From contig JAFRGL010000012.1 in the NCBI GenBank assembly GCA_017433825.1, positions 111,239 through 175,238 on the forward strand: a DNA stretch of 64,000 bases, written 5' to 3'. The first letter of the stretch is position 1. The number at the start of each line of letters is the position of its first letter. This document shows positions 1 to 64,000 of the stretch, piece after piece. The stretch comes from Eubacterium sp. GTDB lineage: Bacteria > Bacillota > Clostridia > Lachnospirales > Lachnospiraceae. Both the position numbers and the translations under genes were made by a program. Under the pieces are notes generated by a model. That model saw only the letters and a program-made list of their open reading frames with translations. It was not told where the DNA came from and made no database searches.

Positions 1-1358
1 TTGCCATGGAGCTGATTGACTCCGTACGCGCGGTTATCGGCCCGAACAAGGCCATTGACTACCGTATCAGCGGCGACGACCTGACCCCAGGCGGCGTAGG
101 CGTGGAAGACTCCCTGGCATTTGCCAAAGCCATCCAGGACAAGATTGATATCATCCATGTGTCCGCAGGCAACCTGTATTACCTGCCCTCCATGGCTTAT
201 ACCATTCAGTCCACCTATCTGCCCCTTGCGACCAACGTGCGCTTTGCGAAAAGATTCAAGGAAGAGCTGCATATCCCGGTTACCACCGTCGGCTCCTTCA
301 ATATGGACCTGGCGGAAGACGCAATAGCCGAAGGAAAGGCCGATGTGGTGGCCATGATCCGGCAGTTCATCGCGGACCCGGACTGCGTCAACAAGGCGAA
401 ATTCGGCAAGGGCGACGAAATCCGGCCGTGCCTGCGCTGCAACATGTGCACCGGCTCCGACCCCCACGGCTGTCCGAAGCCCTTAAGATGTTCGGTCAAC
501 CCCGTCCAGGGACGCCAGCCCATCTTTGATAACATTCCTCCCGTGAAAGAAGGCACCAAGGTGGTGATTATCGGCGGCGGCTGCGCCGGTCTGGAAGCGG
601 CTAGGCAGCTGGATGCCAGAGGCGCGAAAGTTGTGCTCTTCGAGCAGGATGACCATCTGGGCGGCTCCCTTATCCCCGCCGGCGCCAATGCCTTAAAGGG
701 CGATGTGAAGCGCTATGCCGAGTGGTCCGTACGTACCGCGCAGAGACTGAAAAATGTGGAAATCCGCCTGAATACGAAGGCTACGCCGGAGCTGGTAACT
801 CTGGAAAAACCGGATACGGTTATCGTTGCCGTGGGCAGCAAACCCTTTATCCCGGAGATTCCGGGCATTCACGGTGAAAATGTGGTTCTGGCCTCCGACG
901 TGGATATGGGCCTTGCCCAAACCGGTGATAAGGTCGTCTGCATCGGCGCGGGCCTTACCGGAACGGAAACCGCGGTTGCCCTGGCAAAGGAAGGCAAGGA
1001 CGTCACACTTATTGATAAACTTTCCACCGAAGAAATCGATGCCAACGGCCTGGGTTCCCGGTCTGTGGCGGCGGGCCTGAGAGGTATCGGGGCTGCGGCA
1101 GGCGTCAAGGTTATCACCGGCCTTGCTGCGAAACAGTTCTTCGACAACCTTCTTGTTGCGGAAAACGAAAAAGGCGAGAGAGTGGAGCTTCCCTTTGATA
1201 CGGCCGTGCTCTCCATGGGCGTCCGCGGACTTGCCGATGAGGCGCGCAAATTCGACCGCCTGGCACCGAACGTGGTTTATGTAGGCGACTGCATGGTGAA
1301 AGCCGGCAATATCATGAGCGCCGTTCTGGACGGCTTCTACGCCGCGGTAAATATCTGA
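1..1358 (+). CDS. NADH:flavin oxidoreductase (old yellow enzyme) with FAD/NAD domains, 5' partial
   Basis: The frame is open at the left window edge, so only the C-terminal 450 or so residues are visible. They hold the end of an OYE-type TIM barrel, then a cysteine cluster (CLRCNMC, followed by GC and RCSVNP) of the kind that binds one 4Fe-4S cluster. Next come an FAD Rossmann motif (VVIIGGGCAGLEAA) and an internal NAD(P)H motif (GAGLTGTETA). This is the architecture of 2,4-dienoyl-CoA reductase, 2-enoate reductase and the bile-acid enzymes BaiCD/BaiH, which move electrons from NAD(P)H via FAD and Fe-S to FMN to reduce an activated C=C bond. The substrate cannot be told from sequence. A small ORF follows 17 bases downstream and shares its terminator. 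Confidence 0.9.
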   Translation, partial: AMELIDSVRAVIGPNKAIDYRISGDDLTPGGVGVEDSLAFAKAIQDKIDIIHVSAGNLYYLPSMAYTIQSTYLPLATNVRFAKRFKEELHIPVTTVGSFNMDLAEDAIAEGKADVVAMIRQFIADPDCVNKAKFGKGDEIRPCLRCNMCTGSDPHGCPKPLRCSVNPVQGRQPIFDNIPPVKEGTKVVIIGGGCAGLEAARQLDARGAKVVLFEQDDHLGGSLIPAGANALKGDVKRYAEWSVRTAQRLKNVEIRLNTKATPELVTLEKPDTVIVAVGSKPFIPEIPGIHGENVVLASDVDMGLAQTGDKVVCIGAGLTGTETAVALAKEGKDVTLIDKLSTEEIDANGLGSRSVAAGLRGIGAAAGVKVITGLAAKQFFDNLLVAENEKGERVELPFDTAVLSMGVRGLADEARKFDRLAPNVVYVGDCMVKAGNIMSAVLDGFYAAVNI

Positions 1359-1375
1359 TCCTAAGGAAAATGACC

Positions 1376-1600
1376 ATGGATTTCAACGACGACAACAAAA
1401 CGAAAGGCCGCATGGTATTTGACCGGCTGAGCGAAGATGCGCAGAAGTTCTTCCTTGCGTCCGATGCGCTTTCCGTTTGGGAGTACGGAGACGGGGAGGA
1501 GAAGAAATACGCTTTCCGGATGCGTGGCTGCCATATCGAATCCGATCTGACCCTGTCCGAACTGGACAAGGCCTTTTCCGAACTGTCATCAGAAACATAA
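1376..1600 (+). CDS. Small hypothetical protein (74 aa)
   Basis: Charged, soluble protein with no family that I recognise. There are two in-frame ATGs (1370 and 1376). AAGGA at 1363-1367 sits 8 bases before the second, so 1376 is preferred. It lies just after the flavin oxidoreductase and before a strong terminator, so it is probably the last gene of that transcript. Its function is unknown. Confidence 0.6.
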   Translation: MDFNDDNKTKGRMVFDRLSEDAQKFFLASDALSVWEYGDGEEKKYAFRMRGCHIESDLTLSELDKAFSELSSET

Positions 1601-1608
1601 AACCATTT

Positions 1609-1645
1609 CTGCCGCCCGGGGTTCCGGGCGGCAGCCTTTATTTTC
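1609..1645 (+). terminator. Rho-independent terminator
   Basis: Perfect 11-bp stem (1609-1619 with 1624-1634), GGTT loop, followed by a T-rich run. It ends the oxidoreductase/small-protein transcript. Confidence 0.85.
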
Positions 1646-1648
1646 CGG

Positions 1649-1677
1649 TTGACAGCACATAAGTGTTATGTTATATA
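1649..1677 (+). promoter_or_regulatory. Sigma-A promoter for the riboswitch/CDF transcript
   Basis: TTGACA at 1649-1654, a 17-base spacer, then TATATA at 1672-1677. The expected start near 1684 leaves about 50 bases before the NiCo aptamer. Confidence 0.75.
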
Positions 1678-1729
1678 TACTTTCAAACTCTTTGCACTGC
1701 AAAAGACGTAAACCCTTTACACCTATTTA

Positions 1730-1846
1730 CAGTACAAACTGAACAGGCGATGATTTTTGTCATGAAGCCGGGCCCTTTAACGGGCAGCAGAATGAGGTTA
1801 AGCACATCTGCGGGACAGTAGTATGTCCGGGGGATGTGTTTTTTTA
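1730..1846 (+). ncRNA. NiCo (czcD-type) riboswitch with overlapping terminator
   Basis: The four conserved blocks of the NiCo aptamer appear in order: ACTGAACAGGCGATGA (1738-1753), TGAAGCCGGGCCC (1763-1775), GGGCAGCAGA (1782-1791) and TGCGGGACAGT (1809-1819). These match the known cobalt/nickel-sensing motif and precede a cation-efflux gene, its typical partner. The 3' part can instead fold as an intrinsic terminator: CACATC 1803-1808 with GATGTG 1833-1838, and GGACA 1813-1817 with TGTCC 1824-1828, then a T run from 1839. The terminator uses the 3' strand of the aptamer, so metal binding should prevent termination and turn the exporter on. The aptamer assignment is by motif recall; the switching mechanism is inferred. 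Confidence 0.88.
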
Positions 1847-1894
1847 TTTCCCCGGTAAGCTTTGCAGGGTATAACTCATTTTCAGGAGGAATTC

Positions 1895-2782
1895 ATGACA
1901 AACAGGGAAATTACCAAAAGACTTTCCGCCGTCGGAATCGGCGGCAACGTACTTCTCTCGGCATTCAAGCTTATCGCCGGTATCTTCGGCAGATCCGGTG
2001 CCATGGTATCGGATGCCGTCCATTCCTTATCGGATGTTTTTGCCACCATAATTGCTTTCCTCGGCGTAAAACTGTCTGAAAAACAGGCGGATGAAAGCCA
2101 TCCGTACGGCCATGAGCGGTTTGAGTGCGTGGCTTCCATGGTTCTGGGCGTTATCCTGGGCGTAACCGGCGTCGGCATCGGTTATACAGGCGTCAGAAAT
2201 ATCTTCAGCGGGGATTTTAAGAATCTGCAGGTGCCCACCATCCTGCCCCTTGTCGCAGCCATTGTTTCCATTGTTGCAAAGGAAATCATGTACCGCTACA
2301 CCATGCACTACGCGAAAATGATGAATTCCGCAGCCTTCGAGGCGGATGCCTGGCATCACCGGTCGGACGCTTTCTCCTCCATCGGTTCCCTTATCGGCAT
2401 TGTCGGTGCAAGGCTGGGACTTCCGGTGATGGACCCCATTGCCAGCGTGGTTATTGCCGCCTTTATCCTGAAAGTGGCATATGAGATTATCAGGGACGCG
2501 CTGGATCAGATGATGGACAGTACGGCAGGCGCGGATTATGAAGAAAAGCTGAAAAACTTCATCGAAGGCAGCGAAGGTGTGGAGGGCATTGACCTTCTGC
2601 ACACCAGGAAGTTTTCCAGCAGGATTTACGTGGATGTGGAGATTGCGGTGGACAGGAACAGTTCGCTGATTGCCGCCCATGAAATAGCGGAAAGGGTACA
2701 CGACGGCATTGAAGAGAACTTCCCGGAAGTCAAGCATGTGATGGTGCATGTCAATCCCGGGAAGGAGAAGCCGGCGGACTGA
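1895..2782 (+). CDS. Cation diffusion facilitator (CDF) metal exporter
   Basis: A 295-residue CDF protein that exports divalent metal ions in exchange for protons. The N-terminal half has transmembrane helices with the metal-site motif SDAVHSLSDV in helix 2 and HHRSDAFSS in helix 5. The C-terminal quarter is the cytoplasmic dimerisation domain. AGGAGG at 1884-1889 fixes the start at 1895; an upstream in-frame ATG at 1862 has no ribosome site. The NiCo riboswitch in the leader points to cobalt or nickel as cargo, where the protein sequence alone would leave Zn, Mn or Fe open. A terminator follows at 2812. Confidence 0.93.
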   Translation: MTNREITKRLSAVGIGGNVLLSAFKLIAGIFGRSGAMVSDAVHSLSDVFATIIAFLGVKLSEKQADESHPYGHERFECVASMVLGVILGVTGVGIGYTGVRNIFSGDFKNLQVPTILPLVAAIVSIVAKEIMYRYTMHYAKMMNSAAFEADAWHHRSDAFSSIGSLIGIVGARLGLPVMDPIASVVIAAFILKVAYEIIRDALDQMMDSTAGADYEEKLKNFIEGSEGVEGIDLLHTRKFSSRIYVDVEIAVDRNSSLIAAHEIAERVHDGIEENFPEVKHVMVHVNPGKEKPAD

Positions 2783-2811
2783 CGTGAGTATATAAAAATG
2801 AGGGTTAGTTT

Positions 2812-2847
2812 ACGCGGAAATGTTAGGCATTTCCGCGTTTGTTTTTC
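2812..2847 (+). terminator. Terminator after CDF gene
   Basis: An 11-bp perfect stem (2812-2822 with 2828-2838) and a T-rich tail. Confidence 0.85.
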
Positions 2848-2867
2848 CAAAAGGTGAATGATACAAT
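2839..2867 (+). promoter_or_regulatory. Promoter for UroD-family gene
   Basis: TTGTTT 2839-2844, 17-base spacer, TACAAT 2862-2867. It overlaps the tail of the previous terminator. Confidence 0.5.
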
Positions 2868-2919
2868 TTAAACATAAGAATCATTTACATTGCAGGAAAG
2901 ACAAAGGAGAAGCAGAACA

Positions 2920-3948
2920 ATGGCAAAGATTACACCGAAGGAAAACTGGCTGCGCCTGGGAAGAGGCGAGATGCCGGCTTATGTTCCCCGCTTTACCATG
3001 ATGGGAGACGAATATCTGGGCGAAGCGGCGGTTAAGATGCTGATGCCCAGGATTTTTGAGCAGAATCATTTCACCGACGGCGGCTATGATATGTGGGGCG
3101 TGCGTTATGTGGCGGATGCCAATACCGGAGCTACCCTTCCCGAGCCCGGCAATTTCATACTGCAGGATATCGAGGACTGGGAGAAGGTCATCAAATTCCC
3201 GAAACAGCCCGAGGGCATTGACTATGAGAAAATGTACGAGCAGGACCTTATCGCCATGAAGGTGGACAGGGAGAAATCCGCTGTTATGGCCGGCCCGGGA
3301 TTGATGCCCTTCCAGCAGCTGGTGGCTTTCATGGGCTTTACCGAAGGCCTGATGGCCCTGCTTACCGATCCTGATTCCGTCAAGGATATGCTGAACGCCA
3401 TGGTGGACTTCCTGGAGCCTACCATGTATGCGACGGTGGAGTATTACAAACCGGACATCTGGTACCTTCTGGATGACTCGGCGGCAAAAGAGACGCCCTT
3501 CTTCTCCATGGAAGTTTACAGGGACGTGTTCAAGCCGATTTACGCCCGCCTGGCGAAGCCTGCCACGGACAGGGGCATTCCGGTGGAATTCCACAACTGC
3601 GGCCGCTGCGAGGATCAGATCCAGGATATGATCGATTTCGGCGTGAAATACTGGGATCCTGCCCAGGAGACCAATGACCTTCTGGCGGTCAAGGAGAAAT
3701 ACAAAGGCAAAATCTGCATCTGCGGCGGCTGGGACTGGGATCACCACATCCCGAAGAACTGGCCCGACTTCGACGAAGAGGAAATCCGCCAGGGAGTGCG
3801 GGATTCCATTGACAAATATTCGGAAGGCGGCGGTTATGCCTTCGGCGGCGGCGTGCCCGGACTGAATCCGGCTGCGAAGCGCGTCAATGAAATCGTCCGG
3901 GACGAAGTACACTGGTACGGCCGGAAGGTTTACGGTTATACCGATTGA
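2920..3948 (+). CDS. Uroporphyrinogen decarboxylase (UroD)-family protein 1, putative corrinoid methyltransferase
   Basis: A 342-residue TIM-barrel protein of the UroD/MtaA superfamily, which covers haem-pathway decarboxylases and zinc-dependent methyltransferases that move methyl groups to or from corrinoid proteins. Residues H225-N-C227-G fit the His-x-Cys zinc ligands of the methyltransferase branch. A third ligand cysteine near the C-terminus, seen in MtaA/MtbA, is not evident (GGGVPGL there). No other haem gene is near. A CobW GTPase and a His-rich protein follow on the same strand, and a NiCo-controlled exporter precedes, which favours a metal/corrinoid role over haem. The start at 2920 is chosen from AAAGGAGAAG upstream; an ATG at 2890 lacks one. 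Substrate unknown. Confidence 0.8.
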   Translation: MAKITPKENWLRLGRGEMPAYVPRFTMMGDEYLGEAAVKMLMPRIFEQNHFTDGGYDMWGVRYVADANTGATLPEPGNFILQDIEDWEKVIKFPKQPEGIDYEKMYEQDLIAMKVDREKSAVMAGPGLMPFQQLVAFMGFTEGLMALLTDPDSVKDMLNAMVDFLEPTMYATVEYYKPDIWYLLDDSAAKETPFFSMEVYRDVFKPIYARLAKPATDRGIPVEFHNCGRCEDQIQDMIDFGVKYWDPAQETNDLLAVKEKYKGKICICGGWDWDHHIPKNWPDFDEEEIRQGVRDSIDKYSEGGGYAFGGGVPGLNPAAKRVNEIVRDEVHWYGRKVYGYTD

Positions 3949-3983
3949 TTTGCGGACATTTCCGCGGCATATTTTTCTTAAAA

Positions 3984-4015
3984 AATCCGGCCTGCTTCTT
4001 GTTGCAGGCCGGATT
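3984..4015. other. Perfect 12-bp hairpin
   Basis: AATCCGGCCTGC (3984-3995) pairs with GCAGGCCGGATT (4004-4015). The T run is on the minus-strand side only, so it is a poor + strand terminator. It overlaps the -35 region of the next promoter. Confidence 0.55.
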
Positions 4016-4027
4016 CAGCGTTATAAT
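3999..4027 (+). promoter_or_regulatory. Promoter for cobW-type gene
   Basis: TTGTTG 3999-4004, 17-base spacer, TATAAT 4022-4027. A small CCGGCA/TGCCGG hairpin lies in the leader just before the ribosome site. Confidence 0.55.
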
Positions 4028-4093
4028 AGATACAGTTGTAAGGCATTTATTTAGAACTTTGTCCGGCAGGCGTGCCGGAGGGAGGAGAAGAAT

Positions 4094-4690
4094 ATGAAAA
4101 TACTGTTGGTAGGAGGATTCCTGGGGTCGGGAAAGACCAGCTTTATCATCAAACTGGCGCATCATATGATTGACGACCTGGGCATCTCCAATATCTGTAT
4201 CCTGGAAAATGAAATCGGTGAGATCAGCGTGGACGACAAGGTCCTGGCGGGTTCCGGCTACCAGGTAAGGGGGCTTTTCGCCGGCTGCGTATGCTGCACC
4301 CTGGCGGGAGAACTGCCCACCAGCATCCGGGCCATTGAAAAAGACATCAATCCCGACTGGATTATCATGGAGGCGACGGGTGTTGCCTTCCCCTACAGCA
4401 TCGCGGAGAATTTAAAGGGTTCCCTGGGCATGGAGTGCCGTATCGTAACCCTGGCGGACGCCCAGAGGTGGAACCGGCTGGTAAAGGCGATGTCGCATCT
4501 TTTTGTCTACCAGATGAAGGACGCGGATGTGGTGCTGGCCAACAAGGCAGACCTGGTGGATGCCGATACCTTAAACGAAGTCATAGCTTCCATCAAGGAA
4601 GTGTCCGGCTGCGAAGAAGTGGTGCCCACCTGCGCCAACGAAGGAATCGATTCAAAGCTGCTTGACCGGATTATCACCGGGGAAGCGTAA
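4094..4690 (+). CDS. CobW/COG0523-type G3E GTPase (metallochaperone), short form
   Basis: P-loop GTPase of the CobW/HypB/UreG class, which delivers metal ions to client enzymes. Visible are Walker A GFLGSGKT (8-15), ENEIGE (38-43), the family's metal-binding CxCC motif GCVCC (64-68, cysteines 65, 67, 68) and the guanine-specificity motif NKAD (150-153). At 198 residues it holds only the GTPase domain; the usual CobW C-terminal domain is missing. The partner domain may be supplied by the His/Cys-rich protein encoded 53 bases downstream. The client could be the UroD-family protein upstream. Metal and client are inferred only from neighbours. Confidence 0.9.
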   Translation: MKILLVGGFLGSGKTSFIIKLAHHMIDDLGISNICILENEIGEISVDDKVLAGSGYQVRGLFAGCVCCTLAGELPTSIRAIEKDINPDWIIMEATGVAFPYSIAENLKGSLGMECRIVTLADAQRWNRLVKAMSHLFVYQMKDADVVLANKADLVDADTLNEVIASIKEVSGCEEVVPTCANEGIDSKLLDRIITGEA

Positions 4691-4743
4691 ATGCGGGCGG
4701 CCTGCAGCGGATTTATCCGCCGGCGGGAAAGAAGGAGAAGAAC

Positions 4744-5385
4744 ATGGAAGAGAAAGATAAAGAATTAAAAGAGAAGGAAGAATGCGGCTGCGGCTGTGAG
4801 GAAGAGCACGGGCATCATCACCATGATCATGAGCATCATCATGACCATGATCACGAACACCATCACCATGACCATGATCACGAACATGAGCATCACCATC
4901 ACCACCATGATGAGGACTGTGACTGCCATGAGCACCATCATCATGACCATGATCATGAGCACCATCATCACGATGATGAATGCGAATGCGACGACCCCAA
5001 CTGCACGGATCCCAGCCATCACCACCACCATCATCACGAGGGCTCGGTGAGTATTTCCCACCATGAGACTTCCGTTATCGGCGCGGTGAAGGGTATCATG
5101 AAGGAGAAGGATTTTGAGAAGGCGGAAGCTGCCCTGGCGGAGCAGATGAAGGAATGCGGCCGGCTGGTCACCGATGCAGGAGGCATCATCGGCCATATCA
5201 AATTCGTGCTTTCCGGTCCCGGAAAATGCAGCCAGATTTCCGTGACGGATGTGGATGAGAACATCCGCCGCTTCGACGGTACCGATTCTGCGCTGGAAGG
5301 CGTGGCGATAGTCTTTATGGTGGAGGATGAAGCCCTGACGGATATTTTGAATAAAACCATCTGCACGCTGATTGAAGAGCAGTAA
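4744..5385 (+). CDS. His/Cys-rich metal-binding protein with C-terminal globular domain
   Basis: 213 residues. Residues 22-98 contain 42 histidines in HHHH/DHDHEH runs, interspersed with acidic residues. Eight cysteines lie in CxC or similar pairs at 14, 16, 18, 59, 61, 80, 82 and 87. Such tracts store or hand over Ni, Co or Zn, as in HypB and CobW C-termini. Residues 100-213 form an ordinary mixed-charge domain (KGIMKEKDFEKAEAALAEQM, then CSQISVTDVDEN) that I do not recognise. It has a strong ribosome site and follows the GTPase directly. No signal peptide is seen, so it should be cytoplasmic. A metal reservoir for the GTPase is the simplest reading. Confidence 0.8.
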   Translation: MEEKDKELKEKEECGCGCEEEHGHHHHDHEHHHDHDHEHHHHDHDHEHEHHHHHHDEDCDCHEHHHHDHDHEHHHHDDECECDDPNCTDPSHHHHHHHEGSVSISHHETSVIGAVKGIMKEKDFEKAEAALAEQMKECGRLVTDAGGIIGHIKFVLSGPGKCSQISVTDVDENIRRFDGTDSALEGVAIVFMVEDEALTDILNKTICTLIEEQ

Positions 5386-5420
5386 GGAAGCATGCAGACT
5401 GCATAAAGGATAATAGGGAC

Positions 5421-5463
5421 GCGCTGTACTTGCCCCGGTTTCGGACAGGTACAGCGCTTTTTT
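5421..5463 (+). terminator. Terminator after His-rich gene
   Basis: GCGCTGTAC (5421-5429) pairs with GTACAGCGC (5449-5457), followed by TTTTTT. Confidence 0.85.
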
Positions 5464-5610
5464 GTACGATTCCGGCAGATTTTCGGAAAATTCCGGAGCG
5501 CTTTTCCGGATGTGAACGAAAAAATTTTATCAATTTCTGACAAGCCGGGACAATTCCGGATTTTTATTATCTAATGAGTGTAACAGAAAGCCCGGACTTG
5601 CCAAAATCTT

Positions 5611-6159
5611 ATGGAAGGGAGGGAGTGCAGAACGTCAGAAGCAGAAATTATCAGTCAGAATGAACTGGTCTTAAGGGCGAAAGATAGAGAAGAAGCCGCT
5701 TTTTCACTGCTCATGAAAAACTGTGCCAGGGACATGTACAGGGTCGCCATATCGATTCTGTTAAATGATGAGGACGCGGCGGATGCCATTCAGGAGACCA
5801 TGCTTACCTGCTGGAAGGAACTGAAGAAACTTCGCGAACCCCGGTATTTTAAAACCTGGATGACCAGAATTCTGATAAATAAAAGCTATGCCATCCTGAA
5901 TACCCGGAAGAACATGGTCCCGCTGGAGGAAGCAATGCTTAAAGACAGGCCTTATGAGGAACCTAACCGGGAATTGAAGGAGATGCTTTCCCTTTTGGAA
6001 GAGACCTACCGGGTGCCGATGATGCTGTATTACGGAGAAGGCTACAAGTCGGCGGAGATAGCGGAAATACTGAACATATCGGAAAGCGCGGTAAGAACCC
6101 GCCTGCAAAGGGGCCGGGAGAAACTGAAAACAGCATTGGAAGCGGAGGAAGCGATATGA
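5611..6159 (+). CDS. ECF-type RNA polymerase sigma factor
   Basis: 182-residue sigma-70 family protein. Region 2 is near residues 25-90 (DEDAADAIQETMLTCWKEL, FKTWMTRILIN) and region 4 near 125-176 (AEILNISESAVRTRLQRGRE, the helix-turn-helix that contacts -35 boxes). The start is uncertain. ATG 5611 has no ribosome site before it, while GGGAGG at 5617-5622 lies inside the ORF with no in-frame ATG, GTG or TTG at the right distance (ACG 5632 would fit). The stop overlaps the start of the next gene by ATGA, the arrangement usual for a sigma factor with its anti-sigma protein. The inducing signal is unknown. Confidence 0.92.
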   Translation: MEGRECRTSEAEIISQNELVLRAKDREEAAFSLLMKNCARDMYRVAISILLNDEDAADAIQETMLTCWKELKKLREPRYFKTWMTRILINKSYAILNTRKNMVPLEEAMLKDRPYEEPNRELKEMLSLLEETYRVPMMLYYGEGYKSAEIAEILNISESAVRTRLQRGREKLKTALEAEEAI

Positions 6160-6992
6160 AACCTGAAGAAATATTCGGCCAGGAAATTGAGGTGCCGGAA
6201 ATTGTCAGCAGCAAAATGGATAACGCTATGAAGGCAATAAAGGAGGATACGATGTATAAAAAAACAGGAATGAAATGGTTTTCAAGAATTGCAGTGGCAG
6301 CTGCAGCATGTTTTGCGCTGATTGCGGTAAGCGGAGCAGTGAAAACGCCGGTGACCAATCAGCTGAACCTTACCGTAATGGGCAGTGAACTGAAAGCGGG
6401 CGTACCGGTTTATGTCACCAATACCGGGTACGGAGATTTCCACAGTTACGGTATTACAGGCGGAGATAACGGTACGCTCTGCTATGTTGTCGATACCGGT
6501 TTTTTCGTGGAAGGGGAAGATGTGCAGTCTGTGACCTACAGCATTAATGAAGGCGCTTTCCAGGTGGTAGAGCCTGCAGATGGAAGCATCATTGTTTCCG
6601 GAACGGAATATCCGGGAGAATTGAATGTTCCCCAAATGGGGGGCATCGAGGATGAGAACGGGAATTTTATTTCCAAGACCCGTTATTATACTTCCTTCAC
6701 GGTTGCCGGCAATGGCCAGACTGCTGCGGATACCTGGATCAGTGTCTGCGGCGTGAAGAATTCGGATTATGTCTTCACGTTCACGGAATCAGCAGAAGAA
6801 CTCGCGGCCTTTTATCAGAGCCTGGTGGGCGATGTTGTCATAACCTGCACGGTGGAATATACGGACGGAAGCACGCAGACAGCGGACATCGGACTGGGTG
6901 TGCGTACCGCCACCTACGGTGAGCTGGGAATCGCGGAGACCGCTGAGTGGGAGAACTACGAAGATGCCTTCATCGTCTTTGAGATGAAGTAA
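6156..6992 (+). CDS. Membrane protein coupled to ECF sigma factor, putative anti-sigma factor
   Basis: 278 residues: a short cytoplasmic part (1-42), one transmembrane helix (about 43-61, Ala/Val-rich) and a large extracytoplasmic domain rich in beta-strand-type sequence with few charged repeats. Translationally coupled to the sigma gene by a 4-base overlap. The cytoplasmic segment is short and has no zinc-binding HxxxCxxC motif, so it is not a zinc anti-sigma factor. The outer domain probably senses an envelope condition. Role inferred from gene order and topology, not from a recognised sigma-binding domain. Confidence 0.75.
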   Translation: MKPEEIFGQEIEVPEIVSSKMDNAMKAIKEDTMYKKTGMKWFSRIAVAAAACFALIAVSGAVKTPVTNQLNLTVMGSELKAGVPVYVTNTGYGDFHSYGITGGDNGTLCYVVDTGFFVEGEDVQSVTYSINEGAFQVVEPADGSIIVSGTEYPGELNVPQMGGIEDENGNFISKTRYYTSFTVAGNGQTAADTWISVCGVKNSDYVFTFTESAEELAAFYQSLVGDVVITCTVEYTDGSTQTADIGLGVRTATYGELGIAETAEWENYEDAFIVFEMK

Positions 6993-7010
6993 ATTAAAAC
7001 ACAAACTGTC

Positions 7011-7056
7011 AAAAGAGGCTGACGCACTAAAGTATTTATTGCGTCAGCCTCTTTTT
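7011..7056 (+). terminator. Terminator after sigma/anti-sigma pair
   Basis: A 16-bp near-perfect stem (7011-7026 with 7040-7056) ending in TTTTT. Confidence 0.9.
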
Positions 7057-7083
7057 GACTTGTGTCAGAACGTAAGGTATAAT
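7055..7083 (+). promoter_or_regulatory. Promoter for serine hydrolase
   Basis: TTGACT 7055-7060, 17-base spacer, TATAAT 7078-7083. The -35 box starts in the T tract of the preceding terminator. Confidence 0.75.
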
Positions 7084-7129
7084 CAATCCGGAAACAGTTT
7101 TGTCTTGCTGTACAGGAGGAACGTTAAAG

Positions 7130-8644
7130 ATGAAAACTTTTGATTGGATTGAGAATACAACCCCGGAGGCGGAAGGCATTCCTTCCTCAGCCGTCCTGCG
7201 GTTTCTGGACGCCGTGGAAGAAGAAGGCCTGCAGCTTCACAGCCTGCATATTATCCGGAACGGAAAGCTGGCGGCGGCAGGTGTGGCTGCGCCGTTTACG
7301 GAAGACAGCATCCACCGGATTTATTCCGCGGCGAAAGGCATTGTGTCGGCTGCCGTGCTTTTTGCCATAAGCGAAGGATATTTTGATTTTGATACGAAGG
7401 TGGTGCCGCTGCTTAAGGCACATATGCCCGAAAATTTGGATCCGCGGTTTGAGGCGCTTACCGTATACCATCTGCTGACCATGACCACCGGCCATAACGC
7501 GGAAACCTTCTCGAAGATGCAGCACAGTGACGACTGGGTGCGCACTTTCTTCGAACTGCCGCCGGTGTATGAGCCCGGAACCGTCTTTTTCTACGATATC
7601 GGCGCCCAGTATATACTGAATTTCCTGATTCTGCAGGAAACCGGCCTGAACGTGGAAGAGTATCTGAAACCGAGGCTTCTGGACCCGCTGGGCATTGAAC
7701 TGAAAGCTCTGCACGGCGCGCAGGAAATCTTCAATTCCTCTACCATTCATCTGCGGCCGGCGGACATGGCAAAGCTGGCTCTCTTTTACCTGAATGAAGG
7801 AAGCTGGAACGGCAGGCAGCTGCTGGATAAAAAGCTGGCAAAAGAAGCCGGCCGTTTCCATGTGTCCAATTACGATCCAAAGCGGGGATTTACGAATTCC
7901 ACTGCAGGTTATGCGCTGCATATGTGGCGCAATGCCGTGGGAGGATTCCGGCTGGACGGCGGACAGGGACAGTTCGGCCTGGTGTACCCGGAAGCGGGCA
8001 TGGCTGTGGGCATGATGTCCTGTGAGCAGAACATGCACCGCATTCTGGAGCTTTTCCAGGAGCACGTGTACCTTGCCTGCCGGTTAAGGCCCCTGCCTGA
8101 TGACAGGTGTGCGCAGAAAACACTTGAGGACAGACTGGAGAACTGGACGCTGGCGCCGGAGACCTTCCGGTTTTATTCGTCTGATGAGCGGAAGCTGGAC
8201 GGTACTGTCTGGAAATTTTCGTCAAACAAACCCGGCATAGATACGGTATCCTTCCGGTTCGGGAAAGAAACCACCGTATCCGTAACCTTCGAAGACGGTT
8301 CAATGCGCTCTGCAGTGTGCGGAAGAGAAGGAAAATGGCTGCCCGGACGGGGCTTCCTCTTTGCCCGGCAGGAAGAGCTGGAAATCGGCGATCTGGGCCG
8401 CATCCTTTTCAGGGACAAGGCGGAAAGCCTGTCAAGTGCCGGCTGGAGAGCGGACGGAAGCTTTGAAATACAGTTCCGAAGCCCTTCCATGCTGAATTAT
8501 GTATCCGCAAACTTCTTCTTTACCGGTGACGAAGCAAGGCTTACCCTTTCGCCGGAGTTTGCCGCGGAACCCGGCTCGGCCGCACTACCCGGTATCTTCC
8601 CGGCACCGCCGAAGCCTGTTGTAATCCCGGGAAGAAAGTGCTGA
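7130..8644 (+). CDS. Beta-lactamase-family serine hydrolase
   Basis: 504-residue protein of the class C beta-lactamase/PBP4*/esterase fold. The catalytic SxxK is S66-A-A-K69 (IYSAAKG). A tyrosine motif lies in FFYDIGAQY and the third motif in DGGQGQFG. The N-terminal 330 residues form the hydrolase domain; the C-terminal 170 are an added beta-rich domain of unknown use. No signal peptide or membrane helix is visible, so it is probably cytoplasmic and more likely an esterase or peptidase than a resistance enzyme. AGGAGG at 7114-7119 sets the start at 7130 rather than the earlier ATG at 7100. Confidence 0.85.
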   Translation: MKTFDWIENTTPEAEGIPSSAVLRFLDAVEEEGLQLHSLHIIRNGKLAAAGVAAPFTEDSIHRIYSAAKGIVSAAVLFAISEGYFDFDTKVVPLLKAHMPENLDPRFEALTVYHLLTMTTGHNAETFSKMQHSDDWVRTFFELPPVYEPGTVFFYDIGAQYILNFLILQETGLNVEEYLKPRLLDPLGIELKALHGAQEIFNSSTIHLRPADMAKLALFYLNEGSWNGRQLLDKKLAKEAGRFHVSNYDPKRGFTNSTAGYALHMWRNAVGGFRLDGGQGQFGLVYPEAGMAVGMMSCEQNMHRILELFQEHVYLACRLRPLPDDRCAQKTLEDRLENWTLAPETFRFYSSDERKLDGTVWKFSSNKPGIDTVSFRFGKETTVSVTFEDGSMRSAVCGREGKWLPGRGFLFARQEELEIGDLGRILFRDKAESLSSAGWRADGSFEIQFRSPSMLNYVSANFFFTGDEARLTLSPEFAAEPGSAALPGIFPAPPKPVVIPGRKC

Positions 8645-8668
8645 ATATAACAGCAGGACATAAAGAAC

Positions 8669-8697
8669 GACCGGAGTTAATCTCCGGCCGCGCTTTT
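8669..8697. terminator. Hairpin between convergent genes
   Basis: CCGGAG (8671-8676) and CTCCGG (8682-8687) with T-rich flanks on both strands. It could serve the serine hydrolase and the M18 peptidase. Confidence 0.5.
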
Positions 8698-8738
8698 ATT
8701 ATGCGGGCAGGGGCTTGTCTCCTGCCGTCATTTTCGTT

Positions 8739-10031
8739 TCAGACCAGCTCGCAGCTGCCGTCCGCGTGGGTGCTGATGGATTTGGAATAGAAGACACGGC
8801 TTGCTTTGATGAGGTATTCCATATCTTTTACGCCGGCGGTCTCGAAGGCGGAATGCATGGCCAGCTGGGGCAGGCCGATATCCGCGGTGTTGACGGAGAC
8901 GTGGGCCTCGGAAATATTGCCGAGGGTTCCGCCGCCTTTCAAATCCGGACGGTTGGCGTAACGCTGGAAGGGAACGCCCGCTTCTTCACAGACCAGGCGG
9001 AAAAGCGCTGCGGAAATGCCGTCGGTGGCATACCGCTGGGTGGCATTGTATTTGAGTACAATGCCCTCATTCATGTAAACGCTGTGGTTCACATCCCTGA
9101 CTTCGCCGTGGTTGGGATGTACGGCGTGGGCATTGTCGCAGGAAAGCATGGAGCTTGCGGCATAAAGCTGGTGCTTTTTCTCCGCATCGGCGCCGTACTG
9201 TTCTGCGATACGGTCCAGCACGTCCGCCAGGAATGTGGAATCCGCACCCTGCCTTGTGAGGCTTCCCACCTCTTCATTGTCGAAGAGGGCGTATACCGGA
9301 ATACTGGCAGAATCCGCGGAAGCCAGGAATCCTTCCAGGCAGGCGAAGGAGCACTGCATATTATCGAGCCTGGGGGAAGAGATATAGTCTCCCCAGCGTA
9401 TGCCCCTGTCGGTATTGTACAGGAACAGATCAGAGGCAAGAACATTTTCGGGGGCTGTCCCTGCAAGGGCAGCGGCCCTTTCATTTACTGACAGGCCTTC
9501 GGTCAGGCTGTAAACCGGCACCATATCCACCGCGGGGTTGTATTTCTGCCCGTCATTTGCGCTGCGGTTCATGTGGATGGCCAGGTTCGGAATCATGGCG
9601 CAGGGCTCTTTAAAGTCCACCAGACGGGTTTCAAAGCCGTTCCCCGTGGAGACAATCACCCTTCCCGCGATGGAAAGAGGGCGGTCCATCCAGGTGGACA
9701 TGATCATCCCGCCGTAGCCTTCTGTGGAAAGCTTTGTATAATGAGCGTCCGCATACTGGGCGTTTTCCTTGATTTTAAAGGTAGGGCTGTCGCAGTGGGC
9801 TGCAGTCATCATAAAGCCGGTGGGCATCTTATCGGGAAGCCGGAAGGCAATCAGGGAAGAATTGTTCCGGGTGGTGTAGTATCTGCCGCCTTTGACAAGA
9901 TCCCAGGCCGATGCCTCCGCAAGCCGGGTGTAGCCCGCTTCACTCAAAAGCTTTGCCGCGGTATTTACCCCGTGGAAAGCCGTGGGGGATGCGCTGATGA
10001 AATCGAACAGTCTGTCCGTCAGGTCGTGCAT
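8739..10031 (-). CDS. M18-family aminopeptidase
   Basis: 430-residue zinc aminopeptidase that removes acidic or neutral N-terminal residues from peptides in the cytoplasm; the family forms dodecamers. Metal and catalytic motifs are complete: TAAHCDSP, LFDNEEVGS, the SMLSCDNAHAVHPNH segment and a terminal GLPQLAMHSAFE. Length is normal. The start at 10031 is chosen because MHDLTDRLFDFI matches the usual family N-terminus. It begins 4 bases after the stop of the aldo/keto reductase, so the two genes form one operon and are probably translationally coupled. Confidence 0.93.
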   Translation of the reverse strand: MHDLTDRLFDFISASPTAFHGVNTAAKLLSEAGYTRLAEASAWDLVKGGRYYTTRNNSSLIAFRLPDKMPTGFMMTAAHCDSPTFKIKENAQYADAHYTKLSTEGYGGMIMSTWMDRPLSIAGRVIVSTGNGFETRLVDFKEPCAMIPNLAIHMNRSANDGQKYNPAVDMVPVYSLTEGLSVNERAAALAGTAPENVLASDLFLYNTDRGIRWGDYISSPRLDNMQCSFACLEGFLASADSASIPVYALFDNEEVGSLTRQGADSTFLADVLDRIAEQYGADAEKKHQLYAASSMLSCDNAHAVHPNHGEVRDVNHSVYMNEGIVLKYNATQRYATDGISAALFRLVCEEAGVPFQRYANRPDLKGGGTLGNISEAHVSVNTADIGLPQLAMHSAFETAGVKDMEYLIKASRVFYSKSISTHADGSCELV

Positions 10032-10035
10032 GTCT

Positions 10036-11061
10036 TTATACCTGTACCTTTCCGGCAAGGATGTCTTTGTAATCCGCCAGGTTTTTCTTTAAAAGCTCGG
10101 GAATATTCAGATGATACGGGCAGCGTGACAGGCAGGCGCCGCATTCCACGCAATTCTCGATTTTCATCATTTCCGCCTGCATTTCCGGTGTCAGCCAGGC
10201 ATCGGAAGGCGCGCGGCGGATCATCTGGCTCATCCTGGCGCACTGATTGATCATGATGCCCACGGTACAAGGCGCACAGTAGCCGCAGCCCCGGCAGAAG
10301 TTGCCGGCCAGTTCTTTCTTGTCCGCCTCGATAAGAGCCCGCATTTCGTCATCCAGCACCGGCATTTCATCGAAGAAGGACAGCCATTCCTCCAGTTCAG
10401 ACTCCCTCTGGATGCCCCAGATGGGAAGCACGTTGTCAAACTGGGTCATGAAGGCCATGCAGGCTTTTGAATTGGTTAAAAGCCCGCCGGAAAGGCCTTT
10501 CATGGCGATGAAGCCCATATTTTTCTCCTTACAGGCATTTACCAGGGCAATATCTTCTTCGCTGGCCAGGTAGCTGAAGGGGAACTGCAGGGTTTCATAC
10601 AGTCCGCTTTCCACGATTTCCCTGGCCACGCCGATCTTATGGGCAGTGATGCCGATGTGCCTTATCATGCCTTTTGCCTTGGCTTCCACCAGGCATTCGT
10701 ACAGGCCGGTGCCGTCACCGGGACGGTAGCACTGGGGCACGCAGTGAAGCTGATAGATATCCAGATAATCGGTTTTCAGGTTGGTCAGGGTGGTGTTCAG
10801 CTGCTCCCAGAACTGTTCAGGGGTTTTCGCCTGGGTTTTTGAGGCGATAAAGATTTTATCGCGCATGCCTTCGAAGGCTGCGCCGAGTTTGATTTCGCTG
10901 TCTGTATAGCCCCTGGCGGTATCGAAAAAGCGCATGCCGCCGTCATAGGCCTTTCTTAAAATCCTTACCGCGGTGTCCAGATCCACCCGCTGGATGGGGA
11001 GTGCGCCGAAGGCGTTCTGGGGAACGGTGATGCCGGTCATTCCGAGGGTTACTGTTTTCAT
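10036..11061 (-). CDS. Aldo/keto reductase with C-terminal ferredoxin domain 1
   Basis: 341 residues. The N-terminal 260 are an AKR TIM barrel (start KTVTLGMTGITVPQNAFG; catalytic-type FDTARGYTDSE; LDIYQLHC). The C-terminus carries cysteine motifs CRGCGYCAPC and CVECGACLSRCPY for Fe-S clusters. AKRs with a ferredoxin tail are common in anaerobes and probably draw electrons from ferredoxin as well as NAD(P)H; their substrates are mostly unproven. A second member of the family lies at 22773-23918. First gene of the two-gene minus-strand operon. Confidence 0.9.
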   Translation of the reverse strand: MKTVTLGMTGITVPQNAFGALPIQRVDLDTAVRILRKAYDGGMRFFDTARGYTDSEIKLGAAFEGMRDKIFIASKTQAKTPEQFWEQLNTTLTNLKTDYLDIYQLHCVPQCYRPGDGTGLYECLVEAKAKGMIRHIGITAHKIGVAREIVESGLYETLQFPFSYLASEEDIALVNACKEKNMGFIAMKGLSGGLLTNSKACMAFMTQFDNVLPIWGIQRESELEEWLSFFDEMPVLDDEMRALIEADKKELAGNFCRGCGYCAPCTVGIMINQCARMSQMIRRAPSDAWLTPEMQAEMMKIENCVECGACLSRCPYHLNIPELLKKNLADYKDILAGKVQV

Positions 11062-11142
11062 AAAAATCTCCTTGCTTTAAGTGCTTTGCCGGTCCGGTTT
11101 TCTTTCGGAACCGGACGGCGTCTTTCGTGCTGTAACAGTAAC

Positions 11143-11171
11143 ATTATAGTATGACAGGCCGGAAAAGACAA
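11143..11171 (-). promoter_or_regulatory. Promoter for the AKR/M18 operon
   Basis: Minus strand TTGTCT (11171-11166), 17-base spacer, TATAAT (11148-11143). Confidence 0.65.
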
Positions 11172-11228
11172 GTGCGCAGGTTGTGCAGAAAGACGAACCG
11201 CAGGCCGGTTTCAGCCCTCCCTTTTTCC

Positions 11229-11257
11229 TTGCTTATGGAAAGAAAATAAGATATAAT
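11229..11257 (+). promoter_or_regulatory. Promoter for the activase/GRE operon
   Basis: TTGCTT 11229-11234, 17-base spacer, TATAAT 11252-11257. It stands back to back with the AKR promoter in the 306-base divergent gap. No terminator-like hairpin was seen between 11368 and 20734, so this may drive all five genes. Confidence 0.65.
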
Positions 11258-11367
11258 ACTATTTTGGATAATAATGCGGGAGAATACCCTCACACCCGGA
11301 AATCCGGACTTCAGCGGCATTTGCTGCCGCATTTACGATAAATAACTGTAATTACAAGGCAGGAAAC

Positions 11368-14300
11368 ATGAGCAGTATCGAAACAAAAGAAACAAAATGC
11401 ACCTACCGGGCCGGTATCGATATCGGCTCCACAACCGTAAAAATCATCGTTTCCGACGGGGAACGAATCGTTTATCAGAATTATAAAAGGCACAATGCAG
11501 ACGTCAGGAAAACCGTAACGGAGATGCTTGCGAAAGTGCAGGAAGCCCTGGGGGATATTTCCTGTACCATCGCGGTAACCGGCAGCGGCGGCATGAATCT
11601 GGCCAAGGTGCTGGACATCGAATTTGTCCAGGAAGTAATTGCCGTGGCATCAGAAGTCAAAGCCGTTTCTGAGGGCGTGGACGTGGTCATCGAACTGGGC
11701 GGCGAGGACGCGAAGATTATCTTCCTGTCCGGCGGCATCGAACAGAGAATGAACGGTATCTGCGCGGGCGGAACCGGCGCCTTTATCGACCAGATGGCGG
11801 CCCTCATCCAGACAGATGCGGAAGGCCTGAATGAACTTGCAAAGCATTACAGGGATATTTATCCTATTGCAGCCCGCTGCGGCGTATTTGCCAAAAGCGA
11901 TATCCAGCCACTTATCAATGACGGCGTCCCCAGGGAGGACCTGGCGGCGTCCATCTTCCAGGCAGTGGTTAACCAGACCATTTCCGGCCTGGCATGCGGC
12001 CGAAAGATTAAAGGCAAGGTAGCTTTCTTAGGCGGTCCTTTGTATTTCCTTTCCGAGCTGAGAGAAGCTTTTATCCGCACATTGAAGCTTACGGATGAAA
12101 CGGCGGTCGTTCCGGAAAACGCCCATCTTTTTGCCGCCCGCGGCGCGGCCAGGAGGGAAAGCACAGGGAAAGAAAGGTCTTTAAGCTCCCTGATAGATAT
12201 ACTGGAGCATACGGACCGGATTGTCACCGAGATGCATACCATGCCGCCCCTTTTCGAATCGGAGGAGGATTACCGGGCATTTAAGGAAAGACAGTCCGCC
12301 TATGTGGTGAAAAAGAGAAGCTTTTCCGACTATACAGGCGACTGCTTCTTAGGGATGGACGCGGGTTCCACCACCATGAAGCTGGCGGTGATTTCCGCGG
12401 AAGGGGAACTTTTGTATTTCTGGTACGGCAACAACTTCGGCGATCCCTTAAAGGTTGCAAAAGAAGCCCTGCTGGACATGTACGCAAAGAAAAACCCGGA
12501 AGCGCATATCCGCTACAGCTGCAGCTCGGGCTACGGCGAGGAACTGGTAAAGAACGCGTTTATGCTGGATGAAGGGGAAGTGGAAACCGTTTCCCACTAT
12601 TATGCCGCCCGCTTTTTCGAACCGGATGTGGACAGCATCCTGGACATAGGCGGCCAGGATATGAAGTTTATCCGCATCAAGGACGGAAGCGTGGACTCCA
12701 TTGTTTTAAATGAAGCCTGCTCCTCCGGCTGCGGCTCCTTTATTGAAAACTTCGCGAATTCCCTGGGCTATTCCGCAGCGGAATTTGCCGCGCTGGCCGT
12801 AAAAGGCAGGAATCCCGTGGATCTGGGCACACGGTGTACCGTATTCATGAATTCCAATGTGAAACAGGCCCAGAAGGAAGGCGCGCCGGTGGAGGATATC
12901 GCCGCCGGGCTTTCCTATTCCGTTATTAAAAATGCGCTTTTCAAGGTTATCAAGCTCAACGACGTCACCGGCCTCGGCGAAAAGGTGGTGGTGCAGGGCG
13001 GTACCTTTTACAATGACGCGGTTTTGAGAGGCTTTGAACTGATTGCGGGGCATGAGGCTGTCCGGCCGGATATCGCCGGTATCATGGGCGCCTTCGGCAG
13101 TGCCCTGGTGGCAAGGGAAAGATATACAGGCCAGGCTACGGGCATGGCATCCCGAGAAGAGGTAGAAGGCTTTACCTACGAGACCGCCTCCGCCCGCTGC
13201 GGCGGCTGCACCAACAACTGCCGCCTGACGGTCAATCATTTCTCCAACGGCAAACGGTATATTTCCGGCAACCGGTGCGAGAAGGGGCTTGGCAGGAGTA
13301 AGGCATCGGAAGAAGTGCCCAACCTGTACGAATATAAGAAGAAAAGGCTGTTCGATTATCAGCGGGTGACCCCGGAAACCGCCAAAGCAACGGTGGGTAT
13401 CCCCCGGGTACTGAACATGTATGAGAACTTCCCCTTCTGGATTGCGTTTTTTACCAACCTGCAGATTTGCGTGGAGCTGTCCCCGTTCTCGGATACACTG
13501 ATCTACGAAAAAGGTATGGACAGTATTCCCAGCGAGTCGGAATGCTATCCTGCCAAGCTGGCCCACGGCCATATCGAATGGCTGATTGAAAAAGGCGTGA
13601 AGACTATTTTCTACCCCTGCGTCATGTATGAGCGCAAGGAAGTGGAGAGCGCCAAGAACCAGTACAACTGCCCGATGGTCATTTCCTATCCGGAAAACAT
13701 CAAGAACAACGTGGAAAACCTGAATGAGCAGGGCGTGCGGTTCCTGAATCCGTTTATTTCCTTTGCGGACAAGAAGGTGCTGGCAGAGTGCCTGACAGAT
13801 TTCATGAGGAAAGAGTTCGGCGTCAACAAGTCCGAAGTGTTCTGGGCGGTGGAAGCCGGCTGGACCGAGATGACAAAGGCCAGAGAGGATATCGCCCTGG
13901 AAGGTTTAAGGGCCATCCAGTGGATGAAGGACAAAGGCCGGCAGGGGATCGTACTTGCGGGCAGGCCTTACCATATCGACCCCGGCGTCAACCACGGTAT
14001 CCCGGAAATGATAGCAGGCTATGGCTATGCGGTGCTGACGGAGGATTCCGTTTCCTCCATGAACCTGAATGAAGTGGCATTGCGGTCCACAAACCAGTGG
14101 ACCTATCATGCGCGGCTGTATTCCGCAGCCCAGTATGTGGCGAAGCGGAAGGATATGGAGCTGATCCAGCTGAATTCCTTCGGCTGCGGCGTGGACGCGG
14201 TAACCATTGACCAGGTGCAGGAGCTGCTGCAGTCCGCCGGACGGATGTACACCCTCCTGAAAATTGACGAGGTCAACAATCTCGGCGCAGCCCGTATCCG

Positions 14301-15642
14301 GGTTCGTTCCCTGATTGCCGCGATGAAAATGCGGGAAGCCGAACCGGCCGTAAAAGGCGCGGAAGACTACCACCGCCTGGAATTTACAAAGGAAATGTAC
14401 AAATCCGGCGAGTATACGATTCTGTGCACGGACATGATCCAGCCGCATTTTGATTTCTTCGAGGCGGCCATGCGGGTCTGCGGCTACCGGCTCATAAACA
14501 TGAAGAATGAAGGCACGTCCGTACTGGACATGGGCCTGAAATATGTAAACAACGACGCCTGTTACCCCACCATGATCGTAACCGGCCAGATTCTGGATGC
14601 CGTGAAATCCGGCAAATACGATACGGACCGGCTGGCGGTCTTTATGGTGCAGACCGGCGGCGGCTGCCGCGCCTCCAACTACGTGGCATTTATCAGGAAG
14701 GCCCTGAAGGATATGGGCTGTCCGCAGATTCCGGTCATTTCCATCAGCCCGAATATGATGGAGAAAAACTCCGGCCTTATCTTGACGCCCACCATGGGCT
14801 TCAAGGCCCTGCAGGCCATTATTTACGGCGACGTGCTCATGAAGGTGAAATATCGCATGCGGCCCTACGAGAAGCAGAAGGGGACCGTGGACGCCCTCTA
14901 TGAGAAATGGCGGGCAAAATGCGTGGAGGACTTAAGCAGGAAGAAGATAGCCTGGAGCACCTTCCATGCCAACTGCCGGAATATTATCGAGGAATTTGAC
15001 AATGTCCCGGTGTATGAAGACATGGTAAAGCCGAAGGTGGGCATCGTAGGCGAAGTCCTGGTGAAATACATGCCCGTGGCGAACAACCATCTGGCGGACA
15101 TCCTGGAACGGGAAGGCGCCGAGGTGGTGATGCCCGACTTCGTCGAATTCATCGAATACTGCTTCTGGAACAACGTTTACCGCCACAAGATCGGCGGCGC
15201 GGGCGGTTTTGTCACCTTTGTCTCCCAGGTGTTCATCAAATTTATGGATGATTTCCGCGGGAAAATCCGCAAGGCCTACGCGAAAAGCCGTCATTTCACC
15301 ATGGATGCGCCTTTGAAGAAGATCCGGGAATACGCCGTGGAAATCCTGCAGCTGGGCAACCAGTGCGGCGAAGGGTGGTTTTTGGCCGGCGAGGTGGTAA
15401 ACCTGATAAAGGAAAAGGTGGACAATATCGTCTGCATCCAGCCCTTCGGCTGTCTGCCCAACCATATCGTGGGCAAGGGCATCATCAAGAAGGTGAAGGA
15501 GCTGTATCCCCAGTCCAATATCGTGGCGGTGGACTACGATCCTTCCGCCAGCCGCGTCAACCAGGTGAATCGTATCCGGCTTATGCTGGAAGTGGCCAAG
15601 GACAAGCTGGCGGAAAACGGCCCGTTAACCGACGCGGTCTGA
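11368..15642 (+). CDS. Giant 2-hydroxyacyl-CoA dehydratase activase-type protein (two BcrAD/BadFG ATPase domains + DUF2229 + HgdB-like region)
   Basis: 1424 residues. Two ASKHA ATPase domains lie in tandem (about 12-260, GIDIGSTTVKI; about 325-590, GMDAGSTTMKL). Each has the pair of cysteines that in HgdC-type activators share one 4Fe-4S cluster across a homodimer: C132 (CAGGTGAFID) and C171 (RCGVFAKSD), then C451 (CSSGCGSFIE) and C490 (RCTVFMNSN). A Cys-rich linker follows (CGGCTNNC, NRCEKG, about 609-640), then a DUF2229 segment from about 677, then an HgdB/dehydratase-like region to the end. Activators of this kind use ATP to push one low-potential electron into a dehydratase or reductase. 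Such fusions are widespread in clostridia but lack a settled function. First gene of the GRE operon. Confidence 0.9.
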   Translation: MSSIETKETKCTYRAGIDIGSTTVKIIVSDGERIVYQNYKRHNADVRKTVTEMLAKVQEALGDISCTIAVTGSGGMNLAKVLDIEFVQEVIAVASEVKAVSEGVDVVIELGGEDAKIIFLSGGIEQRMNGICAGGTGAFIDQMAALIQTDAEGLNELAKHYRDIYPIAARCGVFAKSDIQPLINDGVPREDLAASIFQAVVNQTISGLACGRKIKGKVAFLGGPLYFLSELREAFIRTLKLTDETAVVPENAHLFAARGAARRESTGKERSLSSLIDILEHTDRIVTEMHTMPPLFESEEDYRAFKERQSAYVVKKRSFSDYTGDCFLGMDAGSTTMKLAVISAEGELLYFWYGNNFGDPLKVAKEALLDMYAKKNPEAHIRYSCSSGYGEELVKNAFMLDEGEVETVSHYYAARFFEPDVDSILDIGGQDMKFIRIKDGSVDSIVLNEACSSGCGSFIENFANSLGYSAAEFAALAVKGRNPVDLGTRCTVFMNSNVKQAQKEGAPVEDIAAGLSYSVIKNALFKVIKLNDVTGLGEKVVVQGGTFYNDAVLRGFELIAGHEAVRPDIAGIMGAFGSALVARERYTGQATGMASREEVEGFTYETASARCGGCTNNCRLTVNHFSNGKRYISGNRCEKGLGRSKASEEVPNLYEYKKKRLFDYQRVTPETAKATVGIPRVLNMYENFPFWIAFFTNLQICVELSPFSDTLIYEKGMDSIPSESECYPAKLAHGHIEWLIEKGVKTIFYPCVMYERKEVESAKNQYNCPMVISYPENIKNNVENLNEQGVRFLNPFISFADKKVLAECLTDFMRKEFGVNKSEVFWAVEAGWTEMTKAREDIALEGLRAIQWMKDKGRQGIVLAGRPYHIDPGVNHGIPEMIAGYGYAVLTEDSVSSMNLNEVALRSTNQWTYHARLYSAAQYVAKRKDMELIQLNSFGCGVDAVTIDQVQELLQSAGRMYTLLKIDEVNNLGAARIRVRSLIAAMKMREAEPAVKGAEDYHRLEFTKEMYKSGEYTILCTDMIQPHFDFFEAAMRVCGYRLINMKNEGTSVLDMGLKYVNNDACYPTMIVTGQILDAVKSGKYDTDRLAVFMVQTGGGCRASNYVAFIRKALKDMGCPQIPVISISPNMMEKNSGLILTPTMGFKALQAIIYGDVLMKVKYRMRPYEKQKGTVDALYEKWRAKCVEDLSRKKIAWSTFHANCRNIIEEFDNVPVYEDMVKPKVGIVGEVLVKYMPVANNHLADILEREGAEVVMPDFVEFIEYCFWNNVYRHKIGGAGGFVTFVSQVFIKFMDDFRGKIRKAYAKSRHFTMDAPLKKIREYAVEILQLGNQCGEGWFLAGEVVNLIKEKVDNIVCIQPFGCLPNHIVGKGIIKKVKELYPQSNIVAVDYDPSASRVNQVNRIRLMLEVAKDKLAENGPLTDAV

Positions 15643-15670
15643 CAAGACACCCGGACATGAAGGAGGAAAC

Positions 15671-16489
15671 ATGGAAAACGGAGGCTACCGTTTTAAAAAG
15701 ATAACAGAAGACATTACGCTGCTGTACGGTTTCCCCGAGGAATGCTGCATGTATGCGGTAAAGGGAAGGGATAAAATCCTGCTGGTGGATACCGGTATGG
15801 GAACGGGCGACCTGAATAAAGCCCTGGCCGTTTTAGGCGGCGGGCTTCCCGCACTGGTTTTCAATACCCACGGCCATGCGGATCACTGCGGCGGCAACCG
15901 CCAGTTCCCGGAAATATACCTGCACGAAGGCTCTTACGCAGACGCGGACAGGGCGGAAGAAGAGAAGAAGACCCTGCCCGGCGCCGAACCGGTGGAAGGC
16001 ATCCTGGACTATGACTGGAGGAAATGCCCGGTGCATGAGGGCAATGTCTTCGATCTGGGCGGCAAAACCATCGAGGTCCTGGAAACCCCGGGCCATACCC
16101 CGGGCTGCATCAGCCTTCTGGACGCGGAGGACAGAATCCTTTTCGGCGGTGACCTGGTGGTGAGCAATGATCACTGTTCCCACATGCTGGCGTACGTGGA
16201 ATGGTTTTCCTTCTCCACGGTTTCCGTTGAAACCTGGTACAGGAGCCTGCAGAAGATCAAGGCCAGGCAGAAAGACTGGGATTATATCCTGGGCGGTCAT
16301 GACGCCTTCCTTCTTAAGCCGTATTACCTGGACGAGCTTCTGGATATGTGCAGGGATATCTTAAACGGTACGGCCAGACCGTATCACCCTCAGCTGAAAC
16401 CGGTATACGGAAATATTTCCTGCTGGAAGCTGGAGCGGGAGCATACGGCCGTCCTTTACCATGATGAAGTGATTTTTGATAAAAAATAA
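15671..16489 (+). CDS. Metallo-beta-lactamase-fold hydrolase 1
   Basis: 272 residues with a full set of dinuclear metal ligands: H67-x-H69-x-D71-H72 (THGHADH), H142 (PGHTPG), D161 (GGDLV) and H210 (GGHDA). The layout is glyoxalase II/general MBL, cytoplasmic (no signal peptide). It has a strong AGGAGG site 28 bases after the giant activase gene and is followed 15 bases later by a paralogue, with the GRE gene next. Likely a thioesterase, lactonase or similar hydrolase acting on an intermediate of the same route; the substrate is unknown. Confidence 0.9.
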   Translation: MENGGYRFKKITEDITLLYGFPEECCMYAVKGRDKILLVDTGMGTGDLNKALAVLGGGLPALVFNTHGHADHCGGNRQFPEIYLHEGSYADADRAEEEKKTLPGAEPVEGILDYDWRKCPVHEGNVFDLGGKTIEVLETPGHTPGCISLLDAEDRILFGGDLVVSNDHCSHMLAYVEWFSFSTVSVETWYRSLQKIKARQKDWDYILGGHDAFLLKPYYLDELLDMCRDILNGTARPYHPQLKPVYGNISCWKLEREHTAVLYHDEVIFDKK

Positions 16490-16504
16490 AGGAGAACACG
16501 GACA

Positions 16505-17293
16505 ATGCGGCATCAGGTGAAGAAAATCAAGGACAATATCTTCCTCCTGTACGGCGTTCCGGACGAATGCTGTATTTACCTTGTGTGCGGGTCGGAAGCG
16601 GCCCTGGTGGTGGATACCGGCTTCGGCATCACCGATTTGAAGGAGGATATTGAGGAGCTGACGGATTTGCCTTACTGGGTGGTGAACACCCACGGCCACG
16701 GGGACCATTCCGGCGGGAATATTTATTTCGATACGGTGTACATGAGCGCGGCGGCGGAGCCGGATGCGGCGGACGCCGTAAACCTGAACCGGACGAAGCT
16801 TTCCGCGGGAACCATGGATTTGATTGAGGACAGGCTGAAAAGCGCGAAATACCGTCCCTCCTTTATCGATGAGGGCTTTGAATTTGACCTGGGAGACCGG
16901 CAGGTTGAAGTGCTGGAGATTCCCGGCCATACGTCCGGCTGCCTGGCGTTTCTGGATAAAAAGGACAGGGCTGCCTTCACCGGCGACTGCTGCGTAAAGT
17001 CCATGGACATACTGATGGTGGTACCCCAGGCGCTGACCCTTTCCGAATACTGCGAAAGCATGAAGAAACTGGCATCCCGGTCTGCGGATTATGATGAAAT
17101 ACTTACCGGCCACGATGAAGAGCCCATGCCGGCGTCCTTCGTGGAAGATGTGGTGTACTGCTGCGAAAAGATCCTTTCCGGCGAATGGGAGGGCGAAGAC
17201 CTGGAGCTTCCGCCGGTATTTGAAAACACGAAAGCAAAAAGAATTGCATATAAAGATTTTGCCATAGACTACAGGCAGGAAAAGCTTGTCTGA
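16505..17293 (+). CDS. Metallo-beta-lactamase-fold hydrolase 2
   Basis: 262 residues, a paralogue of the preceding gene (shared LLYG.P.ECC near the N-terminus, same spacing of motifs). Metal ligands are H63-x-H65-x-D67-H68, H142, D161 and H203, all present. The two proteins differ clearly along their length, so the duplication is old and both copies have been kept active. Ribosome site AAAGGAGAA before 16505; 23 bases before the GRE gene. Function unknown beyond metal-dependent hydrolysis. Confidence 0.9.
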   Translation: MRHQVKKIKDNIFLLYGVPDECCIYLVCGSEAALVVDTGFGITDLKEDIEELTDLPYWVVNTHGHGDHSGGNIYFDTVYMSAAAEPDAADAVNLNRTKLSAGTMDLIEDRLKSAKYRPSFIDEGFEFDLGDRQVEVLEIPGHTSGCLAFLDKKDRAAFTGDCCVKSMDILMVVPQALTLSEYCESMKKLASRSADYDEILTGHDEEPMPASFVEDVVYCCEKILSGEWEGEDLELPPVFENTKAKRIAYKDFAIDYRQEKLV

Positions 17294-17316
17294 CCGAACT
17301 TGAAAAGGAGAACAAG

Positions 17317-19737
17317 ATGAACGAACGGCTGAAAAGAATGTATGCTCAGATCAAAACCAACTACCAGCACATCGGTATCGAGAAATTCAAGATTATCACG
17401 AAAACCGAAGCCGAATGCGCCGGTTATCCCGCTATCCTGCGCAGGGGCCAGACATTGAAAAACGTTCTGGAGCAGTTCCCGATTTTTATCGGCGAGGACG
17501 AGCTTTTCGTAGGCAATCCCGCCAGCAAGCCCTGGGGCCTGGAAATCGAGGCAGGCCTGGGCAAATGGTCGAAGGAAGAGTGCGAATACCTCCGGGAGGA
17601 CGGCTTTGATTTCTCCGTGGAGGACCAGGAAGAAATGCTGCGCATCAATGAGCAGTTCCACCCCTTCGGCATGTACCAGGGTGCGAACCTTATTATCGCG
17701 GAAAATGAGCGCCTGGATATCTTCGCCAGGAGCGGCATGTTCCTGGCGCCTTGGAAAAAGGACAAAACCCTGGGCAACCGTGTGGGCGGCGGCGCTGCCT
17801 GCTCCGGCCTGGGCAACGGCCCCGGCTGGAACCTTCTGTGCATCAACTACGGCCTGGCCCTGGAAAAAGGCCTGCTGGCCCTGATCGACGAGTGTGACGA
17901 GGAGATTAAGAACAACCGTTATTTCGATAAGAGAAGCTTTGAAAGAGGCATCACGCTGCAGGCCATGAAGCTGTCATTGCAGGGGCTGGTGAACTACGCC
18001 GCAAGGTTTGAGAAGCTGGCAGCGGAAATGGCTGAAAAGGAAGCTGATCCGGTCCGCAGGAAAGAGCTGGAGGAAATCTCCGCCATCTGCGCCCGTGTGC
18101 CGGCATATCCCGCCAGAACCTTCCGGGAGGCAATGCAGACCTTCTGGTTCATGTTCATGATGGTCAATCCCGCGCCCACGCCCACCATCGGCCGCTTCGA
18201 CCAGTATATGTATCCGTATTACAAGGCGGATATCGAAGCCGGCAGGATTACGGACGAGGAGGTGCTGGAGCTTCTGGGCATGCTCCGGATCCGCTGCATG
18301 GAGATGAACCAGCAGTCAGGCCGGGAAATCCGGAAACGTACATCCGGCGGAGCCCGCTGGATGAACATGACCATCGGCGGCGTAAAGCCCGACGGAACGG
18401 ACGCCTGCAATGAACTGACCAGGCTTATCCTGGAAGCCGTACGCGACGTAAGGACCCCGCATCATACCGTCACCTTGCGTGTCTGTGAAACCACCCCGGA
18501 TGACGTGATGATCCTCGCACTGAAATGCCAGGCCGAGGGCTGCTCCATGCCTGCCTTCGTAGGCGACAAATCCTACATTGACTACTTCATGCAGGTTCAT
18601 GACCCCAATGACGGCCTTCCCGTGGAAGTAGCCAGGGATTACTGCATGACCGGCTGTATCGACGGCAATATCCAGTACCGTACACGTACCATGGGCATTA
18701 CGATGTTCGTCTGTCCGCTGATGCTGGACATTTTCATGAACAACGGCTGGGACAAGAATATCGACGAATACGTAGGCCATCAGATTGCCGGCGATTTGAC
18801 CAAATACGAAACCTTCGACCAGTTCCTGGACGATTTCAAGGGCGAATACAGATATTTCGTGGAAACCGCGGCGGAGAAGCTGAACATCGAAAGCGCCGTA
18901 TTCAAGGAGCTGCTTCCGGACCCCTTCCGCGCAGCCTTCATGTACAACGGCATCAAGTCCGGCTTTGACTGCTACGCCCAGGAATATCCCTTCGAGAGCA
19001 ACCAGCTCTTAAATCCTGTGGGCATGGTCAACCTGGCCCAGTGCCTGTACGCCATCAAGGTGCTCTGCTTTGATAAGAAGACTGTCAGCCTGCCGGAAAT
19101 GAAGAAGGCCATGGACGCCAACTGGGAAGGCTATGAAGAGCTGCATCAGATGTGCCTTGACCTGCCGCATTACGGCAACGGCATTGACGAAGTGGACGAT
19201 ATGGTGCAGGCCTGCTACCGTTACTGGGTAGACGTGGCCACTAGCATTCCTTCTGCCCTGGGCGGACATTTCCGCTGCTCGGCCATCTCCGTAACCAGCC
19301 ACCAGCCCGGCGGCGCCTTGTGCGGTGCGATGCCTGACGGCCGCTGCGCCGGGGACATCCTGGCGGATGCCTGCGCTTCCCCGATGGCCGGCTGCGATCA
19401 TGAAGGCCCGCTGGCGGTGTTCAGAAGCGCCATGAAGATTCCGCAGGACGAGTTCCAGGCTATGCTGCTGAACATGAAGTTCTCGCCCTCCGCCATCGCC
19501 ACGGACGCGGACAAGCTGAAGCTGGCCAGCGCCATCAAGGCATATTTTGCCAACGGCGGCAAGCACGTCCAGTTCATCGTGGAGGATCAGGAAACCTTAA
19601 AGGATGCCCGTATCCATCCCGATAAGCATTCGGACATCATGGTCCGTGTGGCAGGCTATTCCGCTTACTTCGTACAGCTGACGGAAGGCCTGCAGGACGA
19701 GGTTATCGCCAGGACCGAAAATACCATGGTAAGATAA
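17317..19737 (+). CDS. Glycyl radical enzyme of unclear substrate (PFL superfamily)
   Basis: 806-residue glycyl radical enzyme. The C-terminal radical motif is MVRVAGYSAYF with Gly780 as the radical site, and the finger-loop cysteine is most likely C447 in GCIDGN. Characterised dehydratases, lyases and decarboxylases of this branch (glycerol dehydratase, CutC, HPA decarboxylase) have Cys-x-Glu; here the acid is Asp449. The usual His/Gly segment is SHQPGGALCGAMPDGR. Length and the PDGR...LADACASPM block exclude the nucleotide-reductase class. The cognate activase lies 58 bases downstream. Pyruvate formate-lyase itself is unlikely because its Cys-Cys pair is absent. The operon partners suggest a multi-step radical pathway; the substrate is unknown. 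Confidence 0.93.
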   Translation: MNERLKRMYAQIKTNYQHIGIEKFKIITKTEAECAGYPAILRRGQTLKNVLEQFPIFIGEDELFVGNPASKPWGLEIEAGLGKWSKEECEYLREDGFDFSVEDQEEMLRINEQFHPFGMYQGANLIIAENERLDIFARSGMFLAPWKKDKTLGNRVGGGAACSGLGNGPGWNLLCINYGLALEKGLLALIDECDEEIKNNRYFDKRSFERGITLQAMKLSLQGLVNYAARFEKLAAEMAEKEADPVRRKELEEISAICARVPAYPARTFREAMQTFWFMFMMVNPAPTPTIGRFDQYMYPYYKADIEAGRITDEEVLELLGMLRIRCMEMNQQSGREIRKRTSGGARWMNMTIGGVKPDGTDACNELTRLILEAVRDVRTPHHTVTLRVCETTPDDVMILALKCQAEGCSMPAFVGDKSYIDYFMQVHDPNDGLPVEVARDYCMTGCIDGNIQYRTRTMGITMFVCPLMLDIFMNNGWDKNIDEYVGHQIAGDLTKYETFDQFLDDFKGEYRYFVETAAEKLNIESAVFKELLPDPFRAAFMYNGIKSGFDCYAQEYPFESNQLLNPVGMVNLAQCLYAIKVLCFDKKTVSLPEMKKAMDANWEGYEELHQMCLDLPHYGNGIDEVDDMVQACYRYWVDVATSIPSALGGHFRCSAISVTSHQPGGALCGAMPDGRCAGDILADACASPMAGCDHEGPLAVFRSAMKIPQDEFQAMLLNMKFSPSAIATDADKLKLASAIKAYFANGGKHVQFIVEDQETLKDARIHPDKHSDIMVRVAGYSAYFVQLTEGLQDEVIARTENTMVR

Positions 19738-19795
19738 ATACAGGGAAGAGCTCCGGCCTGCAAAAGGGCCGGAAATCCCCTTCCGGGAGGAAAAT

Positions 19796-20734
19796 ATGAG
19801 AGAAGATTATCTGGAAGTGACAGCGCCGGTTTTCAATATCCAGAGCTATTCCATCCACGACGGCCCGGGCGTGCGGGTAACCGTATTTGTAAAAGGCTGC
19901 CCCCTGCGCTGCAAATGGTGCGCGAACCCGGAATCCAATCTGGCCGAGCCCCAGCTTATGACATATTCCAACAACTGCACAGGCTGCGGCCGCTGCATCC
20001 CCAAATGTCCGCAAAATGCCATAAAAGTCGGTCCGAAGGGGGATAAATACGTGGCAATTACCGACCGATCTTTATGTGTATCCTGCGGGGCCTGCATTGA
20101 TGTCTGTCCGGCGGACGCCAGGGAGATTTCCGGCAGGGATATGACCGTGGCGGAAGTACTGAAAAAAGTAATGGCTGACAAGATTTTCCTGGATGCCTCC
20201 GGCGGCGGCATGACCGTATCCGGCGGCGAATGCCTGATGCACCCGGAATTTACGTCCTGCCTCCTGTACGCGGCACAGCAGGAAGGCCTGCATACCGCGG
20301 TGGAATCCTGCAGCTTTGCTTCCCGCGAAGTGATTGACCGGGTATTCCCTTATGTAAACCTGGGGCTTCTGGACATCAAGCACATGGACAGCGAAACCCA
20401 CAGGCAGCTTACCGGCGTGCCGAATGAAGTCATCCTGGACAATATTAAACATGTTTACCATGACCTGAAGGTGCCGGTGATTGTCCGTGTGCCTGTTATT
20501 CCGGGCTATAACGATTCGGATGAGAATATTTACGCCACCGCGGACTTTACCGCGAAAGAGCTGGGCATGGACGTGGCAGTGCACCTCCTGCCGTATCACA
20601 GGCTCGGTGAATCGAAGAACGACAGCCTGGGTAAGGAGATGAATATGGGCATCGAAGTGCCTTCCGACGAACATATGCAGGGCTTAAAGTCCATCGTGGA
20701 AAGCTTCGGCCTGAAATCCCAGATAGGCGGATAA
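19796..20734 (+). CDS. Glycyl radical enzyme activase (radical SAM)
   Basis: 312-residue radical-SAM protein that abstracts a hydrogen from Gly780 of the neighbouring enzyme using SAM. The radical-SAM cluster motif is CPLRCKWC (CxxxCxxC). An inserted ferredoxin domain holds two more clusters (CTGCGRCIPKCP and CVSCGACIDVCP), the form seen with dehydratase/decarboxylase-type GREs and absent from the PFL activase proper. GGGMTVSGGE is the SAM-binding GGE motif. GGGAGGAAAA before 19796 supports the start. A CCGGCC/GGCCGG hairpin lies between the enzyme and activase genes and may set their expression ratio. Confidence 0.95.
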   Translation: MREDYLEVTAPVFNIQSYSIHDGPGVRVTVFVKGCPLRCKWCANPESNLAEPQLMTYSNNCTGCGRCIPKCPQNAIKVGPKGDKYVAITDRSLCVSCGACIDVCPADAREISGRDMTVAEVLKKVMADKIFLDASGGGMTVSGGECLMHPEFTSCLLYAAQQEGLHTAVESCSFASREVIDRVFPYVNLGLLDIKHMDSETHRQLTGVPNEVILDNIKHVYHDLKVPVIVRVPVIPGYNDSDENIYATADFTAKELGMDVAVHLLPYHRLGESKNDSLGKEMNMGIEVPSDEHMQGLKSIVESFGLKSQIGG

Positions 20735-20743
20735 AAACAGATA

Positions 20744-20772
20744 TTGAAAAAACCGCGGGAATAGGATACTAT
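20744..20772 (+). promoter_or_regulatory. Promoter for L,D-transpeptidase
   Basis: TTGAAA 20744-20749, 17-base spacer, TACTAT 20767-20772. Confidence 0.55.
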
Positions 20773-20811
20773 ATATAGCTAAGAAATCAGTAAAGTTACA
20801 GGCGGTACTTT

Positions 20812-22713
20812 ATGGAAGAGAATAAAGACAGAGAAGAAATTCTCACCAGTGAAGTGAAGGATGCGGAGGCCGAACTTCTGGAAGGCAAAGCGCATATGGG
20901 CGAAGCCGTGGAAGCAGCCGCGGGTCAGGGAAAAGAGGCGGCCGGAGAAGTTCTGGAGAAAGTAAGTGGCGCGGCAGATGAAGCCATGGAAGCGGCGACG
21001 ACTGTCCTGACGGATGCGGAGGGCGAACTTCTGGAGAAGAGAGCCGCAGCCGGCAGCATTACGGACGCGATGGGGGAGGTTCCCGAGGAGCTGAAGGAGG
21101 CTGCCCAGGAAGCGGCCCAGGAGGCCCCGACGGTAGCCCTTACCGATATCTCTAAGATAGCGGAAGAGCGGAAGGCGGAAACACTGCCGCAGGTGGAGCC
21201 CGTGAAAGAACAGCCGGTTTTCCGGGAAGAAGACATTGACGACGATGACGACGATGAGGATGACGAGGCCGAAGAAAGACGTCCGAAGGGCAGGATTATC
21301 GCCCTCATTATCGTGCTGGTCCTGCTGGCCGGCGCGTATTTCCTGGGAAGGATGTATTTCCAGGATCATTTCTATCCCGGCACGGTGATCAACGAGTATG
21401 ATGCCTCCAAGATGACGGTTACCGAGCTCAAGCGCGTCATGCAGGAAGACCTGACGAACTACAACCTGACCATCAAAGAGCGGAACAACGCGACCGAGCA
21501 TATCCTGGGTTCCGACATCGGCCTGAAATATGTGGATTCGGACGAGATTTCCAACCTGATGAAGAATCAGGACGCCAACCTCTGGATTCTGCATATTTTC
21601 GGCAATAAATATTATACCGTTTCCGGCGCGACCGAGTATGACAGCACCAGGCTGAACAACAAGATCAATGCGCTGGACTGCCTGAAGCCGGGCAACAGCG
21701 CGCCGCCCGAGGATGCCTGTATCGTCAGAAGGAACAATACCTTCGTCATCGAGCCGGAGAAACTCGGTTCCACGCTGGACAAGAAAAAGACGGTAAAAGC
21801 CATCACCAACGCCATCGAAGCGGGCAATTTCAATGTCAACCTGGACGCGGAAGAATGCTATGTGGCGCCTGCCGTCTTCAGCGATGACGAAGAGCTGAAT
21901 GCGGATGTGGTACAGCTTAACGAGCTGACTACGGCCCACATTGTCTATGATTTCAGCGACCGGTTCTGGGAAGTGGATTCCGAGCTTATCGCTTCATGGC
22001 TTGTGAAGAACGAAGAAGGCAAATATTATCTGGACGAGAGCCTGGTGCGTGCCTGGGTGACGGATATGGCCTATGAAACCGATACCTTCGGCCTGAAGCA
22101 CAAATTCGTGACCTCCTACGGCATTGAGATCGAGCTGGAAGGCGGCGGCGACTACGGCTGGTGCATCGACAAGGATGATACCACCGAGCATCTGCTTCAG
22201 TATATTTACGACCACGCCAACGTGCAGATCCAGCCGGATTACCTGTATACCGCACTTGACCGTTCGGAGAATGATATCGGCAATACCTACGTGGAAGTCT
22301 GCATTGCCGCACAGCATCTGTGGGCTTACTCAGACGGTGTCCTGATAGCGGATGCCCCGGTTATCACCGGCCGTGTGGCAGACGGCTACGCAACACCTTC
22401 CGGCAGCTGTTGGGCTATCGACGGCAAGAAGGAAGACTGGCAGTTCACCGGGTATTCCAATGCCCATTCCGACTACTGGATGCCCTTCAACGGGCCTGTG
22501 GGCCTGCATGATGCCAGCTGGCAGGAGCCCGGCAATTATACCATTCCGGACTACTATTATCATTACGGCAGCCATGGCTGTGTGAATATGCAGCTGGATA
22601 CGGCCAGAATCCTGTATCAGCACATGGAGATCGGTTACCCCGTCGTGGTTTACTATTCCGTAGACCAGGTGGTAGGCCCGGCCAATACAGAGCGGCTGAT
22701 TGAAGGATGGTAA
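20812..22713 (+). CDS. L,D-transpeptidase (YkuD) with long acidic cytoplasmic tail
   Basis: 633 residues. The N-terminal 160 are rich in Glu and Ala and end in a run of Asp/Glu (DIDDDDDDEDDEAEE). One transmembrane helix follows at about 161-182, so the rest is outside. The middle (about 185-480) resembles the peptidoglycan-binding repeats found before YkuD domains. The C-terminal YkuD domain has H-x(n)-SHGCVN with catalytic C590. It should make 3-3 peptide cross-links or attach proteins to the wall. The long acidic inner tail is unusual for the family and could bind cytoplasmic partners. The promoter is its own and a terminator follows. Confidence 0.92.
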   Translation: MEENKDREEILTSEVKDAEAELLEGKAHMGEAVEAAAGQGKEAAGEVLEKVSGAADEAMEAATTVLTDAEGELLEKRAAAGSITDAMGEVPEELKEAAQEAAQEAPTVALTDISKIAEERKAETLPQVEPVKEQPVFREEDIDDDDDDEDDEAEERRPKGRIIALIIVLVLLAGAYFLGRMYFQDHFYPGTVINEYDASKMTVTELKRVMQEDLTNYNLTIKERNNATEHILGSDIGLKYVDSDEISNLMKNQDANLWILHIFGNKYYTVSGATEYDSTRLNNKINALDCLKPGNSAPPEDACIVRRNNTFVIEPEKLGSTLDKKKTVKAITNAIEAGNFNVNLDAEECYVAPAVFSDDEELNADVVQLNELTTAHIVYDFSDRFWEVDSELIASWLVKNEEGKYYLDESLVRAWVTDMAYETDTFGLKHKFVTSYGIEIELEGGGDYGWCIDKDDTTEHLLQYIYDHANVQIQPDYLYTALDRSENDIGNTYVEVCIAAQHLWAYSDGVLIADAPVITGRVADGYATPSGSCWAIDGKKEDWQFTGYSNAHSDYWMPFNGPVGLHDASWQEPGNYTIPDYYYHYGSHGCVNMQLDTARILYQHMEIGYPVVVYYSVDQVVGPANTERLIEGW

Positions 22714-22724
22714 AGAAAACAAGC

Positions 22725-22753
22725 AAAAGGGCTGACGGAGTCAGCCCTTTTTT
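22725..22753 (+). terminator. Terminator after L,D-transpeptidase
   Basis: AAAAGGGCTGA (22725-22735), CGGAG loop, TCAGCCC then TTTTTT. Confidence 0.85.
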
Positions 22754-22772
22754 CAGGAAGAGAGGGCGGAAA

Positions 22773-23918
22773 ATGCATTATAGAAAACTAGGAAAAACCG
22801 GGTTAATGGTCAGTGAAATCGGCTTCGGCGGGGAGTGGCTGGAAAAGCATGAAGTGGAAGAGGCCGTGGAACTGGTAAGATATGCAGGTGAGAAAGGCAT
22901 CAACATCATTGACTGCTGGATGCCTAATCCGAAGGCCAGGGACATCATCGGCAAAGCCATCAAAGGGAACCGGGAAAACTGGATTATCCAGGCGCATTTC
23001 GGCTCCACCTGGCAGGACGGACAGTACGTCCGGACCCGGGACATGGACAAGGTGGTGCCGGCTTTTGAAGATTATCTCACAAGGCTGGGAACCGATTACA
23101 TTGACCTGGGCATGATTCATTACGTGGATTCCGTCGAGGACTGGGAAAACTGCCTGAACGGGGAATTCATCAAATATGTGCGTAAGATGCACGACAGCGG
23201 CGTGATTAAACACATCGGCCTGTCCACCCACAACCCGCTCATTGGCAAACTGGCCGTCGAATCCGGTTTCGTGGAAATGCTTCTTTTCGCGGTGAATCCG
23301 GCCTTTGACATGAAGCCGGCCAGCGAAAACATCATGGAAATGATCGAAAACTATGACAATACGGGTTTATCCGGCATAGATGCGGACCGGGCTGAACTGT
23401 ACCGGCTCTGCGAGGAAAAGGAAATCGGCATGACGGTCATGAAAGGTTTCCTGGGCGGCCGGCTTTTTGATGAAAAGCAGTCACCCTTCGGAACGGCCTT
23501 TACACCGGTGCAGCTGATTCATTATGCGCTGACCAGGCCCGGCGTTACCTCCATTCTCTGCGGTTATGATACCAAAGAGCAGGTGGATGCTGCCGTATCC
23601 TACGAAACAGCCTCAGATGGAGAGAAGGATTATGCTTCGGTCATCGCATCTGCGCCGCTGCATTCCTACAAAGGACAGTGCACCTACTGCGGACACTGCA
23701 AACCCTGCCCCATGGACATCGATATCGCCATGGTGAACAAATTCTACGACCTGGCCACAGCCCAGGAGGAAGTGCCGGAAAGCGTAAAGTCGCATTATCA
23801 GGCATTGGAAAAGAAAGCCGGAGACTGCATCGCCTGCAAAGGCTGCGAAGCCAGATGCCCCTTTGAGGTGAAAATCGCTGACAGAATGAAAAAGACAGCT
23901 GAATTGTTTGGCTGTTAA
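22773..23918 (+). CDS. Aldo/keto reductase with C-terminal ferredoxin domain 2
   Basis: 381 residues. AKR barrel (HYRKLGKTGLMVSEIGFGG start, NIIDCWMP in place of the usual FDTA.Y segment, IDLGMIHYVDS) with a C-terminal tail bearing CTYCGHCKPCP and CIACKGCEARCP. The usual catalytic Tyr region (DTAxxY) reads DCWMPNP, so the classic AKR tetrad is altered. The reaction may rely on Fe-S electrons or be lost. GAGAGGGCGG before 22773 supports that start; the upstream ATG at 22707 lies inside the previous gene. Related to 10036-11061 but clearly diverged. Confidence 0.88.
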   Translation: MHYRKLGKTGLMVSEIGFGGEWLEKHEVEEAVELVRYAGEKGINIIDCWMPNPKARDIIGKAIKGNRENWIIQAHFGSTWQDGQYVRTRDMDKVVPAFEDYLTRLGTDYIDLGMIHYVDSVEDWENCLNGEFIKYVRKMHDSGVIKHIGLSTHNPLIGKLAVESGFVEMLLFAVNPAFDMKPASENIMEMIENYDNTGLSGIDADRAELYRLCEEKEIGMTVMKGFLGGRLFDEKQSPFGTAFTPVQLIHYALTRPGVTSILCGYDTKEQVDAAVSYETASDGEKDYASVIASAPLHSYKGQCTYCGHCKPCPMDIDIAMVNKFYDLATAQEEVPESVKSHYQALEKKAGDCIACKGCEARCPFEVKIADRMKKTAELFGC

Positions 23919-23997
23919 TCCCTGTTTATAAATATATACAGTATGATACAGAACAAAGCAGTCTAAAGTAAAACATAAAAAAGGAAGTTCTGAAAAT

Positions 23998-24196
23998 ATG
24001 AAAAAGAAAGCAGCTTTATTGTTAAGTATCGGTTTAGTCTGTGCCGCAGTCTTTGCGGGCTGCCAGTCGAAAACGCCGGAAGCTGTCGAAGGATAAGCAC
24101 TTTGTGGCGGAAGAGTTCAGAAAGTTCCTGACTGACAACGGTGCCGAAGAAGTAAAACTACTGGATTACGATAAGCTGTATATCTATAAGGGCTGA
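23998..24196 (+). pseudogene. Remnant of a small lipoprotein gene (frameshifted/deleted)
   Basis: A ribosome site (AAGGAAG) and ATG at 23998 open a 32-residue frame with a lipoprotein signal peptide (MKKKAALLLSIGLVCAAVFAGC, cysteine at 22) that stops at 24096. Another frame continues at once with coding-like sequence (HFVAEEFRKFLTDNG, EEVKLLDYDKLYIYKG) to a stop at 24194-24196. The pieces read as the start and end of one secreted lipoprotein whose middle was lost by a deletion that also shifted the frame. A very short intact lipoprotein is the alternative. Confidence 0.6.
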
Positions 24197-24214
24197 CTGC
24201 ATTATCAGAAAACA

Positions 24215-24245
24215 GCCGCACTAAATGATTAGTGCGGCCGTTTTT
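24215..24245. terminator. Bidirectional terminator
   Basis: GCCGCACTAA (24215-24224) pairs with TTAGTGCGGC (24229-24238) around ATGA, followed by a T run. It separates the lipoprotein remnant from the convergent NUDIX gene. Confidence 0.8.
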
Positions 24246-24279
24246 ATCAGATAAACCACTGTATTATATGTAAAACAGT

Positions 24280-24738
24280 TTAATACACATGCACCTGGCT
24301 TGCCACCAGTTCATCCCCGTGGTAGGTCAGTTTCAGGCTGAAAAAACCGGTATCCTGCGCCAGCAGACGGAAGAAGATTTTGTCTCCTTCCCAGAGATTC
24401 AAGGCCTCGATATCGGTTTTTCTGACCCAGACCAGTTCTCCTTCATCACAGTCGCCGATCTCGCCTTCCCAACCGGAGCAGGTGAAAAGATGCATGAATT
24501 CGATATCATAGAGATCATTGTCAAAGGTGACGATGCCACGGTAGCGGAATTCGGTGAGCGTCAGTCCGGTTTCTTCTTTTGCTTCACGCAGGAGGCATTC
24601 CTCCGGGCTTTCCCTGTCCTCGAATTTGCCGCCTATGCCGATCCACTTGTCTTTATTCATATCATTTTCTTTCTTGACCCGGTGCAGCATCAGATAGCTG
24701 TCCGCGGTTTCGATGTAGCATAAGGTGCTGTTTATCAT
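24280..24738 (-). CDS. NUDIX hydrolase, MutT/8-oxo-dGTPase-like
   Basis: 152 residues with a complete Nudix box (GKFEDRESPEECLLREAKEETGL; metal-binding REAKEE). The N-terminus, with STLCYIETADSYLMLHR then KWIGIGG, is typical of 8-oxo-dGTP diphosphatases that clean the nucleotide pool. GGAGAAA lies just before ATG 24738; the longer ORF to 24780 has no such site. Single gene convergent with the upstream plus-strand genes. Confidence 0.88.
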   Translation of the reverse strand: MINSTLCYIETADSYLMLHRVKKENDMNKDKWIGIGGKFEDRESPEECLLREAKEETGLTLTEFRYRGIVTFDNDLYDIEFMHLFTCSGWEGEIGDCDEGELVWVRKTDIEALNLWEGDKIFFRLLAQDTGFFSLKLTYHGDELVASQVHVY

Positions 24739-24898
24739 TGTATTTCTCCGATATAAGAAAGTATAGGAAAAACATTCCACCGGCAGTATAACATGTTCAG
24801 GTTTTCAGGACAAGGTAACTTAATCCGGAAAAAGATATCAGCCAATTTGAGATGTTTATCAGGTTCAGTATTCTGTTGAAGTAAAAACGTTATTATCA

Positions 24899-24935
24899 AG
24901 GCCTCCGCATCAGTATGGTGCGGAGTTTTTTCGGA
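24899..24935 (+). terminator. Hairpin with T run in the NUDIX-glyA gap
   Basis: CTCCGCA and TGCGGAG arms followed by TTTTTT. No plus-strand gene stands directly before it. Together with a GAACC/GGTTC hairpin 30 bases on, it makes up most of the 300-base gap; nothing else was recognised there. Confidence 0.5.
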
Positions 24936-24974
24936 TAAAACCAAAGCGGAACCGGTAAAGGGTTCGGTTTTAAG

Positions 24975-25003
24975 TTGCGGTCTGTCCGGGAATATGCTAC
25001 GAT
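24975..25003 (+). promoter_or_regulatory. Promoter for glyA
   Basis: TTGCGG 24975-24980, 17-base spacer, TACGAT 24998-25003, 38 bases before the glyA start. The short leader leaves no room for a riboswitch after the start of transcription. Confidence 0.55.
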
Positions 25004-25041
25004 AAAGACACACTTTAGCTGAATAAAGAAAGGAAGACAAC

Positions 25042-26307
25042 ATGGTAGAACTGAGTATGAAATATATCAACGCCTATGACCCGGAGATCGCGCGCGTGCT
25101 GGATCTGGAGCTCACAAGGCAGCGCAACAATATCGAACTGATTGCCTCCGAGAATCTGGTAAGCCCCGAGGTTATGGCGGTTATGGGCTCCGTGCTGACC
25201 AATAAATATGCGGAAGGCTATCCGGGACACCGGTATTACGGCGGCTGCGACTACGTGGATATGGCGGAAAACATCTGTATCGAGCGGGCGAAAATGATTT
25301 TCGATGCCCACTATGCCAATGTGCAGGCCCATTCCGGCTCCCAGGCCAATTACTGTGTCTATCTGGCGCTGTGCCAGCCCGGCGACACGGTGCTGGGTAT
25401 GGATTTGAACCAGGGCGGGCACCTGACCCACGGTTCCAAGGCCAATTTCTCCGGCAGGAACTACAATACCATATCCTACGGCCTGAATCCGGAAACCGGG
25501 CTGATTGATTACGACCAGGTGCGGGACCTGGCACTTAAAAACAAGCCGAAAATGATCATCGCCGGCGCTTCTGCCTATCCGAGGGTAATCGATTTCAAAA
25601 CCTTCGGCGACATTGCCAAGGAAGTCGGCGCGTATCTGATGGTGGATATCGCCCATATCGCAGGCCTGATCGCGGCGGGAGAGCATCCCAGCCCTCTGCC
25701 TTACGCGGATGTGGTGACCATGACCACCCACAAGACCATGCGCGGTCCCAGGGGCGGCATCATCCTTTCCAACGACCCGGTTATTGCGAAGAAGATTGAC
25801 TCCGCCATGTTCCCGGGAACTCAGGGTGGACCTCTGATGCACATCATCGCGGCCAAGGCGGTTGCGCTGGGCGAAGCCCTTCATCCGGCATTCAAGGTCT
25901 ATCAGCACCAGATCGTGAAAAATGCGGCCGCCATGGCAGACACGCTCCTGGAAAGAGGTCTTAAGCTGGTATCCGGCGGTACCGACAACCACCTGATGCT
26001 TGTTGACTTAAAAGATATGAATATCAGCGGCAAGGAACTGGAAATCCGTCTGGATTCCGTACGGATTACCACCAACAAGAATAAAGTGCCGAATGACCCC
26101 AGACCCGCATCCGAGACCAGCGGCCTCCGTCTGGGAAGCCCGGCAGTTACCTCCCGCGGCTTCAAGGAAGACGATATGCGCCTTGTGGGCAATATGATTG
26201 CGGACGCGGTCTTTGATTTCGACGCGAAGCGCAAGGACATCCTGGACAATGTACAGATGCTCTGCGATACGCATCCGATTTATTTAAGTAAATTCAAGGC
26301 AGATTAA
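25042..26307 (+). CDS. glyA: Serine hydroxymethyltransferase
   Basis: 421-residue PLP enzyme that interconverts serine and glycine while charging tetrahydrofolate with a one-carbon unit. Motifs: [11 protein letters not shown] near the N-terminus, [13 protein letters not shown], the SGSQAN segment, and [14 protein letters not shown] with the PLP lysine K231. Length is normal. AAAGGAAG lies before the ATG. The copy appears intact and its own promoter is visible. A cupin gene follows 80 bases later on the same strand. Confidence 0.97.
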
Positions 26308-26387
26308 CGGATAGTAATATCGGTCTGTCTGTTAAAACAAAAAAGAACATTTTGCAGGAATAAACATGTATAAGGAGGAGAATGAAA

Positions 26388-27410
26388 ATGGCAGTATCGG
26401 AATTCGGCTATGATTTTGTGCTGGATCTGGAGGACAGGGAAAACAACGGTATTAATTATTTCACCAGGTACAATGTCAACAACGGTGAGCGGGAAGAAGT
26501 GATGAGTGTGGCGCTGGATGCGGAAGGCCCTCACGGCAGGTACAACATGTGCGACACCATTATGTGCAAGATGCCCACCGGCGTGACAGTGGACGAGGCC
26601 TTTAAAATGTGCCACATGCATAATTACGGCTACGAGACCTTCTTCGTGGACAGCGGTCTGATGCATCTGTATGTAGACGGGAAAGTCTGTATGGTAAAGA
26701 CCGGCGACATCATCCAGCTGCAGGCAGGCCAGGTGCATGCGATGGCTTCCGAGGAAGACGTGAAATGGAGGGGCTGGTTCCACGATCTGGATTCCTTCCA
26801 CAACGGCATCCAGGCGGGCAAGGTGGCCGCAAGGCTGGCAAAAATGGGCGTGCCCAGGGATGACCCCGATTTCATGGCCGCCAGAATGGCCACCGGCAAG
26901 GATTTCTACCTGTGCGAGCCGCCGGTATATGAGGAGATTCCGGTGGAAGAGATGATGGCTGTCAGGCATCCGGACCGTCCGCTGGCGCAGTTCGATTTCA
27001 AAGGCTTTTCCATCCGCCAGATCACCAGAAGATGTGAGAATGCAGGTGTTTCCGAGCTTATTCTGTGCCGCATGGAGCCCGGATTCTCCTTCAGCTACGG
27101 CTATCACAAGCTGCGTGAGCAGTATTATGTCAGAACCGGCAAGGTAAAACTGGAGCTTTTCGGCGATGAGTATATCGTAACCGGCGGCAGCATCATCAAC
27201 ATCCCCATCCTGGCGCCCTTTAAGATTACGGCCATTGAGCAAAGCGATGTGTATGACATCAACGGCCAGGCCAACTGGTTCCCGTTCTTCCTCAACCTGG
27301 AATCCATCCGGAAGAAATCCCCCGAAAGACTGGATGATCCGGAGACCATCAAATTCCTGAAAGAACACTTTAACGTGGAGACCGAATCCATCTCCACGGA
27401 TCTTAAGTAA
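26388..27410 (+). CDS. Cupin-domain protein (probable bicupin)
   Basis: 340 residues with two cupin-like stretches. The first (about 60-130) has HNYGYETFFV...LMHLYVDGKVCMVKTGDIIQL and a HAM segment. The second (about 200-285) has YHKLREQYYVRTGKVKLELFGDEYIVTGGSIINIP. Cupins bind a metal and act as dioxygenases, isomerases or sensors; which applies here cannot be read. AAGGAGG at 26372-26378 is 9 bases from the ATG at 26388 and only 3 from that at 26382, so 26388 is preferred. Not close to any family that I can name. Confidence 0.75.
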   Translation: MAVSEFGYDFVLDLEDRENNGINYFTRYNVNNGEREEVMSVALDAEGPHGRYNMCDTIMCKMPTGVTVDEAFKMCHMHNYGYETFFVDSGLMHLYVDGKVCMVKTGDIIQLQAGQVHAMASEEDVKWRGWFHDLDSFHNGIQAGKVAARLAKMGVPRDDPDFMAARMATGKDFYLCEPPVYEEIPVEEMMAVRHPDRPLAQFDFKGFSIRQITRRCENAGVSELILCRMEPGFSFSYGYHKLREQYYVRTGKVKLELFGDEYIVTGGSIINIPILAPFKITAIEQSDVYDINGQANWFPFFLNLESIRKKSPERLDDPETIKFLKEHFNVETESISTDLK

Positions 27411-27429
27411 AAAAAGAAACAGACAGCAA

Positions 27430-27529
27430 GAGCCTGTATAAATCCTGAAGGGGACTCCACAGCCCCGGCACCTCTGCGATTCGTGAACAAAGTGAGCGAG
27501 AGCGGTCCCCTGGGGATTTATACAGGCTC
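27430..27529. repeat. 100-base imperfect inverted-repeat element (MITE/REP-like)
   Basis: Arms GAGCCTGTATAAATCC (27430-27445) and its exact complement (27514-27529). A second 7-bp block, AGGGGAC/GTCCCCT, is offset by small bulges. The 50-base centre has GC-rich sequence with further short self-complementary stretches. It sits in the gap between the convergent cupin and pot genes, where it could also act as a two-way terminator. It has no T run of useful length. Confidence 0.6.
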
Positions 27530-27558
27530 AATGCTGTAATAAATCTTTTCGTATTGAC

Positions 27559-29088
27559 TTATTCCTCCCGGACTCGGGCCGTGAAACGGCCGGTTTTGTT
27601 CCGGGAGGTTTTCTTTTTGCTGCGGATGAGGAAGACCGCCAGGATGACAACCACCACTGCCGCAATTATCCAGGCCCAGGCCGGGATATCCGCGATATTG
27701 TAGCAGCGGACCTTAATCCACATCTGGTTGGCAGCTTCATTGGCCTCCGGTCCGAAATATACCATGATGCAGGCCCGGTCCAGTACCTCCTCCGGGGGAT
27801 ACTGGGAAAACATCTGGCGCCTGAGCTGGTCTTCCGGGACAGTCAGGACGAAGTCCTCCGCCTCTTCCTCATCCTCCGTGAAGAAGTGGGCGAGAGAGTA
27901 GTCCACGGTATCTTCCTCGTCTTCCTCCGCACCATAGCACCAGTCGGCATATTCGAAAATCCTGCCGTCCTCCGCGCCTGCGATAACGGAGGTATATCCC
28001 ACATAATACATGTTTCGGATGACGTTGTCCGGGCGGGAAATGAAGTTGATGAAGGCCTCTGCGGCTTGCTGCTTTTCCTCATCGCCGTCAATGCCGGCTT
28101 TCAGCATGACCCAGCCGTCGAAATAAATGTTGGTAACTTCCTCCGGAACGGCATATTCCAGATAATAATCCACCTCGTCGGCCAGATCCAGGATGAATAC
28201 ACCGTCGCCGGACCACTGGAAGTTGGCGGCAACCTTCCCGGAAACCATGTCCGATATGCCGGAGTCCGTTTCAAAGGAATACAGGTTGTCCTTGATGGAC
28301 TGCAGGTATTCCTGGACTTCGTTCATGACCTCCGGCGAGGTATCGTTCATTTCTTCCAGCAGTCTTTCATGGTAATCCTCTGCATTCCGGAAGTCTTCCG
28401 AGAGCAGAAGGTCGGATTTCAGCGCACCTAAAGCGGCGAAATACGTATCCCTGACATTATCCTTGACGGTGATCTGCCGGTGCAGCCCTTCCTTCTCAAA
28501 AAGATGCCAGGAGGAGGCTTCCTCGCGGGTGACGATTTCCGGGTTGTAGACAAAGCCCGTAACGCCCCACATGTAGCCTGCGGCGTATTTATCCCAGTAT
28601 TCCCCGCCTATTTCATGGGTTTCGAAAATATCGCGGATAAAGGGGGAAACGCCGTTGATGTAATAGTTTAATTCATTGTCCTCATCGAAGAATCCTTCAC
28701 TTAAGGGAACGGCCTTATCCTCGGCAATGAGCTTCATGATCATGTATTCCGAGGGGCAGACCAGGTCGAATACATCTCCCAGGGTCAGCATGTTGTACAG
28801 GTCTTCATTGGTGCCGAAGGTGGAATATTCCACCCGCACCTTCTGCCCGTATTCCTCGTAATACCATTCTTCGAAATCCTCAACAAGCGGGTTTTCGCCG
28901 AAGATATCCCCGCTTTCCAGGTCAATAACCTCGTCGTCTTCCCAGCCGCCTTCGTCGATATACTCCTCCCAGTTGGCAACCCTTAAGACGATTTCTCCGT
29001 CATCCGCCGCGGCGGGGACCGCCGGAAAGCAGGAAAGCGCCAGCATGCCGGCCAGGATTCCGCAGAAAAGAGTTTTGCGCTTTTTCAT
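27559..29088 (-). CDS. potD: Polyamine-type ABC transporter substrate-binding protein, membrane-anchored at both ends
   Basis: 509 residues. Signal peptide (MKKRKTLFCGILAGMLALSC), then a PotD/PotF-type binding domain (LRVANWEEYID, VEYSTFGTNEDLYNML, PSEYMIMKL). It ends with a C-terminal transmembrane helix (AWAWIIAAVVVVILAVFLI) and a basic tail. PotD proteins are normally about 350 residues with no C-terminal helix, so this is a tethered, longer form. AGGAGG precedes ATG 29088, which overlaps the permease stop by ATGA. Last gene of the operon. Spermidine or putrescine is the usual ligand; not proven here. Confidence 0.9.
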   Translation of the reverse strand: MKKRKTLFCGILAGMLALSCFPAVPAAADDGEIVLRVANWEEYIDEGGWEDDEVIDLESGDIFGENPLVEDFEEWYYEEYGQKVRVEYSTFGTNEDLYNMLTLGDVFDLVCPSEYMIMKLIAEDKAVPLSEGFFDEDNELNYYINGVSPFIRDIFETHEIGGEYWDKYAAGYMWGVTGFVYNPEIVTREEASSWHLFEKEGLHRQITVKDNVRDTYFAALGALKSDLLLSEDFRNAEDYHERLLEEMNDTSPEVMNEVQEYLQSIKDNLYSFETDSGISDMVSGKVAANFQWSGDGVFILDLADEVDYYLEYAVPEEVTNIYFDGWVMLKAGIDGDEEKQQAAEAFINFISRPDNVIRNMYYVGYTSVIAGAEDGRIFEYADWCYGAEEDEEDTVDYSLAHFFTEDEEEAEDFVLTVPEDQLRRQMFSQYPPEEVLDRACIMVYFGPEANEAANQMWIKVRCYNIADIPAWAWIIAAVVVVILAVFLIRSKKKTSRNKTGRFTARVREE

Positions 29089-29903
29089 CCGTTCCTCCTT
29101 TGCTGCCGGGCGGGAGATTTTTTTGCTGCCCGCACATTCATGGCGATGACAATGACCAGGACGATGACAAAGATAAGCGTGGACAGGGCCCACAGGGCGG
29201 TTTTGATTTCCGTATGGGTGCCCTTGGTTGCATTTACCACGTAGGTGCTGATGGTGTCAAATGTCGCCGGCTTGGTGTAGGTGGCGATGAAATAATCATC
29301 CAGGGACAGGGTTATGGCCAGCATGAAACCGGATACAATGCCGGAAAACAGCTGGGGGATAATAACCTTGAACAGCGCGCTCTTCGGTGTGGCGCCTAAA
29401 TCCAGGGCCGCCTCATACAGGCTGGGGTCCATCTGCTTCAGCTTCGGGATAACCGACAGATAGACGAAAGGCGCGGACAGCGTCACATGCCCCAGTACCA
29501 GGGGGATGTAGGTGTCCTTGCCGATACCCAGTACAACCACCAGCAGGATGCATAAGGAGAAGCCTGTCACCACGTCCGCGTTGATGACGGGAATCTGGTT
29601 CACCGAGGAGAAAAATCTGGTGGTCCTTCTTCTGGAGTAGAAAAACCCGATGGCGCCTAAGGTACCCAGGACCGTGGCAATGGCGGAGGACAGCAATGCC
29701 AGCACCACCGTGCCCACGATCATATCCTGCATTTCCGGCGTGGTGAACAGAGTGATATAGTTCTTAAAGGAAAAGCCGGAAAAGCTGCCGATGATGGAAG
29801 CATCGGTAAAGCTGTAAAAGGCCAGCAGCAGGATGGGGATGTATAAAAACAGCAGGATGACGATGATGAAAATCAGCCGTCCGGGTCTGATCTTTCCTGT
29901 CAT
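29085..29903 (-). CDS. potC: Polyamine-type ABC permease, PotC family
   Basis: 272-residue membrane protein with about six helices and the binding-protein-dependent permease loop (EAALDLGATPKSALFKVIIPQL) that docks on the ATPase. It overlaps both neighbours by 4 bases (ATGA), so the permeases and binding protein are translated together. Confidence 0.93.
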   Translation of the reverse strand: MTGKIRPGRLIFIIVILLFLYIPILLLAFYSFTDASIIGSFSGFSFKNYITLFTTPEMQDMIVGTVVLALLSSAIATVLGTLGAIGFFYSRRRTTRFFSSVNQIPVINADVVTGFSLCILLVVVLGIGKDTYIPLVLGHVTLSAPFVYLSVIPKLKQMDPSLYEAALDLGATPKSALFKVIIPQLFSGIVSGFMLAITLSLDDYFIATYTKPATFDTISTYVVNATKGTHTEIKTALWALSTLIFVIVLVIVIAMNVRAAKKSPARQQRRNG

Positions 29904-30685
29904 AACAGTGTACCTCCCCGGACATTTTCTTCACTGCTGCGGTCGGTGAGCAGGGTGAACAGGCAGATGATGCCTAAAAGTATCAGGGATATCATCGAAC
30001 CGCCGTGCCAGTTGTATGCGTTGAAATAACTGCCGATCAGGCTGCCCATGATGTAGGTGCTGTTGTACAGCATATCCAGCACCACGTAGTTGGTCATGGC
30101 CGGCAGGAATACCATCATGACGCCGCTCATGACGCCCGGCATGGAAAGCGGGAGGGTGACCTTAAGGAAGGTGCGGGCGTTGTTGGCGCCCAGATCCTTT
30201 GCCGCCTCCACCAGGGACGAATCCATCCGCGTCAGCACATTGTAGATGGGCAGAATCATGAAGGGCAGGAAATCATAGGTCATGCCCAGTACCGAATTCA
30301 GGAAGGGGTAGAAGGCCAGGTTGCCTTCGATCAGGGTCAGCACTTCCTTTAATGCGGTAATACGCAGGGAAAAGTTTATCCACATGGGCATGATGAACAG
30401 CATGATAATGACGCTTTTGGTCTTCAGGCGGCTGTTGGCCAGGAAATACGCCGTCGGATAGGCGATGAGCAGGCAGACAACCGTGGTGACAAAGGCCAGG
30501 GCGAAGCTGTAGAACAGGGTGCCCAGTGTATTTGCGTCGGTGAAAAATCCGGTCAGGTTGCGGAAGGTAAACTGTCCGGAACCGTTGGTAAAAGCATAGT
30601 AGAAGAGCACCACCAGGGGGGCTGCCACGAAGAGCAGCAGGAATATCCCGTAGGGAATGCCCAGTGCTTTTCTTGAAAATCTCAT
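29900..30685 (-). CDS. potB: Polyamine-type ABC permease, PotB family
   Basis: 261-residue membrane protein, about six helices, with the EAA-type loop EAAKDLGANNARTFLKVTLPLSM. Starts 17 bases after the ATPase gene and overlaps potC by 4 bases. It forms the heteromeric channel with PotC. Confidence 0.93.
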   Translation of the reverse strand: MRFSRKALGIPYGIFLLLFVAAPLVVLFYYAFTNGSGQFTFRNLTGFFTDANTLGTLFYSFALAFVTTVVCLLIAYPTAYFLANSRLKTKSVIIMLFIMPMWINFSLRITALKEVLTLIEGNLAFYPFLNSVLGMTYDFLPFMILPIYNVLTRMDSSLVEAAKDLGANNARTFLKVTLPLSMPGVMSGVMMVFLPAMTNYVVLDMLYNSTYIMGSLIGSYFNAYNWHGGSMISLILLGIICLFTLLTDRSSEENVRGGTLL

Positions 30686-30702
30686 TTCTCCTGAGCTCCT
30701 TC

Positions 30703-32142
30703 CTATCGTTTTACGGAAAACTTCATTTTATCCGGGGGAAGAATCAGGCCGACCCAGTCGCCCATGTTCCAGAGGTATTCGTCGTCCACGATGAAGTCCT
30801 GGCCGATGTCGGTGCTGATGACATAGCTGTAATGGTCGCCCTTGTAAATCAGGCTGGTGATTTCACCCTGCACCAGGCTCTCTTCAGCGTTGTCGGTCAT
30901 CTCGATATCCCTGGGTTCGATGGCGGCTACAATGCGCACCTTCGCCGGATCGATAACCTCGCCGTTCGAACCGATAAGGGTTCCGGCGGAATTACGGGAG
31001 CTTCCCTTAATGATTTTCGCAAGATCCGCATCCAGCAAATGTCCGTTGAACTCCAGACGGTGTTCTCTGTTCATATCCACGTTGAAATAATTGGTGTGGT
31101 CTTCCGCCAGCATGATGTGGATTTCATCCGGATCAACCGTAAGGCCTACGGATGCGCCGATGGCCGGGGTTTTGATGTTCTGGATAACCCATTCATATCT
31201 GCCGGATTCCACCGTGATTTCATAATGCATGCCCTTGAAGACGATATCCGATACGGTGCCGCGGACGGTACCCTTTGAAGGTTCGGTAATGATGATGTCC
31301 TCCGGCCGCACCACGCCGGTAATGCGGGTGCCCTCCGGATAGTCGTCCACCACGTCGAAGACGCCGCCGGCAAAACGGGCCTTTAAATGCCCGGTCATGA
31401 TGCCGTTGAAAATATTGCTCTCGCCGATGAAGTCCGCCACAAAGGAGTTTTTCGGTTCGTTGTAAATATCCTCCGGCGTGCCGATCTGCTGGATTTTGCC
31501 GTCATTCATGACCACGATTTTGTCCGACATGGTCAGGGCTTCCTCCTGGTCGTGGGTGACGTAGATGAAGGTGATGCCCAGCTCTTTGTGCATGTTTTTA
31601 AGCTCCAGCTGCATCTCCTTGCGCATCTTCAGGTCCAGGGCGCCTAAGGGCTCGTCCAGAAGCAGGATTTCCGGCTCGTTGACCAGGGCCCTGGCAATGG
31701 CGATACGCTGCTGCTGGCCGCCGGAAAGAGTGGAAACGCTTCTTTCCTCGAAGCCCTCCAGGTCCACCAGCTCCAGCACTTCACCTACTTTTTTGTCTAT
31801 AACGTCCCGGGGCGTCTTTTTCTGCTTCAGACCGAAAGCTATGTTCTCGTAAACGTTCATATGGGGAAAGAGGGCATAGCGCTGGAAGACGGTATTGACC
31901 GGGCGCAGATGCGGGGGCAGAGGGGAGATATCCTTGCCGTTTAACAGAATCTGGCCTTCCGTGGGCTGCTCAAAGCCCGCGATCATCCGCAGTGTAGTCG
32001 TCTTGCCGCAGCCGGAAGGTCCCAGGAAGGTGACAAATTCGCCCCTTTTGACTTCCAGGTTCAGGTCGGAGACCGCCGCAAAATTGTCATTGAAAATCTT
32101 GGTAATGGATTTCAGTTCGATAATGTTTTCGTTGTTTTCCAT
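30703..32142 (-). CDS. potA: Polyamine-type ABC ATPase with extended C-terminus
   Basis: 479 residues. The N-terminal 240 are a complete ABC ATPase: Walker [10 protein letters not shown], signature LSGGQQQR, Walker B ILLLDEP, H-loop THDQEEA. Typical PotA has about 350-380 residues with one TOBE region. Here two similar TOBE-like segments follow each other (about 295-345 and 420-475; compare [17 protein letters not shown] with [17 protein letters not shown]), which explains the extra length. The regulatory domain thus seems duplicated. Lies 17 bases after the XRE-cupin regulator and is probably transcribed with it. Confidence 0.93.
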
Positions 32143-32159
32143 GTTCTCCTCCTGAATTA

Positions 32160-32717
32160 TCAGAAACTGGGGGGCGTGCTGATCCAGATGAATTCAGCTT
32201 TCCGGCCCGTGGGGTTTTCTATTCTGTGGTTCTTGCGCGCTTCATAATAGAAGCTTTCGCCGGCTTTCGCTTTGAAAATGCGTTCACCATAGTCTATCTG
32301 TACAGTGCCGGACAGCACATAGCCGAATTCTTCACCTTCGTGGGGCGCGTCGCTTTCCAGCTTTCCGTGGGGGGCCAGCGTAACAAGCACAGGCTCCATT
32401 TTCCGGCCCTGGGCGGAAGGGATAATCCACTGGATGCGGTTTCCTTCTTCATCCGTTTTCTCGAAATAATCCTCCGTATGGCTTACGATTTCTTCGCTGC
32501 CGGAGTCGAGGAAGAATTCCGAAGGTGTGGTGCCCAGGCATTCGATAAGGTCGAACAGGGTGACGACGGAAGGGGATACCTGGCCGTTTTCCAGCTGGGA
32601 GATGAAGCCCTTCGTCAGCTCCGTCCTGTCCGCCAGTTCCTGCTGCGTCAGTTCATTCTGTTTTCTGAGTTCTTTGATTTTATTGCCGATAAGGCGGTTG
32701 GCTGTTTCTGCATCCAT
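32160..32717 (-). CDS. XRE-family regulator with C-terminal cupin domain (PuuR-like)
   Basis: 185 residues. Helix-turn-helix at about 10-65 ([28 protein letters not shown]) and a cupin at about 110-180 ([21 protein letters not shown]). This form represses polyamine and amino-acid genes and reads a small ligand in the cupin. It is the first gene of the pot operon. An inverted repeat around its own promoter (32749-32799) suggests autorepression, lifted or strengthened by polyamine. Ligand inferred from operon content. Confidence 0.93.
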
Positions 32718-32748
32718 TTTCCTTAAATTCCTGCCTATTCTAAACTAA

Positions 32749-32807
32749 AAGTTTATTTATAACAAACCAATACAGGCATATTATACTTATAATAAACTTA
32801 AAGTCAA
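32749..32807 (-). promoter_or_regulatory. Promoter and inverted-repeat operator of the regulator-pot operon
   Basis: On the minus strand: TTGACT (32807-32802), 16-base spacer, TATAAT (32785-32780). Inverted arms AAGTTTATTTATAA (32749-32762) and TTATAATAAACTT (32787-32799) differ by one base. One lies inside the spacer and the other downstream of -10, a layout suited to repression by the XRE protein. Confidence 0.65.
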
Positions 32808-32883
32808 GTATAAATGAACAAACGGCCAGCGGATTTTACGCTGCTTTTCTGAACTTCCGGTTATTTTCCGCCTGCCGTTTAAG

Positions 32884-32912
32884 TTGACCCGGGAAAAATA
32901 ATATTGTATACT
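32884..32912 (+). promoter_or_regulatory. Promoter for the suf pair
   Basis: TTGACC 32884-32889, 17-base spacer, TATACT 32907-32912. Confidence 0.65.
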
Positions 32913-32962
32913 ATAATGACTGTTTAAAAACAGTACGACTATATGAAAAAGAGGCGGTTAGA

Positions 32963-33700
32963 ATGCTTGAACTGAAAGACGTAACCTACACCGTAAGGGA
33001 AAACGGTGAGGATATAAACATCATCGATCATCTGAACCTGACCATCGGCGACGGTAAATTCGTGGTTATTACCGGCCCGAACGGCGGCGGCAAGTCCACA
33101 CTTGCCAAAATCATCATGGGCGTAAACCCCGTAAACGGCGGGCGGATTTATCTGGACGGCCAGGATATTACCTATTTGTCCATTACCGACCGGGCGAAGG
33201 CGGGCATCAGCTTTGCCTTCCAGAAGCCGGTTGTCTTTAAGGGCATCCGGGTGGTGGATATCTTAAAGATTGCCAGCGGACGCAGGATTTCCATCAGCGA
33301 GGCCTGCGAATACCTGTCCAAGGTAGGCCTTTGCGCAAAAGACTATATCAACCGGGAACTGAACGATTCCCTGTCCGGCGGCGAGCTGAAGAGGATTGAA
33401 ATCGCCACGGTTCTGGCCAGGGGCACCAGGTTTTCCATATTCGACGAGCCGGAAGCAGGCATCGACCTGTGGAGCTTCGGCAACCTGATCCAGGTATTTG
33501 AGAATATCCGCAACACGGTGGACGGTACGGTCCTAATTATTTCCCATCAGGAAAGAATCCTGAATATTGCGGATGAGATTGTGGTCATCGAAGACGGAAA
33601 AGTGGCAAAGCAGGGCAAAAGGGATGAGATCCTGCCTGAGCTTATCGGCACCGCATCCGCCATGAACAATGCCTGCAGCATACTGACGAAGGAGGCATAA
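32963..33700 (+). CDS. sufC: SufC-type Fe-S assembly ATPase
   Basis: 245-residue soluble ABC ATPase. Walker A GPNGGGKST, signature SLSGGELKR, Walker B SIFDEPEAGID (the SufC variant with DEPxxGID), and IISHQERIL. It has no membrane partner; the next gene, 2 bases on, is a SufB/D scaffold. SufC powers opening of the scaffold during Fe-S cluster assembly. No sufS, sufU or sufD gene is adjacent. Confidence 0.92.
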   Translation: MLELKDVTYTVRENGEDINIIDHLNLTIGDGKFVVITGPNGGGKSTLAKIIMGVNPVNGGRIYLDGQDITYLSITDRAKAGISFAFQKPVVFKGIRVVDILKIASGRRISISEACEYLSKVGLCAKDYINRELNDSLSGGELKRIEIATVLARGTRFSIFDEPEAGIDLWSFGNLIQVFENIRNTVDGTVLIISHQERILNIADEIVVIEDGKVAKQGKRDEILPELIGTASAMNNACSILTKEA

Positions 33701-33702
33701 CA

Positions 33703-34629
33703 ATGCAGAAACTGGATGAAATACAGAAAAGGCTTATCCTTGAAGTAGCCGATTTGCATACCATGCCGGAAGGCGCGTACAATATCCGCTCCAACGGAAA
33801 GTCGGTGGACAGGAACACCACCGCGAACATCGATATTATTTCCAAGGAAGACGGCTCCGGCATCGACATTAAGATCAAAGACGGCACGAAGAACGAAAGC
33901 GTACATATCCCCGTGGTATTAAGCGAAAGCGGCCTGAAGGAGACGGTGTACAATGATTTCTTCGTGGGCGACGACTGCGACGTTACCATCGTGGCAGGCT
34001 GCGGCATCAACAACTGCGGCATCGGGGATTCCGAACACGACGGCATCCACCGCTTCTACATCGGGAAGAATTCCAAAGTGCGCTACGCCGAAAAGCATTA
34101 CGGCGAAGGCGACGGAAGGGGCAAGAGGATCCTGAACCCGGTTACGGAAGTATACCAGCAGGAAGGCAGCTATATGGAGATGGAGATGGTGCAGATCAAG
34201 GGCGTGGATTCCACGGTCCGCATCACGAAAGCCGAGCTTGCCGAAGGCGCCACGCTTATCGTACATGAGCGTCTGATGACCCACGGCGCGCAGAAGGCAA
34301 CCAGCACCTACGAGGTGGCCTTAAACGGTGAAAATTCCGCCACGGACGTTATTTCCCGTTCTGTGGCCAGGGATGACTCCGAGCAGATCTTCGAGGCGGC
34401 CATCATGGGCAATACCGTCTGCCACGGACATGCGGAGTGTGACGCCATCATCATGGACCATGCCAGGGTGGTGGCCGTTCCGAAGCTGGACGCGTCCAAT
34501 GTGGATGCTTCCCTGATTCACGAAGCGGCCATCGGCAAAATTGCGGGCGACCAGCTGAACAAGCTGATGAGCCTGGGGCTTACGGAAAAAGAAGCGGAAG
34601 AACAGATTATCAGCGGATTCCTGAGATAA
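33703..34629 (+). CDS. sufB: Short SufB/SufD-type Fe-S scaffold
   Basis: 308 residues of the SufBD beta-helix core with a C-terminal helical part (VDASLIHEAAIGKIAGDQLNKLMSLGL, the classic SufB/D tail). It is about 190 residues shorter than ordinary SufB. Cysteines in CDVTIVAGCGINNC and in CHGHAEC are candidate cluster ligands. The two-gene sufCB layout matches the minimal, possibly ancestral, SUF-like system found in archaea and anaerobic Bacillota. The cysteine desulfurase must come from elsewhere, or sulfide may be used directly. AAGGAGG lies before the ATG. Confidence 0.9.
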   Translation: MQKLDEIQKRLILEVADLHTMPEGAYNIRSNGKSVDRNTTANIDIISKEDGSGIDIKIKDGTKNESVHIPVVLSESGLKETVYNDFFVGDDCDVTIVAGCGINNCGIGDSEHDGIHRFYIGKNSKVRYAEKHYGEGDGRGKRILNPVTEVYQQEGSYMEMEMVQIKGVDSTVRITKAELAEGATLIVHERLMTHGAQKATSTYEVALNGENSATDVISRSVARDDSEQIFEAAIMGNTVCHGHAECDAIIMDHARVVAVPKLDASNVDASLIHEAAIGKIAGDQLNKLMSLGLTEKEAEEQIISGFLR

Positions 34630-34632
34630 GAA

Positions 34633-35334
34633 ATGATATTTATACTGATTGCTGTCTATTGTATTCTGGCGGGGCTTGGCATTTTCGGCATCTTCTTCGG
34701 TTTTACCGACATTCATTTCCACAGAAGGCGGAAGGAGGGCTGCATCCGTGTGGCCTGCGTCGGCGACAGCGTTACCAACGGCTGCTGGCTGCCCAACTGC
34801 TTTACGAAAAGCTATCCTTCCGTACTGCAGCGGCTGCTGGGACCCGGCTACCAGGTGGAGAATTACGGCCTGAATGACCGGACCGTGGCGAAATCCGACG
34901 ACGTGTCCTACATGCGGGAGCCGGAAAATGTCAGAAGCCGTCTGCTGAAGCCTGATATCGTCGTGATCCTTCTGGGCTCCAACGATTCCAGAACGAAGAA
35001 CTGGACGGACCGGGAAACCTTTCACAAGGCCTACGGCCTTCTGGCGGACCGGTATCTGAACCTGCCGTATAAGCCGCGGGTGCTTATCTGTACGCCGCCG
35101 CGGGAATACCAGTACGGCAGAAGAGAGCGGTTTAAGATTATACCGGAAAACCTGGAGATTGTGGCGGAGGAAATCCGTAAGACCGCTGCGGAGAAGAACC
35201 TGGAGCTTGTGGAACTGTACGACCGGTTTGAAGGCCTGAACAAATATTTTGCCGTGGACGGCATTCATCCGGATAAAAGGGGAGCCGTCCTGATAGCGGA
35301 AACCGTAGCCGGGCAGATTGCGGGCGGAAAGTGA
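34633..35334 (+). CDS. SGNH/GDSL-family hydrolase, membrane-anchored
   Basis: 233 residues. An N-terminal transmembrane helix (about 2-24) is followed by the SGNH blocks: block I GDS with S46 (VACVGDSVTNG), GxND-like LLGSND, and the DxxH pair in VDGIHPD. Members are esterases or acyl hydrolases acting on lipids, acetylated sugars or wall components. It starts only 3 bases after sufB, but a functional link is not obvious. Soluble domain probably outside the cell. Confidence 0.88.
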   Translation: MIFILIAVYCILAGLGIFGIFFGFTDIHFHRRRKEGCIRVACVGDSVTNGCWLPNCFTKSYPSVLQRLLGPGYQVENYGLNDRTVAKSDDVSYMREPENVRSRLLKPDIVVILLGSNDSRTKNWTDRETFHKAYGLLADRYLNLPYKPRVLICTPPREYQYGRRERFKIIPENLEIVAEEIRKTAAEKNLELVELYDRFEGLNKYFAVDGIHPDKRGAVLIAETVAGQIAGGK

Positions 35335-35346
35335 CGGGAAGAGAAA

Positions 35347-35991
35347 ATGGATAAACCCGGGATTAAGGAAGAAAATATTGAGCTTCTGGAGGACAGAAAA
35401 TTCCTGAAGCTGTATGCCTATCATTATGAGGAAGGTGATTACGTCGTCGCCTCAAGACATGACAGGGAAGGCCTTGCCGTCCTGCACCAGGATTCGGATT
35501 TCCCGGATGCGGTCAGCTGCATCGTGATCTTTACGGATGAAAACGGTGCGGGCAGGCTGTACCTGCAGAAGGAATTCCGCTATCCCCTGGGACGGTTTGT
35601 ATTAAGCCCGCCCGCGGGGCTGATTGACCCTGAAGACGGAAGAAGCGCGGACGCGGTACTGACTGCGGCAAAGCGCGAAATCTTCGAGGAGACCGGCCTG
35701 GAGCTTACCGGAAACGACCGGGTATTTACCGTACTGCCGGGGGCATTTTCTTCGGCGGGAATGACGGACGAAAGCAATGCCTTTGTCTGCGCGGTTACGG
35801 CAAAGGCGGACCTTTCCGGCATGAATCAGGAAGGCGGTGTCGGAGGGGAATGCTTTGACGGCTTCCGGCTTTATACGGAAGAGGAAGCCCGCGCGCTTCT
35901 GAAGGAAGGCCGGGACGAGGAAGGAAGCATCTGCCCGGCACAGACCTGGCTTGCGGTATTGTTTTTTATCTCCGGACTGTGGAAAGAATAA
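35347..35991 (+). CDS. NUDIX hydrolase, ADP-ribose pyrophosphatase-like
   Basis: 214 residues. The Nudix box is in the segment GLIDPEDGRSADAVLT followed by AAKREIFEETGLEL; FRYPLGRFVLSPPAGLID before it is the style of ADP-ribose and nucleoside-diphosphate-sugar pyrophosphatases. It lies 12 bases after the SGNH gene in the same run. The end of the ORF is close to the next gene, a cysteine synthase. Confidence 0.88.
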   Translation: MDKPGIKEENIELLEDRKFLKLYAYHYEEGDYVVASRHDREGLAVLHQDSDFPDAVSCIVIFTDENGAGRLYLQKEFRYPLGRFVLSPPAGLIDPEDGRSADAVLTAAKREIFEETGLELTGNDRVFTVLPGAFSSAGMTDESNAFVCAVTAKADLSGMNQEGGVGGECFDGFRLYTEEEARALLKEGRDEEGSICPAQTWLAVLFFISGLWKE

Positions 35992-36041
35992 CAGACGGTA
36001 AAGAGCGGCAGCAGAACGCCGCGGGAAAGAGAATTACATCT

Positions 36042-36974
36042 ATGGTTTTTAACAATATTCTTGAAGCGATGGGCAACACCCCCATGATCAGACTGAATCA
36101 TATGGTTACACCGGACATGGCGGACGTTCTGGTCAAATTCGAAGGGCTGAACGTAGGCGGCTCCATCAAGACCCGGACGGCGCTGAACATGATAGAGGCA
36201 GCGGAAGCGGAAGGACTTATCGGGCCGGATACGATTATCATGGAGCCCACCAGCGGCAACCAGGGCATCGGCCTGGCGCTTATCGGTGCGGTGAAGGGAT
36301 ACCGGACCGTCATCGTTATGCCCGATTCGGTGAGTGAGGAGAGAAGAAAGCTTATCCGCCATTACGGCGCGGAGGTTATCCTGATTCATGACGACGGGGA
36401 TATCGGCGCCTGCATAGACGAATGCCTGAAAACCTGCCTGCGCAGGCAGAAGGAGGATCCGAAGGTTTTCGTGCCCCAGCAGTTCGCCAATCCCAACAAT
36501 ACCCTGGCCCACAAGAAAGCCACCGCTCTGGAAATCCTGGATCAGGTGGACGGGCCGATTCACGGCTTCTGCTCCGGCATCGGTACCGGCGGTACCATTA
36601 CCGGCATCGGTGAAATTTTAAAGGCGCATAACCCGGACATCGAAATCTGGGCTGTGGAGCCGGAAAACGCAGCCATCCTGTCCGGCGGCTCCATCGGCAC
36701 CCATGTGCAGATGGGCATCGGGGACGGCGTGATTCCGGATATCCTGAATCCGGATATCTACGACAAAATCTGCATCATCACCGATGAGGAAGCCCTGGAT
36801 ACGTCAAAGGCCCTGGCAAAGCAGGAAGGCATCATGTGCGGCATTTCCAGCGGCACCAATGTGGCCGCGGCCCTGAAGCTTGCGAAGAAGCTTGGTAAAG
36901 GAAAAACCGTGGTCACCATCCTTGCGGACACGGCAGAGCGGTATTTCTCCACGCCGCTTTTTGAGGGAGAATAA
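36042..36974 (+). CDS. cysK: Cysteine synthase family protein
   Basis: 310-residue fold-type II PLP enzyme. K43 in GGSIKTRTA is the PLP lysine (usual form GxSxKDR), EPTSGNQG binds the substrate carboxylate, and GIGTGGTITGIGE holds the phosphate. The C-terminus DTAERYFSTPLF is that of O-acetylserine sulfhydrylases. The Asp after the lysine is Thr here, a mild change. The start at 36042 is chosen because MVFNNILEAMGNTPMIRL matches the family N-terminus; the frame is open to an upstream GTG at 35979. It makes cysteine from O-acetylserine and sulfide. Confidence 0.92.
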   Translation: MVFNNILEAMGNTPMIRLNHMVTPDMADVLVKFEGLNVGGSIKTRTALNMIEAAEAEGLIGPDTIIMEPTSGNQGIGLALIGAVKGYRTVIVMPDSVSEERRKLIRHYGAEVILIHDDGDIGACIDECLKTCLRRQKEDPKVFVPQQFANPNNTLAHKKATALEILDQVDGPIHGFCSGIGTGGTITGIGEILKAHNPDIEIWAVEPENAAILSGGSIGTHVQMGIGDGVIPDILNPDIYDKICIITDEEALDTSKALAKQEGIMCGISSGTNVAAALKLAKKLGKGKTVVTILADTAERYFSTPLFEGE

Positions 36975-36986
36975 AAAATGTGAAAC

Positions 36987-37019
36987 AACCCGGAGCGTAT
37001 TTACACCTCTGGGTTTTTT
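36987..37019 (+). terminator. Terminator after cysteine synthase
   Basis: AACCCGGAG (36987-36995) with CTCTGGGTT (37007-37015), one mismatch, then a T run. Confidence 0.7.
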
Positions 37020-37028
37020 CATTATAAT
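37000..37028 (+). promoter_or_regulatory. Promoter for CoA-disulfide reductase
   Basis: TTTACA 37000-37005, 17-base spacer, TATAAT 37023-37028. It overlaps the preceding terminator. Confidence 0.6.
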
Positions 37029-37088
37029 GAGATCAGTTAAAACATTATAATACAATCTATAAAAACATTTAAGACAGGAGAAGAAATC

Positions 37089-38777
37089 ATGAAGGTTGTA
37101 ATTGTCGGCGGCGTTGCCGGCGGTGCATCCGCCGCGGCCCGCATCCGCAGACTGGATGAGAATGCGGAGATTAAAATTTTTGAGAGAACAGGCTATGTAT
37201 CCTACGCGAACTGCGGCCTTCCCTACTATGTGGGCGGCGTGATTACCGATTTTGATGAGCTGACGCTGCAGTCTCCGGAAGGCTTTAAAACCAGGTTTAA
37301 CGTGGATGTGAAGGTTAAGCACGAGGTTGCGGCCGTGCGTCCGGAGCAGAAGACCGTTACGGTGAAGAACCTGGAAACGGGAGAGTGCTTTGAGGAAAGC
37401 TATGACAAGCTTATCCTTTCCCCGGGCGCGAAGGCCACGGTACCTCCCTTCCCGGGTGTGGACAGCGACAGAATCTTTACCTTAAGAACCGTGGAGGATA
37501 CGGTTAAGGTGAAGAAATATATCGAGGAAGAACACCCGGAAAGCTGCGTAGTGGCCGGCGGCGGTTTCATCGGCCTGGAAATGGCTGAAAACCTGGCAGG
37601 CCTGGGCATCGAAGTCACCATTGTACAGATGACCTCCCACCTGATGAACAATGTGGACAAGGACATTGCCGCGCTGATTCACAACCGGTTTAAGGAAGCC
37701 GGCGTGGAAGTGATGAATGACAGCGCCGTGGAAGGCTTCCAGACCGTTCCGGGCTGTGTTATTACCCAGCTGGAGGGCGGCAGCGGCATCCCCTCTGACT
37801 TCGTCGTGATGGCCATCGGCGTGACGCCGGAGACAACGCTTGCGAAGGAAGCCGGCATTGAATGCGGCCTTCGGGGCAGCATTGTGGTAAATGACCGGAT
37901 GGAAACCTCCGTGCCGGATATTTACGCCGTAGGCGACGCAGTGGAGGTTGTGAACCGGACCACCGGAAAGAAGGACGTGATTTCCCTGGCAGGCCCGGCC
38001 AACAAGCAGGGACGTATTGCCGCCGACAATATCTGCGGCCGCGACAGCCATTTCAAAGGCTCTGCCGGTTCTTCCGTATTCAAACTCTTTGACATGACCG
38101 TTGCCAGTACCGGCATTACCTCCGATACGGCGGACGCACTTGGGATTGATTATGACCGGCTTATCGTGTCGCCTTCCTCCCATGCGGACTATTATCCCGG
38201 TTCGGAGACCATGACCATCAAGGTGCTGTTTGAAAAGGATACCTTACGGATTTTAGGTGCGCAGATTGCGGGCTATGCCGAGGTGGAAAAGGTGATAGAT
38301 ATCATCGCCACCGCCCAGTTCGCGGGCCTTAAGGTTACTGACCTCAAAGACCTGGATCTGGCCTATGCGCCGCCGTATTCCTCCGCGAAGGCTGCCGTCA
38401 ACATGATCGGCTTCGTGGCGGAAAACATTGTTACCGGCGTGGTGAAGCAGTTCCACTGGGACGAGCTGCCCCGGCTTATGGACAAGGATGTATTTTTGCT
38501 GGACGCCAGGACCCCGGAGGAATACGCGGAAGGCCATGTGCCCGGCTTTGTCAATATCCCGGTGGATGAGCTGCGCGGCCGGATGAACGAGATTCCGAAA
38601 GACAAGACTTTGTACATCATGTGCCAGAGCGGCATCCGCAGCTACATCGCCAACCGCATTATGTGCCAGAACGGCTATGACTGCTTCAACTTCTCCGGCG
38701 GCTACCGTTTCTACAATATCGTAAACAACGGCTACAACGGTGCGCTGGCCGCATTTTCCTGCGGAAAAGAGCGGTAG
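37089..38777 (+). CDS. CoA-disulfide/polysulfide reductase with C-terminal rhodanese domain
   Basis: 562 residues. FAD domain (VVIVGGVAGGASAA), redox-active C42 in SYANCGLPYY, NAD domain (VVAGGGFIGLEMAENL), the VGDAVEV motif, then a rhodanese domain (about 455-555) with active cysteine C512 in IMCQSGIRS. Fusions like this (CoADR-Rhd, Npsr-type) reduce CoA disulfide, persulfide or polysulfide with NAD(P)H. Placed after cysteine synthase and the suf genes it fits a sulfur-handling role, perhaps keeping sulfide available. Own promoter; strong ribosome site. Confidence 0.93.
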   Translation: MKVVIVGGVAGGASAAARIRRLDENAEIKIFERTGYVSYANCGLPYYVGGVITDFDELTLQSPEGFKTRFNVDVKVKHEVAAVRPEQKTVTVKNLETGECFEESYDKLILSPGAKATVPPFPGVDSDRIFTLRTVEDTVKVKKYIEEEHPESCVVAGGGFIGLEMAENLAGLGIEVTIVQMTSHLMNNVDKDIAALIHNRFKEAGVEVMNDSAVEGFQTVPGCVITQLEGGSGIPSDFVVMAIGVTPETTLAKEAGIECGLRGSIVVNDRMETSVPDIYAVGDAVEVVNRTTGKKDVISLAGPANKQGRIAADNICGRDSHFKGSAGSSVFKLFDMTVASTGITSDTADALGIDYDRLIVSPSSHADYYPGSETMTIKVLFEKDTLRILGAQIAGYAEVEKVIDIIATAQFAGLKVTDLKDLDLAYAPPYSSAKAAVNMIGFVAENIVTGVVKQFHWDELPRLMDKDVFLLDARTPEEYAEGHVPGFVNIPVDELRGRMNEIPKDKTLYIMCQSGIRSYIANRIMCQNGYDCFNFSGGYRFYNIVNNGYNGALAAFSCGKER

Positions 38778-38804
38778 AAAACCGGAAACCGAAGGGGATT
38801 TGTA

Positions 38805-38833
38805 TTGCAAAGTGAACCCCGGTTCTGTACAAT
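38805..38833 (+). promoter_or_regulatory. Promoter for CoA-transferase
   Basis: TTGCAA 38805-38810, 17-base spacer, TACAAT 38828-38833. Confidence 0.55.
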
Positions 38834-38877
38834 AAAACCATGTTAAATCTGTTTTTTCAAATCAGGAGGAAATGAAG

Positions 38878-40146
38878 ATGAACGGACCTTTTGAAGGATT
38901 AAAAGTTGTAGAAATGGGTACCTTTGTGGCTGCACCGTCCTGTGCCAGGTTTTTCGCGGATTTTGGTGCCGACGTCGTAAAGGTTGAATCGAAAGCCGGT
39001 GACCTCATCCGGTTCAACGGCGTGTCCGAAGGCCGCCTGGGAAGCCCCTATGAGAATACGACCTTCGACCTGGAAAACGCCCACAAAAAAGACCTGGTGG
39101 TCAACCTGAAAGCGCCGGAAGGCAGGGAAGTGCTGTTTAAACTGCTTTCCGAAACCGATATTTTCATCACCAGCTGGCGGCCCCAGGCCCTGGCAAAGCT
39201 GGGACTTGGCTACGAGAACCTGAAAGATCAGTTCCCGAGACTGATTTACGCATCCTTCACCGGCTTTGGCGAGACCGGTCCGGACTGTGACCTTCCCGGC
39301 TATGATTTCACCGCTTTCTGGGCCAGAGGCGGCCTGATGGGCTCCCTTATGCAGAAGGGTGAGGCACCGATGAACCTGTCGGCAGGCATCGGCGACCATA
39401 CGTCCGGCTACATTCTGGCGGCAGGCATCCTGACCGCACTGTACAACAGAGAAAAGACCGGCAAAGGCGACTACGTTACCACCAGCCTGTTCCAGGTATC
39501 CGCTTATCTGCAGGGCATGACCATCCAGTGCGCGCAGTACAAGGACCTCGGCCAGAGCTATCCCATCAGCCGCAAGACTGCGGAGAACCCGTTCAATAAC
39601 GCTTATAAGACGAAAGACGGCCGTTGGATCCAGCTGTCCATGCCTCCCTTCGATATTTTCTATCCGCGGTTTATGCCGCTCATCGGCAGGGAAGACCTGG
39701 TGGGCAACCCGAGATATACGATGGACAACATCACCGAGAACCATCTGCATGAGGAGTTCATCAACATCATTGATGAGGCATTTGAAAAGAAGACCACTGC
39801 TGAGTGGCTGGAAATTTTAAAGAAAGCGGATATCCCGCACTCTCTGTGCCAGACCTGGGAAGAGGTGCTCGAGGACGAGCAGGCATGGGCCATCGGCGTA
39901 TTCGAAGAATTCGATTACCCCATTAGCGGAAAGCGTACCATGCTGCGCCTGCCCATTCATTTGAAAAACAACCCGAAACCGCCCATGGAAAGGGCGCCTT
40001 ACCTGGGAGAACACTCCGAGGAAATCCTCAAAGGCATGGGCTATACGGACGAACAGCTGGAAGAGATGCATGCAAAGGGTATTTACAATACCTGGGATGA
40101 CCTGCGTGAGCGATGCGGCGGACAGAAGCCGGATCTTCTTCCCTGA
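38878..40146 (+). CDS. CaiB/BaiF (family III) CoA-transferase
   Basis: 422 residues. Opens with GPFEGLKVVEMGTFVAAPSCARFFADFGADVVKVE, split here into the usual GxxVxE and GADVIKVE blocks. The catalytic aspartate is D173 in AGIGDHTSG. Family III enzymes swap CoA between acids through an aspartyl-CoA anhydride; examples are BaiF (bile acids), CaiB (carnitine) and FldA (aryl-lactates). The second ATG (38878) lies 8 bases from AGGAGG and is preferred over 38872. It stands alone with its own promoter and terminator. Acids not identified. Confidence 0.92.
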   Translation: MNGPFEGLKVVEMGTFVAAPSCARFFADFGADVVKVESKAGDLIRFNGVSEGRLGSPYENTTFDLENAHKKDLVVNLKAPEGREVLFKLLSETDIFITSWRPQALAKLGLGYENLKDQFPRLIYASFTGFGETGPDCDLPGYDFTAFWARGGLMGSLMQKGEAPMNLSAGIGDHTSGYILAAGILTALYNREKTGKGDYVTTSLFQVSAYLQGMTIQCAQYKDLGQSYPISRKTAENPFNNAYKTKDGRWIQLSMPPFDIFYPRFMPLIGREDLVGNPRYTMDNITENHLHEEFINIIDEAFEKKTTAEWLEILKKADIPHSLCQTWEEVLEDEQAWAIGVFEEFDYPISGKRTMLRLPIHLKNNPKPPMERAPYLGEHSEEILKGMGYTDEQLEEMHAKGIYNTWDDLRERCGGQKPDLLP

Positions 40147-40165
40147 TTACCAAATGCATAAAATG

Positions 40166-40191
40166 AACCGGGGCTTCGGCCCCGGTTTTTG
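40166..40191 (+). terminator. UUCG-loop terminator
   Basis: AACCGGGGC, TTCG tetraloop, GCCCCGGTT, then a T run. Confidence 0.92.
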
Positions 40192-40367
40192 TTTGCCCCT
40201 TACAAATTTTTGTGGAATATGTATAAAAATGCACAAAATTTTTCTCAAATACCCCCCTTTGTTTTCGTGCACATTTGATGTTACAATATTCAGGATATAA
40301 TTTATGTACCGGAAACACGGCTTTCCGGCACCTTATATTTTGGATTTTTTGATACCGGGGTGATACC

Positions 40368-41825
40368 ATGAAGCTCAGCATGTGGATGATAGCGAACCGC
40401 CTGACCGCTCTTGATGTTGAACTGAATATCAGTGAAGATTCGCCTGCAGAACTGTTAAGCGCAAGGCAGGTATATGCTACAAACTGCGCTTATGTATATG
40501 AATCGGCCGGAAACTGCTACTGTACTTATAAAAAAGACAGGATTTGCATCAGGGATACCGGACTGCAGGAAGGCTATGAGATCATCCAGGGTATCTTTGA
40601 TTTTTACAACAACTGGGAGGACAGGTTCCTGGAAGCGTTAAGCGACGGGGATTACAAGAAGGCCATTAATACCGCATGGCAGGTTTTCAACAATCCGCTG
40701 GTGCTTTTCAACGGCAACAGCCAGGTAATCGCGCTGACGGACAGGTACCCGGTCGGCTCCATGGACAGCGAGTGGGACTACCTTATGACCTACGGCAACA
40801 GCTCGGCCAATGCCATCATGGAGATCTTACGTTCCAGCGACCGGCATCTGACCTTTGAGGGAGGCGTAAACCGGTATTCTTACTATTCGGGTAAAGAGCT
40901 TCCCTATGCCAGCATGTCCTACGCGATTTATATCAACAGCCTCCTGTGCGGCCTGCTGGTGCTGATTTCCAAGGAAAGAAAGCTGAACACCGGCGATTTT
41001 CAGATGCTGAAGTATCTGGCCTCCAAGCTGCAGAACGTGATGGAAATCACTGACGACGCGGATTCGGGCTACAATGCAAAGGTTTTCTACTACCTGCTGA
41101 ACGGCATGGAATACGACGAGAAGCAGCTGCAGCTGCAGCTCGATTATAAAAACTGGGAGAGGGATGGGAAGTATTATGTGTCCCTCATCACCCTGAAAGA
41201 TCAGGAGCTTATTTCCAATGCCACGTACCTGATGAATCTTTTGTTCAATCTGGTAATGGGAAGATACCGTGACTGCGAAGTCATGAAGCGGGAGGATTCC
41301 CTGGTGGTGATTTCCTCTTATGATTTGAGAACAGGGGTAAGCGGCGGTTTTATTGAGGAACTTTCCCGGTCTAATCCGGTGAAAATAGCTTTAACCGAGG
41401 GCTGCGACGGCATTGAAAACATTGGCTGCCTGATGGCACAGGCGGAATATACGACTGCCCTCGGAAAACTTCGGAATCCCGAAAAAGACATTTACTGTTA
41501 TTATGATTATGCCATGGATTACATCATAGAATCCGCGGTTCTTGACAATGCGGTGATGGGCTGCGTGCCCGCGGTCCGGACCATGTGGCAGAAAATGCAC
41601 GAAACGGGGGACGAGCTTTTCCATACGCTGGAGGTTTTCCTGAACAATGAATGTTCGGTTTCAAAAACCGCAGCGGAACTCTATACCCACCGTAATACGA
41701 TACTGTACCGGCTTAACAAGATCCGGGGCATGCTGGAGAAAGACCTGGAAGACGAATACCTGCGCAATTACTGCAGGATCAGCATCCGGGTGCTGAAGCT
41801 GGCGGATACAAGAATGGGAAGATAA
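40368..41825 (+). CDS. PucR/CdaR-type transcriptional regulator
   Basis: 485 residues. The C-terminal helix-turn-helix (about 430-457, SVSKTAAELYTHRNTILYRLNKI) is the HTH_30 domain of PucR/CdaR regulators. The N-terminal and middle parts look like GAF/GGDEF-related sensory regions, with no DNA-binding motif. Such proteins activate nearby catabolic genes when a substrate is sensed. It lies between the CoA-transferase and the UroD/DUF1576/MFS group, any of which might be its targets. ATG 40368 has GGGGTGA upstream. Confidence 0.88.
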   Translation: MKLSMWMIANRLTALDVELNISEDSPAELLSARQVYATNCAYVYESAGNCYCTYKKDRICIRDTGLQEGYEIIQGIFDFYNNWEDRFLEALSDGDYKKAINTAWQVFNNPLVLFNGNSQVIALTDRYPVGSMDSEWDYLMTYGNSSANAIMEILRSSDRHLTFEGGVNRYSYYSGKELPYASMSYAIYINSLLCGLLVLISKERKLNTGDFQMLKYLASKLQNVMEITDDADSGYNAKVFYYLLNGMEYDEKQLQLQLDYKNWERDGKYYVSLITLKDQELISNATYLMNLLFNLVMGRYRDCEVMKREDSLVVISSYDLRTGVSGGFIEELSRSNPVKIALTEGCDGIENIGCLMAQAEYTTALGKLRNPEKDIYCYYDYAMDYIIESAVLDNAVMGCVPAVRTMWQKMHETGDELFHTLEVFLNNECSVSKTAAELYTHRNTILYRLNKIRGMLEKDLEDEYLRNYCRISIRVLKLADTRMGR

Positions 41826-41860
41826 GCATCAGGCAGATAGCTGATAATCACCGGAAAGAG

Positions 41861-41897
41861 AAAAATCCGGCCGCTTTATAAGCGGCCGGATTTTTTG
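41861..41897. terminator. Bidirectional terminator
   Basis: ATCCGGCCGCTT (41865-41876) pairs with AAGCGGCCGGAT (41880-41891), with an A run before and a T run after. It serves the convergent regulator and UroD-family genes. Confidence 0.9.
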
Positions 41898-41915
41898 ATG
41901 AAAATGAATGACTGA

Positions 41916-43004
41916 TTAAGCGCCGTATACCTTTCGGGAAGCCTTGTAAAGCTCTTCCATGAATTCCGGCCTGCCCATCCAGGCAGGATTGCTGTACATG
42001 GAATACTGGGAAGGTTTGCCGGGCTTGCAGTATTTCGCCACATAATCCCTGGCTGCCTGACGGACTTCTTCCTCAGATGCGGTGGTGGGATCGATGGGAG
42101 AATCATTTACGACGGAGATGCAGATCTTGTCGCCGTATTTCTCGTAAAGCTCTGCGGTATTGTTCATGGCCATGGGGGTCCAGGAATCGAAGCCGGCTTC
42201 CACGAAAACATCAATGCGGCTCTCGATGTGGCCGCAGGAATGCAGGTCGCAGTAAAGGCCCAGGCTGTGCACATGGTCCACGAAACGCTTCATCTCGGGC
42301 AGGAAGAATTCCCTTGCGGCGTCATCCGAGAAGAAGGGAGCCATCTGGGAACCCCAGTCGTCATGGATGCAGATGCCGTCGATGTTGTAATACTGCACGG
42401 CTTTGTCGGTAATCCGGATATACAGGCTGGTAAGCTCGTGGAGCATCTCATGCAGGGCATCCTCCTGATCCTCATCCAGAAGGGCCATGGCCGCATTTTC
42501 AAAGTCCATGAAGGAAATCATTCTCTCAAACCAGCAGCCATTCAGGTACCAGAGGGTGATGGCCTTGTCACTGTTGGCGAGGTATTCTTTGTTCATCGCG
42601 GCGCTGCCTTCCCAGTCCCAGCTGTCGATATCCGGGATGATGACTTTTTCCTTCCATTCATTGACGTCTTCCATGAGGGGAGCGCCGGGTTTTACCATGG
42701 CGCCGCCGACCTGATCCACGTATACCCACTCTACACCGAACATATCTTTATAGGTGGTGTATTTTTCCGGCCACGGACGGCCTTCGAAAACGAAGCCTCT
42801 GGCGATGTCATCGGGAATAACGGACGGGCAGAAGAAGGTGCCTTCACCGCCGGTCAGAAGCCAGATGGGATCCTTGTCAATATAGGTGGCCTTCATCGCT
42901 TCCTTGCGGCTGCAGGGATAGTTGTAAACCGGGATGGAGCCGCGGAAGCTTCTCTCTTCGCCGACTACTTTGACCTGGTCGTCATTATAAGGGTATTTTG
43001 CCAT
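41916..43004 (-). CDS. UroD-family protein 2, putative corrinoid-type methyltransferase
   Basis: 362 residues, same superfamily as 2920-3948 but only distantly similar. It keeps the His-x-Cys-Gly zinc motif H255-S-C257-G. GICIHDDWGSQ (about 210-220) is the family's barrel strand with an acid pair. No haem genes are near. AAAGGAGAAC precedes the ATG at 43004. The neighbours are a DUF1576 membrane protein on the same strand and GPH transporters, which suggests use of an imported methylated or glycosylated compound. Substrate unknown. Confidence 0.8.
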   Translation of the reverse strand: MAKYPYNDDQVKVVGEERSFRGSIPVYNYPCSRKEAMKATYIDKDPIWLLTGGEGTFFCPSVIPDDIARGFVFEGRPWPEKYTTYKDMFGVEWVYVDQVGGAMVKPGAPLMEDVNEWKEKVIIPDIDSWDWEGSAAMNKEYLANSDKAITLWYLNGCWFERMISFMDFENAAMALLDEDQEDALHEMLHELTSLYIRITDKAVQYYNIDGICIHDDWGSQMAPFFSDDAAREFFLPEMKRFVDHVHSLGLYCDLHSCGHIESRIDVFVEAGFDSWTPMAMNNTAELYEKYGDKICISVVNDSPIDPTTASEEEVRQAARDYVAKYCKPGKPSQYSMYSNPAWMGRPEFMEELYKASRKVYGA

Positions 43005-43382
43005 TGTCAGTTCTCCTTTTTGGTTCTTTGTTAAGCATTTTGCATTTAATTCAATAGTTTATTATACAGCATCATGCAGGGTTTTGTATAGAGTGTTTCA
43101 CACATAAATGAACTTTCCGAATTGTGCGTATTTTGGGCAGCGTATACATTTCAGCCATACCCGGGACTGATATATTATGATTTCAGAAAGCTGTACCGGT
43201 CCGACATCTGCCGGTGCGGAAATCTGAATTCCAAAATCAGACATGGCATTTCGGTGATTTCATGATTCTCCATTGATTCTTTAAAAAGAATCAGCAAGGC
43301 CGCAGGGGAATCCTGCGGCCTTGTCTTTGAAAGTGCAGATTATTCAAATAATACAATTAACGGTGTTTCAGACGTACTTACT
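43005..43382. other. Intergenic stretch with palindrome and hairpin
   Basis: No ORF of note. A TATAAT-like box for the minus-strand UroD gene lies near 43060. A perfect 20-base palindrome, TGATTCTTT-AA-AAAGAATCA (43274-43293), is followed at 43296-43322 by an 11-bp hairpin (AAGGCCGCAGG/CCTGCGGCCTT). The hairpin follows the stop of the DUF1576 gene in its direction of transcription and is its likely terminator. Confidence 0.6.
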
Positions 43383-44774
43383 TTATTCCGTGCGTTTTTT
43401 TGCCTTGTAGTGGTCCAGCACCGCAAACACGATGATGGAGGCCAGACCGGAGCCGAAGCCCGAGTTGTACAGGATAAGGCCGCCGTGGAAGGTGGATACG
43501 ATACAGCCGAAAATGGCGCATACGATACCCGCAAAAATACCTGCTTTCTTTCCGTAGACACCTGCAAAAGGTGAAAGTCCGGTGCCAAGCGCCACCGTGC
43601 ACAGATAACCCTGCGTGGAAAGGAACCAGGGAATGTCCCTGCCGGTTCCCAGTGCGCACAGGGCGATAACAGCCCAGAGGATGACATAGCCTGCCATGAT
43701 GGTCCAGGCGGTTCCCGGATGCTGGCCGGAGGCAAAGAAGGTAAGGGCAGCCAGAAGGAAGCCTGCGGTGATGCCGGTGAAGCCCACGCCCTTGGGCATC
43801 AGGAAGATGACCAGGTCGAAGTATACCAAAAGCAGGAAGCCGTAGAAGCCGAAGTTCATCCATGTGCAGCCTTCGCCGTAGTCACGGATGAAGTTGGCGT
43901 TGTGGCCGGAATCTTTCAGCAGCTTTCCGTATCCCTTAAAGCCTTTGTTTTTGGCGCAGCCTATGATGACGGCGCTGGCGAAAAGAATGATAAGCACCAC
44001 ATTGCAGAACAGGTTGTAATTATTTCCGTGGGCAATGTAGATTTCATTTTCATAGGTGAAGGTGGAAGGTGCTCCGAAGCCCAGGGTCTTGTAGAAGAAG
44101 GCAAACATCATCATGCCGATGAAGCCGGAGGCCAGTCCCGCGTTGTACAGGCTTAAGCCGTTGTGCAGCTTTTTCACTGAGGGCAGGATGGCGGGGAAGA
44201 TGAACCCGATGACAATGCCGAAGATGATGGCTGCGGGAATACCCCAGATCTGAAGATGGGCTTCCGCCACGGGAACCTGTGCCGAACCGAACAGCTCATG
44301 CCTGAACAGCAGTTCGCTGACGAAGGGGGCGAAGTTCATGCTGAACATGGCGACGTCCAGATGATTGCGCAGTTTGTCCTTGCGGATGCCGTAGACAATG
44401 GCGCAGCCCAGGAACATGGGCCAGACGTTTACCAGATTCATGCCGAAGAAGCTGTGGGAGAGTGTAAGGATAAAACTGGCCAGGACACCTGTGGTCACAT
44501 TGGCTTTCAGGCTGTACATGATAAGCGTGAAAATCAGGCCTAACAATCCGGCGTTGAAGAATGTGCCGGCAAGCCCGCCTACGGAGAAATAATCGCACAG
44601 AAGCTGTGCGGGGGAGGTCAGAATCCGGGCCCAGTCCGTGAACATCTGATAAGCGGTCTGCCCGGTATAGATGCAGGCGGCGATGCTGACGATGATCATG
44701 AACAGGCTGAAATACAGACACATCTGTTTGATGACGTCCGAATCGCTTCTGGTTTTCGTGGGATTTGCGGTCAT
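43383..44774 (-). CDS. DUF1576 polytopic membrane protein
   Basis: 463 residues with about ten to twelve hydrophobic helices. The two halves share features (FFNAGLLGLIF, LYNAGLASGFIG and LILYNSGFGSGLASI), pointing to internal repeats typical of carriers. It matches the DUF1576 family of clostridial membrane proteins with no proven function. Transcribed away from the MFS array, starting 283 bases from it. Probably a transporter; cargo unknown. Confidence 0.8.
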   Translation of the reverse strand: MTANPTKTRSDSDVIKQMCLYFSLFMIIVSIAACIYTGQTAYQMFTDWARILTSPAQLLCDYFSVGGLAGTFFNAGLLGLIFTLIMYSLKANVTTGVLASFILTLSHSFFGMNLVNVWPMFLGCAIVYGIRKDKLRNHLDVAMFSMNFAPFVSELLFRHELFGSAQVPVAEAHLQIWGIPAAIIFGIVIGFIFPAILPSVKKLHNGLSLYNAGLASGFIGMMMFAFFYKTLGFGAPSTFTYENEIYIAHGNNYNLFCNVVLIILFASAVIIGCAKNKGFKGYGKLLKDSGHNANFIRDYGEGCTWMNFGFYGFLLLVYFDLVIFLMPKGVGFTGITAGFLLAALTFFASGQHPGTAWTIMAGYVILWAVIALCALGTGRDIPWFLSTQGYLCTVALGTGLSPFAGVYGKKAGIFAGIVCAIFGCIVSTFHGGLILYNSGFGSGLASIIVFAVLDHYKAKKRTE

Positions 44775-44977
44775 AAAAGGCTCCTTCCGTTTTTACAAAT
44801 AAGAAGCTTCAAAAGCTTTATGCCTTATCCTATATTCTTTTATGAATAATATCAAGACTGAGCTTTTGGAAAAAATAATAAAATTTATACTTTGCTTTGG
44901 AAAAAGAGAAAAGAAAATATAATGACGAATCCGGGTTAATGCAAAATTTTTAAATTACAACTTAATTTTTTACAATG

Positions 44978-45005
44978 ATATTTTATCAAAATTAAGATAA
45001 AATAT
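44978..45005. promoter_or_regulatory. 28-base perfect inverted repeat, likely operator
   Basis: ATATTTTATC (44978-44987), 8-base spacer AAAATTAA, GATAAAATAT (44996-45005). It lies 52 bases before the first MFS gene, within a TTTACA (44969-44974) to TAAGAT (44993-44998) promoter-like pair. The lack of a T run and the weak A/T stem argue for a protein site rather than a terminator. Confidence 0.6.
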
Positions 45006-45057
45006 AGAAAAATGTTTAGGAGACATTTTTGCAGGACAAAAAGAATAGGAGGTTAAC

Positions 45058-46479
45058 ATGCAAAAGACAACACTGACGCAGGGTAAGATAACCGCATACG
45101 GTTTCCTGCTGTTCACCACCTCGCTGCCGGCCATGCTGCAGATGATGTACATCAACGTATTCATGACCGACTTTGCGATGATTCCGCCCGCAGTCGTAGC
45201 GACAACGCTTCTGATTGCGCGTATCGTTGACTTTATCTTCGGCTTCCTGGCCGGTCCCATGGTCGAGAAGATTCATCTTCCCTGGGGCAAATACCGTTCC
45301 TGGCTGCTGCTGATGCGCTGGATTGCCATGGTCGGTATCATCCTGGAATTCGTCCCGTCAGGAAGAGGAACCCCGCTGGCACTTAAGGTTGCCATTGCTA
45401 TTGTCGGTTACTGTTTCTATAATATCGGTATGAGCCTTACCGTAGCCCCGTACTACGCACTGGGCCCGATGCTTGCCGGTGACGACATGAAGGCCCGTAT
45501 GGCCCTTTCCGCCCGCGGCCAGATGTTTATGACAGCCTCCATGCTGATCGTAAGCGCCATTACCGTCCCCTTCGTAACCGCTATGCAGGCTCTTGTTTCC
45601 CCCACGATGGGTTACATGGTTTGTGCGGTTATTTACTGCATCCCGCTGGTTATCGGCTGCCAGCTGGTCAACAATATCTCCCGTGAGGTTGACCCCGGCG
45701 GTGTGAAGCATGAAGCGAAGAATACCGTCGGCATCAAGGAAATGGTTGCTGCCATGGGTCAGAACAAATACCTGCTGATTCTGATTATTGCACAGGCTCT
45801 GACCAACATCGCCTCCAACGTCGGTTCCAGTATCGGTTCCTACTACTGGATCTATGTTGTCGGCAACTTCCTGCTGATGTCCTTGGCTTCCACCATCGGT
45901 ATGGTGTTCAGCCTTATCTTCTCCACCTTTGTTCCGAGGGTATTTGCTTCCAGGGTCGGTAAGCGAAAAGGTATGATTATCGGCCTTCTGGCGATGGGTA
46001 TATTCGGTTGTCTGAAGTTCTTCTGCGGCGCGAACTGGCCGATTATGGTTGTCTTCAACATTGTAGCTTCCTTCTTCGGTTTCTTCTATTCAGGCTTCGG
46101 CGCCAACTACTTTATCGATGCTGCGGAAGCGCATCTGTACAAGACCGGCAAGGATTTAAGAACCGTTGCGGCTGCCCTGTACGGCATCCCGCTGAAGCTG
46201 GGCTTCATGTTCGGCGGCGCCATCGCCAGTTACGGCCTGGCTGCCATCGGCTATGAAGCAGGCATGGTATTTGACCCTGCCATGACCACCAAGTTCCTCA
46301 CCCTTTTCCACATTATCCCGGGCGCTGTTATGATTATCGCCGCGATAATCTTTGCCATCGGCTACAACCTGACGGATGAGCAGGCTGCCATGTACGCGAA
46401 GGCCAACTATGAGAAGATGATCGCAGCACAGGGCGGTCCCGCACCTGCTCCCGCTGTTGAGGAGAAGACTGAGGAATAA
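45058..46479 (+). CDS. GPH-family sugar/cation symporter (MFS) 1
   Basis: 473 residues, 12 predicted helices, with the family's cytoplasmic-loop motif PWGKYRSWLL after helix 2 and a KTGKDLRT loop in the second half. GPH carriers bring in glycosides, glucuronides or similar molecules with Na+ or H+. First of four consecutive paralogues. A palindromic operator and a clear ribosome site (AGGAGG) precede it; a terminator follows. The Pro/Ala-rich C-terminal tail is short. Confidence 0.9.
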   Translation: MQKTTLTQGKITAYGFLLFTTSLPAMLQMMYINVFMTDFAMIPPAVVATTLLIARIVDFIFGFLAGPMVEKIHLPWGKYRSWLLLMRWIAMVGIILEFVPSGRGTPLALKVAIAIVGYCFYNIGMSLTVAPYYALGPMLAGDDMKARMALSARGQMFMTASMLIVSAITVPFVTAMQALVSPTMGYMVCAVIYCIPLVIGCQLVNNISREVDPGGVKHEAKNTVGIKEMVAAMGQNKYLLILIIAQALTNIASNVGSSIGSYYWIYVVGNFLLMSLASTIGMVFSLIFSTFVPRVFASRVGKRKGMIIGLLAMGIFGCLKFFCGANWPIMVVFNIVASFFGFFYSGFGANYFIDAAEAHLYKTGKDLRTVAAALYGIPLKLGFMFGGAIASYGLAAIGYEAGMVFDPAMTTKFLTLFHIIPGAVMIIAAIIFAIGYNLTDEQAAMYAKANYEKMIAAQGGPAPAPAVEEKTEE

Positions 46480-46516
46480 TCCTGCTGTCTGATTCGTAAA
46501 TCTGATAATGTTTTAA

Positions 46517-46545
46517 GAGAGACCGGCTGTCCGGTCTCTCTTTTT
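46517..46545 (+). terminator. Terminator after MFS 1
   Basis: GAGAGACCGG (46517-46526), CTGT loop, CCGGTCTCTC (46531-46540), TTTTT. Confidence 0.9.
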
Positions 46546-46653
46546 AGTATTTGTTTAATATTATTAGAATTATACATTGATTTATCGGGGTGACTGTTAA
46601 AAATACAGAATCAGTCCGGAGAAGACTCCGGCGAATGACATCAGGAGGTTCTT

Positions 46654-48063
46654 ATGGAAAAGACAAAACTCACCCAGGGGAAGATAACAGCTTACGGTTT
46701 CCTGCTGTTTACCACTTCCCTGCCTGCCATGCTGCAGATGATGTACATCAATGTGTTCATGACAGACAACGCGATGATTCCGGCCGGCGTTGTGGCCACC
46801 ACGCTTTTGGTTGCCCGAATCATTGATTTTATTTTCGGCGTACTGACCGGGCCCATGGTGGAAAAAATCCATTTTCCGTGGGGCAAATACCGTTCCTGGC
46901 TGCTGCTGGGCCGCTAGCTTGCCCTTGTCGGCATTGTAATGGAGTTCTTCCCCTCCGCAAGGGATACTTCCCTGGCACTGAAGGTGCTGGTAGCCATCAT
47001 CGGTTACTGCTTCCACAACATTGCCATGAGTATCATCACCGGACCGTATTACGCCCTTGGTCCCCTTCTTGCAGGCGATGACATGAAGGCCCGTATGGCC
47101 CTTTCCGCCAGAGGCGTTCTGTTCATGAATGCTGCCATGCTGGTGGTAAGCGCGATTACCGTTCCCTTTGTCACCTTTATGCAGACGGTTACCTCACCGA
47201 CCATGGCATATATGATCTGCGCGGTTATCTACATGATCCCGCTTATTATCAGCTGCCAGCTGGTCAACAATATTTCCCGTGAGGTCGATCCGGGCGGCGT
47301 GAAGCATAAATCCGGTACTGCTGTAGGCATCAAGGACATGATCATGGCCATCGGCCAGAACAAGTATCTGCTTATCCTGATTATCGTCCAGGGTATGACC
47401 AACATTGCCGGCCAGGTCGGTTCCGGTATCGGCTCCTATTACTGGCTGTATGTTGTCGACAACTTCCTGCTGATGTCCGTATCATCGACCATCGGTATGA
47501 TATTCAGTCTGATTTTCGCAAGTTTCGCGCCGAAGATCGGACAGCGCCTCGGCAAGAGAAAAGGTATGATTGTCGGCCTTCTGCTGATGGGCGCGATTAC
47601 CTGTATCAAGATTGTTACCCGAGAGCACTGGGTAGCGCTGACAGTTCTTAACGTGGTCGGCAGCTTCTTCGGTTTCTTCTATTCAGGTTTCGGCGCAAAC
47701 TACTTCATTGATGCCGGCGAAGCGCATCTGTATAAGACCGGAAAAGATTTGCGTACCGTAGCGGCAGCGCTTTACGGCATTCCCATCAAGCTGGGCTTCC
47801 TGTTCGGCGGCGCCATCGGCATGTATGCCCTCGCGGGAATGGGCTACCAGGCAGGTATGGTATTTGATTATGTCTTTACCACCAAATTCCTGGTCGTTAT
47901 GCACATTATCCCCGGCGCGCTCATGATTATCGCGGCGATTATCTTTGCAATCGGCTATGACCTTACCGACGAGAAGGCTGCGGAATATGCCAAGGCCAAT
48001 TACGAGCGTATGCTGGCTGCCAATGCCGCAAATGCTCCGGCAGTGGAAGAGAAGGCGGAATAA
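46654..48063 (+). pseudogene. GPH-family MFS transporter 2, interrupted by one in-frame amber codon
   Basis: Very similar to the preceding gene from the first residue on. A TAG at 46915-46917 replaces the Trp codon that the paralogue has in LLMRW (here LLGR-stop-LALVG). The frame is then open without further damage to 48063, for a total of 470 codons. TGG to TAG needs a single G-to-A change, so this looks like a recent nonsense mutation, a sequencing error or a suppressed stop. It has its own AGGAGG site and terminator. If translation stops, only the first two to three helices would be made. Confidence 0.85.
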
Positions 48064-48107
48064 TCTAAGCCCTTAAAGCAGCAAATCTTAAAAATAAAAC
48101 TCTTTTG

Positions 48108-48137
48108 GAGAGGCCGGGAGTCCGGCCTCTCTTTTTT
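48108..48137 (+). terminator. Terminator after MFS 2
   Basis: GAGAGGCCGG (48108-48117), CCGGCCTCTC (48122-48131), TTTTTT. The stem resembles the one after MFS 1. Confidence 0.88.
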
Positions 48138-48239
48138 CCGGCTGTTGCAGGAATTCTGTTTTGATATTATAATTCAGGTTAAGAAAATGCATGGTAAGCA
48201 TCCGCTTAAATGCGATTGGAAACGAAAGGAGGAGAGAGG

Positions 48240-49544
48240 ATGAACCGTCTGTCGGATGCCGGCGCTGCTGCTGCCGGATTTTTCCGCTTCTCGCTTTCAG
48301 CCGGCACGATGGTGCAGATGCTGTTTCTTGCTTTCTTCCTGACGGATGCCTGCCGTATTCCTGCTGCAGCTGTCGCGGCAGTGCTTTTTCTTTCCCGTGC
48401 GGCGGATTTGATTCTGCATCTTTTTACCGGTGATGTTTTCGAAAAATGCCGTCTGAAGGAAAAACACCGCTTTTTCCTGCGGATTTCCCGCTGGATCCTT
48501 CTTTTTTCCCTTTTCGCTGAATTTACCTTCCTGAGGAATGCCGGGCCCGGCTCTGTCCTTGCCCTGGCCTTTATCGGTTTTGTACTGCACAATACGGCTT
48601 ATTCATTTTCGGATACCGCCTATAAAACCGCGCTTCCGGTGCTGTCGTACAATGACCCGGACAAAAGAATGCAGGTTATCTTTGCCGGCATGCACTGGCA
48701 GTTTGTCTCAAGGCTTGTCATACCGGCGGTATCGGTTTTCCTGATTGTAAAGTTTTCGGCTGTTCTCGGCCCGGCCGGGTATACGGCTGCTGCCGTCATC
48801 TGCTGCATACCGCATATTTTTGCTTCACAGTATGTAAGCTCAGTGCTGAAAAAAGCCGATCCGGACGGTACTTCAGCGGGATATTTCCGCCGTGCCCGCG
48901 CAGGGGAGATCCTGAAAGCCCTGTTCCGCGACCGGCAGACAGCGGTGCTGCTGGTGGTCTTTACCCTGTATTATACAGCACTTATGATGGAAATAATCCT
49001 GATGCCGTATTACTACGCACGCATTGTGGGAAATCTGCTCCTGTTTGGCGCCGGTTTTGCCGTAAGCATGGTAATAAGGCGGATTTTCGCTTTTTATATG
49101 CCGGAAGTCAGCCGGAAGCTGGGGAAGAAGAAGGCCCTGGTTGCGGGCCTGCTCGGCGCGGCCGTCTTTACGATGATTAAATATTTCGCACGGGCAAACT
49201 GGATGACTGCTGTTGCCACCGCTTCCCTCAGCATGGCTTTCGCCTCACTTTTTACAGATATCGGAACCCGGTATTTCGAGGACGGCGCGACGGCTTATCA
49301 TAAAAGGACCGGACGCAGCCTGAGACCTGCGGCCGCTTTCATGGCCGGGCTTGCGGTAAGACTCGGTTTCCTTTTCGGAAGCGTGTTTGCGCTGTGCAGC
49401 CTTTCCGCCATCGGATATACGCCGGATATGGTGTTTACGCCGGAGCTGACCATGACTTTCATGACCTGCTGGGTGCGGATTCCTGCTGTACTTTTGATTG
49501 CCGGCGCCGTTATTTCTGTATTCGGACTTTCATCTTCGTCATAA
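48240..49544 (+). CDS. Divergent GPH/MFS paralogue 3
   Basis: 434 residues. Recognisably the same fold and loop pattern as its neighbours (KADPDG where they have EVDPGG; KRTGRSLRP where they have KTGKDLRT; IGYTPDMVF near the end). But the conserved PWGKYRSWLL loop is replaced by LKEKHRFFLR. It may have changed substrate or lost transport. AAGGAGGAG sits before ATG 48240; the ORF's earlier ATG (48210) is not supported. No stop or frameshift was seen. Confidence 0.82.
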   Translation: MNRLSDAGAAAAGFFRFSLSAGTMVQMLFLAFFLTDACRIPAAAVAAVLFLSRAADLILHLFTGDVFEKCRLKEKHRFFLRISRWILLFSLFAEFTFLRNAGPGSVLALAFIGFVLHNTAYSFSDTAYKTALPVLSYNDPDKRMQVIFAGMHWQFVSRLVIPAVSVFLIVKFSAVLGPAGYTAAAVICCIPHIFASQYVSSVLKKADPDGTSAGYFRRARAGEILKALFRDRQTAVLLVVFTLYYTALMMEIILMPYYYARIVGNLLLFGAGFAVSMVIRRIFAFYMPEVSRKLGKKKALVAGLLGAAVFTMIKYFARANWMTAVATASLSMAFASLFTDIGTRYFEDGATAYHKRTGRSLRPAAAFMAGLAVRLGFLFGSVFALCSLSAIGYTPDMVFTPELTMTFMTCWVRIPAVLLIAGAVISVFGLSSSS

Positions 49545-49604
49545 TTATCCCGCGTATTCGTCAAAATAACCATATTGACACAGACAGACTTGTGCATAAA
49601 GCTG

Positions 49605-49633
49605 TTGAAACGGCAGTTTTCCGGTGATATAGT
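49605..49633 (+). promoter_or_regulatory. Promoter for MFS 4
   Basis: TTGAAA 49605-49610, 17-base spacer, TATAGT 49628-49633. Confidence 0.5.
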
Positions 49634-49680
49634 ACAAAATCAGATATTTGGAAGACGCAAGCCTTTTTTTGGAGGAATAC

Positions 49681-51063
49681 ATGGGAAAAGGAAAACTGAC
49701 GCAAGGCCAGCTTAACGGATATGCCGCCTGCAACCTGTCGATTAGCTTCGCGAACATGCTGCAGATGAGCTATCTGACCATATTTATGACCGACTATATC
49801 GGCATCCCCACCGCGGTGGTGGCTACCACGCTTCTCGCAGCCAGGTTTATCGACCTGCTGCTTTCTTTCGTATCCGGTATGATTATGGAAAGACTGAACC
49901 TGCCCTGGGGCAAATACCGCTCCTGGCTTCTGCTTATCCGCTGGGTGGTTGTTTTCTCCATGGTCTGCATGTTCTTTAATACGTCTACCTTCCCGGTGGC
50001 CGCAAGGGTTGCCATTTCCATCGTGGGTTATTCCCTGATGAACATGTGCATGGGTATACAGATGAATGCCATCAGCGCCCTTTCACCCATGCTTGCGGGA
50101 GACAACATGACGGACAGGACCAGGCTGACAGCCCGGAACATGCAGTTCGCCTGTGTTGCCAATATCGCTTTCGCGCTTATTACCCTGCCCATCGTCAACA
50201 TGCTGACGCCGAAAGTCGGCGCGGCAAATGCTTTCCTTATCGTGGCGATCGTTTATTCAGTACCCTGTATCTTCGGTGCGCAGCTTACCAGCCATGTCTG
50301 CAAGGAATGCGATCCGGGCGGCGTCAGGGGCAATGAAGGCAGCGGCAAGGGAATGACCATCAGGGAAATGCTCAGGTCCATCGTGGAGAACAGACAGCTG
50401 CTTATCCTTGTAGTTGTGTTCACGCTTTACATGATAGGCATGAATATTATCATGAACCTGGCCACCTACTATTACAGATATATCACCGGCGATCTTTCCA
50501 ACATGACCATAGCCTCCACCATCACCATGGTGGTCAGCACGGTTTCCTCCCTGTTCCTGCCTGCCATCGGCCGGAAAATCGGCAAGAAGCGCGCCATGAT
50601 CATCGGTCTGGCCATTTACGCATTTGCCGTTTTCGCCAACAGGTTTGCAGGCCCGAGATGGCAGTTTTACGCGTTCTTTGCGGCAGTGGCTGCGGCGGGT
50701 ACCTATTTCTTCAACACCTTTGCTGCGCTGTTCTTCATTGACGCAGGTGAATTCTATTACTGGAAAACCGGCAAGGATTCCAGACTTATGTCCGTGGCCA
50801 CCTACAGCATTGCCACCAAGATTGCCATGATTTTAGGCGGTGCGATTGCTACATACGGGCTGAACGGCATCGGGTTTCATGCCGGCATGGAGATTACGCC
50901 GGCATTCCAGACACAGTTTATGACGCTTCTGGGCATCGTGCCTGCCATCTTTGTAGTTGCAGCTATCGTCATTATGGCCATCGGCTACAAGATCACAGAC
51001 GCCAATGCGGCTATTTACGCCATGGAAAACCAGAGACGGGCCGCCAGGAACCAGAATCAGTAA
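49681..51063 (+). CDS. GPH-family sugar/cation symporter (MFS) 4
   Basis: 460 residues, 12 helices, with PWGKYRSWLLLIRW intact, CDPGGVRG, and KTGKDSRLM. It is intact and closest in key motifs to copy 1, though diverged along its length. GGAGGAA before ATG 49681 marks the start, not the earlier in-frame ATG at 49648. A UroD-family gene follows 146 bases later on the same strand and may work on the imported compound. Confidence 0.9.
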   Translation: MGKGKLTQGQLNGYAACNLSISFANMLQMSYLTIFMTDYIGIPTAVVATTLLAARFIDLLLSFVSGMIMERLNLPWGKYRSWLLLIRWVVVFSMVCMFFNTSTFPVAARVAISIVGYSLMNMCMGIQMNAISALSPMLAGDNMTDRTRLTARNMQFACVANIAFALITLPIVNMLTPKVGAANAFLIVAIVYSVPCIFGAQLTSHVCKECDPGGVRGNEGSGKGMTIREMLRSIVENRQLLILVVVFTLYMIGMNIIMNLATYYYRYITGDLSNMTIASTITMVVSTVSSLFLPAIGRKIGKKRAMIIGLAIYAFAVFANRFAGPRWQFYAFFAAVAAAGTYFFNTFAALFFIDAGEFYYWKTGKDSRLMSVATYSIATKIAMILGGAIATYGLNGIGFHAGMEITPAFQTQFMTLLGIVPAIFVVAAIVIMAIGYKITDANAAIYAMENQRRAARNQNQ

Positions 51064-51208
51064 CTGCACAAAAAATCTCCTGTTTCCGGACAGAATCTTT
51101 ATAAGTTCTTTTGACAGACGCACGTGTTCGAACCCCTGAATTCTATGTATAATGAAATCAGGAAAGAACAGGTGCGTTTTGTCATAGCAGGAAAAAAGGA
51201 GAGGAAAA

Positions 51209-52465
51209 ATGACACCGAACGAGAAAAAAGAAGCAACAATCGCGCGTTACAAAGCGGCGGTTGCCCTGAAGGAAGCCGACAGGATACCGGTTTCCCCGCT
51301 TGTGCAGGGCTTCCCCTATTACCGCGCAGGCTACACCATCGCGGATATCGTCTACGATACCACGCTGGAAAAATCAAAAAAAGCGGTCATGGATTATCTG
51401 AAAACCTATGACCCGGATCTGGGACTGGGCTTCGGCGTTAACAACGCGATGGGGCCGGTTTTTGAGAAAATGGAGCCTTATACCATGCACTGGGCCGGGC
51501 AGCCGGACTGCAAAATCAATCCGAATTCCATTCATCAGTGGATTGAATTCCCGCTGCTGCTGGATGAGGAGTTTGACGAGTTCAGAAGAGACCGGACGGG
51601 GTGGTCCATGAACAAGGCGCTGCCCAGGATGTGCAAAATCTTTGACGGCTTCAAAAACATTTCATTCCGTCAGGGTTACGACGGCTTTTCCTATTATTCC
51701 ACCATGGCGGAGCTGTCCACACCGGAATTCAGGGAGAAGATGCAGCGGATCTGGGAAGTCAATGATATGTACACCGATATCATGAGAAGGCAGTTCGGCG
51801 TCATGAAGGAGATAGAGGATATGGGCTTTGTTTCCTTTACGGACAGCGGACACCTTACCCCCTACGACCATTACAATGATTTCCTCAGGGGCTCCATTCT
51901 GGGCATGATGGACCTCTACGAGAACTATGATCTCGTGGAGCAGTGGTGTGAGGAGAACTGGCAGGAGACAGAAGCTTTTATCAAGTCGCTTCCCAAAGCA
52001 GACGGTACGAAATGGTTCTCAATGGCCCTGCACAAGGCTTTTGACGGCTTCATGAATGACGAACATTACGAAAAACTGTACTGGAAATACCTGCAGAAGA
52101 TGATACTCGCGATTATCGATTCCGGAAGGATTCCCTATGTGTATACGGAAGGCTGGTACAATACCCGCCTGAAATACCTTAAGGATGTGCCCGCGGGCAA
52201 GGTTATTTACCACTTTGAATATGTGGATATGGCAAAGGCCAAGCAGGAGCTGGGAGACGTGGCGTGTATTTCCGGCGGCTTTGACAGGCTGCTTCTTGAG
52301 AGGGGAACCCCGGAGGAGGTTTCCGACGCCGTGAAGAAGCTGATTGACACCTGTGCGCCGGGCGGCGGATTTATTTTCGAAACGGATGCGGGCGTGGATT
52401 ACGCCAAAGAAGAGAATTTCGCTGCCATGATGGAAACCGCAAGGGAATACGGCAGGTACAGGTAA
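51209..52465 (+). CDS. UroD-family protein 3 lacking the zinc motif
   Basis: 418 residues, longer than the other two in this window. The family barrel is evident (VSFTDSGHLTPYDHYNDFLRG; ACISGGFDRLLLERGTPEEVSDAVKKLID, the usual end with a C-terminal helix). At the position of the His-x-Cys-Gly motif it reads YVYTEGWYN, so zinc-type methyl transfer as in MtaA is unlikely. AAAGGAGAGG precedes the ATG. A strong terminator follows. Role unknown; perhaps a lyase or a binding protein for a tetrapyrrole or methyl donor. Confidence 0.78.
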   Translation: MTPNEKKEATIARYKAAVALKEADRIPVSPLVQGFPYYRAGYTIADIVYDTTLEKSKKAVMDYLKTYDPDLGLGFGVNNAMGPVFEKMEPYTMHWAGQPDCKINPNSIHQWIEFPLLLDEEFDEFRRDRTGWSMNKALPRMCKIFDGFKNISFRQGYDGFSYYSTMAELSTPEFREKMQRIWEVNDMYTDIMRRQFGVMKEIEDMGFVSFTDSGHLTPYDHYNDFLRGSILGMMDLYENYDLVEQWCEENWQETEAFIKSLPKADGTKWFSMALHKAFDGFMNDEHYEKLYWKYLQKMILAIIDSGRIPYVYTEGWYNTRLKYLKDVPAGKVIYHFEYVDMAKAKQELGDVACISGGFDRLLLERGTPEEVSDAVKKLIDTCAPGGGFIFETDAGVDYAKEENFAAMMETAREYGRYR

Positions 52466-52485
52466 AAACAAATCGGGAACAGCAG

Positions 52486-52516
52486 CCGGGGAGTTTTGAA
52501 AACTCCCCGGTTTTTT
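52486..52516 (+). terminator. Terminator after UroD-family gene 3
   Basis: CCGGGGAGTT/AACTCCCCGG stem followed by TTTTTT. Confidence 0.9.
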
Positions 52517-52536
52517 CAGTATTATCCGTGTTTTGT

Positions 52537-52565
52537 TTGACACCGGTCTGATTCCCAATTATAAT
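52537..52565 (+). promoter_or_regulatory. Consensus promoter for murE-glgA
   Basis: TTGACA 52537-52542, 17-base spacer, TATAAT 52560-52565: full sigma-A consensus. Confidence 0.85.
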
Positions 52566-52612
52566 AGGCGCGGAAACCAAAATTCAAATATCTTGTATAG
52601 GGGTATGACCTG

Positions 52613-54118
52613 ATGATACATTCCCTTGTGGAGTACCGGGACGTCCTGGATAAAGCCGGGCTCCTTTGTAAAGACACATCTGCCGGAAGCGGGGAATCTT
52701 CCGTAACCGGTCTGACATATGAATCAAAAAAGGCGCAAACAGGCACGCTTTTTGTCTGTAAAGGCGCTGCATTTAAAAAAGAATACCTGCTGGAAGCGGC
52801 GGAAAGGGGCAGCATCGCCTATGTGAGCGAAACCGACTACGGTATTTCCCTCCCGATGCTTCAGGTTTCGGATATACGGGCTGCCATGCCTTACCTTGCC
52901 CGGCTTTTTTACCGGACATGGGCGGATGAGGAAATGAACCTGATGGGCATCACAGGCACCAAAGGCAAGACTACGGCCGCCTACTACACCCGGAAAATTT
53001 TTGATACGGCTGCGGAACGCTGCGGCACTCCGCCGGCGGCTTTTCTGACTTCGGTGGAAACCTTCGACGGCGTCGAGACCATTTCCTCCGGTATTACCAC
53101 GCCGGAATCCTTCGAGCTGTACCGGCATTTTGCCAATGCCTTCGCTTCCGGCATCCGCAGCATCGTCTGCGAGGTTTCAAGCCAGGCACTGAAATACGGC
53201 CGGGTGGACGGCATACCGTTCAAATCCGCCGTGGTGATGAATATTTCAAAGGACCATATCAGCGCTATCGAACACCCGGATTTCGAAGATTATTTTGCCA
53301 GCAAGCTGAAAATATACGGTATGTGCGAAAACGCCCTGGTGAATACGGATTCGCCTTATTATGAAGAATGCATGAAAGCCGCCTCCGCGGCGCAGCGCGT
53401 CATCACCTTCGGCCGGGATGAAAAAGCCATGTACCGGGCGGAGAATGTACGGACCGGTGAAGACTGCACTTCCTTTACCCTGGTTTTTGAAGGGGAGGCA
53501 TATCCTTTTACCCTGGAAATGAGCGGGGAGTTCAATGTGGAAAACGCACTGGCAGCCATCGCGCTGGCACATCTTTCCGGCATTGATTTTGCAGTCATGC
53601 AGGAAGCGCTGAAAAGCGCGGCCGTTCCGGGCAGGGTGGAGAAATACGCAACGGCAGACGGAAGGATTAAGGCGGTTGTGGACTATGCCCACAATGCCTA
53701 CAGCTTCCGGAAAATGTTTGAGATGGCCCGGTCCCTGTGGCCGGAAAGCCGGCTGGTGACGGTTTTCGGCTGTCCCGGCAGCAAGGCGGTGAACCGCAGG
53801 AAGGACCTGGGTGAAACCGCAGGAAAATACTGTGATTTTATCTACCTGACCGCGGATGACCCGGCAAAGGAAGAACTGTCGGACATCTGCGCGGAGGTCG
53901 GGCAGTATATTGAAAAGGAAGGCTGTCCCTACGTGGTGGTCCCGGACAGGGAGGATGCCATAAGACGGGCGGTTTTCGAAGCGGAATGCGAGACGGCGGT
54001 GCTGATTCTGGGCAAAGGCTGTGAAACCACCCAGATAGAGAAAAACGGAAAAGTACCGTATCCGTCGGATGCGTCCGTTTTAAGGGACTGTATTGCGATG
54101 TATAATGAAAGGGCTTAA
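52613..54118 (+). CDS. murE: MurE-type Mur ligase (UDP-MurNAc-tripeptide synthetase family)
   Basis: 501 residues. N-terminal UDP-binding domain, ATP-binding GTKGKTT in the central domain, SKDHISAIEHPDFEDYFASKL typical of MurE, and a C-terminal domain with D415-D-P-A418. Diaminopimelate-adding MurE has DNPR at this spot and lysine-adding enzymes have D(D/N)PA/N, so this copy probably adds lysine or another amino acid rather than meso-DAP. It stands apart from any dcw cluster and is followed 10 bases later by glgA, so it may be a second, specialised copy. Confidence 0.88.
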   Translation: MIHSLVEYRDVLDKAGLLCKDTSAGSGESSVTGLTYESKKAQTGTLFVCKGAAFKKEYLLEAAERGSIAYVSETDYGISLPMLQVSDIRAAMPYLARLFYRTWADEEMNLMGITGTKGKTTAAYYTRKIFDTAAERCGTPPAAFLTSVETFDGVETISSGITTPESFELYRHFANAFASGIRSIVCEVSSQALKYGRVDGIPFKSAVVMNISKDHISAIEHPDFEDYFASKLKIYGMCENALVNTDSPYYEECMKAASAAQRVITFGRDEKAMYRAENVRTGEDCTSFTLVFEGEAYPFTLEMSGEFNVENALAAIALAHLSGIDFAVMQEALKSAAVPGRVEKYATADGRIKAVVDYAHNAYSFRKMFEMARSLWPESRLVTVFGCPGSKAVNRRKDLGETAGKYCDFIYLTADDPAKEELSDICAEVGQYIEKEGCPYVVVPDREDAIRRAVFEAECETAVLILGKGCETTQIEKNGKVPYPSDASVLRDCIAMYNERA

Positions 54119-54128
54119 GGACGGAAGA

Positions 54129-55565
54129 ATGAAAAAAGTAGTGTTTGCTGCATCAGAATGTGTTCCTTTTATCAAAACCGGCGGCCTGGCTGACGTGGTC
54201 GGCGCGCTTCCCAAATATTTCGACGGGGAAAGGGTGGAAGCCAGGGTTATCCTGCCCAAATACATGTGCATGGAAGAAAAGTACAAGGACATGATGACCT
54301 ACTATGACAATTTCTACATGGATTTCTACTGGCGGAAGCTGTATGTGGGCATCCTCACCTGTGAATATGAAGGCGTGACGTTCTATTTTATCGACAACGA
54401 AGAGTATTTCCAGGGGGACAGGCCCTATCAGAACATGCCATGGGACCTGGGACGGTTTGCCTTCTTCTGCAAGGCGGTGCTTTCCGCGCTTCCCTCACTG
54501 GATTTCAAACCGGACATTATCCACTGCCATGACTGGCAGACGGCCATGATTCCCGTGTACCTGCATGAGCGGTTTACCCAGGATTCCTATTATGACGGCA
54601 TCAAAACCATCATGACCATCCACAACCTGCAGTTCCAGGGCATCTGGAACAAATCCGAAACCCAGAACGTGACAGGCCTGTCGGATCTGTTTTTCTCCGA
54701 TGACAAGATGGGCTTCTATGATGACGCGAATATGCTCAAAGGCGGCCTTGTCTTTGCGGATGAGATTACCACAGTCAGCAAAAACTATGCCGGCCAGATA
54801 CGTACTCCTTTCTACGGAGAAAAGCTGGAGGGCGTTCTGGAAAGCAGGGCGGACAGGCTTGCGGGCATCATAAACGGCATTGATTATGAGCTGTATAACC
54901 CGGAAACGGATCCCTTCATCGCAGCGAATTATACGAAGGCGAATTTCCGCCGGGCCAAACCGAAGAACAAGCAGGACCTGCAGAAGAGGCTGGGGCTGGC
55001 CGTGGATTCGAAAAAGTTCCTCATCGGCATTGTTTCCCGCCTGACGGATCAGAAGGGCATCTGCCTGATTGCCTACATGATGAATGAGCTGTGCGCGGAC
55101 AATGTGCAGCTGGTGGTGCTGGGCACGGGCGAAGAGCAGTATGAAAACATGTTCCGGTATTTTGCCGAACAGTATCCGGATTCCGTATCCGCGAATATTA
55201 CCTATTCCGATGAGCTGGCGCATAAAATCTATGCCGGCTGTGATGCCTTCCTCATGCCCTCGCAGTTCGAGCCCTGCGGCTTAAGCCAGATGATGGCCAT
55301 GCGGTACGGCACCCTGCCCATCGTCCGGGAGACCGGCGGGCTTTCGGATACGGTGCAGCCTTACAATGAATACGAGGGGACCGGCTGCGGCTTTTCCTTT
55401 GCGAATTTCAATGCCCATGAAATGCTGGGAACCATACGGTACGCCGAACGCGTTTATTTCGAGCACAAAAGAGACTGGAATAAAATCGTTGACCGGGCGA
55501 TGGAGAAGGATTTTTCCTGGGATTCCTCCGCAGCGGAATACATGGATCTCTACGAACGGATGTAA
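54129..55565 (+). CDS. glgA: Glycogen synthase
   Basis: 478-residue GT5 enzyme that extends alpha-1,4-glucan from ADP-glucose. KTGGLADV (16-23) binds the nucleotide sugar near the N-terminus. PSQFEPCGLSQMMAMRYGT with the following RETGGLSDTV is the C-terminal donor site. The start at 54129 is chosen because MKKVVFAASECVPF is the family N-terminus. It shares a transcript with the Mur ligase. No glgB, glgC or glgD was found in the window. Confidence 0.95.
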   Translation: MKKVVFAASECVPFIKTGGLADVVGALPKYFDGERVEARVILPKYMCMEEKYKDMMTYYDNFYMDFYWRKLYVGILTCEYEGVTFYFIDNEEYFQGDRPYQNMPWDLGRFAFFCKAVLSALPSLDFKPDIIHCHDWQTAMIPVYLHERFTQDSYYDGIKTIMTIHNLQFQGIWNKSETQNVTGLSDLFFSDDKMGFYDDANMLKGGLVFADEITTVSKNYAGQIRTPFYGEKLEGVLESRADRLAGIINGIDYELYNPETDPFIAANYTKANFRRAKPKNKQDLQKRLGLAVDSKKFLIGIVSRLTDQKGICLIAYMMNELCADNVQLVVLGTGEEQYENMFRYFAEQYPDSVSANITYSDELAHKIYAGCDAFLMPSQFEPCGLSQMMAMRYGTLPIVRETGGLSDTVQPYNEYEGTGCGFSFANFNAHEMLGTIRYAERVYFEHKRDWNKIVDRAMEKDFSWDSSAAEYMDLYERM

Positions 55566-55625
55566 AGGCAGGCTTGACGTCAGGGGAAGCTGTATGATAC
55601 CTTTATAGTACAGTCTTTGGAAGCC

Positions 55626-55647
55626 GGAATTCTCCGGCCGGAATTCC
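55626..55647. other. Palindrome GGAATTC/GAATTCC in glgA-recA gap
   Basis: 7-bp arms (55626-55632, 55641-55647) around a GC-rich loop. There is only a short pyrimidine tail, so it is a weak terminator candidate for glgA. Confidence 0.4.
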
Positions 55648-55732
55648 CCTTATTGAACCGTTTGTTTAAGAAATAATAATTTTGTTTATGGGAAAAGTCT
55701 GATCTTTTTCCGCTTGTTAAAGGAGAGTAAAA

Positions 55733-56797
55733 ATGGCAAAAACAGAGGTTACCACACCGGAAGACGCGAAAAGAGAAGCCCTTGAAGTGGCTATCAGCCA
55801 GATTGAGAAACAGTTCGGCAAAGGCGCGGTCATGCGTCTGGGCGATTCCGGTACCAGGAATATGAATGTGGAATCCGTCCCCACAGGCTCGCTGGGGCTT
55901 GACATTGCCCTGGGCGTGGGCGGTATCCCCAAGGGAAGGATTATCGAGATTTACGGGCCGGAATCTTCAGGCAAAACCACCGTTGCCCTGCATATGGTGG
56001 CCGAAGTGCAGAAGAGGGGCGGCATCGCCGGCTTTATCGATGCCGAGCATGCCCTGGACCCGGTTTACGCGAAGAACATCGGCGTGGATATCGACGAGCT
56101 GTATATTTCCCAGCCGGACAACGGCGAGCAGGCGCTGGAAATCTGCGAAACCATGGTGCGTTCCGGTGCGGTGGATATCATTATCGTGGACTCCGTGGCC
56201 GCGTTGGTGCCCAAGTCCGAGATTGAAGGCGAGATGGGCGACATGCACGTGGGCCTGCAGGCCAGGATGATGTCCCAGGCCTGCCGGAAGCTGACGGCAA
56301 CCATCAGCAAGACCAACTGTATCGTTATCTTCATCAACCAGCTGCGTATGAAGATCGGCGTCATGTACGGCAACCCGGAGACCACCACCGGCGGCAACGC
56401 GCTGAAATTCTATTCCTCCGTCCGTCTGGACGTGCGCAAGCAGGAACAGATTAAGGCAGGCGGCGAATTTGTGGGCAGCCACGTGCGGGTGAAGGTCGTG
56501 AAGAATAAAGTTGCGCCGCCCTTCAAGGAGGCGGAATTCGACATCATGTACGGCACGGGCATTTCCCGGGAGGCGGATATCCTGGAGCTGGCAGTCAAAT
56601 GCGACGTTATTCAGAAGAGCGGTGCCTGGTTTGCCTACGGCGGCAATAAAATCGGCCAGGGCAAGGAGAATGCCAAGGCATTCCTTATCGCCAATCCGGA
56701 TATCTGCGACGAAGTGGAACGGAAGGTCCGCGTAGCTTACGGCCTTATCAAGGATGAGGATGCCGCCGGTGCATCCGCTGTGTCCGATGAAGCGTAA
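55733..56797 (+). CDS. recA: Recombinase RecA
   Basis: 354 residues. Walker A GPESSGKT (75-82), the catalytic glutamate region ([10 protein letters not shown]), the [19 protein letters not shown] loop L1 and [25 protein letters not shown] loop L2, and an acidic C-terminus. It coats single-stranded DNA, pairs homologous strands and triggers SOS cleavage of LexA. AAAGGAGAG precedes ATG. The gene for its modulator RecX starts inside its last codons. Confidence 0.99.
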
Positions 56798-57281
56798 AGC
56801 AGAGAAAAAGCCTTTTGTATCCACGGCAGACGGTGCGAAGCTGAAAGCCATGCGGCTTCTGATGTACCGGCCCAGAAGCGAAAAGGAGCTTTATGACAGA
56901 CTGGCGGAGGCAGGCTTTGAGCCTGAACATACGGAAGAAGGTATGGCTTACGTCAAATCCTTCGGCTATCTGGACGATGAAAAATATGCCGCGTCTTATG
57001 TGGCGGCCGTAAAGGACAGCAAAAGCATCAGCCTCATCATGCGGGAGCTGGCGGAAAAAGGTGTGGATGAAACGCTTGCTGCGAAGGCAGTTGAGGAGGC
57101 GGAGATTGACGAGGAAGAGACGGCTTACCGGCTGTTTGTCAGACGTGCCGGCAGTCCGCATCCTCTGGATGAGGCGGAAGAGCGCAGGCTGTACGGATAT
57201 TTCGCCCGGAGGGGCTTTTCGGCGGGCGTTTTCTTCAGAACCCTGAAAAAATACAGAAACGCATGCGGCGGGGATGAATAA
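56787..57281 (+). CDS. recX: RecA modulator RecX
   Basis: 164 residues, helical, with RecX repeats ([55 protein letters not shown]). It limits RecA filament growth. The ATG at 56787 overlaps the recA stop by 11 bases, which implies coupled translation; an ATG at 56754 further inside recA is possible. A terminator follows at 57265. Confidence 0.9.
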
Positions 57282-57296
57282 TCCCGCCGCTTTTCT
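57265..57296 (+). terminator. Terminator of recA-recX
   Basis: GCGGCGGGGAT and ATCCCGCCGC arms, then TTTTCTTTT. It starts inside the last codons of recX. Confidence 0.8.
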
Positions 57297-57346
57297 TTTA
57301 TTGGAATTATTATACAATTTTCGGTTTTAATTTTTGTGTTTATTGG

Positions 57347-57375
57347 TTGACAAAATATTCTCAAACGTATAAAAT
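57347..57375 (+). promoter_or_regulatory. Promoter for rny
   Basis: TTGACA 57347-57352, 17-base spacer, TAAAAT 57370-57375. Confidence 0.7.
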
Positions 57376-57434
57376 CTATTGCGGTTATTTCATATGCACA
57401 TTGATAATTTTATATGTGAGGAGGGACTCCTGTA

Positions 57435-58994
57435 ATGATGATTCCTATTTATGTAGCAATCATCGCTGTAGTTGCCGCCGTTCTTATTGCCGTTCTGGTA
57501 TCCTCCAGGATGGCAGTAGCGAAGAAAATTGCCAAGGATGCGGAGACCGTAGGTACGGCCGAATCCAGGGCAAGGGTTATCCTCGATGAGGCGTTGAAAA
57601 CCGCCGAAACCAAAAAGAGGGAAGCCCTTTTGGAAGCGAAGGAAGAAAACCTGCGCATTAAAAATGAGCAGGAACGTGAATATCGCGAACGAAGATCTGA
57701 GCTGCAGAAGTATGAGAAGAGAATTCTGTCCAAGGAAGAATCCGTGGACAGGAAAGCTGATTCTTTAGAACGCCGGGAAAGCGATCTGGTTGCAAAAGAA
57801 ACAGAAATGAAGAAACGTGAGAAAAAAGTTGATGAAATGCAGGCGCAGGAAATCAAGGAACTTGAGAGAATTTCCGGTATGACCTCCGAACAGGCTAAAG
57901 ATTATCTCTTAAAATCTGTTGAAGATGAAGTCAAGATCGATACCGCCAAGCTCTACAAGGAACTGGAAGCCCAGGCCCGGGCCGATGCCGCGAAGAAGGC
58001 AAGGGATATCGTGGTCACCGCCATCCAGAAATGCGCCGTGGACCATGTGGCAGAATCCACCATTTCCGTCGTACAGCTTCCCAGCGATGAGATGAAGGGC
58101 AGGATTATCGGCCGTGAAGGCCGCAATATCCGCGCGCTCGAGACGCTGACCGGTGTTGACCTTATTATAGATGATACCCCGGAAGCTGTGGTGCTTTCAT
58201 CCTTTGATCCCATCCGCCGCGAGGTGGCCAGGATTTCTCTGGAAAAGCTCATCGTAGACGGCCGTATACATCCGGCACGTATTGAAGAAACCGTAGCAAA
58301 GGCACAGAAGGAAGTGGATACCATGATCCGCGAGGAAGGCGAAAGCGCCGCGCTCGAGGTCGGTGTTCACGGCATTCATCCGGAACTTATCCGGCTGCTT
58401 GGCAGGATGAAATTCCGTTTCAGCTACGGGCAGAACGCGTTAAAGCATTCAATTGAAGTAGCTGAACTTGCGGGCCTTCTGGCCGGCGAGATGGGCCTTG
58501 ACGTAAGGCTCGCGAAGAGGGCAGGACTTCTGCATGATATCGGCAAATCCATCGACCATGAGGTCGAGGGTTCCCATATCCAGATCGGTTCCGAACTCTG
58601 CAGGAAATATAAAGAATCCCCGGTTGTTATCAATGCCGTAGAATCCCACCACGGCGATGTGGAACCGGAGTCACTGATTGCCTGTCTTGTGCAGGCCGCG
58701 GATGCCATTTCGGCAGCCCGTCCCGGTGCAAGAAGAGAAACCCTTGAAACTTATATCAACAGATTGACACAGCTGGAAGAGATCACCAACTCCTTCAAGG
58801 GAGTGGAAAAATCTTATGCCGTTCAGGCAGGCCGTGAAGTCAGGATCATGGTAGTCCCGGAACTGGTAAGCGATGCCGATATGGTTATCCTTGCCAGGGA
58901 TGTGGCCAAACGAATCGAGGACGAGATGGAATATCCCGGCCAGATCAAGGTCAATGTTATCCGGGAAAGCCGGGTGACAGACTTCGCCAAATAA
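57435..58994 (+). CDS. rny: Ribonuclease Y
   Basis: 519 residues. One N-terminal membrane helix (about 3-24), a long coiled coil rich in E, K and R (about 30-175), a KH RNA-binding domain ([13 protein letters not shown]), then an HD hydrolase domain ([15 protein letters not shown]). RNase Y starts bulk mRNA decay in Bacillota from the inner membrane surface. Length and order are typical. AGGAGGGA lies before the ATG. Own promoter and terminator. Confidence 0.98.
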
Positions 58995-59011
58995 TCACGT
59001 TTCTTAAAAAT

Positions 59012-59059
59012 AAACCCCGAAAACCAGGGATGCAAAATCCGGTTTCCGGGGTTTTATTT
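59012..59059 (+). terminator. Terminator after rny
   Basis: A 14-bp stem with one mismatch (59012-59025 with 59041-59054), then a T-rich tail. Confidence 0.85.
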
Positions 59060-59140
59060 TTGCCTTTTCACGATTATAATCATATCATGACATGTATGCG
59101 GAGACTTTAGACCGACACATTTGCATCGGGGGAATATGAG

Positions 59141-60520
59141 ATGAATCTGACGGAAATACTGGCAGAATATGCGAAAGACCTTACCTTTGACGATATACCG
59201 GAACGCGTCATTGAAGTGCAGAAGCAGTCGCTGGCGGATGCACTGTCCTGCATGGCGGCGGCCACTTCCCTTTTTCCGGAAGCCGGCGCTTTTACGAAAT
59301 ACGCTTTAAGCCAGTGTGATACGGGAAGCTGCACCCTGCTGGCATCAAAGAAGAAGACCATCCCGGCGCTGGCAGCCCTGGCAAACGGTGCCCTTATCCA
59401 TGCGCTGGATTATGAGGATTCCCATGAAAAAGCCCTGGTGCATCCGAATTCGGCGTCTACCTGCGCTTTTCTGGCCCTCATCCAGGCTTCAGACAGGAAG
59501 ATTTCCGGAAAAGAGCTTCTGACCGCGCTGGTTCTTGCCAGCGATATTACCTGCAGGCTGGATCTGGCGGTACGGGAGGATCTGCTCAAATACGGCTGGA
59601 ACATGCCGCCCATTCACGGCAGCATGGGGGCTGTTTTCGGCGGCGGAAACCTCCTGGGACTTACAAAGGAGCAGATAATGGATGCCGTGGCTCTGGATAT
59701 GAGCCAGGCGGTTTCTTCGGGAGAAGCCTCCAATTCCGCCCGGTCCGTGGTGAGAACCGTGCGGGACGGCTTTGCCGCCCAGGCGGCAGTCCAGTCCCTG
59801 CTCCTGGCGCGCACAGGCATTTCCGCGAGGTTCGACAAGGCCCTGGAAGGAAAGCTGGGATATTACCACGCCTATGCCCGGGACAATTATGACCCGGAAA
59901 CGGTGGTAAAGGATCTGGGACGCGTGTTTGAAAGCGAACAGATAAGCTTCAAGCCCTGGCCCAGCTGCCGGGCTACGCACACAGCAATCGAAGGGCTCAC
60001 AAAGCTTATCCGGGACAACCAAATCCTGCCGGAGGAAATACTGGAAATCCACCTGGTGATGCAGGAAATCGGACGGATGGTGTTTGAGCCCGCCGATGTG
60101 AAGTACCGGCCTGCATCCGCAGCCATCGCGAAGTTTTCCATGCCGTTTATCATCGGCGCCCTGGTAACGGACGGCAGAATTGATCTCTCCACATTTGAGG
60201 AGAAACGGTTTACCGACCCGGCTGTTTTGAATATTGCGGATAAGGTAACCTTTGAAATAGACGAAAGCCTGACCAAGGCGCAGAACAAATACACCAGGAT
60301 TGCGGTGAAGACAACACGGGGGGAATATACCGCCACAGCAGATAAACCGCTGGGCTGCAGGGAAAACCCGCTGTCGGAGGAAAACCTTCTGAAGAAGTTC
60401 GAAAACTGCTTTGCCGCCAGTGTCAGGGGATACGGCGCGGAGCATATCCGCAGGATTTTTGACCTTGTCATGAACCTGGAAAAATGCGCTGACGCTGCTG
60501 AACTGCCGGCTCTTTTATAA
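59141..60520 (+). CDS. MmgE/PrpD-family protein
   Basis: 459 residues. Family features: ALADALSCMAAA near the N-terminus, LIHALDYEDSHEKALVHPNS (substrate-site Asp and His), ITCRLDLAVRE, FKPWPSCRATHTAIEG. Members include 2-methylcitrate dehydratase, cis-aconitate decarboxylase and iminodisuccinate epimerase. No methylcitrate-cycle genes are near, so another acid substrate is likely. GGGGGAATATGAG precedes the ATG. A single gene between rny and the transketolase pair. Confidence 0.9.
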   Translation: MNLTEILAEYAKDLTFDDIPERVIEVQKQSLADALSCMAAATSLFPEAGAFTKYALSQCDTGSCTLLASKKKTIPALAALANGALIHALDYEDSHEKALVHPNSASTCAFLALIQASDRKISGKELLTALVLASDITCRLDLAVREDLLKYGWNMPPIHGSMGAVFGGGNLLGLTKEQIMDAVALDMSQAVSSGEASNSARSVVRTVRDGFAAQAAVQSLLLARTGISARFDKALEGKLGYYHAYARDNYDPETVVKDLGRVFESEQISFKPWPSCRATHTAIEGLTKLIRDNQILPEEILEIHLVMQEIGRMVFEPADVKYRPASAAIAKFSMPFIIGALVTDGRIDLSTFEEKRFTDPAVLNIADKVTFEIDESLTKAQNKYTRIAVKTTRGEYTATADKPLGCRENPLSEENLLKKFENCFAASVRGYGAEHIRRIFDLVMNLEKCADAAELPALL

Positions 60521-60541
60521 GGACCTTATCATCTTTTTATA

Positions 60542-60570
60542 TTGACTTTTTGCCTCTGACAAAACATAAT
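60542..60570 (+). promoter_or_regulatory. Promoter for the transketolase pair
   Basis: TTGACT 60542-60547, 17-base spacer, CATAAT 60565-60570. Confidence 0.6.
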
Positions 60571-60639
60571 CAAAGAAGTAGAAAAGACGGCAGTTTAAAG
60601 CCTTTTCACTTGAATAGAAAATACATACAGGAGACGTAC

Positions 60640-61494
60640 ATGGACGCATCGAGAAAGAAAGAACTGAAGATTTTTGCCAATTCGGTTCGGAAAAACATCC
60701 TGAAAAGCACCCACGCCGCGAAGAGCGGCCATCCCGGCGGGAGCCTTTCGGCTGCGGAGTATTTTACCTTCCTTTACAACGGGGAGCTTAGGGTTGACCC
60801 GAAGAATCCCAAATGTCCCGACAGGGACCGCTTCATGCTCTCAAAAGGCCATACCGCACCCGGCCTTTACGCCGCACTGGCGCAGGCGGGCTTTTTCCCG
60901 GAGGAAGATCTTCTGACCTTACGGCATATCGGTTCCCATCTGCAGGGACATCCGAATATGAATTCCACACCGGGCGTGGACATGACCACCGGTTCTTTAG
61001 GCCAGGGCATTTCGGCAGCTGCCGGTATGGCCAAGGGGGCGAAATACCTGGGAAAGGATATCAACGTTTATACCCTCCTGGGCGACGGCGAAGTGGAGGA
61101 AGGCCAGGTCTGGGAGGCAGTGATGTTTGCCGCCCATTACAAACTGGACAATCTGTGCATCACCGTGGACGTGAACGGGCTGCAGATTGACGGCGCCACC
61201 AAAGACGTCATGAATACCGATCCGCTGGATGTGAAATTCAAAGGCTTCGGCTGTGATGTTATTTCCATCGACGGCAACTGTTTCGACGATCTGGAGAAGG
61301 CGTTCGCGCGTTTCCACGAAAATAAAGGCACCGGCATTCCCACGGTCATCCTGATGAAGACTGTGAAAGGCAAAGACGTCTCCTATATGGAAAACCAGGC
61401 CGGCTGGCACGGCAAGGCGCCGAATGACGATGAGCTGGCCAAAGGCCTTGCCGAACTGGATGCACTGGAAGAACAGCTGAAAAAGGAGGCATAA
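60640..61494 (+). CDS. Transketolase, N-terminal (TPP-binding) subunit
   Basis: 284 residues covering the first third of a normal transketolase: HPGGSLSAAEYF, DRFMLSKGH, TGSLGQGISAAAG, and the thiamine motif GDGEVEEGQ...WEA with DVNGLQ. The split form (subunits A and B) is common in Bacillota and archaea. CAGGAGACG before ATG 60640 sets the start; the ORF track's earlier ATG is unsupported. It works with the next gene in the non-oxidative pentose phosphate pathway. Confidence 0.95.
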   Translation: MDASRKKELKIFANSVRKNILKSTHAAKSGHPGGSLSAAEYFTFLYNGELRVDPKNPKCPDRDRFMLSKGHTAPGLYAALAQAGFFPEEDLLTLRHIGSHLQGHPNMNSTPGVDMTTGSLGQGISAAAGMAKGAKYLGKDINVYTLLGDGEVEEGQVWEAVMFAAHYKLDNLCITVDVNGLQIDGATKDVMNTDPLDVKFKGFGCDVISIDGNCFDDLEKAFARFHENKGTGIPTVILMKTVKGKDVSYMENQAGWHGKAPNDDELAKGLAELDALEEQLKKEA

Positions 61495-61500
61495 GACAGG

Positions 61501-62439
61501 ATGAGCGAGATGAAGAAAATTGCCACGAGGGACAGCTACGGCAAAGCCCTGGTGGAACTTGGCAAAGAATATGACAATCTGGTTGTTCTGGATGCCGACC
61601 TTGCCGGCGCAACCAAAACCGGCACCTTCAAGGCTGCATTTCCGGACCGTTTCTTCGACTGCGGCATTGCCGAGTCCGACATGATGGGCGTGGCGGCAGG
61701 CCTTTCCACCATGGGCCTGGTACCTTTCGCTTCCAGCTTTGCCATGTTCGCGGCGGGCCGTGCCTATGAACAGGTGCGCAATTCCATCGGCTATCCCCAT
61801 CTGAATGTGAAGATTGCCGCAAGCCATGCCGGTATTTCCGTCGGGGAAGACGGAGCCACCCATCAGTGCTGCGAGGATATTGCACTGATGCGCACGATTC
61901 CCGGCATGACGGTACTGGTGCCCGCAGACGACGTGGAAGCCAGGAAAATGGTCCGCTATGCCTATGAAATGGAAGGACCGGTTTACATAAGGCTCGGACG
62001 TTCCGCAACGCCTGTTTTCCATGAGGAAGATTATGAATTCCGTCCCGGCAAGGGTGAAATCCTCCGGGAAGGCACGGACGCCGCGATTGTTGCCTGCGGC
62101 ATTATGGTGCCCGAGGCTTTGGACGCGGCGGATACGCTGGCTTCCGAAGGCATTCATGTGCGTGTCATCAATATGGGCACCGTGAAGCCCATTGACAGGG
62201 AAATCCTTGTTGAAGCCGCAAAAGACTGCGGAAAGATTGTAACGGTGGAAGAGCACAATATCATCGGCGGACTGGGTGAGGCAGTATGCGCCGTCCTTGC
62301 AGAAGAATGCCCGGTGCCGGTGAAGCGCATCGGCGTCAATGACGAGTTCGGACATTCCGGCCCGGCAGCGGCCCTTCTTAAAGAGTTCGGACTGAGCGCA
62401 GACAGCATTGCCGCGGCAGTACGGGCGTTTGTGAAATAA
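61501..62439 (+). CDS. Transketolase, C-terminal subunit
   Basis: 312 residues: pyrimidine-binding domain (ATRDSYGKALVELGKEY; FDCGIAESDMMGVAAGLS; SHAGISVGEDGATHQC with the catalytic His region) and the C-terminal domain (IGVNDEFGHSGPAAALLKEFGL). It completes the split enzyme with the preceding subunit, 6 bases apart. A similar split is also used by DXP-synthase-like proteins, but the ATHQ...EDIA motif fits transketolase. A terminator follows. Confidence 0.95.
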   Translation: MSEMKKIATRDSYGKALVELGKEYDNLVVLDADLAGATKTGTFKAAFPDRFFDCGIAESDMMGVAAGLSTMGLVPFASSFAMFAAGRAYEQVRNSIGYPHLNVKIAASHAGISVGEDGATHQCCEDIALMRTIPGMTVLVPADDVEARKMVRYAYEMEGPVYIRLGRSATPVFHEEDYEFRPGKGEILREGTDAAIVACGIMVPEALDAADTLASEGIHVRVINMGTVKPIDREILVEAAKDCGKIVTVEEHNIIGGLGEAVCAVLAEECPVPVKRIGVNDEFGHSGPAAALLKEFGLSADSIAAAVRAFVK

Positions 62440-62463
62440 CAGCTGCACCGGATTAAATCAACG

Positions 62464-62518
62464 GGAACCGGCGGTAAAAGCGCAGAATTCAGCGCGTTTC
62501 CGGCCGGTTCCGTTTTTT
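62464..62518 (+). terminator. Terminator after transketolase
   Basis: GGAACCGGC (62464-62472) and GCCGGTTCC (62503-62511), then TTTTTT. Confidence 0.8.
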
Positions 62519-62564
62519 AAGCAGAATGCGGATTTCCGCATGTAAATATTTTAAAAATAATCTC

Positions 62565-62593
62565 TTGACAAAAGAAAAGCTGTATAGTATTAT
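62565..62593 (+). promoter_or_regulatory. Promoter for tRNA-Gly
   Basis: TTGACA 62565-62570, 17-base spacer, TATTAT 62588-62593, about 25 bases before the tRNA. Confidence 0.8.
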
Positions 62594-62618
62594 GCTCATT
62601 GCAGTTGAAAAAACGCAT

Positions 62619-62690
62619 GCGCGAGTGGCTCAGGGGTGGAGTACAACCTTGCCAAGGTTGGGGTCGCGGGTTCGAATCCCGTCTCGCGCT
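62619..62690 (+). tRNA. tRNA-Gly (anticodon GCC)
   Basis: Acceptor GCGCGAG/CTCGCGC, D arm GCTC/GAGT, anticodon arm CAACC-TTGCCAA-GGTTG with GCC at 62651-62653, and T arm GCGGG-TTCGAAT-CCCGT. The 3' CCA is not encoded. Its 3' end is a likely integration site for the element that follows. Confidence 0.95.
62668..62690. mobile_element. Probable left attachment site (attL) in the tRNA 3' end
   Basis: The T arm and acceptor 3' half of tRNA-Gly lie 86 bases from the end of a tyrosine integrase gene that faces the tRNA, the standard layout of an element integrated at a tRNA. The matching copy at the right end lies outside the window, so core limits are unknown. Confidence 0.5.
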
Positions 62691-62698
62691 TATAATTT

Positions 62699-62739
62699 TG
62701 CCCGGAAATGCCTATTCTATAGGGATCTCCGGGCATTTT
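62699..62739 (+). terminator. Terminator after tRNA-Gly
   Basis: TGCCCGGA (62699-62706) pairs with TCCGGGCA (62728-62735), then TTTT. Confidence 0.65.
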
Positions 62740-62775
62740 AATGGGATCGGGGGGCAGAAAAGGGGGCAAACTGCA

Positions 62776-63873
62776 TCATAAAAGGCTGATTTTGTCCAGT
62801 GCGGCAGCATCTTTTTTCTGCAAATTTTCCGTTATATGGAGATATACTTCCCTGGTAACACGGGAGTTGCTGCCGTGGCCAAGTCGGCGTGAAACGGCAT
62901 CCAGCGAGAGCCCTTTTTCGAAAAGAAGACTTGCATGGGTGTGCCGTAAGGCATGAGCGGTCAGTTCCCTGCCGGCCACTTCTTTTGTTAACTTCTTGAA
63001 ATATTTATCGAAAGCAGCATTGGAGATATGCTTACCATCCGGGTTTGGAAACCAGTAAGGACTGCACCGCAGTTCCGGATGCGTAAGCTTTTCTTTTTTT
63101 ATGTAGAGATTAATCCTTTTGATGCACTCCGCCAGTTCCGGCTGTATATGCAGTTTTCGAAAACTGTTATAAGTCTTTGGTGCATTCTCTTCTTTTACAG
63201 CCGGGTTATAGGTGCGCTGCACGGTGATTTCAGAATCGGAGAAATCATCTGCACGCAGGGCTGCAAATTCTCCGAAACGCATACCAGTCAGTGATAGAAA
63301 CTCGATGGCCAGCTTCCATTGTTCGGATACGCAGTTATCCAGGACGGATTTCAATTCTTCTGTACTCAGATACTTATTCATGATTTCCTCCTTGTGAGAT
63401 ACCTTTGGTTTAAACGGTTCCAGTTTATCAATACAGGAAGTGCTTGAAATATAGTCGTTCCTGTAAGCCCACCGGATGAAAGTGTTAAACCGCTTAATAT
63501 AATTGTTCATCCATTTCTCCGATTTACCTTGCTGTAGGAGAGCAGAGCGGATGTAAGAAGCTGTCAGGCTATCCATCAGCTTCTTTTCACCAAGAATCTT
63601 CACCATCTTCGTCAGAGCCGTTCTGTTACGTGCTGCAGTGGCTTTCCTGATAGTCTTTTCACATTCCAGCAGATATGCATCCAGGGCTTCCTTAAGTGAG
63701 TTTTTGGGGATAATGGCAGCAGCTGCCCTGGCATCCAGAACGACTTTGGCCTGCTTCCTGGCCTGTGCATTGTTTTTCTCCATTGTGACGGAGAACTTCT
63801 TATAGCTTCGGTCCGGCTGGATGTATCTTTCTATGAATTTATACTTTCCGTTTTTCAGTTTGATACACCACAT
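62776..63873 (-). CDS. int: Tyrosine recombinase/integrase
   Basis: 365 residues. N-terminal arm-binding part (about 1-55), core-binding SAM-like domain (about 58-150), and catalytic domain with R199 (TGMRFGE), H307-x-x-R310 (HALRHTH), H333 (LGHGS) and Y344 (REVYLH): complete and intact. AAGGAGGAAC before ATG 63873. Base use is lower in GC than that of the neighbouring genes. It integrates and excises a phage or conjugative element at the adjacent tRNA-Gly; no phage or transfer genes are inside the window to say which. Confidence 0.95.
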   Translation of the reverse strand: MWCIKLKNGKYKFIERYIQPDRSYKKFSVTMEKNNAQARKQAKVVLDARAAAAIIPKNSLKEALDAYLLECEKTIRKATAARNRTALTKMVKILGEKKLMDSLTASYIRSALLQQGKSEKWMNNYIKRFNTFIRWAYRNDYISSTSCIDKLEPFKPKVSHKEEIMNKYLSTEELKSVLDNCVSEQWKLAIEFLSLTGMRFGEFAALRADDFSDSEITVQRTYNPAVKEENAPKTYNSFRKLHIQPELAECIKRINLYIKKEKLTHPELRCSPYWFPNPDGKHISNAAFDKYFKKLTKEVAGRELTAHALRHTHASLLFEKGLSLDAVSRRLGHGSNSRVTREVYLHITENLQKKDAAALDKISLL

Positions 63874-63886
63874 TTTATGTTCCTCC

Positions 63887-64000
63887 TTAAAAATGAGCGC
63901 AAAAATAGCGCGAAAGCTTGCTAACGCGCTCCGAAAGGTGTATCATAACGGTGGCATACGTTTGATCCGGCCTCTCGGAGCAGACACCCTCCGCCGCGGT
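63887..64000 (-). CDS. Possible partial ORF at window edge, upstream of int
   Basis: A minus-strand frame is open from the window edge to TAA at 63889-63887, ending in ...YATVMIHLSERVSKLSRYFCAHF; the stop touches the ribosome site of int. A second frame is also open for 25 codons, and a GCGCG hairpin (about 63909-63930) overlaps both. Too short to identify; an excisionase or small element gene would be expected here. Confidence 0.25.
   Translation of the reverse strand, partial: TAAEGVCSERPDQTYATVMIHLSERVSKLSRYFCAHF

What the first reader, a model, noticed from the sequence alone, without database searches (positions are those of the whole stretch)
11368..20734. Five-gene radical operon: giant dehydratase activase, two MBL hydrolases, glycyl radical enzyme and its activase
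The sequence shows five tightly spaced plus-strand genes (gaps 15-58 bases), one visible promoter and no internal terminator. It joins two different radical chemistries: ATP-driven one-electron injection (HgdC/BadF type) and a glycyl radical. Two metal hydrolases stand between them. I know of no described pathway with this set. Inference: the route cleaves or dehydrates a recalcitrant, perhaps CoA-linked or aromatic, compound and hydrolyses the product.
Basis: partly seen in the sequence, partly recalled or inferred. Interest (0 to 1): 0.78.

Follow-up and report, generated by a model that had tools for sequence, protein, structure and literature searches.

The report
Radical-enzyme cassette with paired hydrolases
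Five neighbouring genes in a gut bacterium encode an unstudied kind of oxygen-sensitive radical enzyme, its activator, two metal hydrolases and an energy-driven electron-transfer protein; the radical enzyme with the two hydrolases recurs as a set in several gut bacteria, while the electron-transfer protein looks like a local addition.

Summary
The five plus-strand genes are real: gaps 28, 15, 23 and 58 bases, no terminator-like match in the gaps, Shine-Dalgarno-like sites before the last four. The whole order recurs only in one congener (G152), whose flanks are syntenic too.

Ten genomes hold the GRE ortholog (80-95% identity). Seven of them (about four lineages) hold both MBL genes, beside or within about 11 kb of the GRE, in several arrangements. 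The giant HgdC/DUF2229 protein is linked in two of ten, one genus. Its family is nearly universal (98 of 100 sampled family genomes) and the linked copy is an extra, faster-changing lineage. So the conserved unit is MBL1-MBL2-GRE-activase; the giant protein is not shown to belong.

The GRE meets no NCBIfam equivalog cut-off. It lies in a well-supported clade of 73 of the 109 GREs compared, from seven phyla by label, in which 72 carry Cys-X-Asp instead of the Cys-X-Glu motif published as conserved among GRE eliminases. Clade neighbours point, exploratorily, to carboxylate uptake and CoA ligation.

Best reading: a carboxylate-degrading cassette, Asp449 as catalytic base, MBLs hydrolysing an acyl product. 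Substrate unknown. New variant of a known kind.

The parts
11229..11257 (+). candidate promoter (TTGCTT, 17 bases, TATAAT), seen by eye; not listed by the consensus scan
   Evidence: read from sequence; absent from scan
11368..15642 (+). ACT: giant HgdC-type ATPase protein, two BcrAD_BadFG domains plus DUF2229, 1424 aa; second (non-housekeeping) lineage of this family
15671..16489 (+). MBL1, metallo-beta-lactamase-fold hydrolase with complete metal ligands
16505..17293 (+). MBL2, second MBL-fold hydrolase, 36% identical to MBL1, complete metal ligands
17317..19737 (+). GRE, glycyl radical enzyme of the Cys-X-Asp clade (C447, D449, G780)
19796..20734 (+). GRE activase, radical SAM with two ferredoxin-like cluster motifs
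   Evidence: TIGR02494 above cut-off

Best explanation
The conserved unit is a transferable catabolic cassette of a GRE, its activase and two MBL hydrolases; in this genus an extra copy of the giant ATP-driven HgdC/DUF2229 protein stands at its front. The activase puts the radical on G780 (inferred from family); the thiyl radical of C447 takes a hydrogen from a small carboxylate or acyl substrate (inferred); D449, in the place of the usual catalytic Glu, acts as base or hydrogen-bond partner (inferred from alignment) and the radical breaks a C-O, C-N or C-C bond. One or both MBLs then hydrolyse the acyl product, a thioester or lactone (inferred). The giant ATPase is either an accessory reductase/dehydratase for a CoA-linked step, or a neighbour without a role in the pathway. 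Shown here: anatomy, ortholog conservation of the MBL-GRE-activase set, clade and motif. Not shown: substrate, reaction, co-transcription.
Against: 3 of 10 ortholog genomes lack MBL1 at E 1e-25 (G521, G522, G524; their completeness is not given), so the MBLs are not obligatory. The seven positives are not independent: window, G152 and G150 are one genus and L055 and L060 have near-identical flanks. MBL fold matches to the PqsE thioesterase and to B1 beta-lactamases are tied. Transporters differ between loci (CitMHS, Opp ABC), so one substrate for all orthologs is not certain. Neighbour enrichment of the wider clade used HMM seeds taken from those same neighbours and is exploratory. No expression data.
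Confidence: 0.45

Rival explanations
1. All five genes are one pathway: the giant HgdC/DUF2229 protein reduces or dehydrates a CoA ester by ATP-driven one-electron transfer, the GRE acts before or after it, the MBLs release the product.
For: Tight co-directional spacing, conserved in G152. The linked copy keeps the HgdC-type cluster cysteines 132, 171, 451, 490 and is a distinct lineage, not a recent duplicate. HAD-type genes (BcrAD/HGD-D) also lie near clade GREs in L056/L057 (Pfam), L069 and L089 (my HMMs): 5 of 61 clade loci (1.05 Mb), about four lineages, against 0 of 22 loci of GREs outside the clade (0.39 Mb).
Against: Linked in 2 of 10 ortholog genomes, one genus. The HMMs were seeded with the window, L056 and L057, so only L069 and L089 are independent finds. 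In L056/L057 the HAD genes are on the opposite strand and of another architecture. L098, sister of L069, lacks them. No PF06050 component D hit in the window protein. At about one such gene per Mb (20 rows in 9 genomes of 2.0-2.4 Mb; rough estimate) about one chance neighbour was expected in 1.05 Mb.
Confidence: 0.2
2. The giant activase gene is an accidental neighbour that only provides the promoter; its housekeeping paralog does the same job elsewhere.
For: 98 of 100 sampled family genomes have the family, while of 150 sampled family genomes only the window's own has this GRE ortholog (next best 48%); G021 carries the nearest other copy in an unrelated setting; G150 has the GRE and MBL pair and, at E 1e-100, only one copy, in the housekeeping group of the tree.
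Against: Gap of 28 bases with a good Shine-Dalgarno-like site before MBL1, order kept in G152; the copy is retained although a housekeeping copy exists in the same genome. Its faster change (about 0.53 against 0.15 changes per site between the same two genomes) could be read either way.
Confidence: 0.25
3. The GRE is an arylacetate-type decarboxylase rather than an eliminase.
For: Best single-sequence PDB match is 7e7l (E 2.8e-118; called arylacetate decarboxylase of Olsenella scatoligenes), which also lacks CXE (GCVL in the printed alignment).
Confidence: 0.1

Closest known systems
GRE eliminases: glycerol dehydratase, 1,2-propanediol dehydratase, CutC, HypD, IslA
   Different: Cys-X-Asp instead of Cys-X-Glu; His at 382 where 66% of the CxE rows compared have Gln; the positions aligned with His164, His281, Ser282 and Asp447 of glycerol dehydratase (numbers recalled) are Leu, Pro, Thr and Gly; 26-31% identity in the structural alignments; under every equivalog cut-off.
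2-hydroxyacyl-CoA dehydratase activase / benzoyl-CoA reductase ATPase (HgdC, BcrAD)
   Same: Two ATPase domains, TIGR00241 above cut-off, cluster cysteines kept.
   Different: One 1424-aa chain with DUF2229, no PF06050 component D hit; members of this giant family are near universal in the bacterial family; the listings showed no paper on its function.
PqsE-type MBL thioesterases and other MBL-superfamily hydrolases
   Same: Fold and complete dinuclear metal ligands.
   Different: 15-19% identity to PqsE, B1 beta-lactamases score equally; two paralogs in tandem beside a GRE.

Membership tests
Glycyl radical enzyme superfamily | Glycyl radical domain with RVxGY loop | tested here: met
   PF01228 96.9 bits against 22.2; VRVAGYSAY with G780
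Glycyl radical enzyme superfamily | Radical cysteine in the Cys loop | tested here: met
   C447 invariant in 55 of 55
Glycyl radical enzyme superfamily | Cognate radical SAM activase | tested here: met
   TIGR02494 348.8 bits against 174.35, 58 bases downstream
Glycyl radical enzyme superfamily | Glycyl radical forms in vivo or in vitro | not testable with these tools
   needs EPR
[quoted passage not shown]
   C447-I448-D449
GRE eliminases | Overall eliminase fold | tested here: met
Named GRE models of NCBIfam (CutC, HypD, sulfopropanediol dehydratase, indoleacetate and hydroxyphenylacetate decarboxylase, PFL) | Score above the curated cut-off | tested here: not met
   best 433.5 of 678.2 (subfamily PFL2-3), CutC 411.7 of 1050, others lower
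2-hydroxyacyl-CoA dehydratase system | ASKHA ATPase activase with bridging [4Fe-4S] cysteines | tested here: met
   TIGR00241 222.2 against 125.4; C132, C171, C451, C490 (their role as ligands is recalled from HgdC)
2-hydroxyacyl-CoA dehydratase system | Component D (PF06050) present in the locus | tested here: not met
   no PF06050 hit at E 0.001 in the five proteins
MBL superfamily hydrolase | HxHxDH, His, Asp, His metal ligands | tested here: met
   H67 H69 D71 H72 H142 D161 H210 invariant in 12 of 12
PqsE-type thioesterase | Thioesterase activity and fold | tested here: inconclusive
   fold match tied with B1 beta-lactamases; activity not testable

The most novel reading that the evidence does not exclude
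The Cys-X-Asp clade is a large, phylum-spanning branch of the GRE superfamily with its own chemistry on carboxylates or their CoA esters (a radical C-O, C-N or C-C cleavage outside the known GRE reactions), and this operon is its ruminant/gut cassette, in which the product is handed to two MBL hydrolases and, in some lineages, to an ATP-driven dehydratase/reductase, so that two radical systems work in series.
Probability: 0.25. Interest if true: 0.8.

Novelty: new variant of a known kind. Interest (0 to 1): 0.5.

Why it matters
The Glu of CXE is described as essential in two characterised GRE eliminases (IslA E470Q and HypD E436Q inactive; passages). A supported clade that keeps Asp there in 72 of 73 members compared, in seven phyla by label, is a natural experiment on radical catalysis and a target for finding new anaerobic degradation of organic acids in the gut and in digesters. 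The MBL-GRE-activase cassette gives a small, expressible test set for it.

Tried and rejected
An early neighbourhood table made me think G152 lacked MBL2; a six-frame HMM search showed it is there (L027:11860-12648); my first ORF picker had dropped it. The same picker missed genes in several high-GC loci, which were redone. An ACT tree built on wrongly chosen frames was discarded and rebuilt. URO-D proteins as part of the cassette: they lie near ortholog loci in G150, L058 and L061, but the nearest in the window genome is only 34% identical to the G150 one, such proteins are numerous (12 at E 1e-30 in G000), and they are not enriched near the clade (3 loci within 4 kb, 3 at 6-10 kb), so this was left as a side note. 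A corrinoid O-demethylation link from the RACo, CobW and URO-D genes near L061 was dropped because a serine dehydratase gene lies between them and the GRE and the RACo HMM hit only L061 among 93 loci (CobW was not searched elsewhere). An empty-site test for the five-gene block gave no answer: in G150 and G151 the AKR1 gene lies in other settings and in G150 AKR1 and AKR2 are on different contigs. Rfam found nothing at gathering scores in 9000-24000. Paper searches gave, in the listings and starts of abstracts that I saw, no report of a GRE with an MBL pair or of a CXD GRE clade; five papers were read as passages (PMC8473560, PMC6181972, PMC11574389, PMC11528403, PMC7077986), none whole. The library lacks most subscription papers.

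Full report
Observation. Gaps are 28, 15, 23 and 58 bases, the last four genes have GGAG-type sites, and no plus-strand terminator-like match falls in a gap. A likely promoter (TTGCTT-17-TATAAT, 11229-11257) is visible in the sequence although the scan did not list it. The 3' end is not sharply marked: a YkuD-type gene follows after 77 bases, with a promoter-like match in that gap; it is next to the array in G152 too, and I saw no such gene beside the GRE in the ortholog loci outside the genus, though not all of their genes were named. Families: giant HgdC-type protein with two ATPase domains and DUF2229; two MBL proteins; PFL-like GRE with glycyl radical domain; GRE activase.

Genome. The window lies in a 2.6-Mb genome. 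Congener G150 has the contig length of L062 (MAG RGIG5918, sheep jejunum, labelled Lachnospiraceae) and congener G152 the contig lengths of L092 and L097 (MAG RUG14126, labelled Lachnospiraceae), so the genus is Lachnospiraceae by those labels, at least partly from the sheep gut; this identification rests on equal contig lengths. The genome holds about 28 GRE genes (31 rows, of which I judge three to be fragments or second pieces; one row has an in-frame stop). G150, G151 and G152 have 15, 26 and 24 first-look candidates. Of the 21 other family genomes listed (128 more were not listed), 16 have 1-4 candidates, 3 none, one 8 and one 17.

Conservation. Orthologs of the GRE at 80-95% (tblastn) were found in nine further genomes: G152, G150 (=L062), L055, L056, L057, L058, L059, L060, L061. 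A whole-genome search with MBL1 found it in 6 of 9 of these genomes, each time with a second MBL beside it; with the window 7 of 10, in about four lineages (the window's genus; L055/L060; L058; L061). In all seven the pair lies on a contig with the GRE or its 5' piece, in different orders and strands. The three without it, G521, G522 and G524, include the two loci with a CitMHS-type transporter right before the GRE (L056, L059); in L057 the contig ends at the GRE. In 93 loci examined with an MBL HMM, five had hits and all five hold the ortholog. Among 150 family genomes MBL1 at E 1e-40 occurs only in the window genome.

The giant protein. It is present in 7 of 7 genus genomes and in 98 of 100 sampled family genomes. 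Of the seven, G000 and G152 have a second full copy, and that copy is the linked one. In a 40-row tree the linked copies group with a G021 copy (support 100), away from the genus's own housekeeping copies, so they are not a recent duplication. Between the same two genomes the linked copies differ by about 0.53 and the housekeeping copies by 0.15 changes per site. The linked copy keeps the HgdC-type cysteines and nearly all others conserved in the set, but has lost C423 and C434. G021's copy has no GRE within the 14 kb read. HAD-type genes of other architecture lie near clade GREs in L056/L057, L069 and L089; since the HMM seeds came from the window, L056 and L057, only L069 and L089 are independent finds. 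This is suggestive of a link, not proof.

The GRE. In structural alignments it is at most 32% identical to solved GREs. A tree of 109 GREs places it in a clade of 73 with support 100; a subset tree with a mixture model, 22 against 17 rows, gives the same split with 100. Rows shorter than 700 residues, such as L060 and L102, were dropped before, about half of the window genome's own GREs are in the set, and many rows are paralogs or close kin, so counts are not independent events. In that clade 72 of 73 have Asp and one (L089, Dehalococcoidales) has Glu two residues after the radical cysteine; one sequence outside (L118) also has Asp. The scan patterns (YPYYKKDI-like and MPAFVGDK-like) do not include this residue. 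W348, H382, S419 and D732 are further hallmarks against 29 CxE rows; these controls are mostly those the scan returned, not a balanced sample of GREs. Papers call CXE conserved among GRE eliminases and report its Glu as needed for activity (PMC8473560, PMC7077986; passages read). PMC11528403 (passages) says that 40-50% identity is below the threshold separating most functionally distinct GREs, so relatives at 37-50% need not share the substrate. Residue names of glycerol dehydratase used are recalled.

Clade context. Within 4 kb of 52 non-ortholog clade loci (368 kb), home-made HMMs hit citrate-type transporters in 10, PucR-type regulators in 15, AMP-binding CoA ligases in 7, PGA_cap proteins in 7 and MmgE/PrpD in 6; at 6-10 kb (270 kb) 1, 1, 1, 2 and 0; within 4 kb of 22 GREs outside the clade none. 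URO-D, LysR and TctA were as frequent near as far (3/3, 3/3, 2/2), and SBP5 was more frequent far (1 near, 7 far). One representative of each of the five first families was confirmed by Pfam. The families and seeds were chosen from the near set, so this is exploratory, but it points to carboxylic acids.

Models. MBL1 model, mean pLDDT 92.2; best Foldseek matches PqsE, TM 0.62-0.65, with B1 beta-lactamases at similar scores. GRE model, mean pLDDT 90.6, nearest to glycerol and propanediol dehydratases.

Verdict. A real operon-like array with a conserved core of four genes and a genus-level addition. The GRE belongs to a CXD clade that I did not find described; function is inferred only.

Noticed in passing
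window genome G000, contigs C1 to C23: About 28 GRE genes in a 2.6-Mb genome, with groups on C19, C12 and C22; more first-look candidates than any of the 21 other family genomes listed (0-17).
   Followed up: partly
G000 including window 41916-43004 (minus); G150, G152, G526: Many URO-D-family proteins (12 at E 1e-30 in G000), several next to GREs.
   Followed up: partly
L113:2441-4828: GRE homolog with Thr at the glycyl position (VRVATYSAY), resembling the published threonyl-type aminoacyl radical enzymes (PMC11528403 passages).
   Followed up: no
L089:7363-9771: The only clade member with CXE among the 73 compared, beside a CXD paralog in the same locus: a natural Asp/Glu pair.
   Followed up: no
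L033, L081, L086, L089, L090, L095, L102: PGA_cap (CapA-like) proteins recur near CXD GREs in MAGs of three phyla by label (Pfam for L033 and L102; HMM for the rest).
   Followed up: partly
window 10036-11061 (minus) and 22707-23918 (plus): Two aldo-keto reductases with ferredoxin-type clusters flank the array on both sides; relatives elsewhere in the genus lie in other settings, except in G152.
   Followed up: partly
L056:10202-12190: ORFs that look like an IstA/IstB insertion-sequence pair (my reading, no family search) about 4 kb from the GRE ortholog.
   Followed up: no
L056:6503-8157: HgdC-like fusion gene split over two frames; the L057 relative is intact.
   Followed up: no
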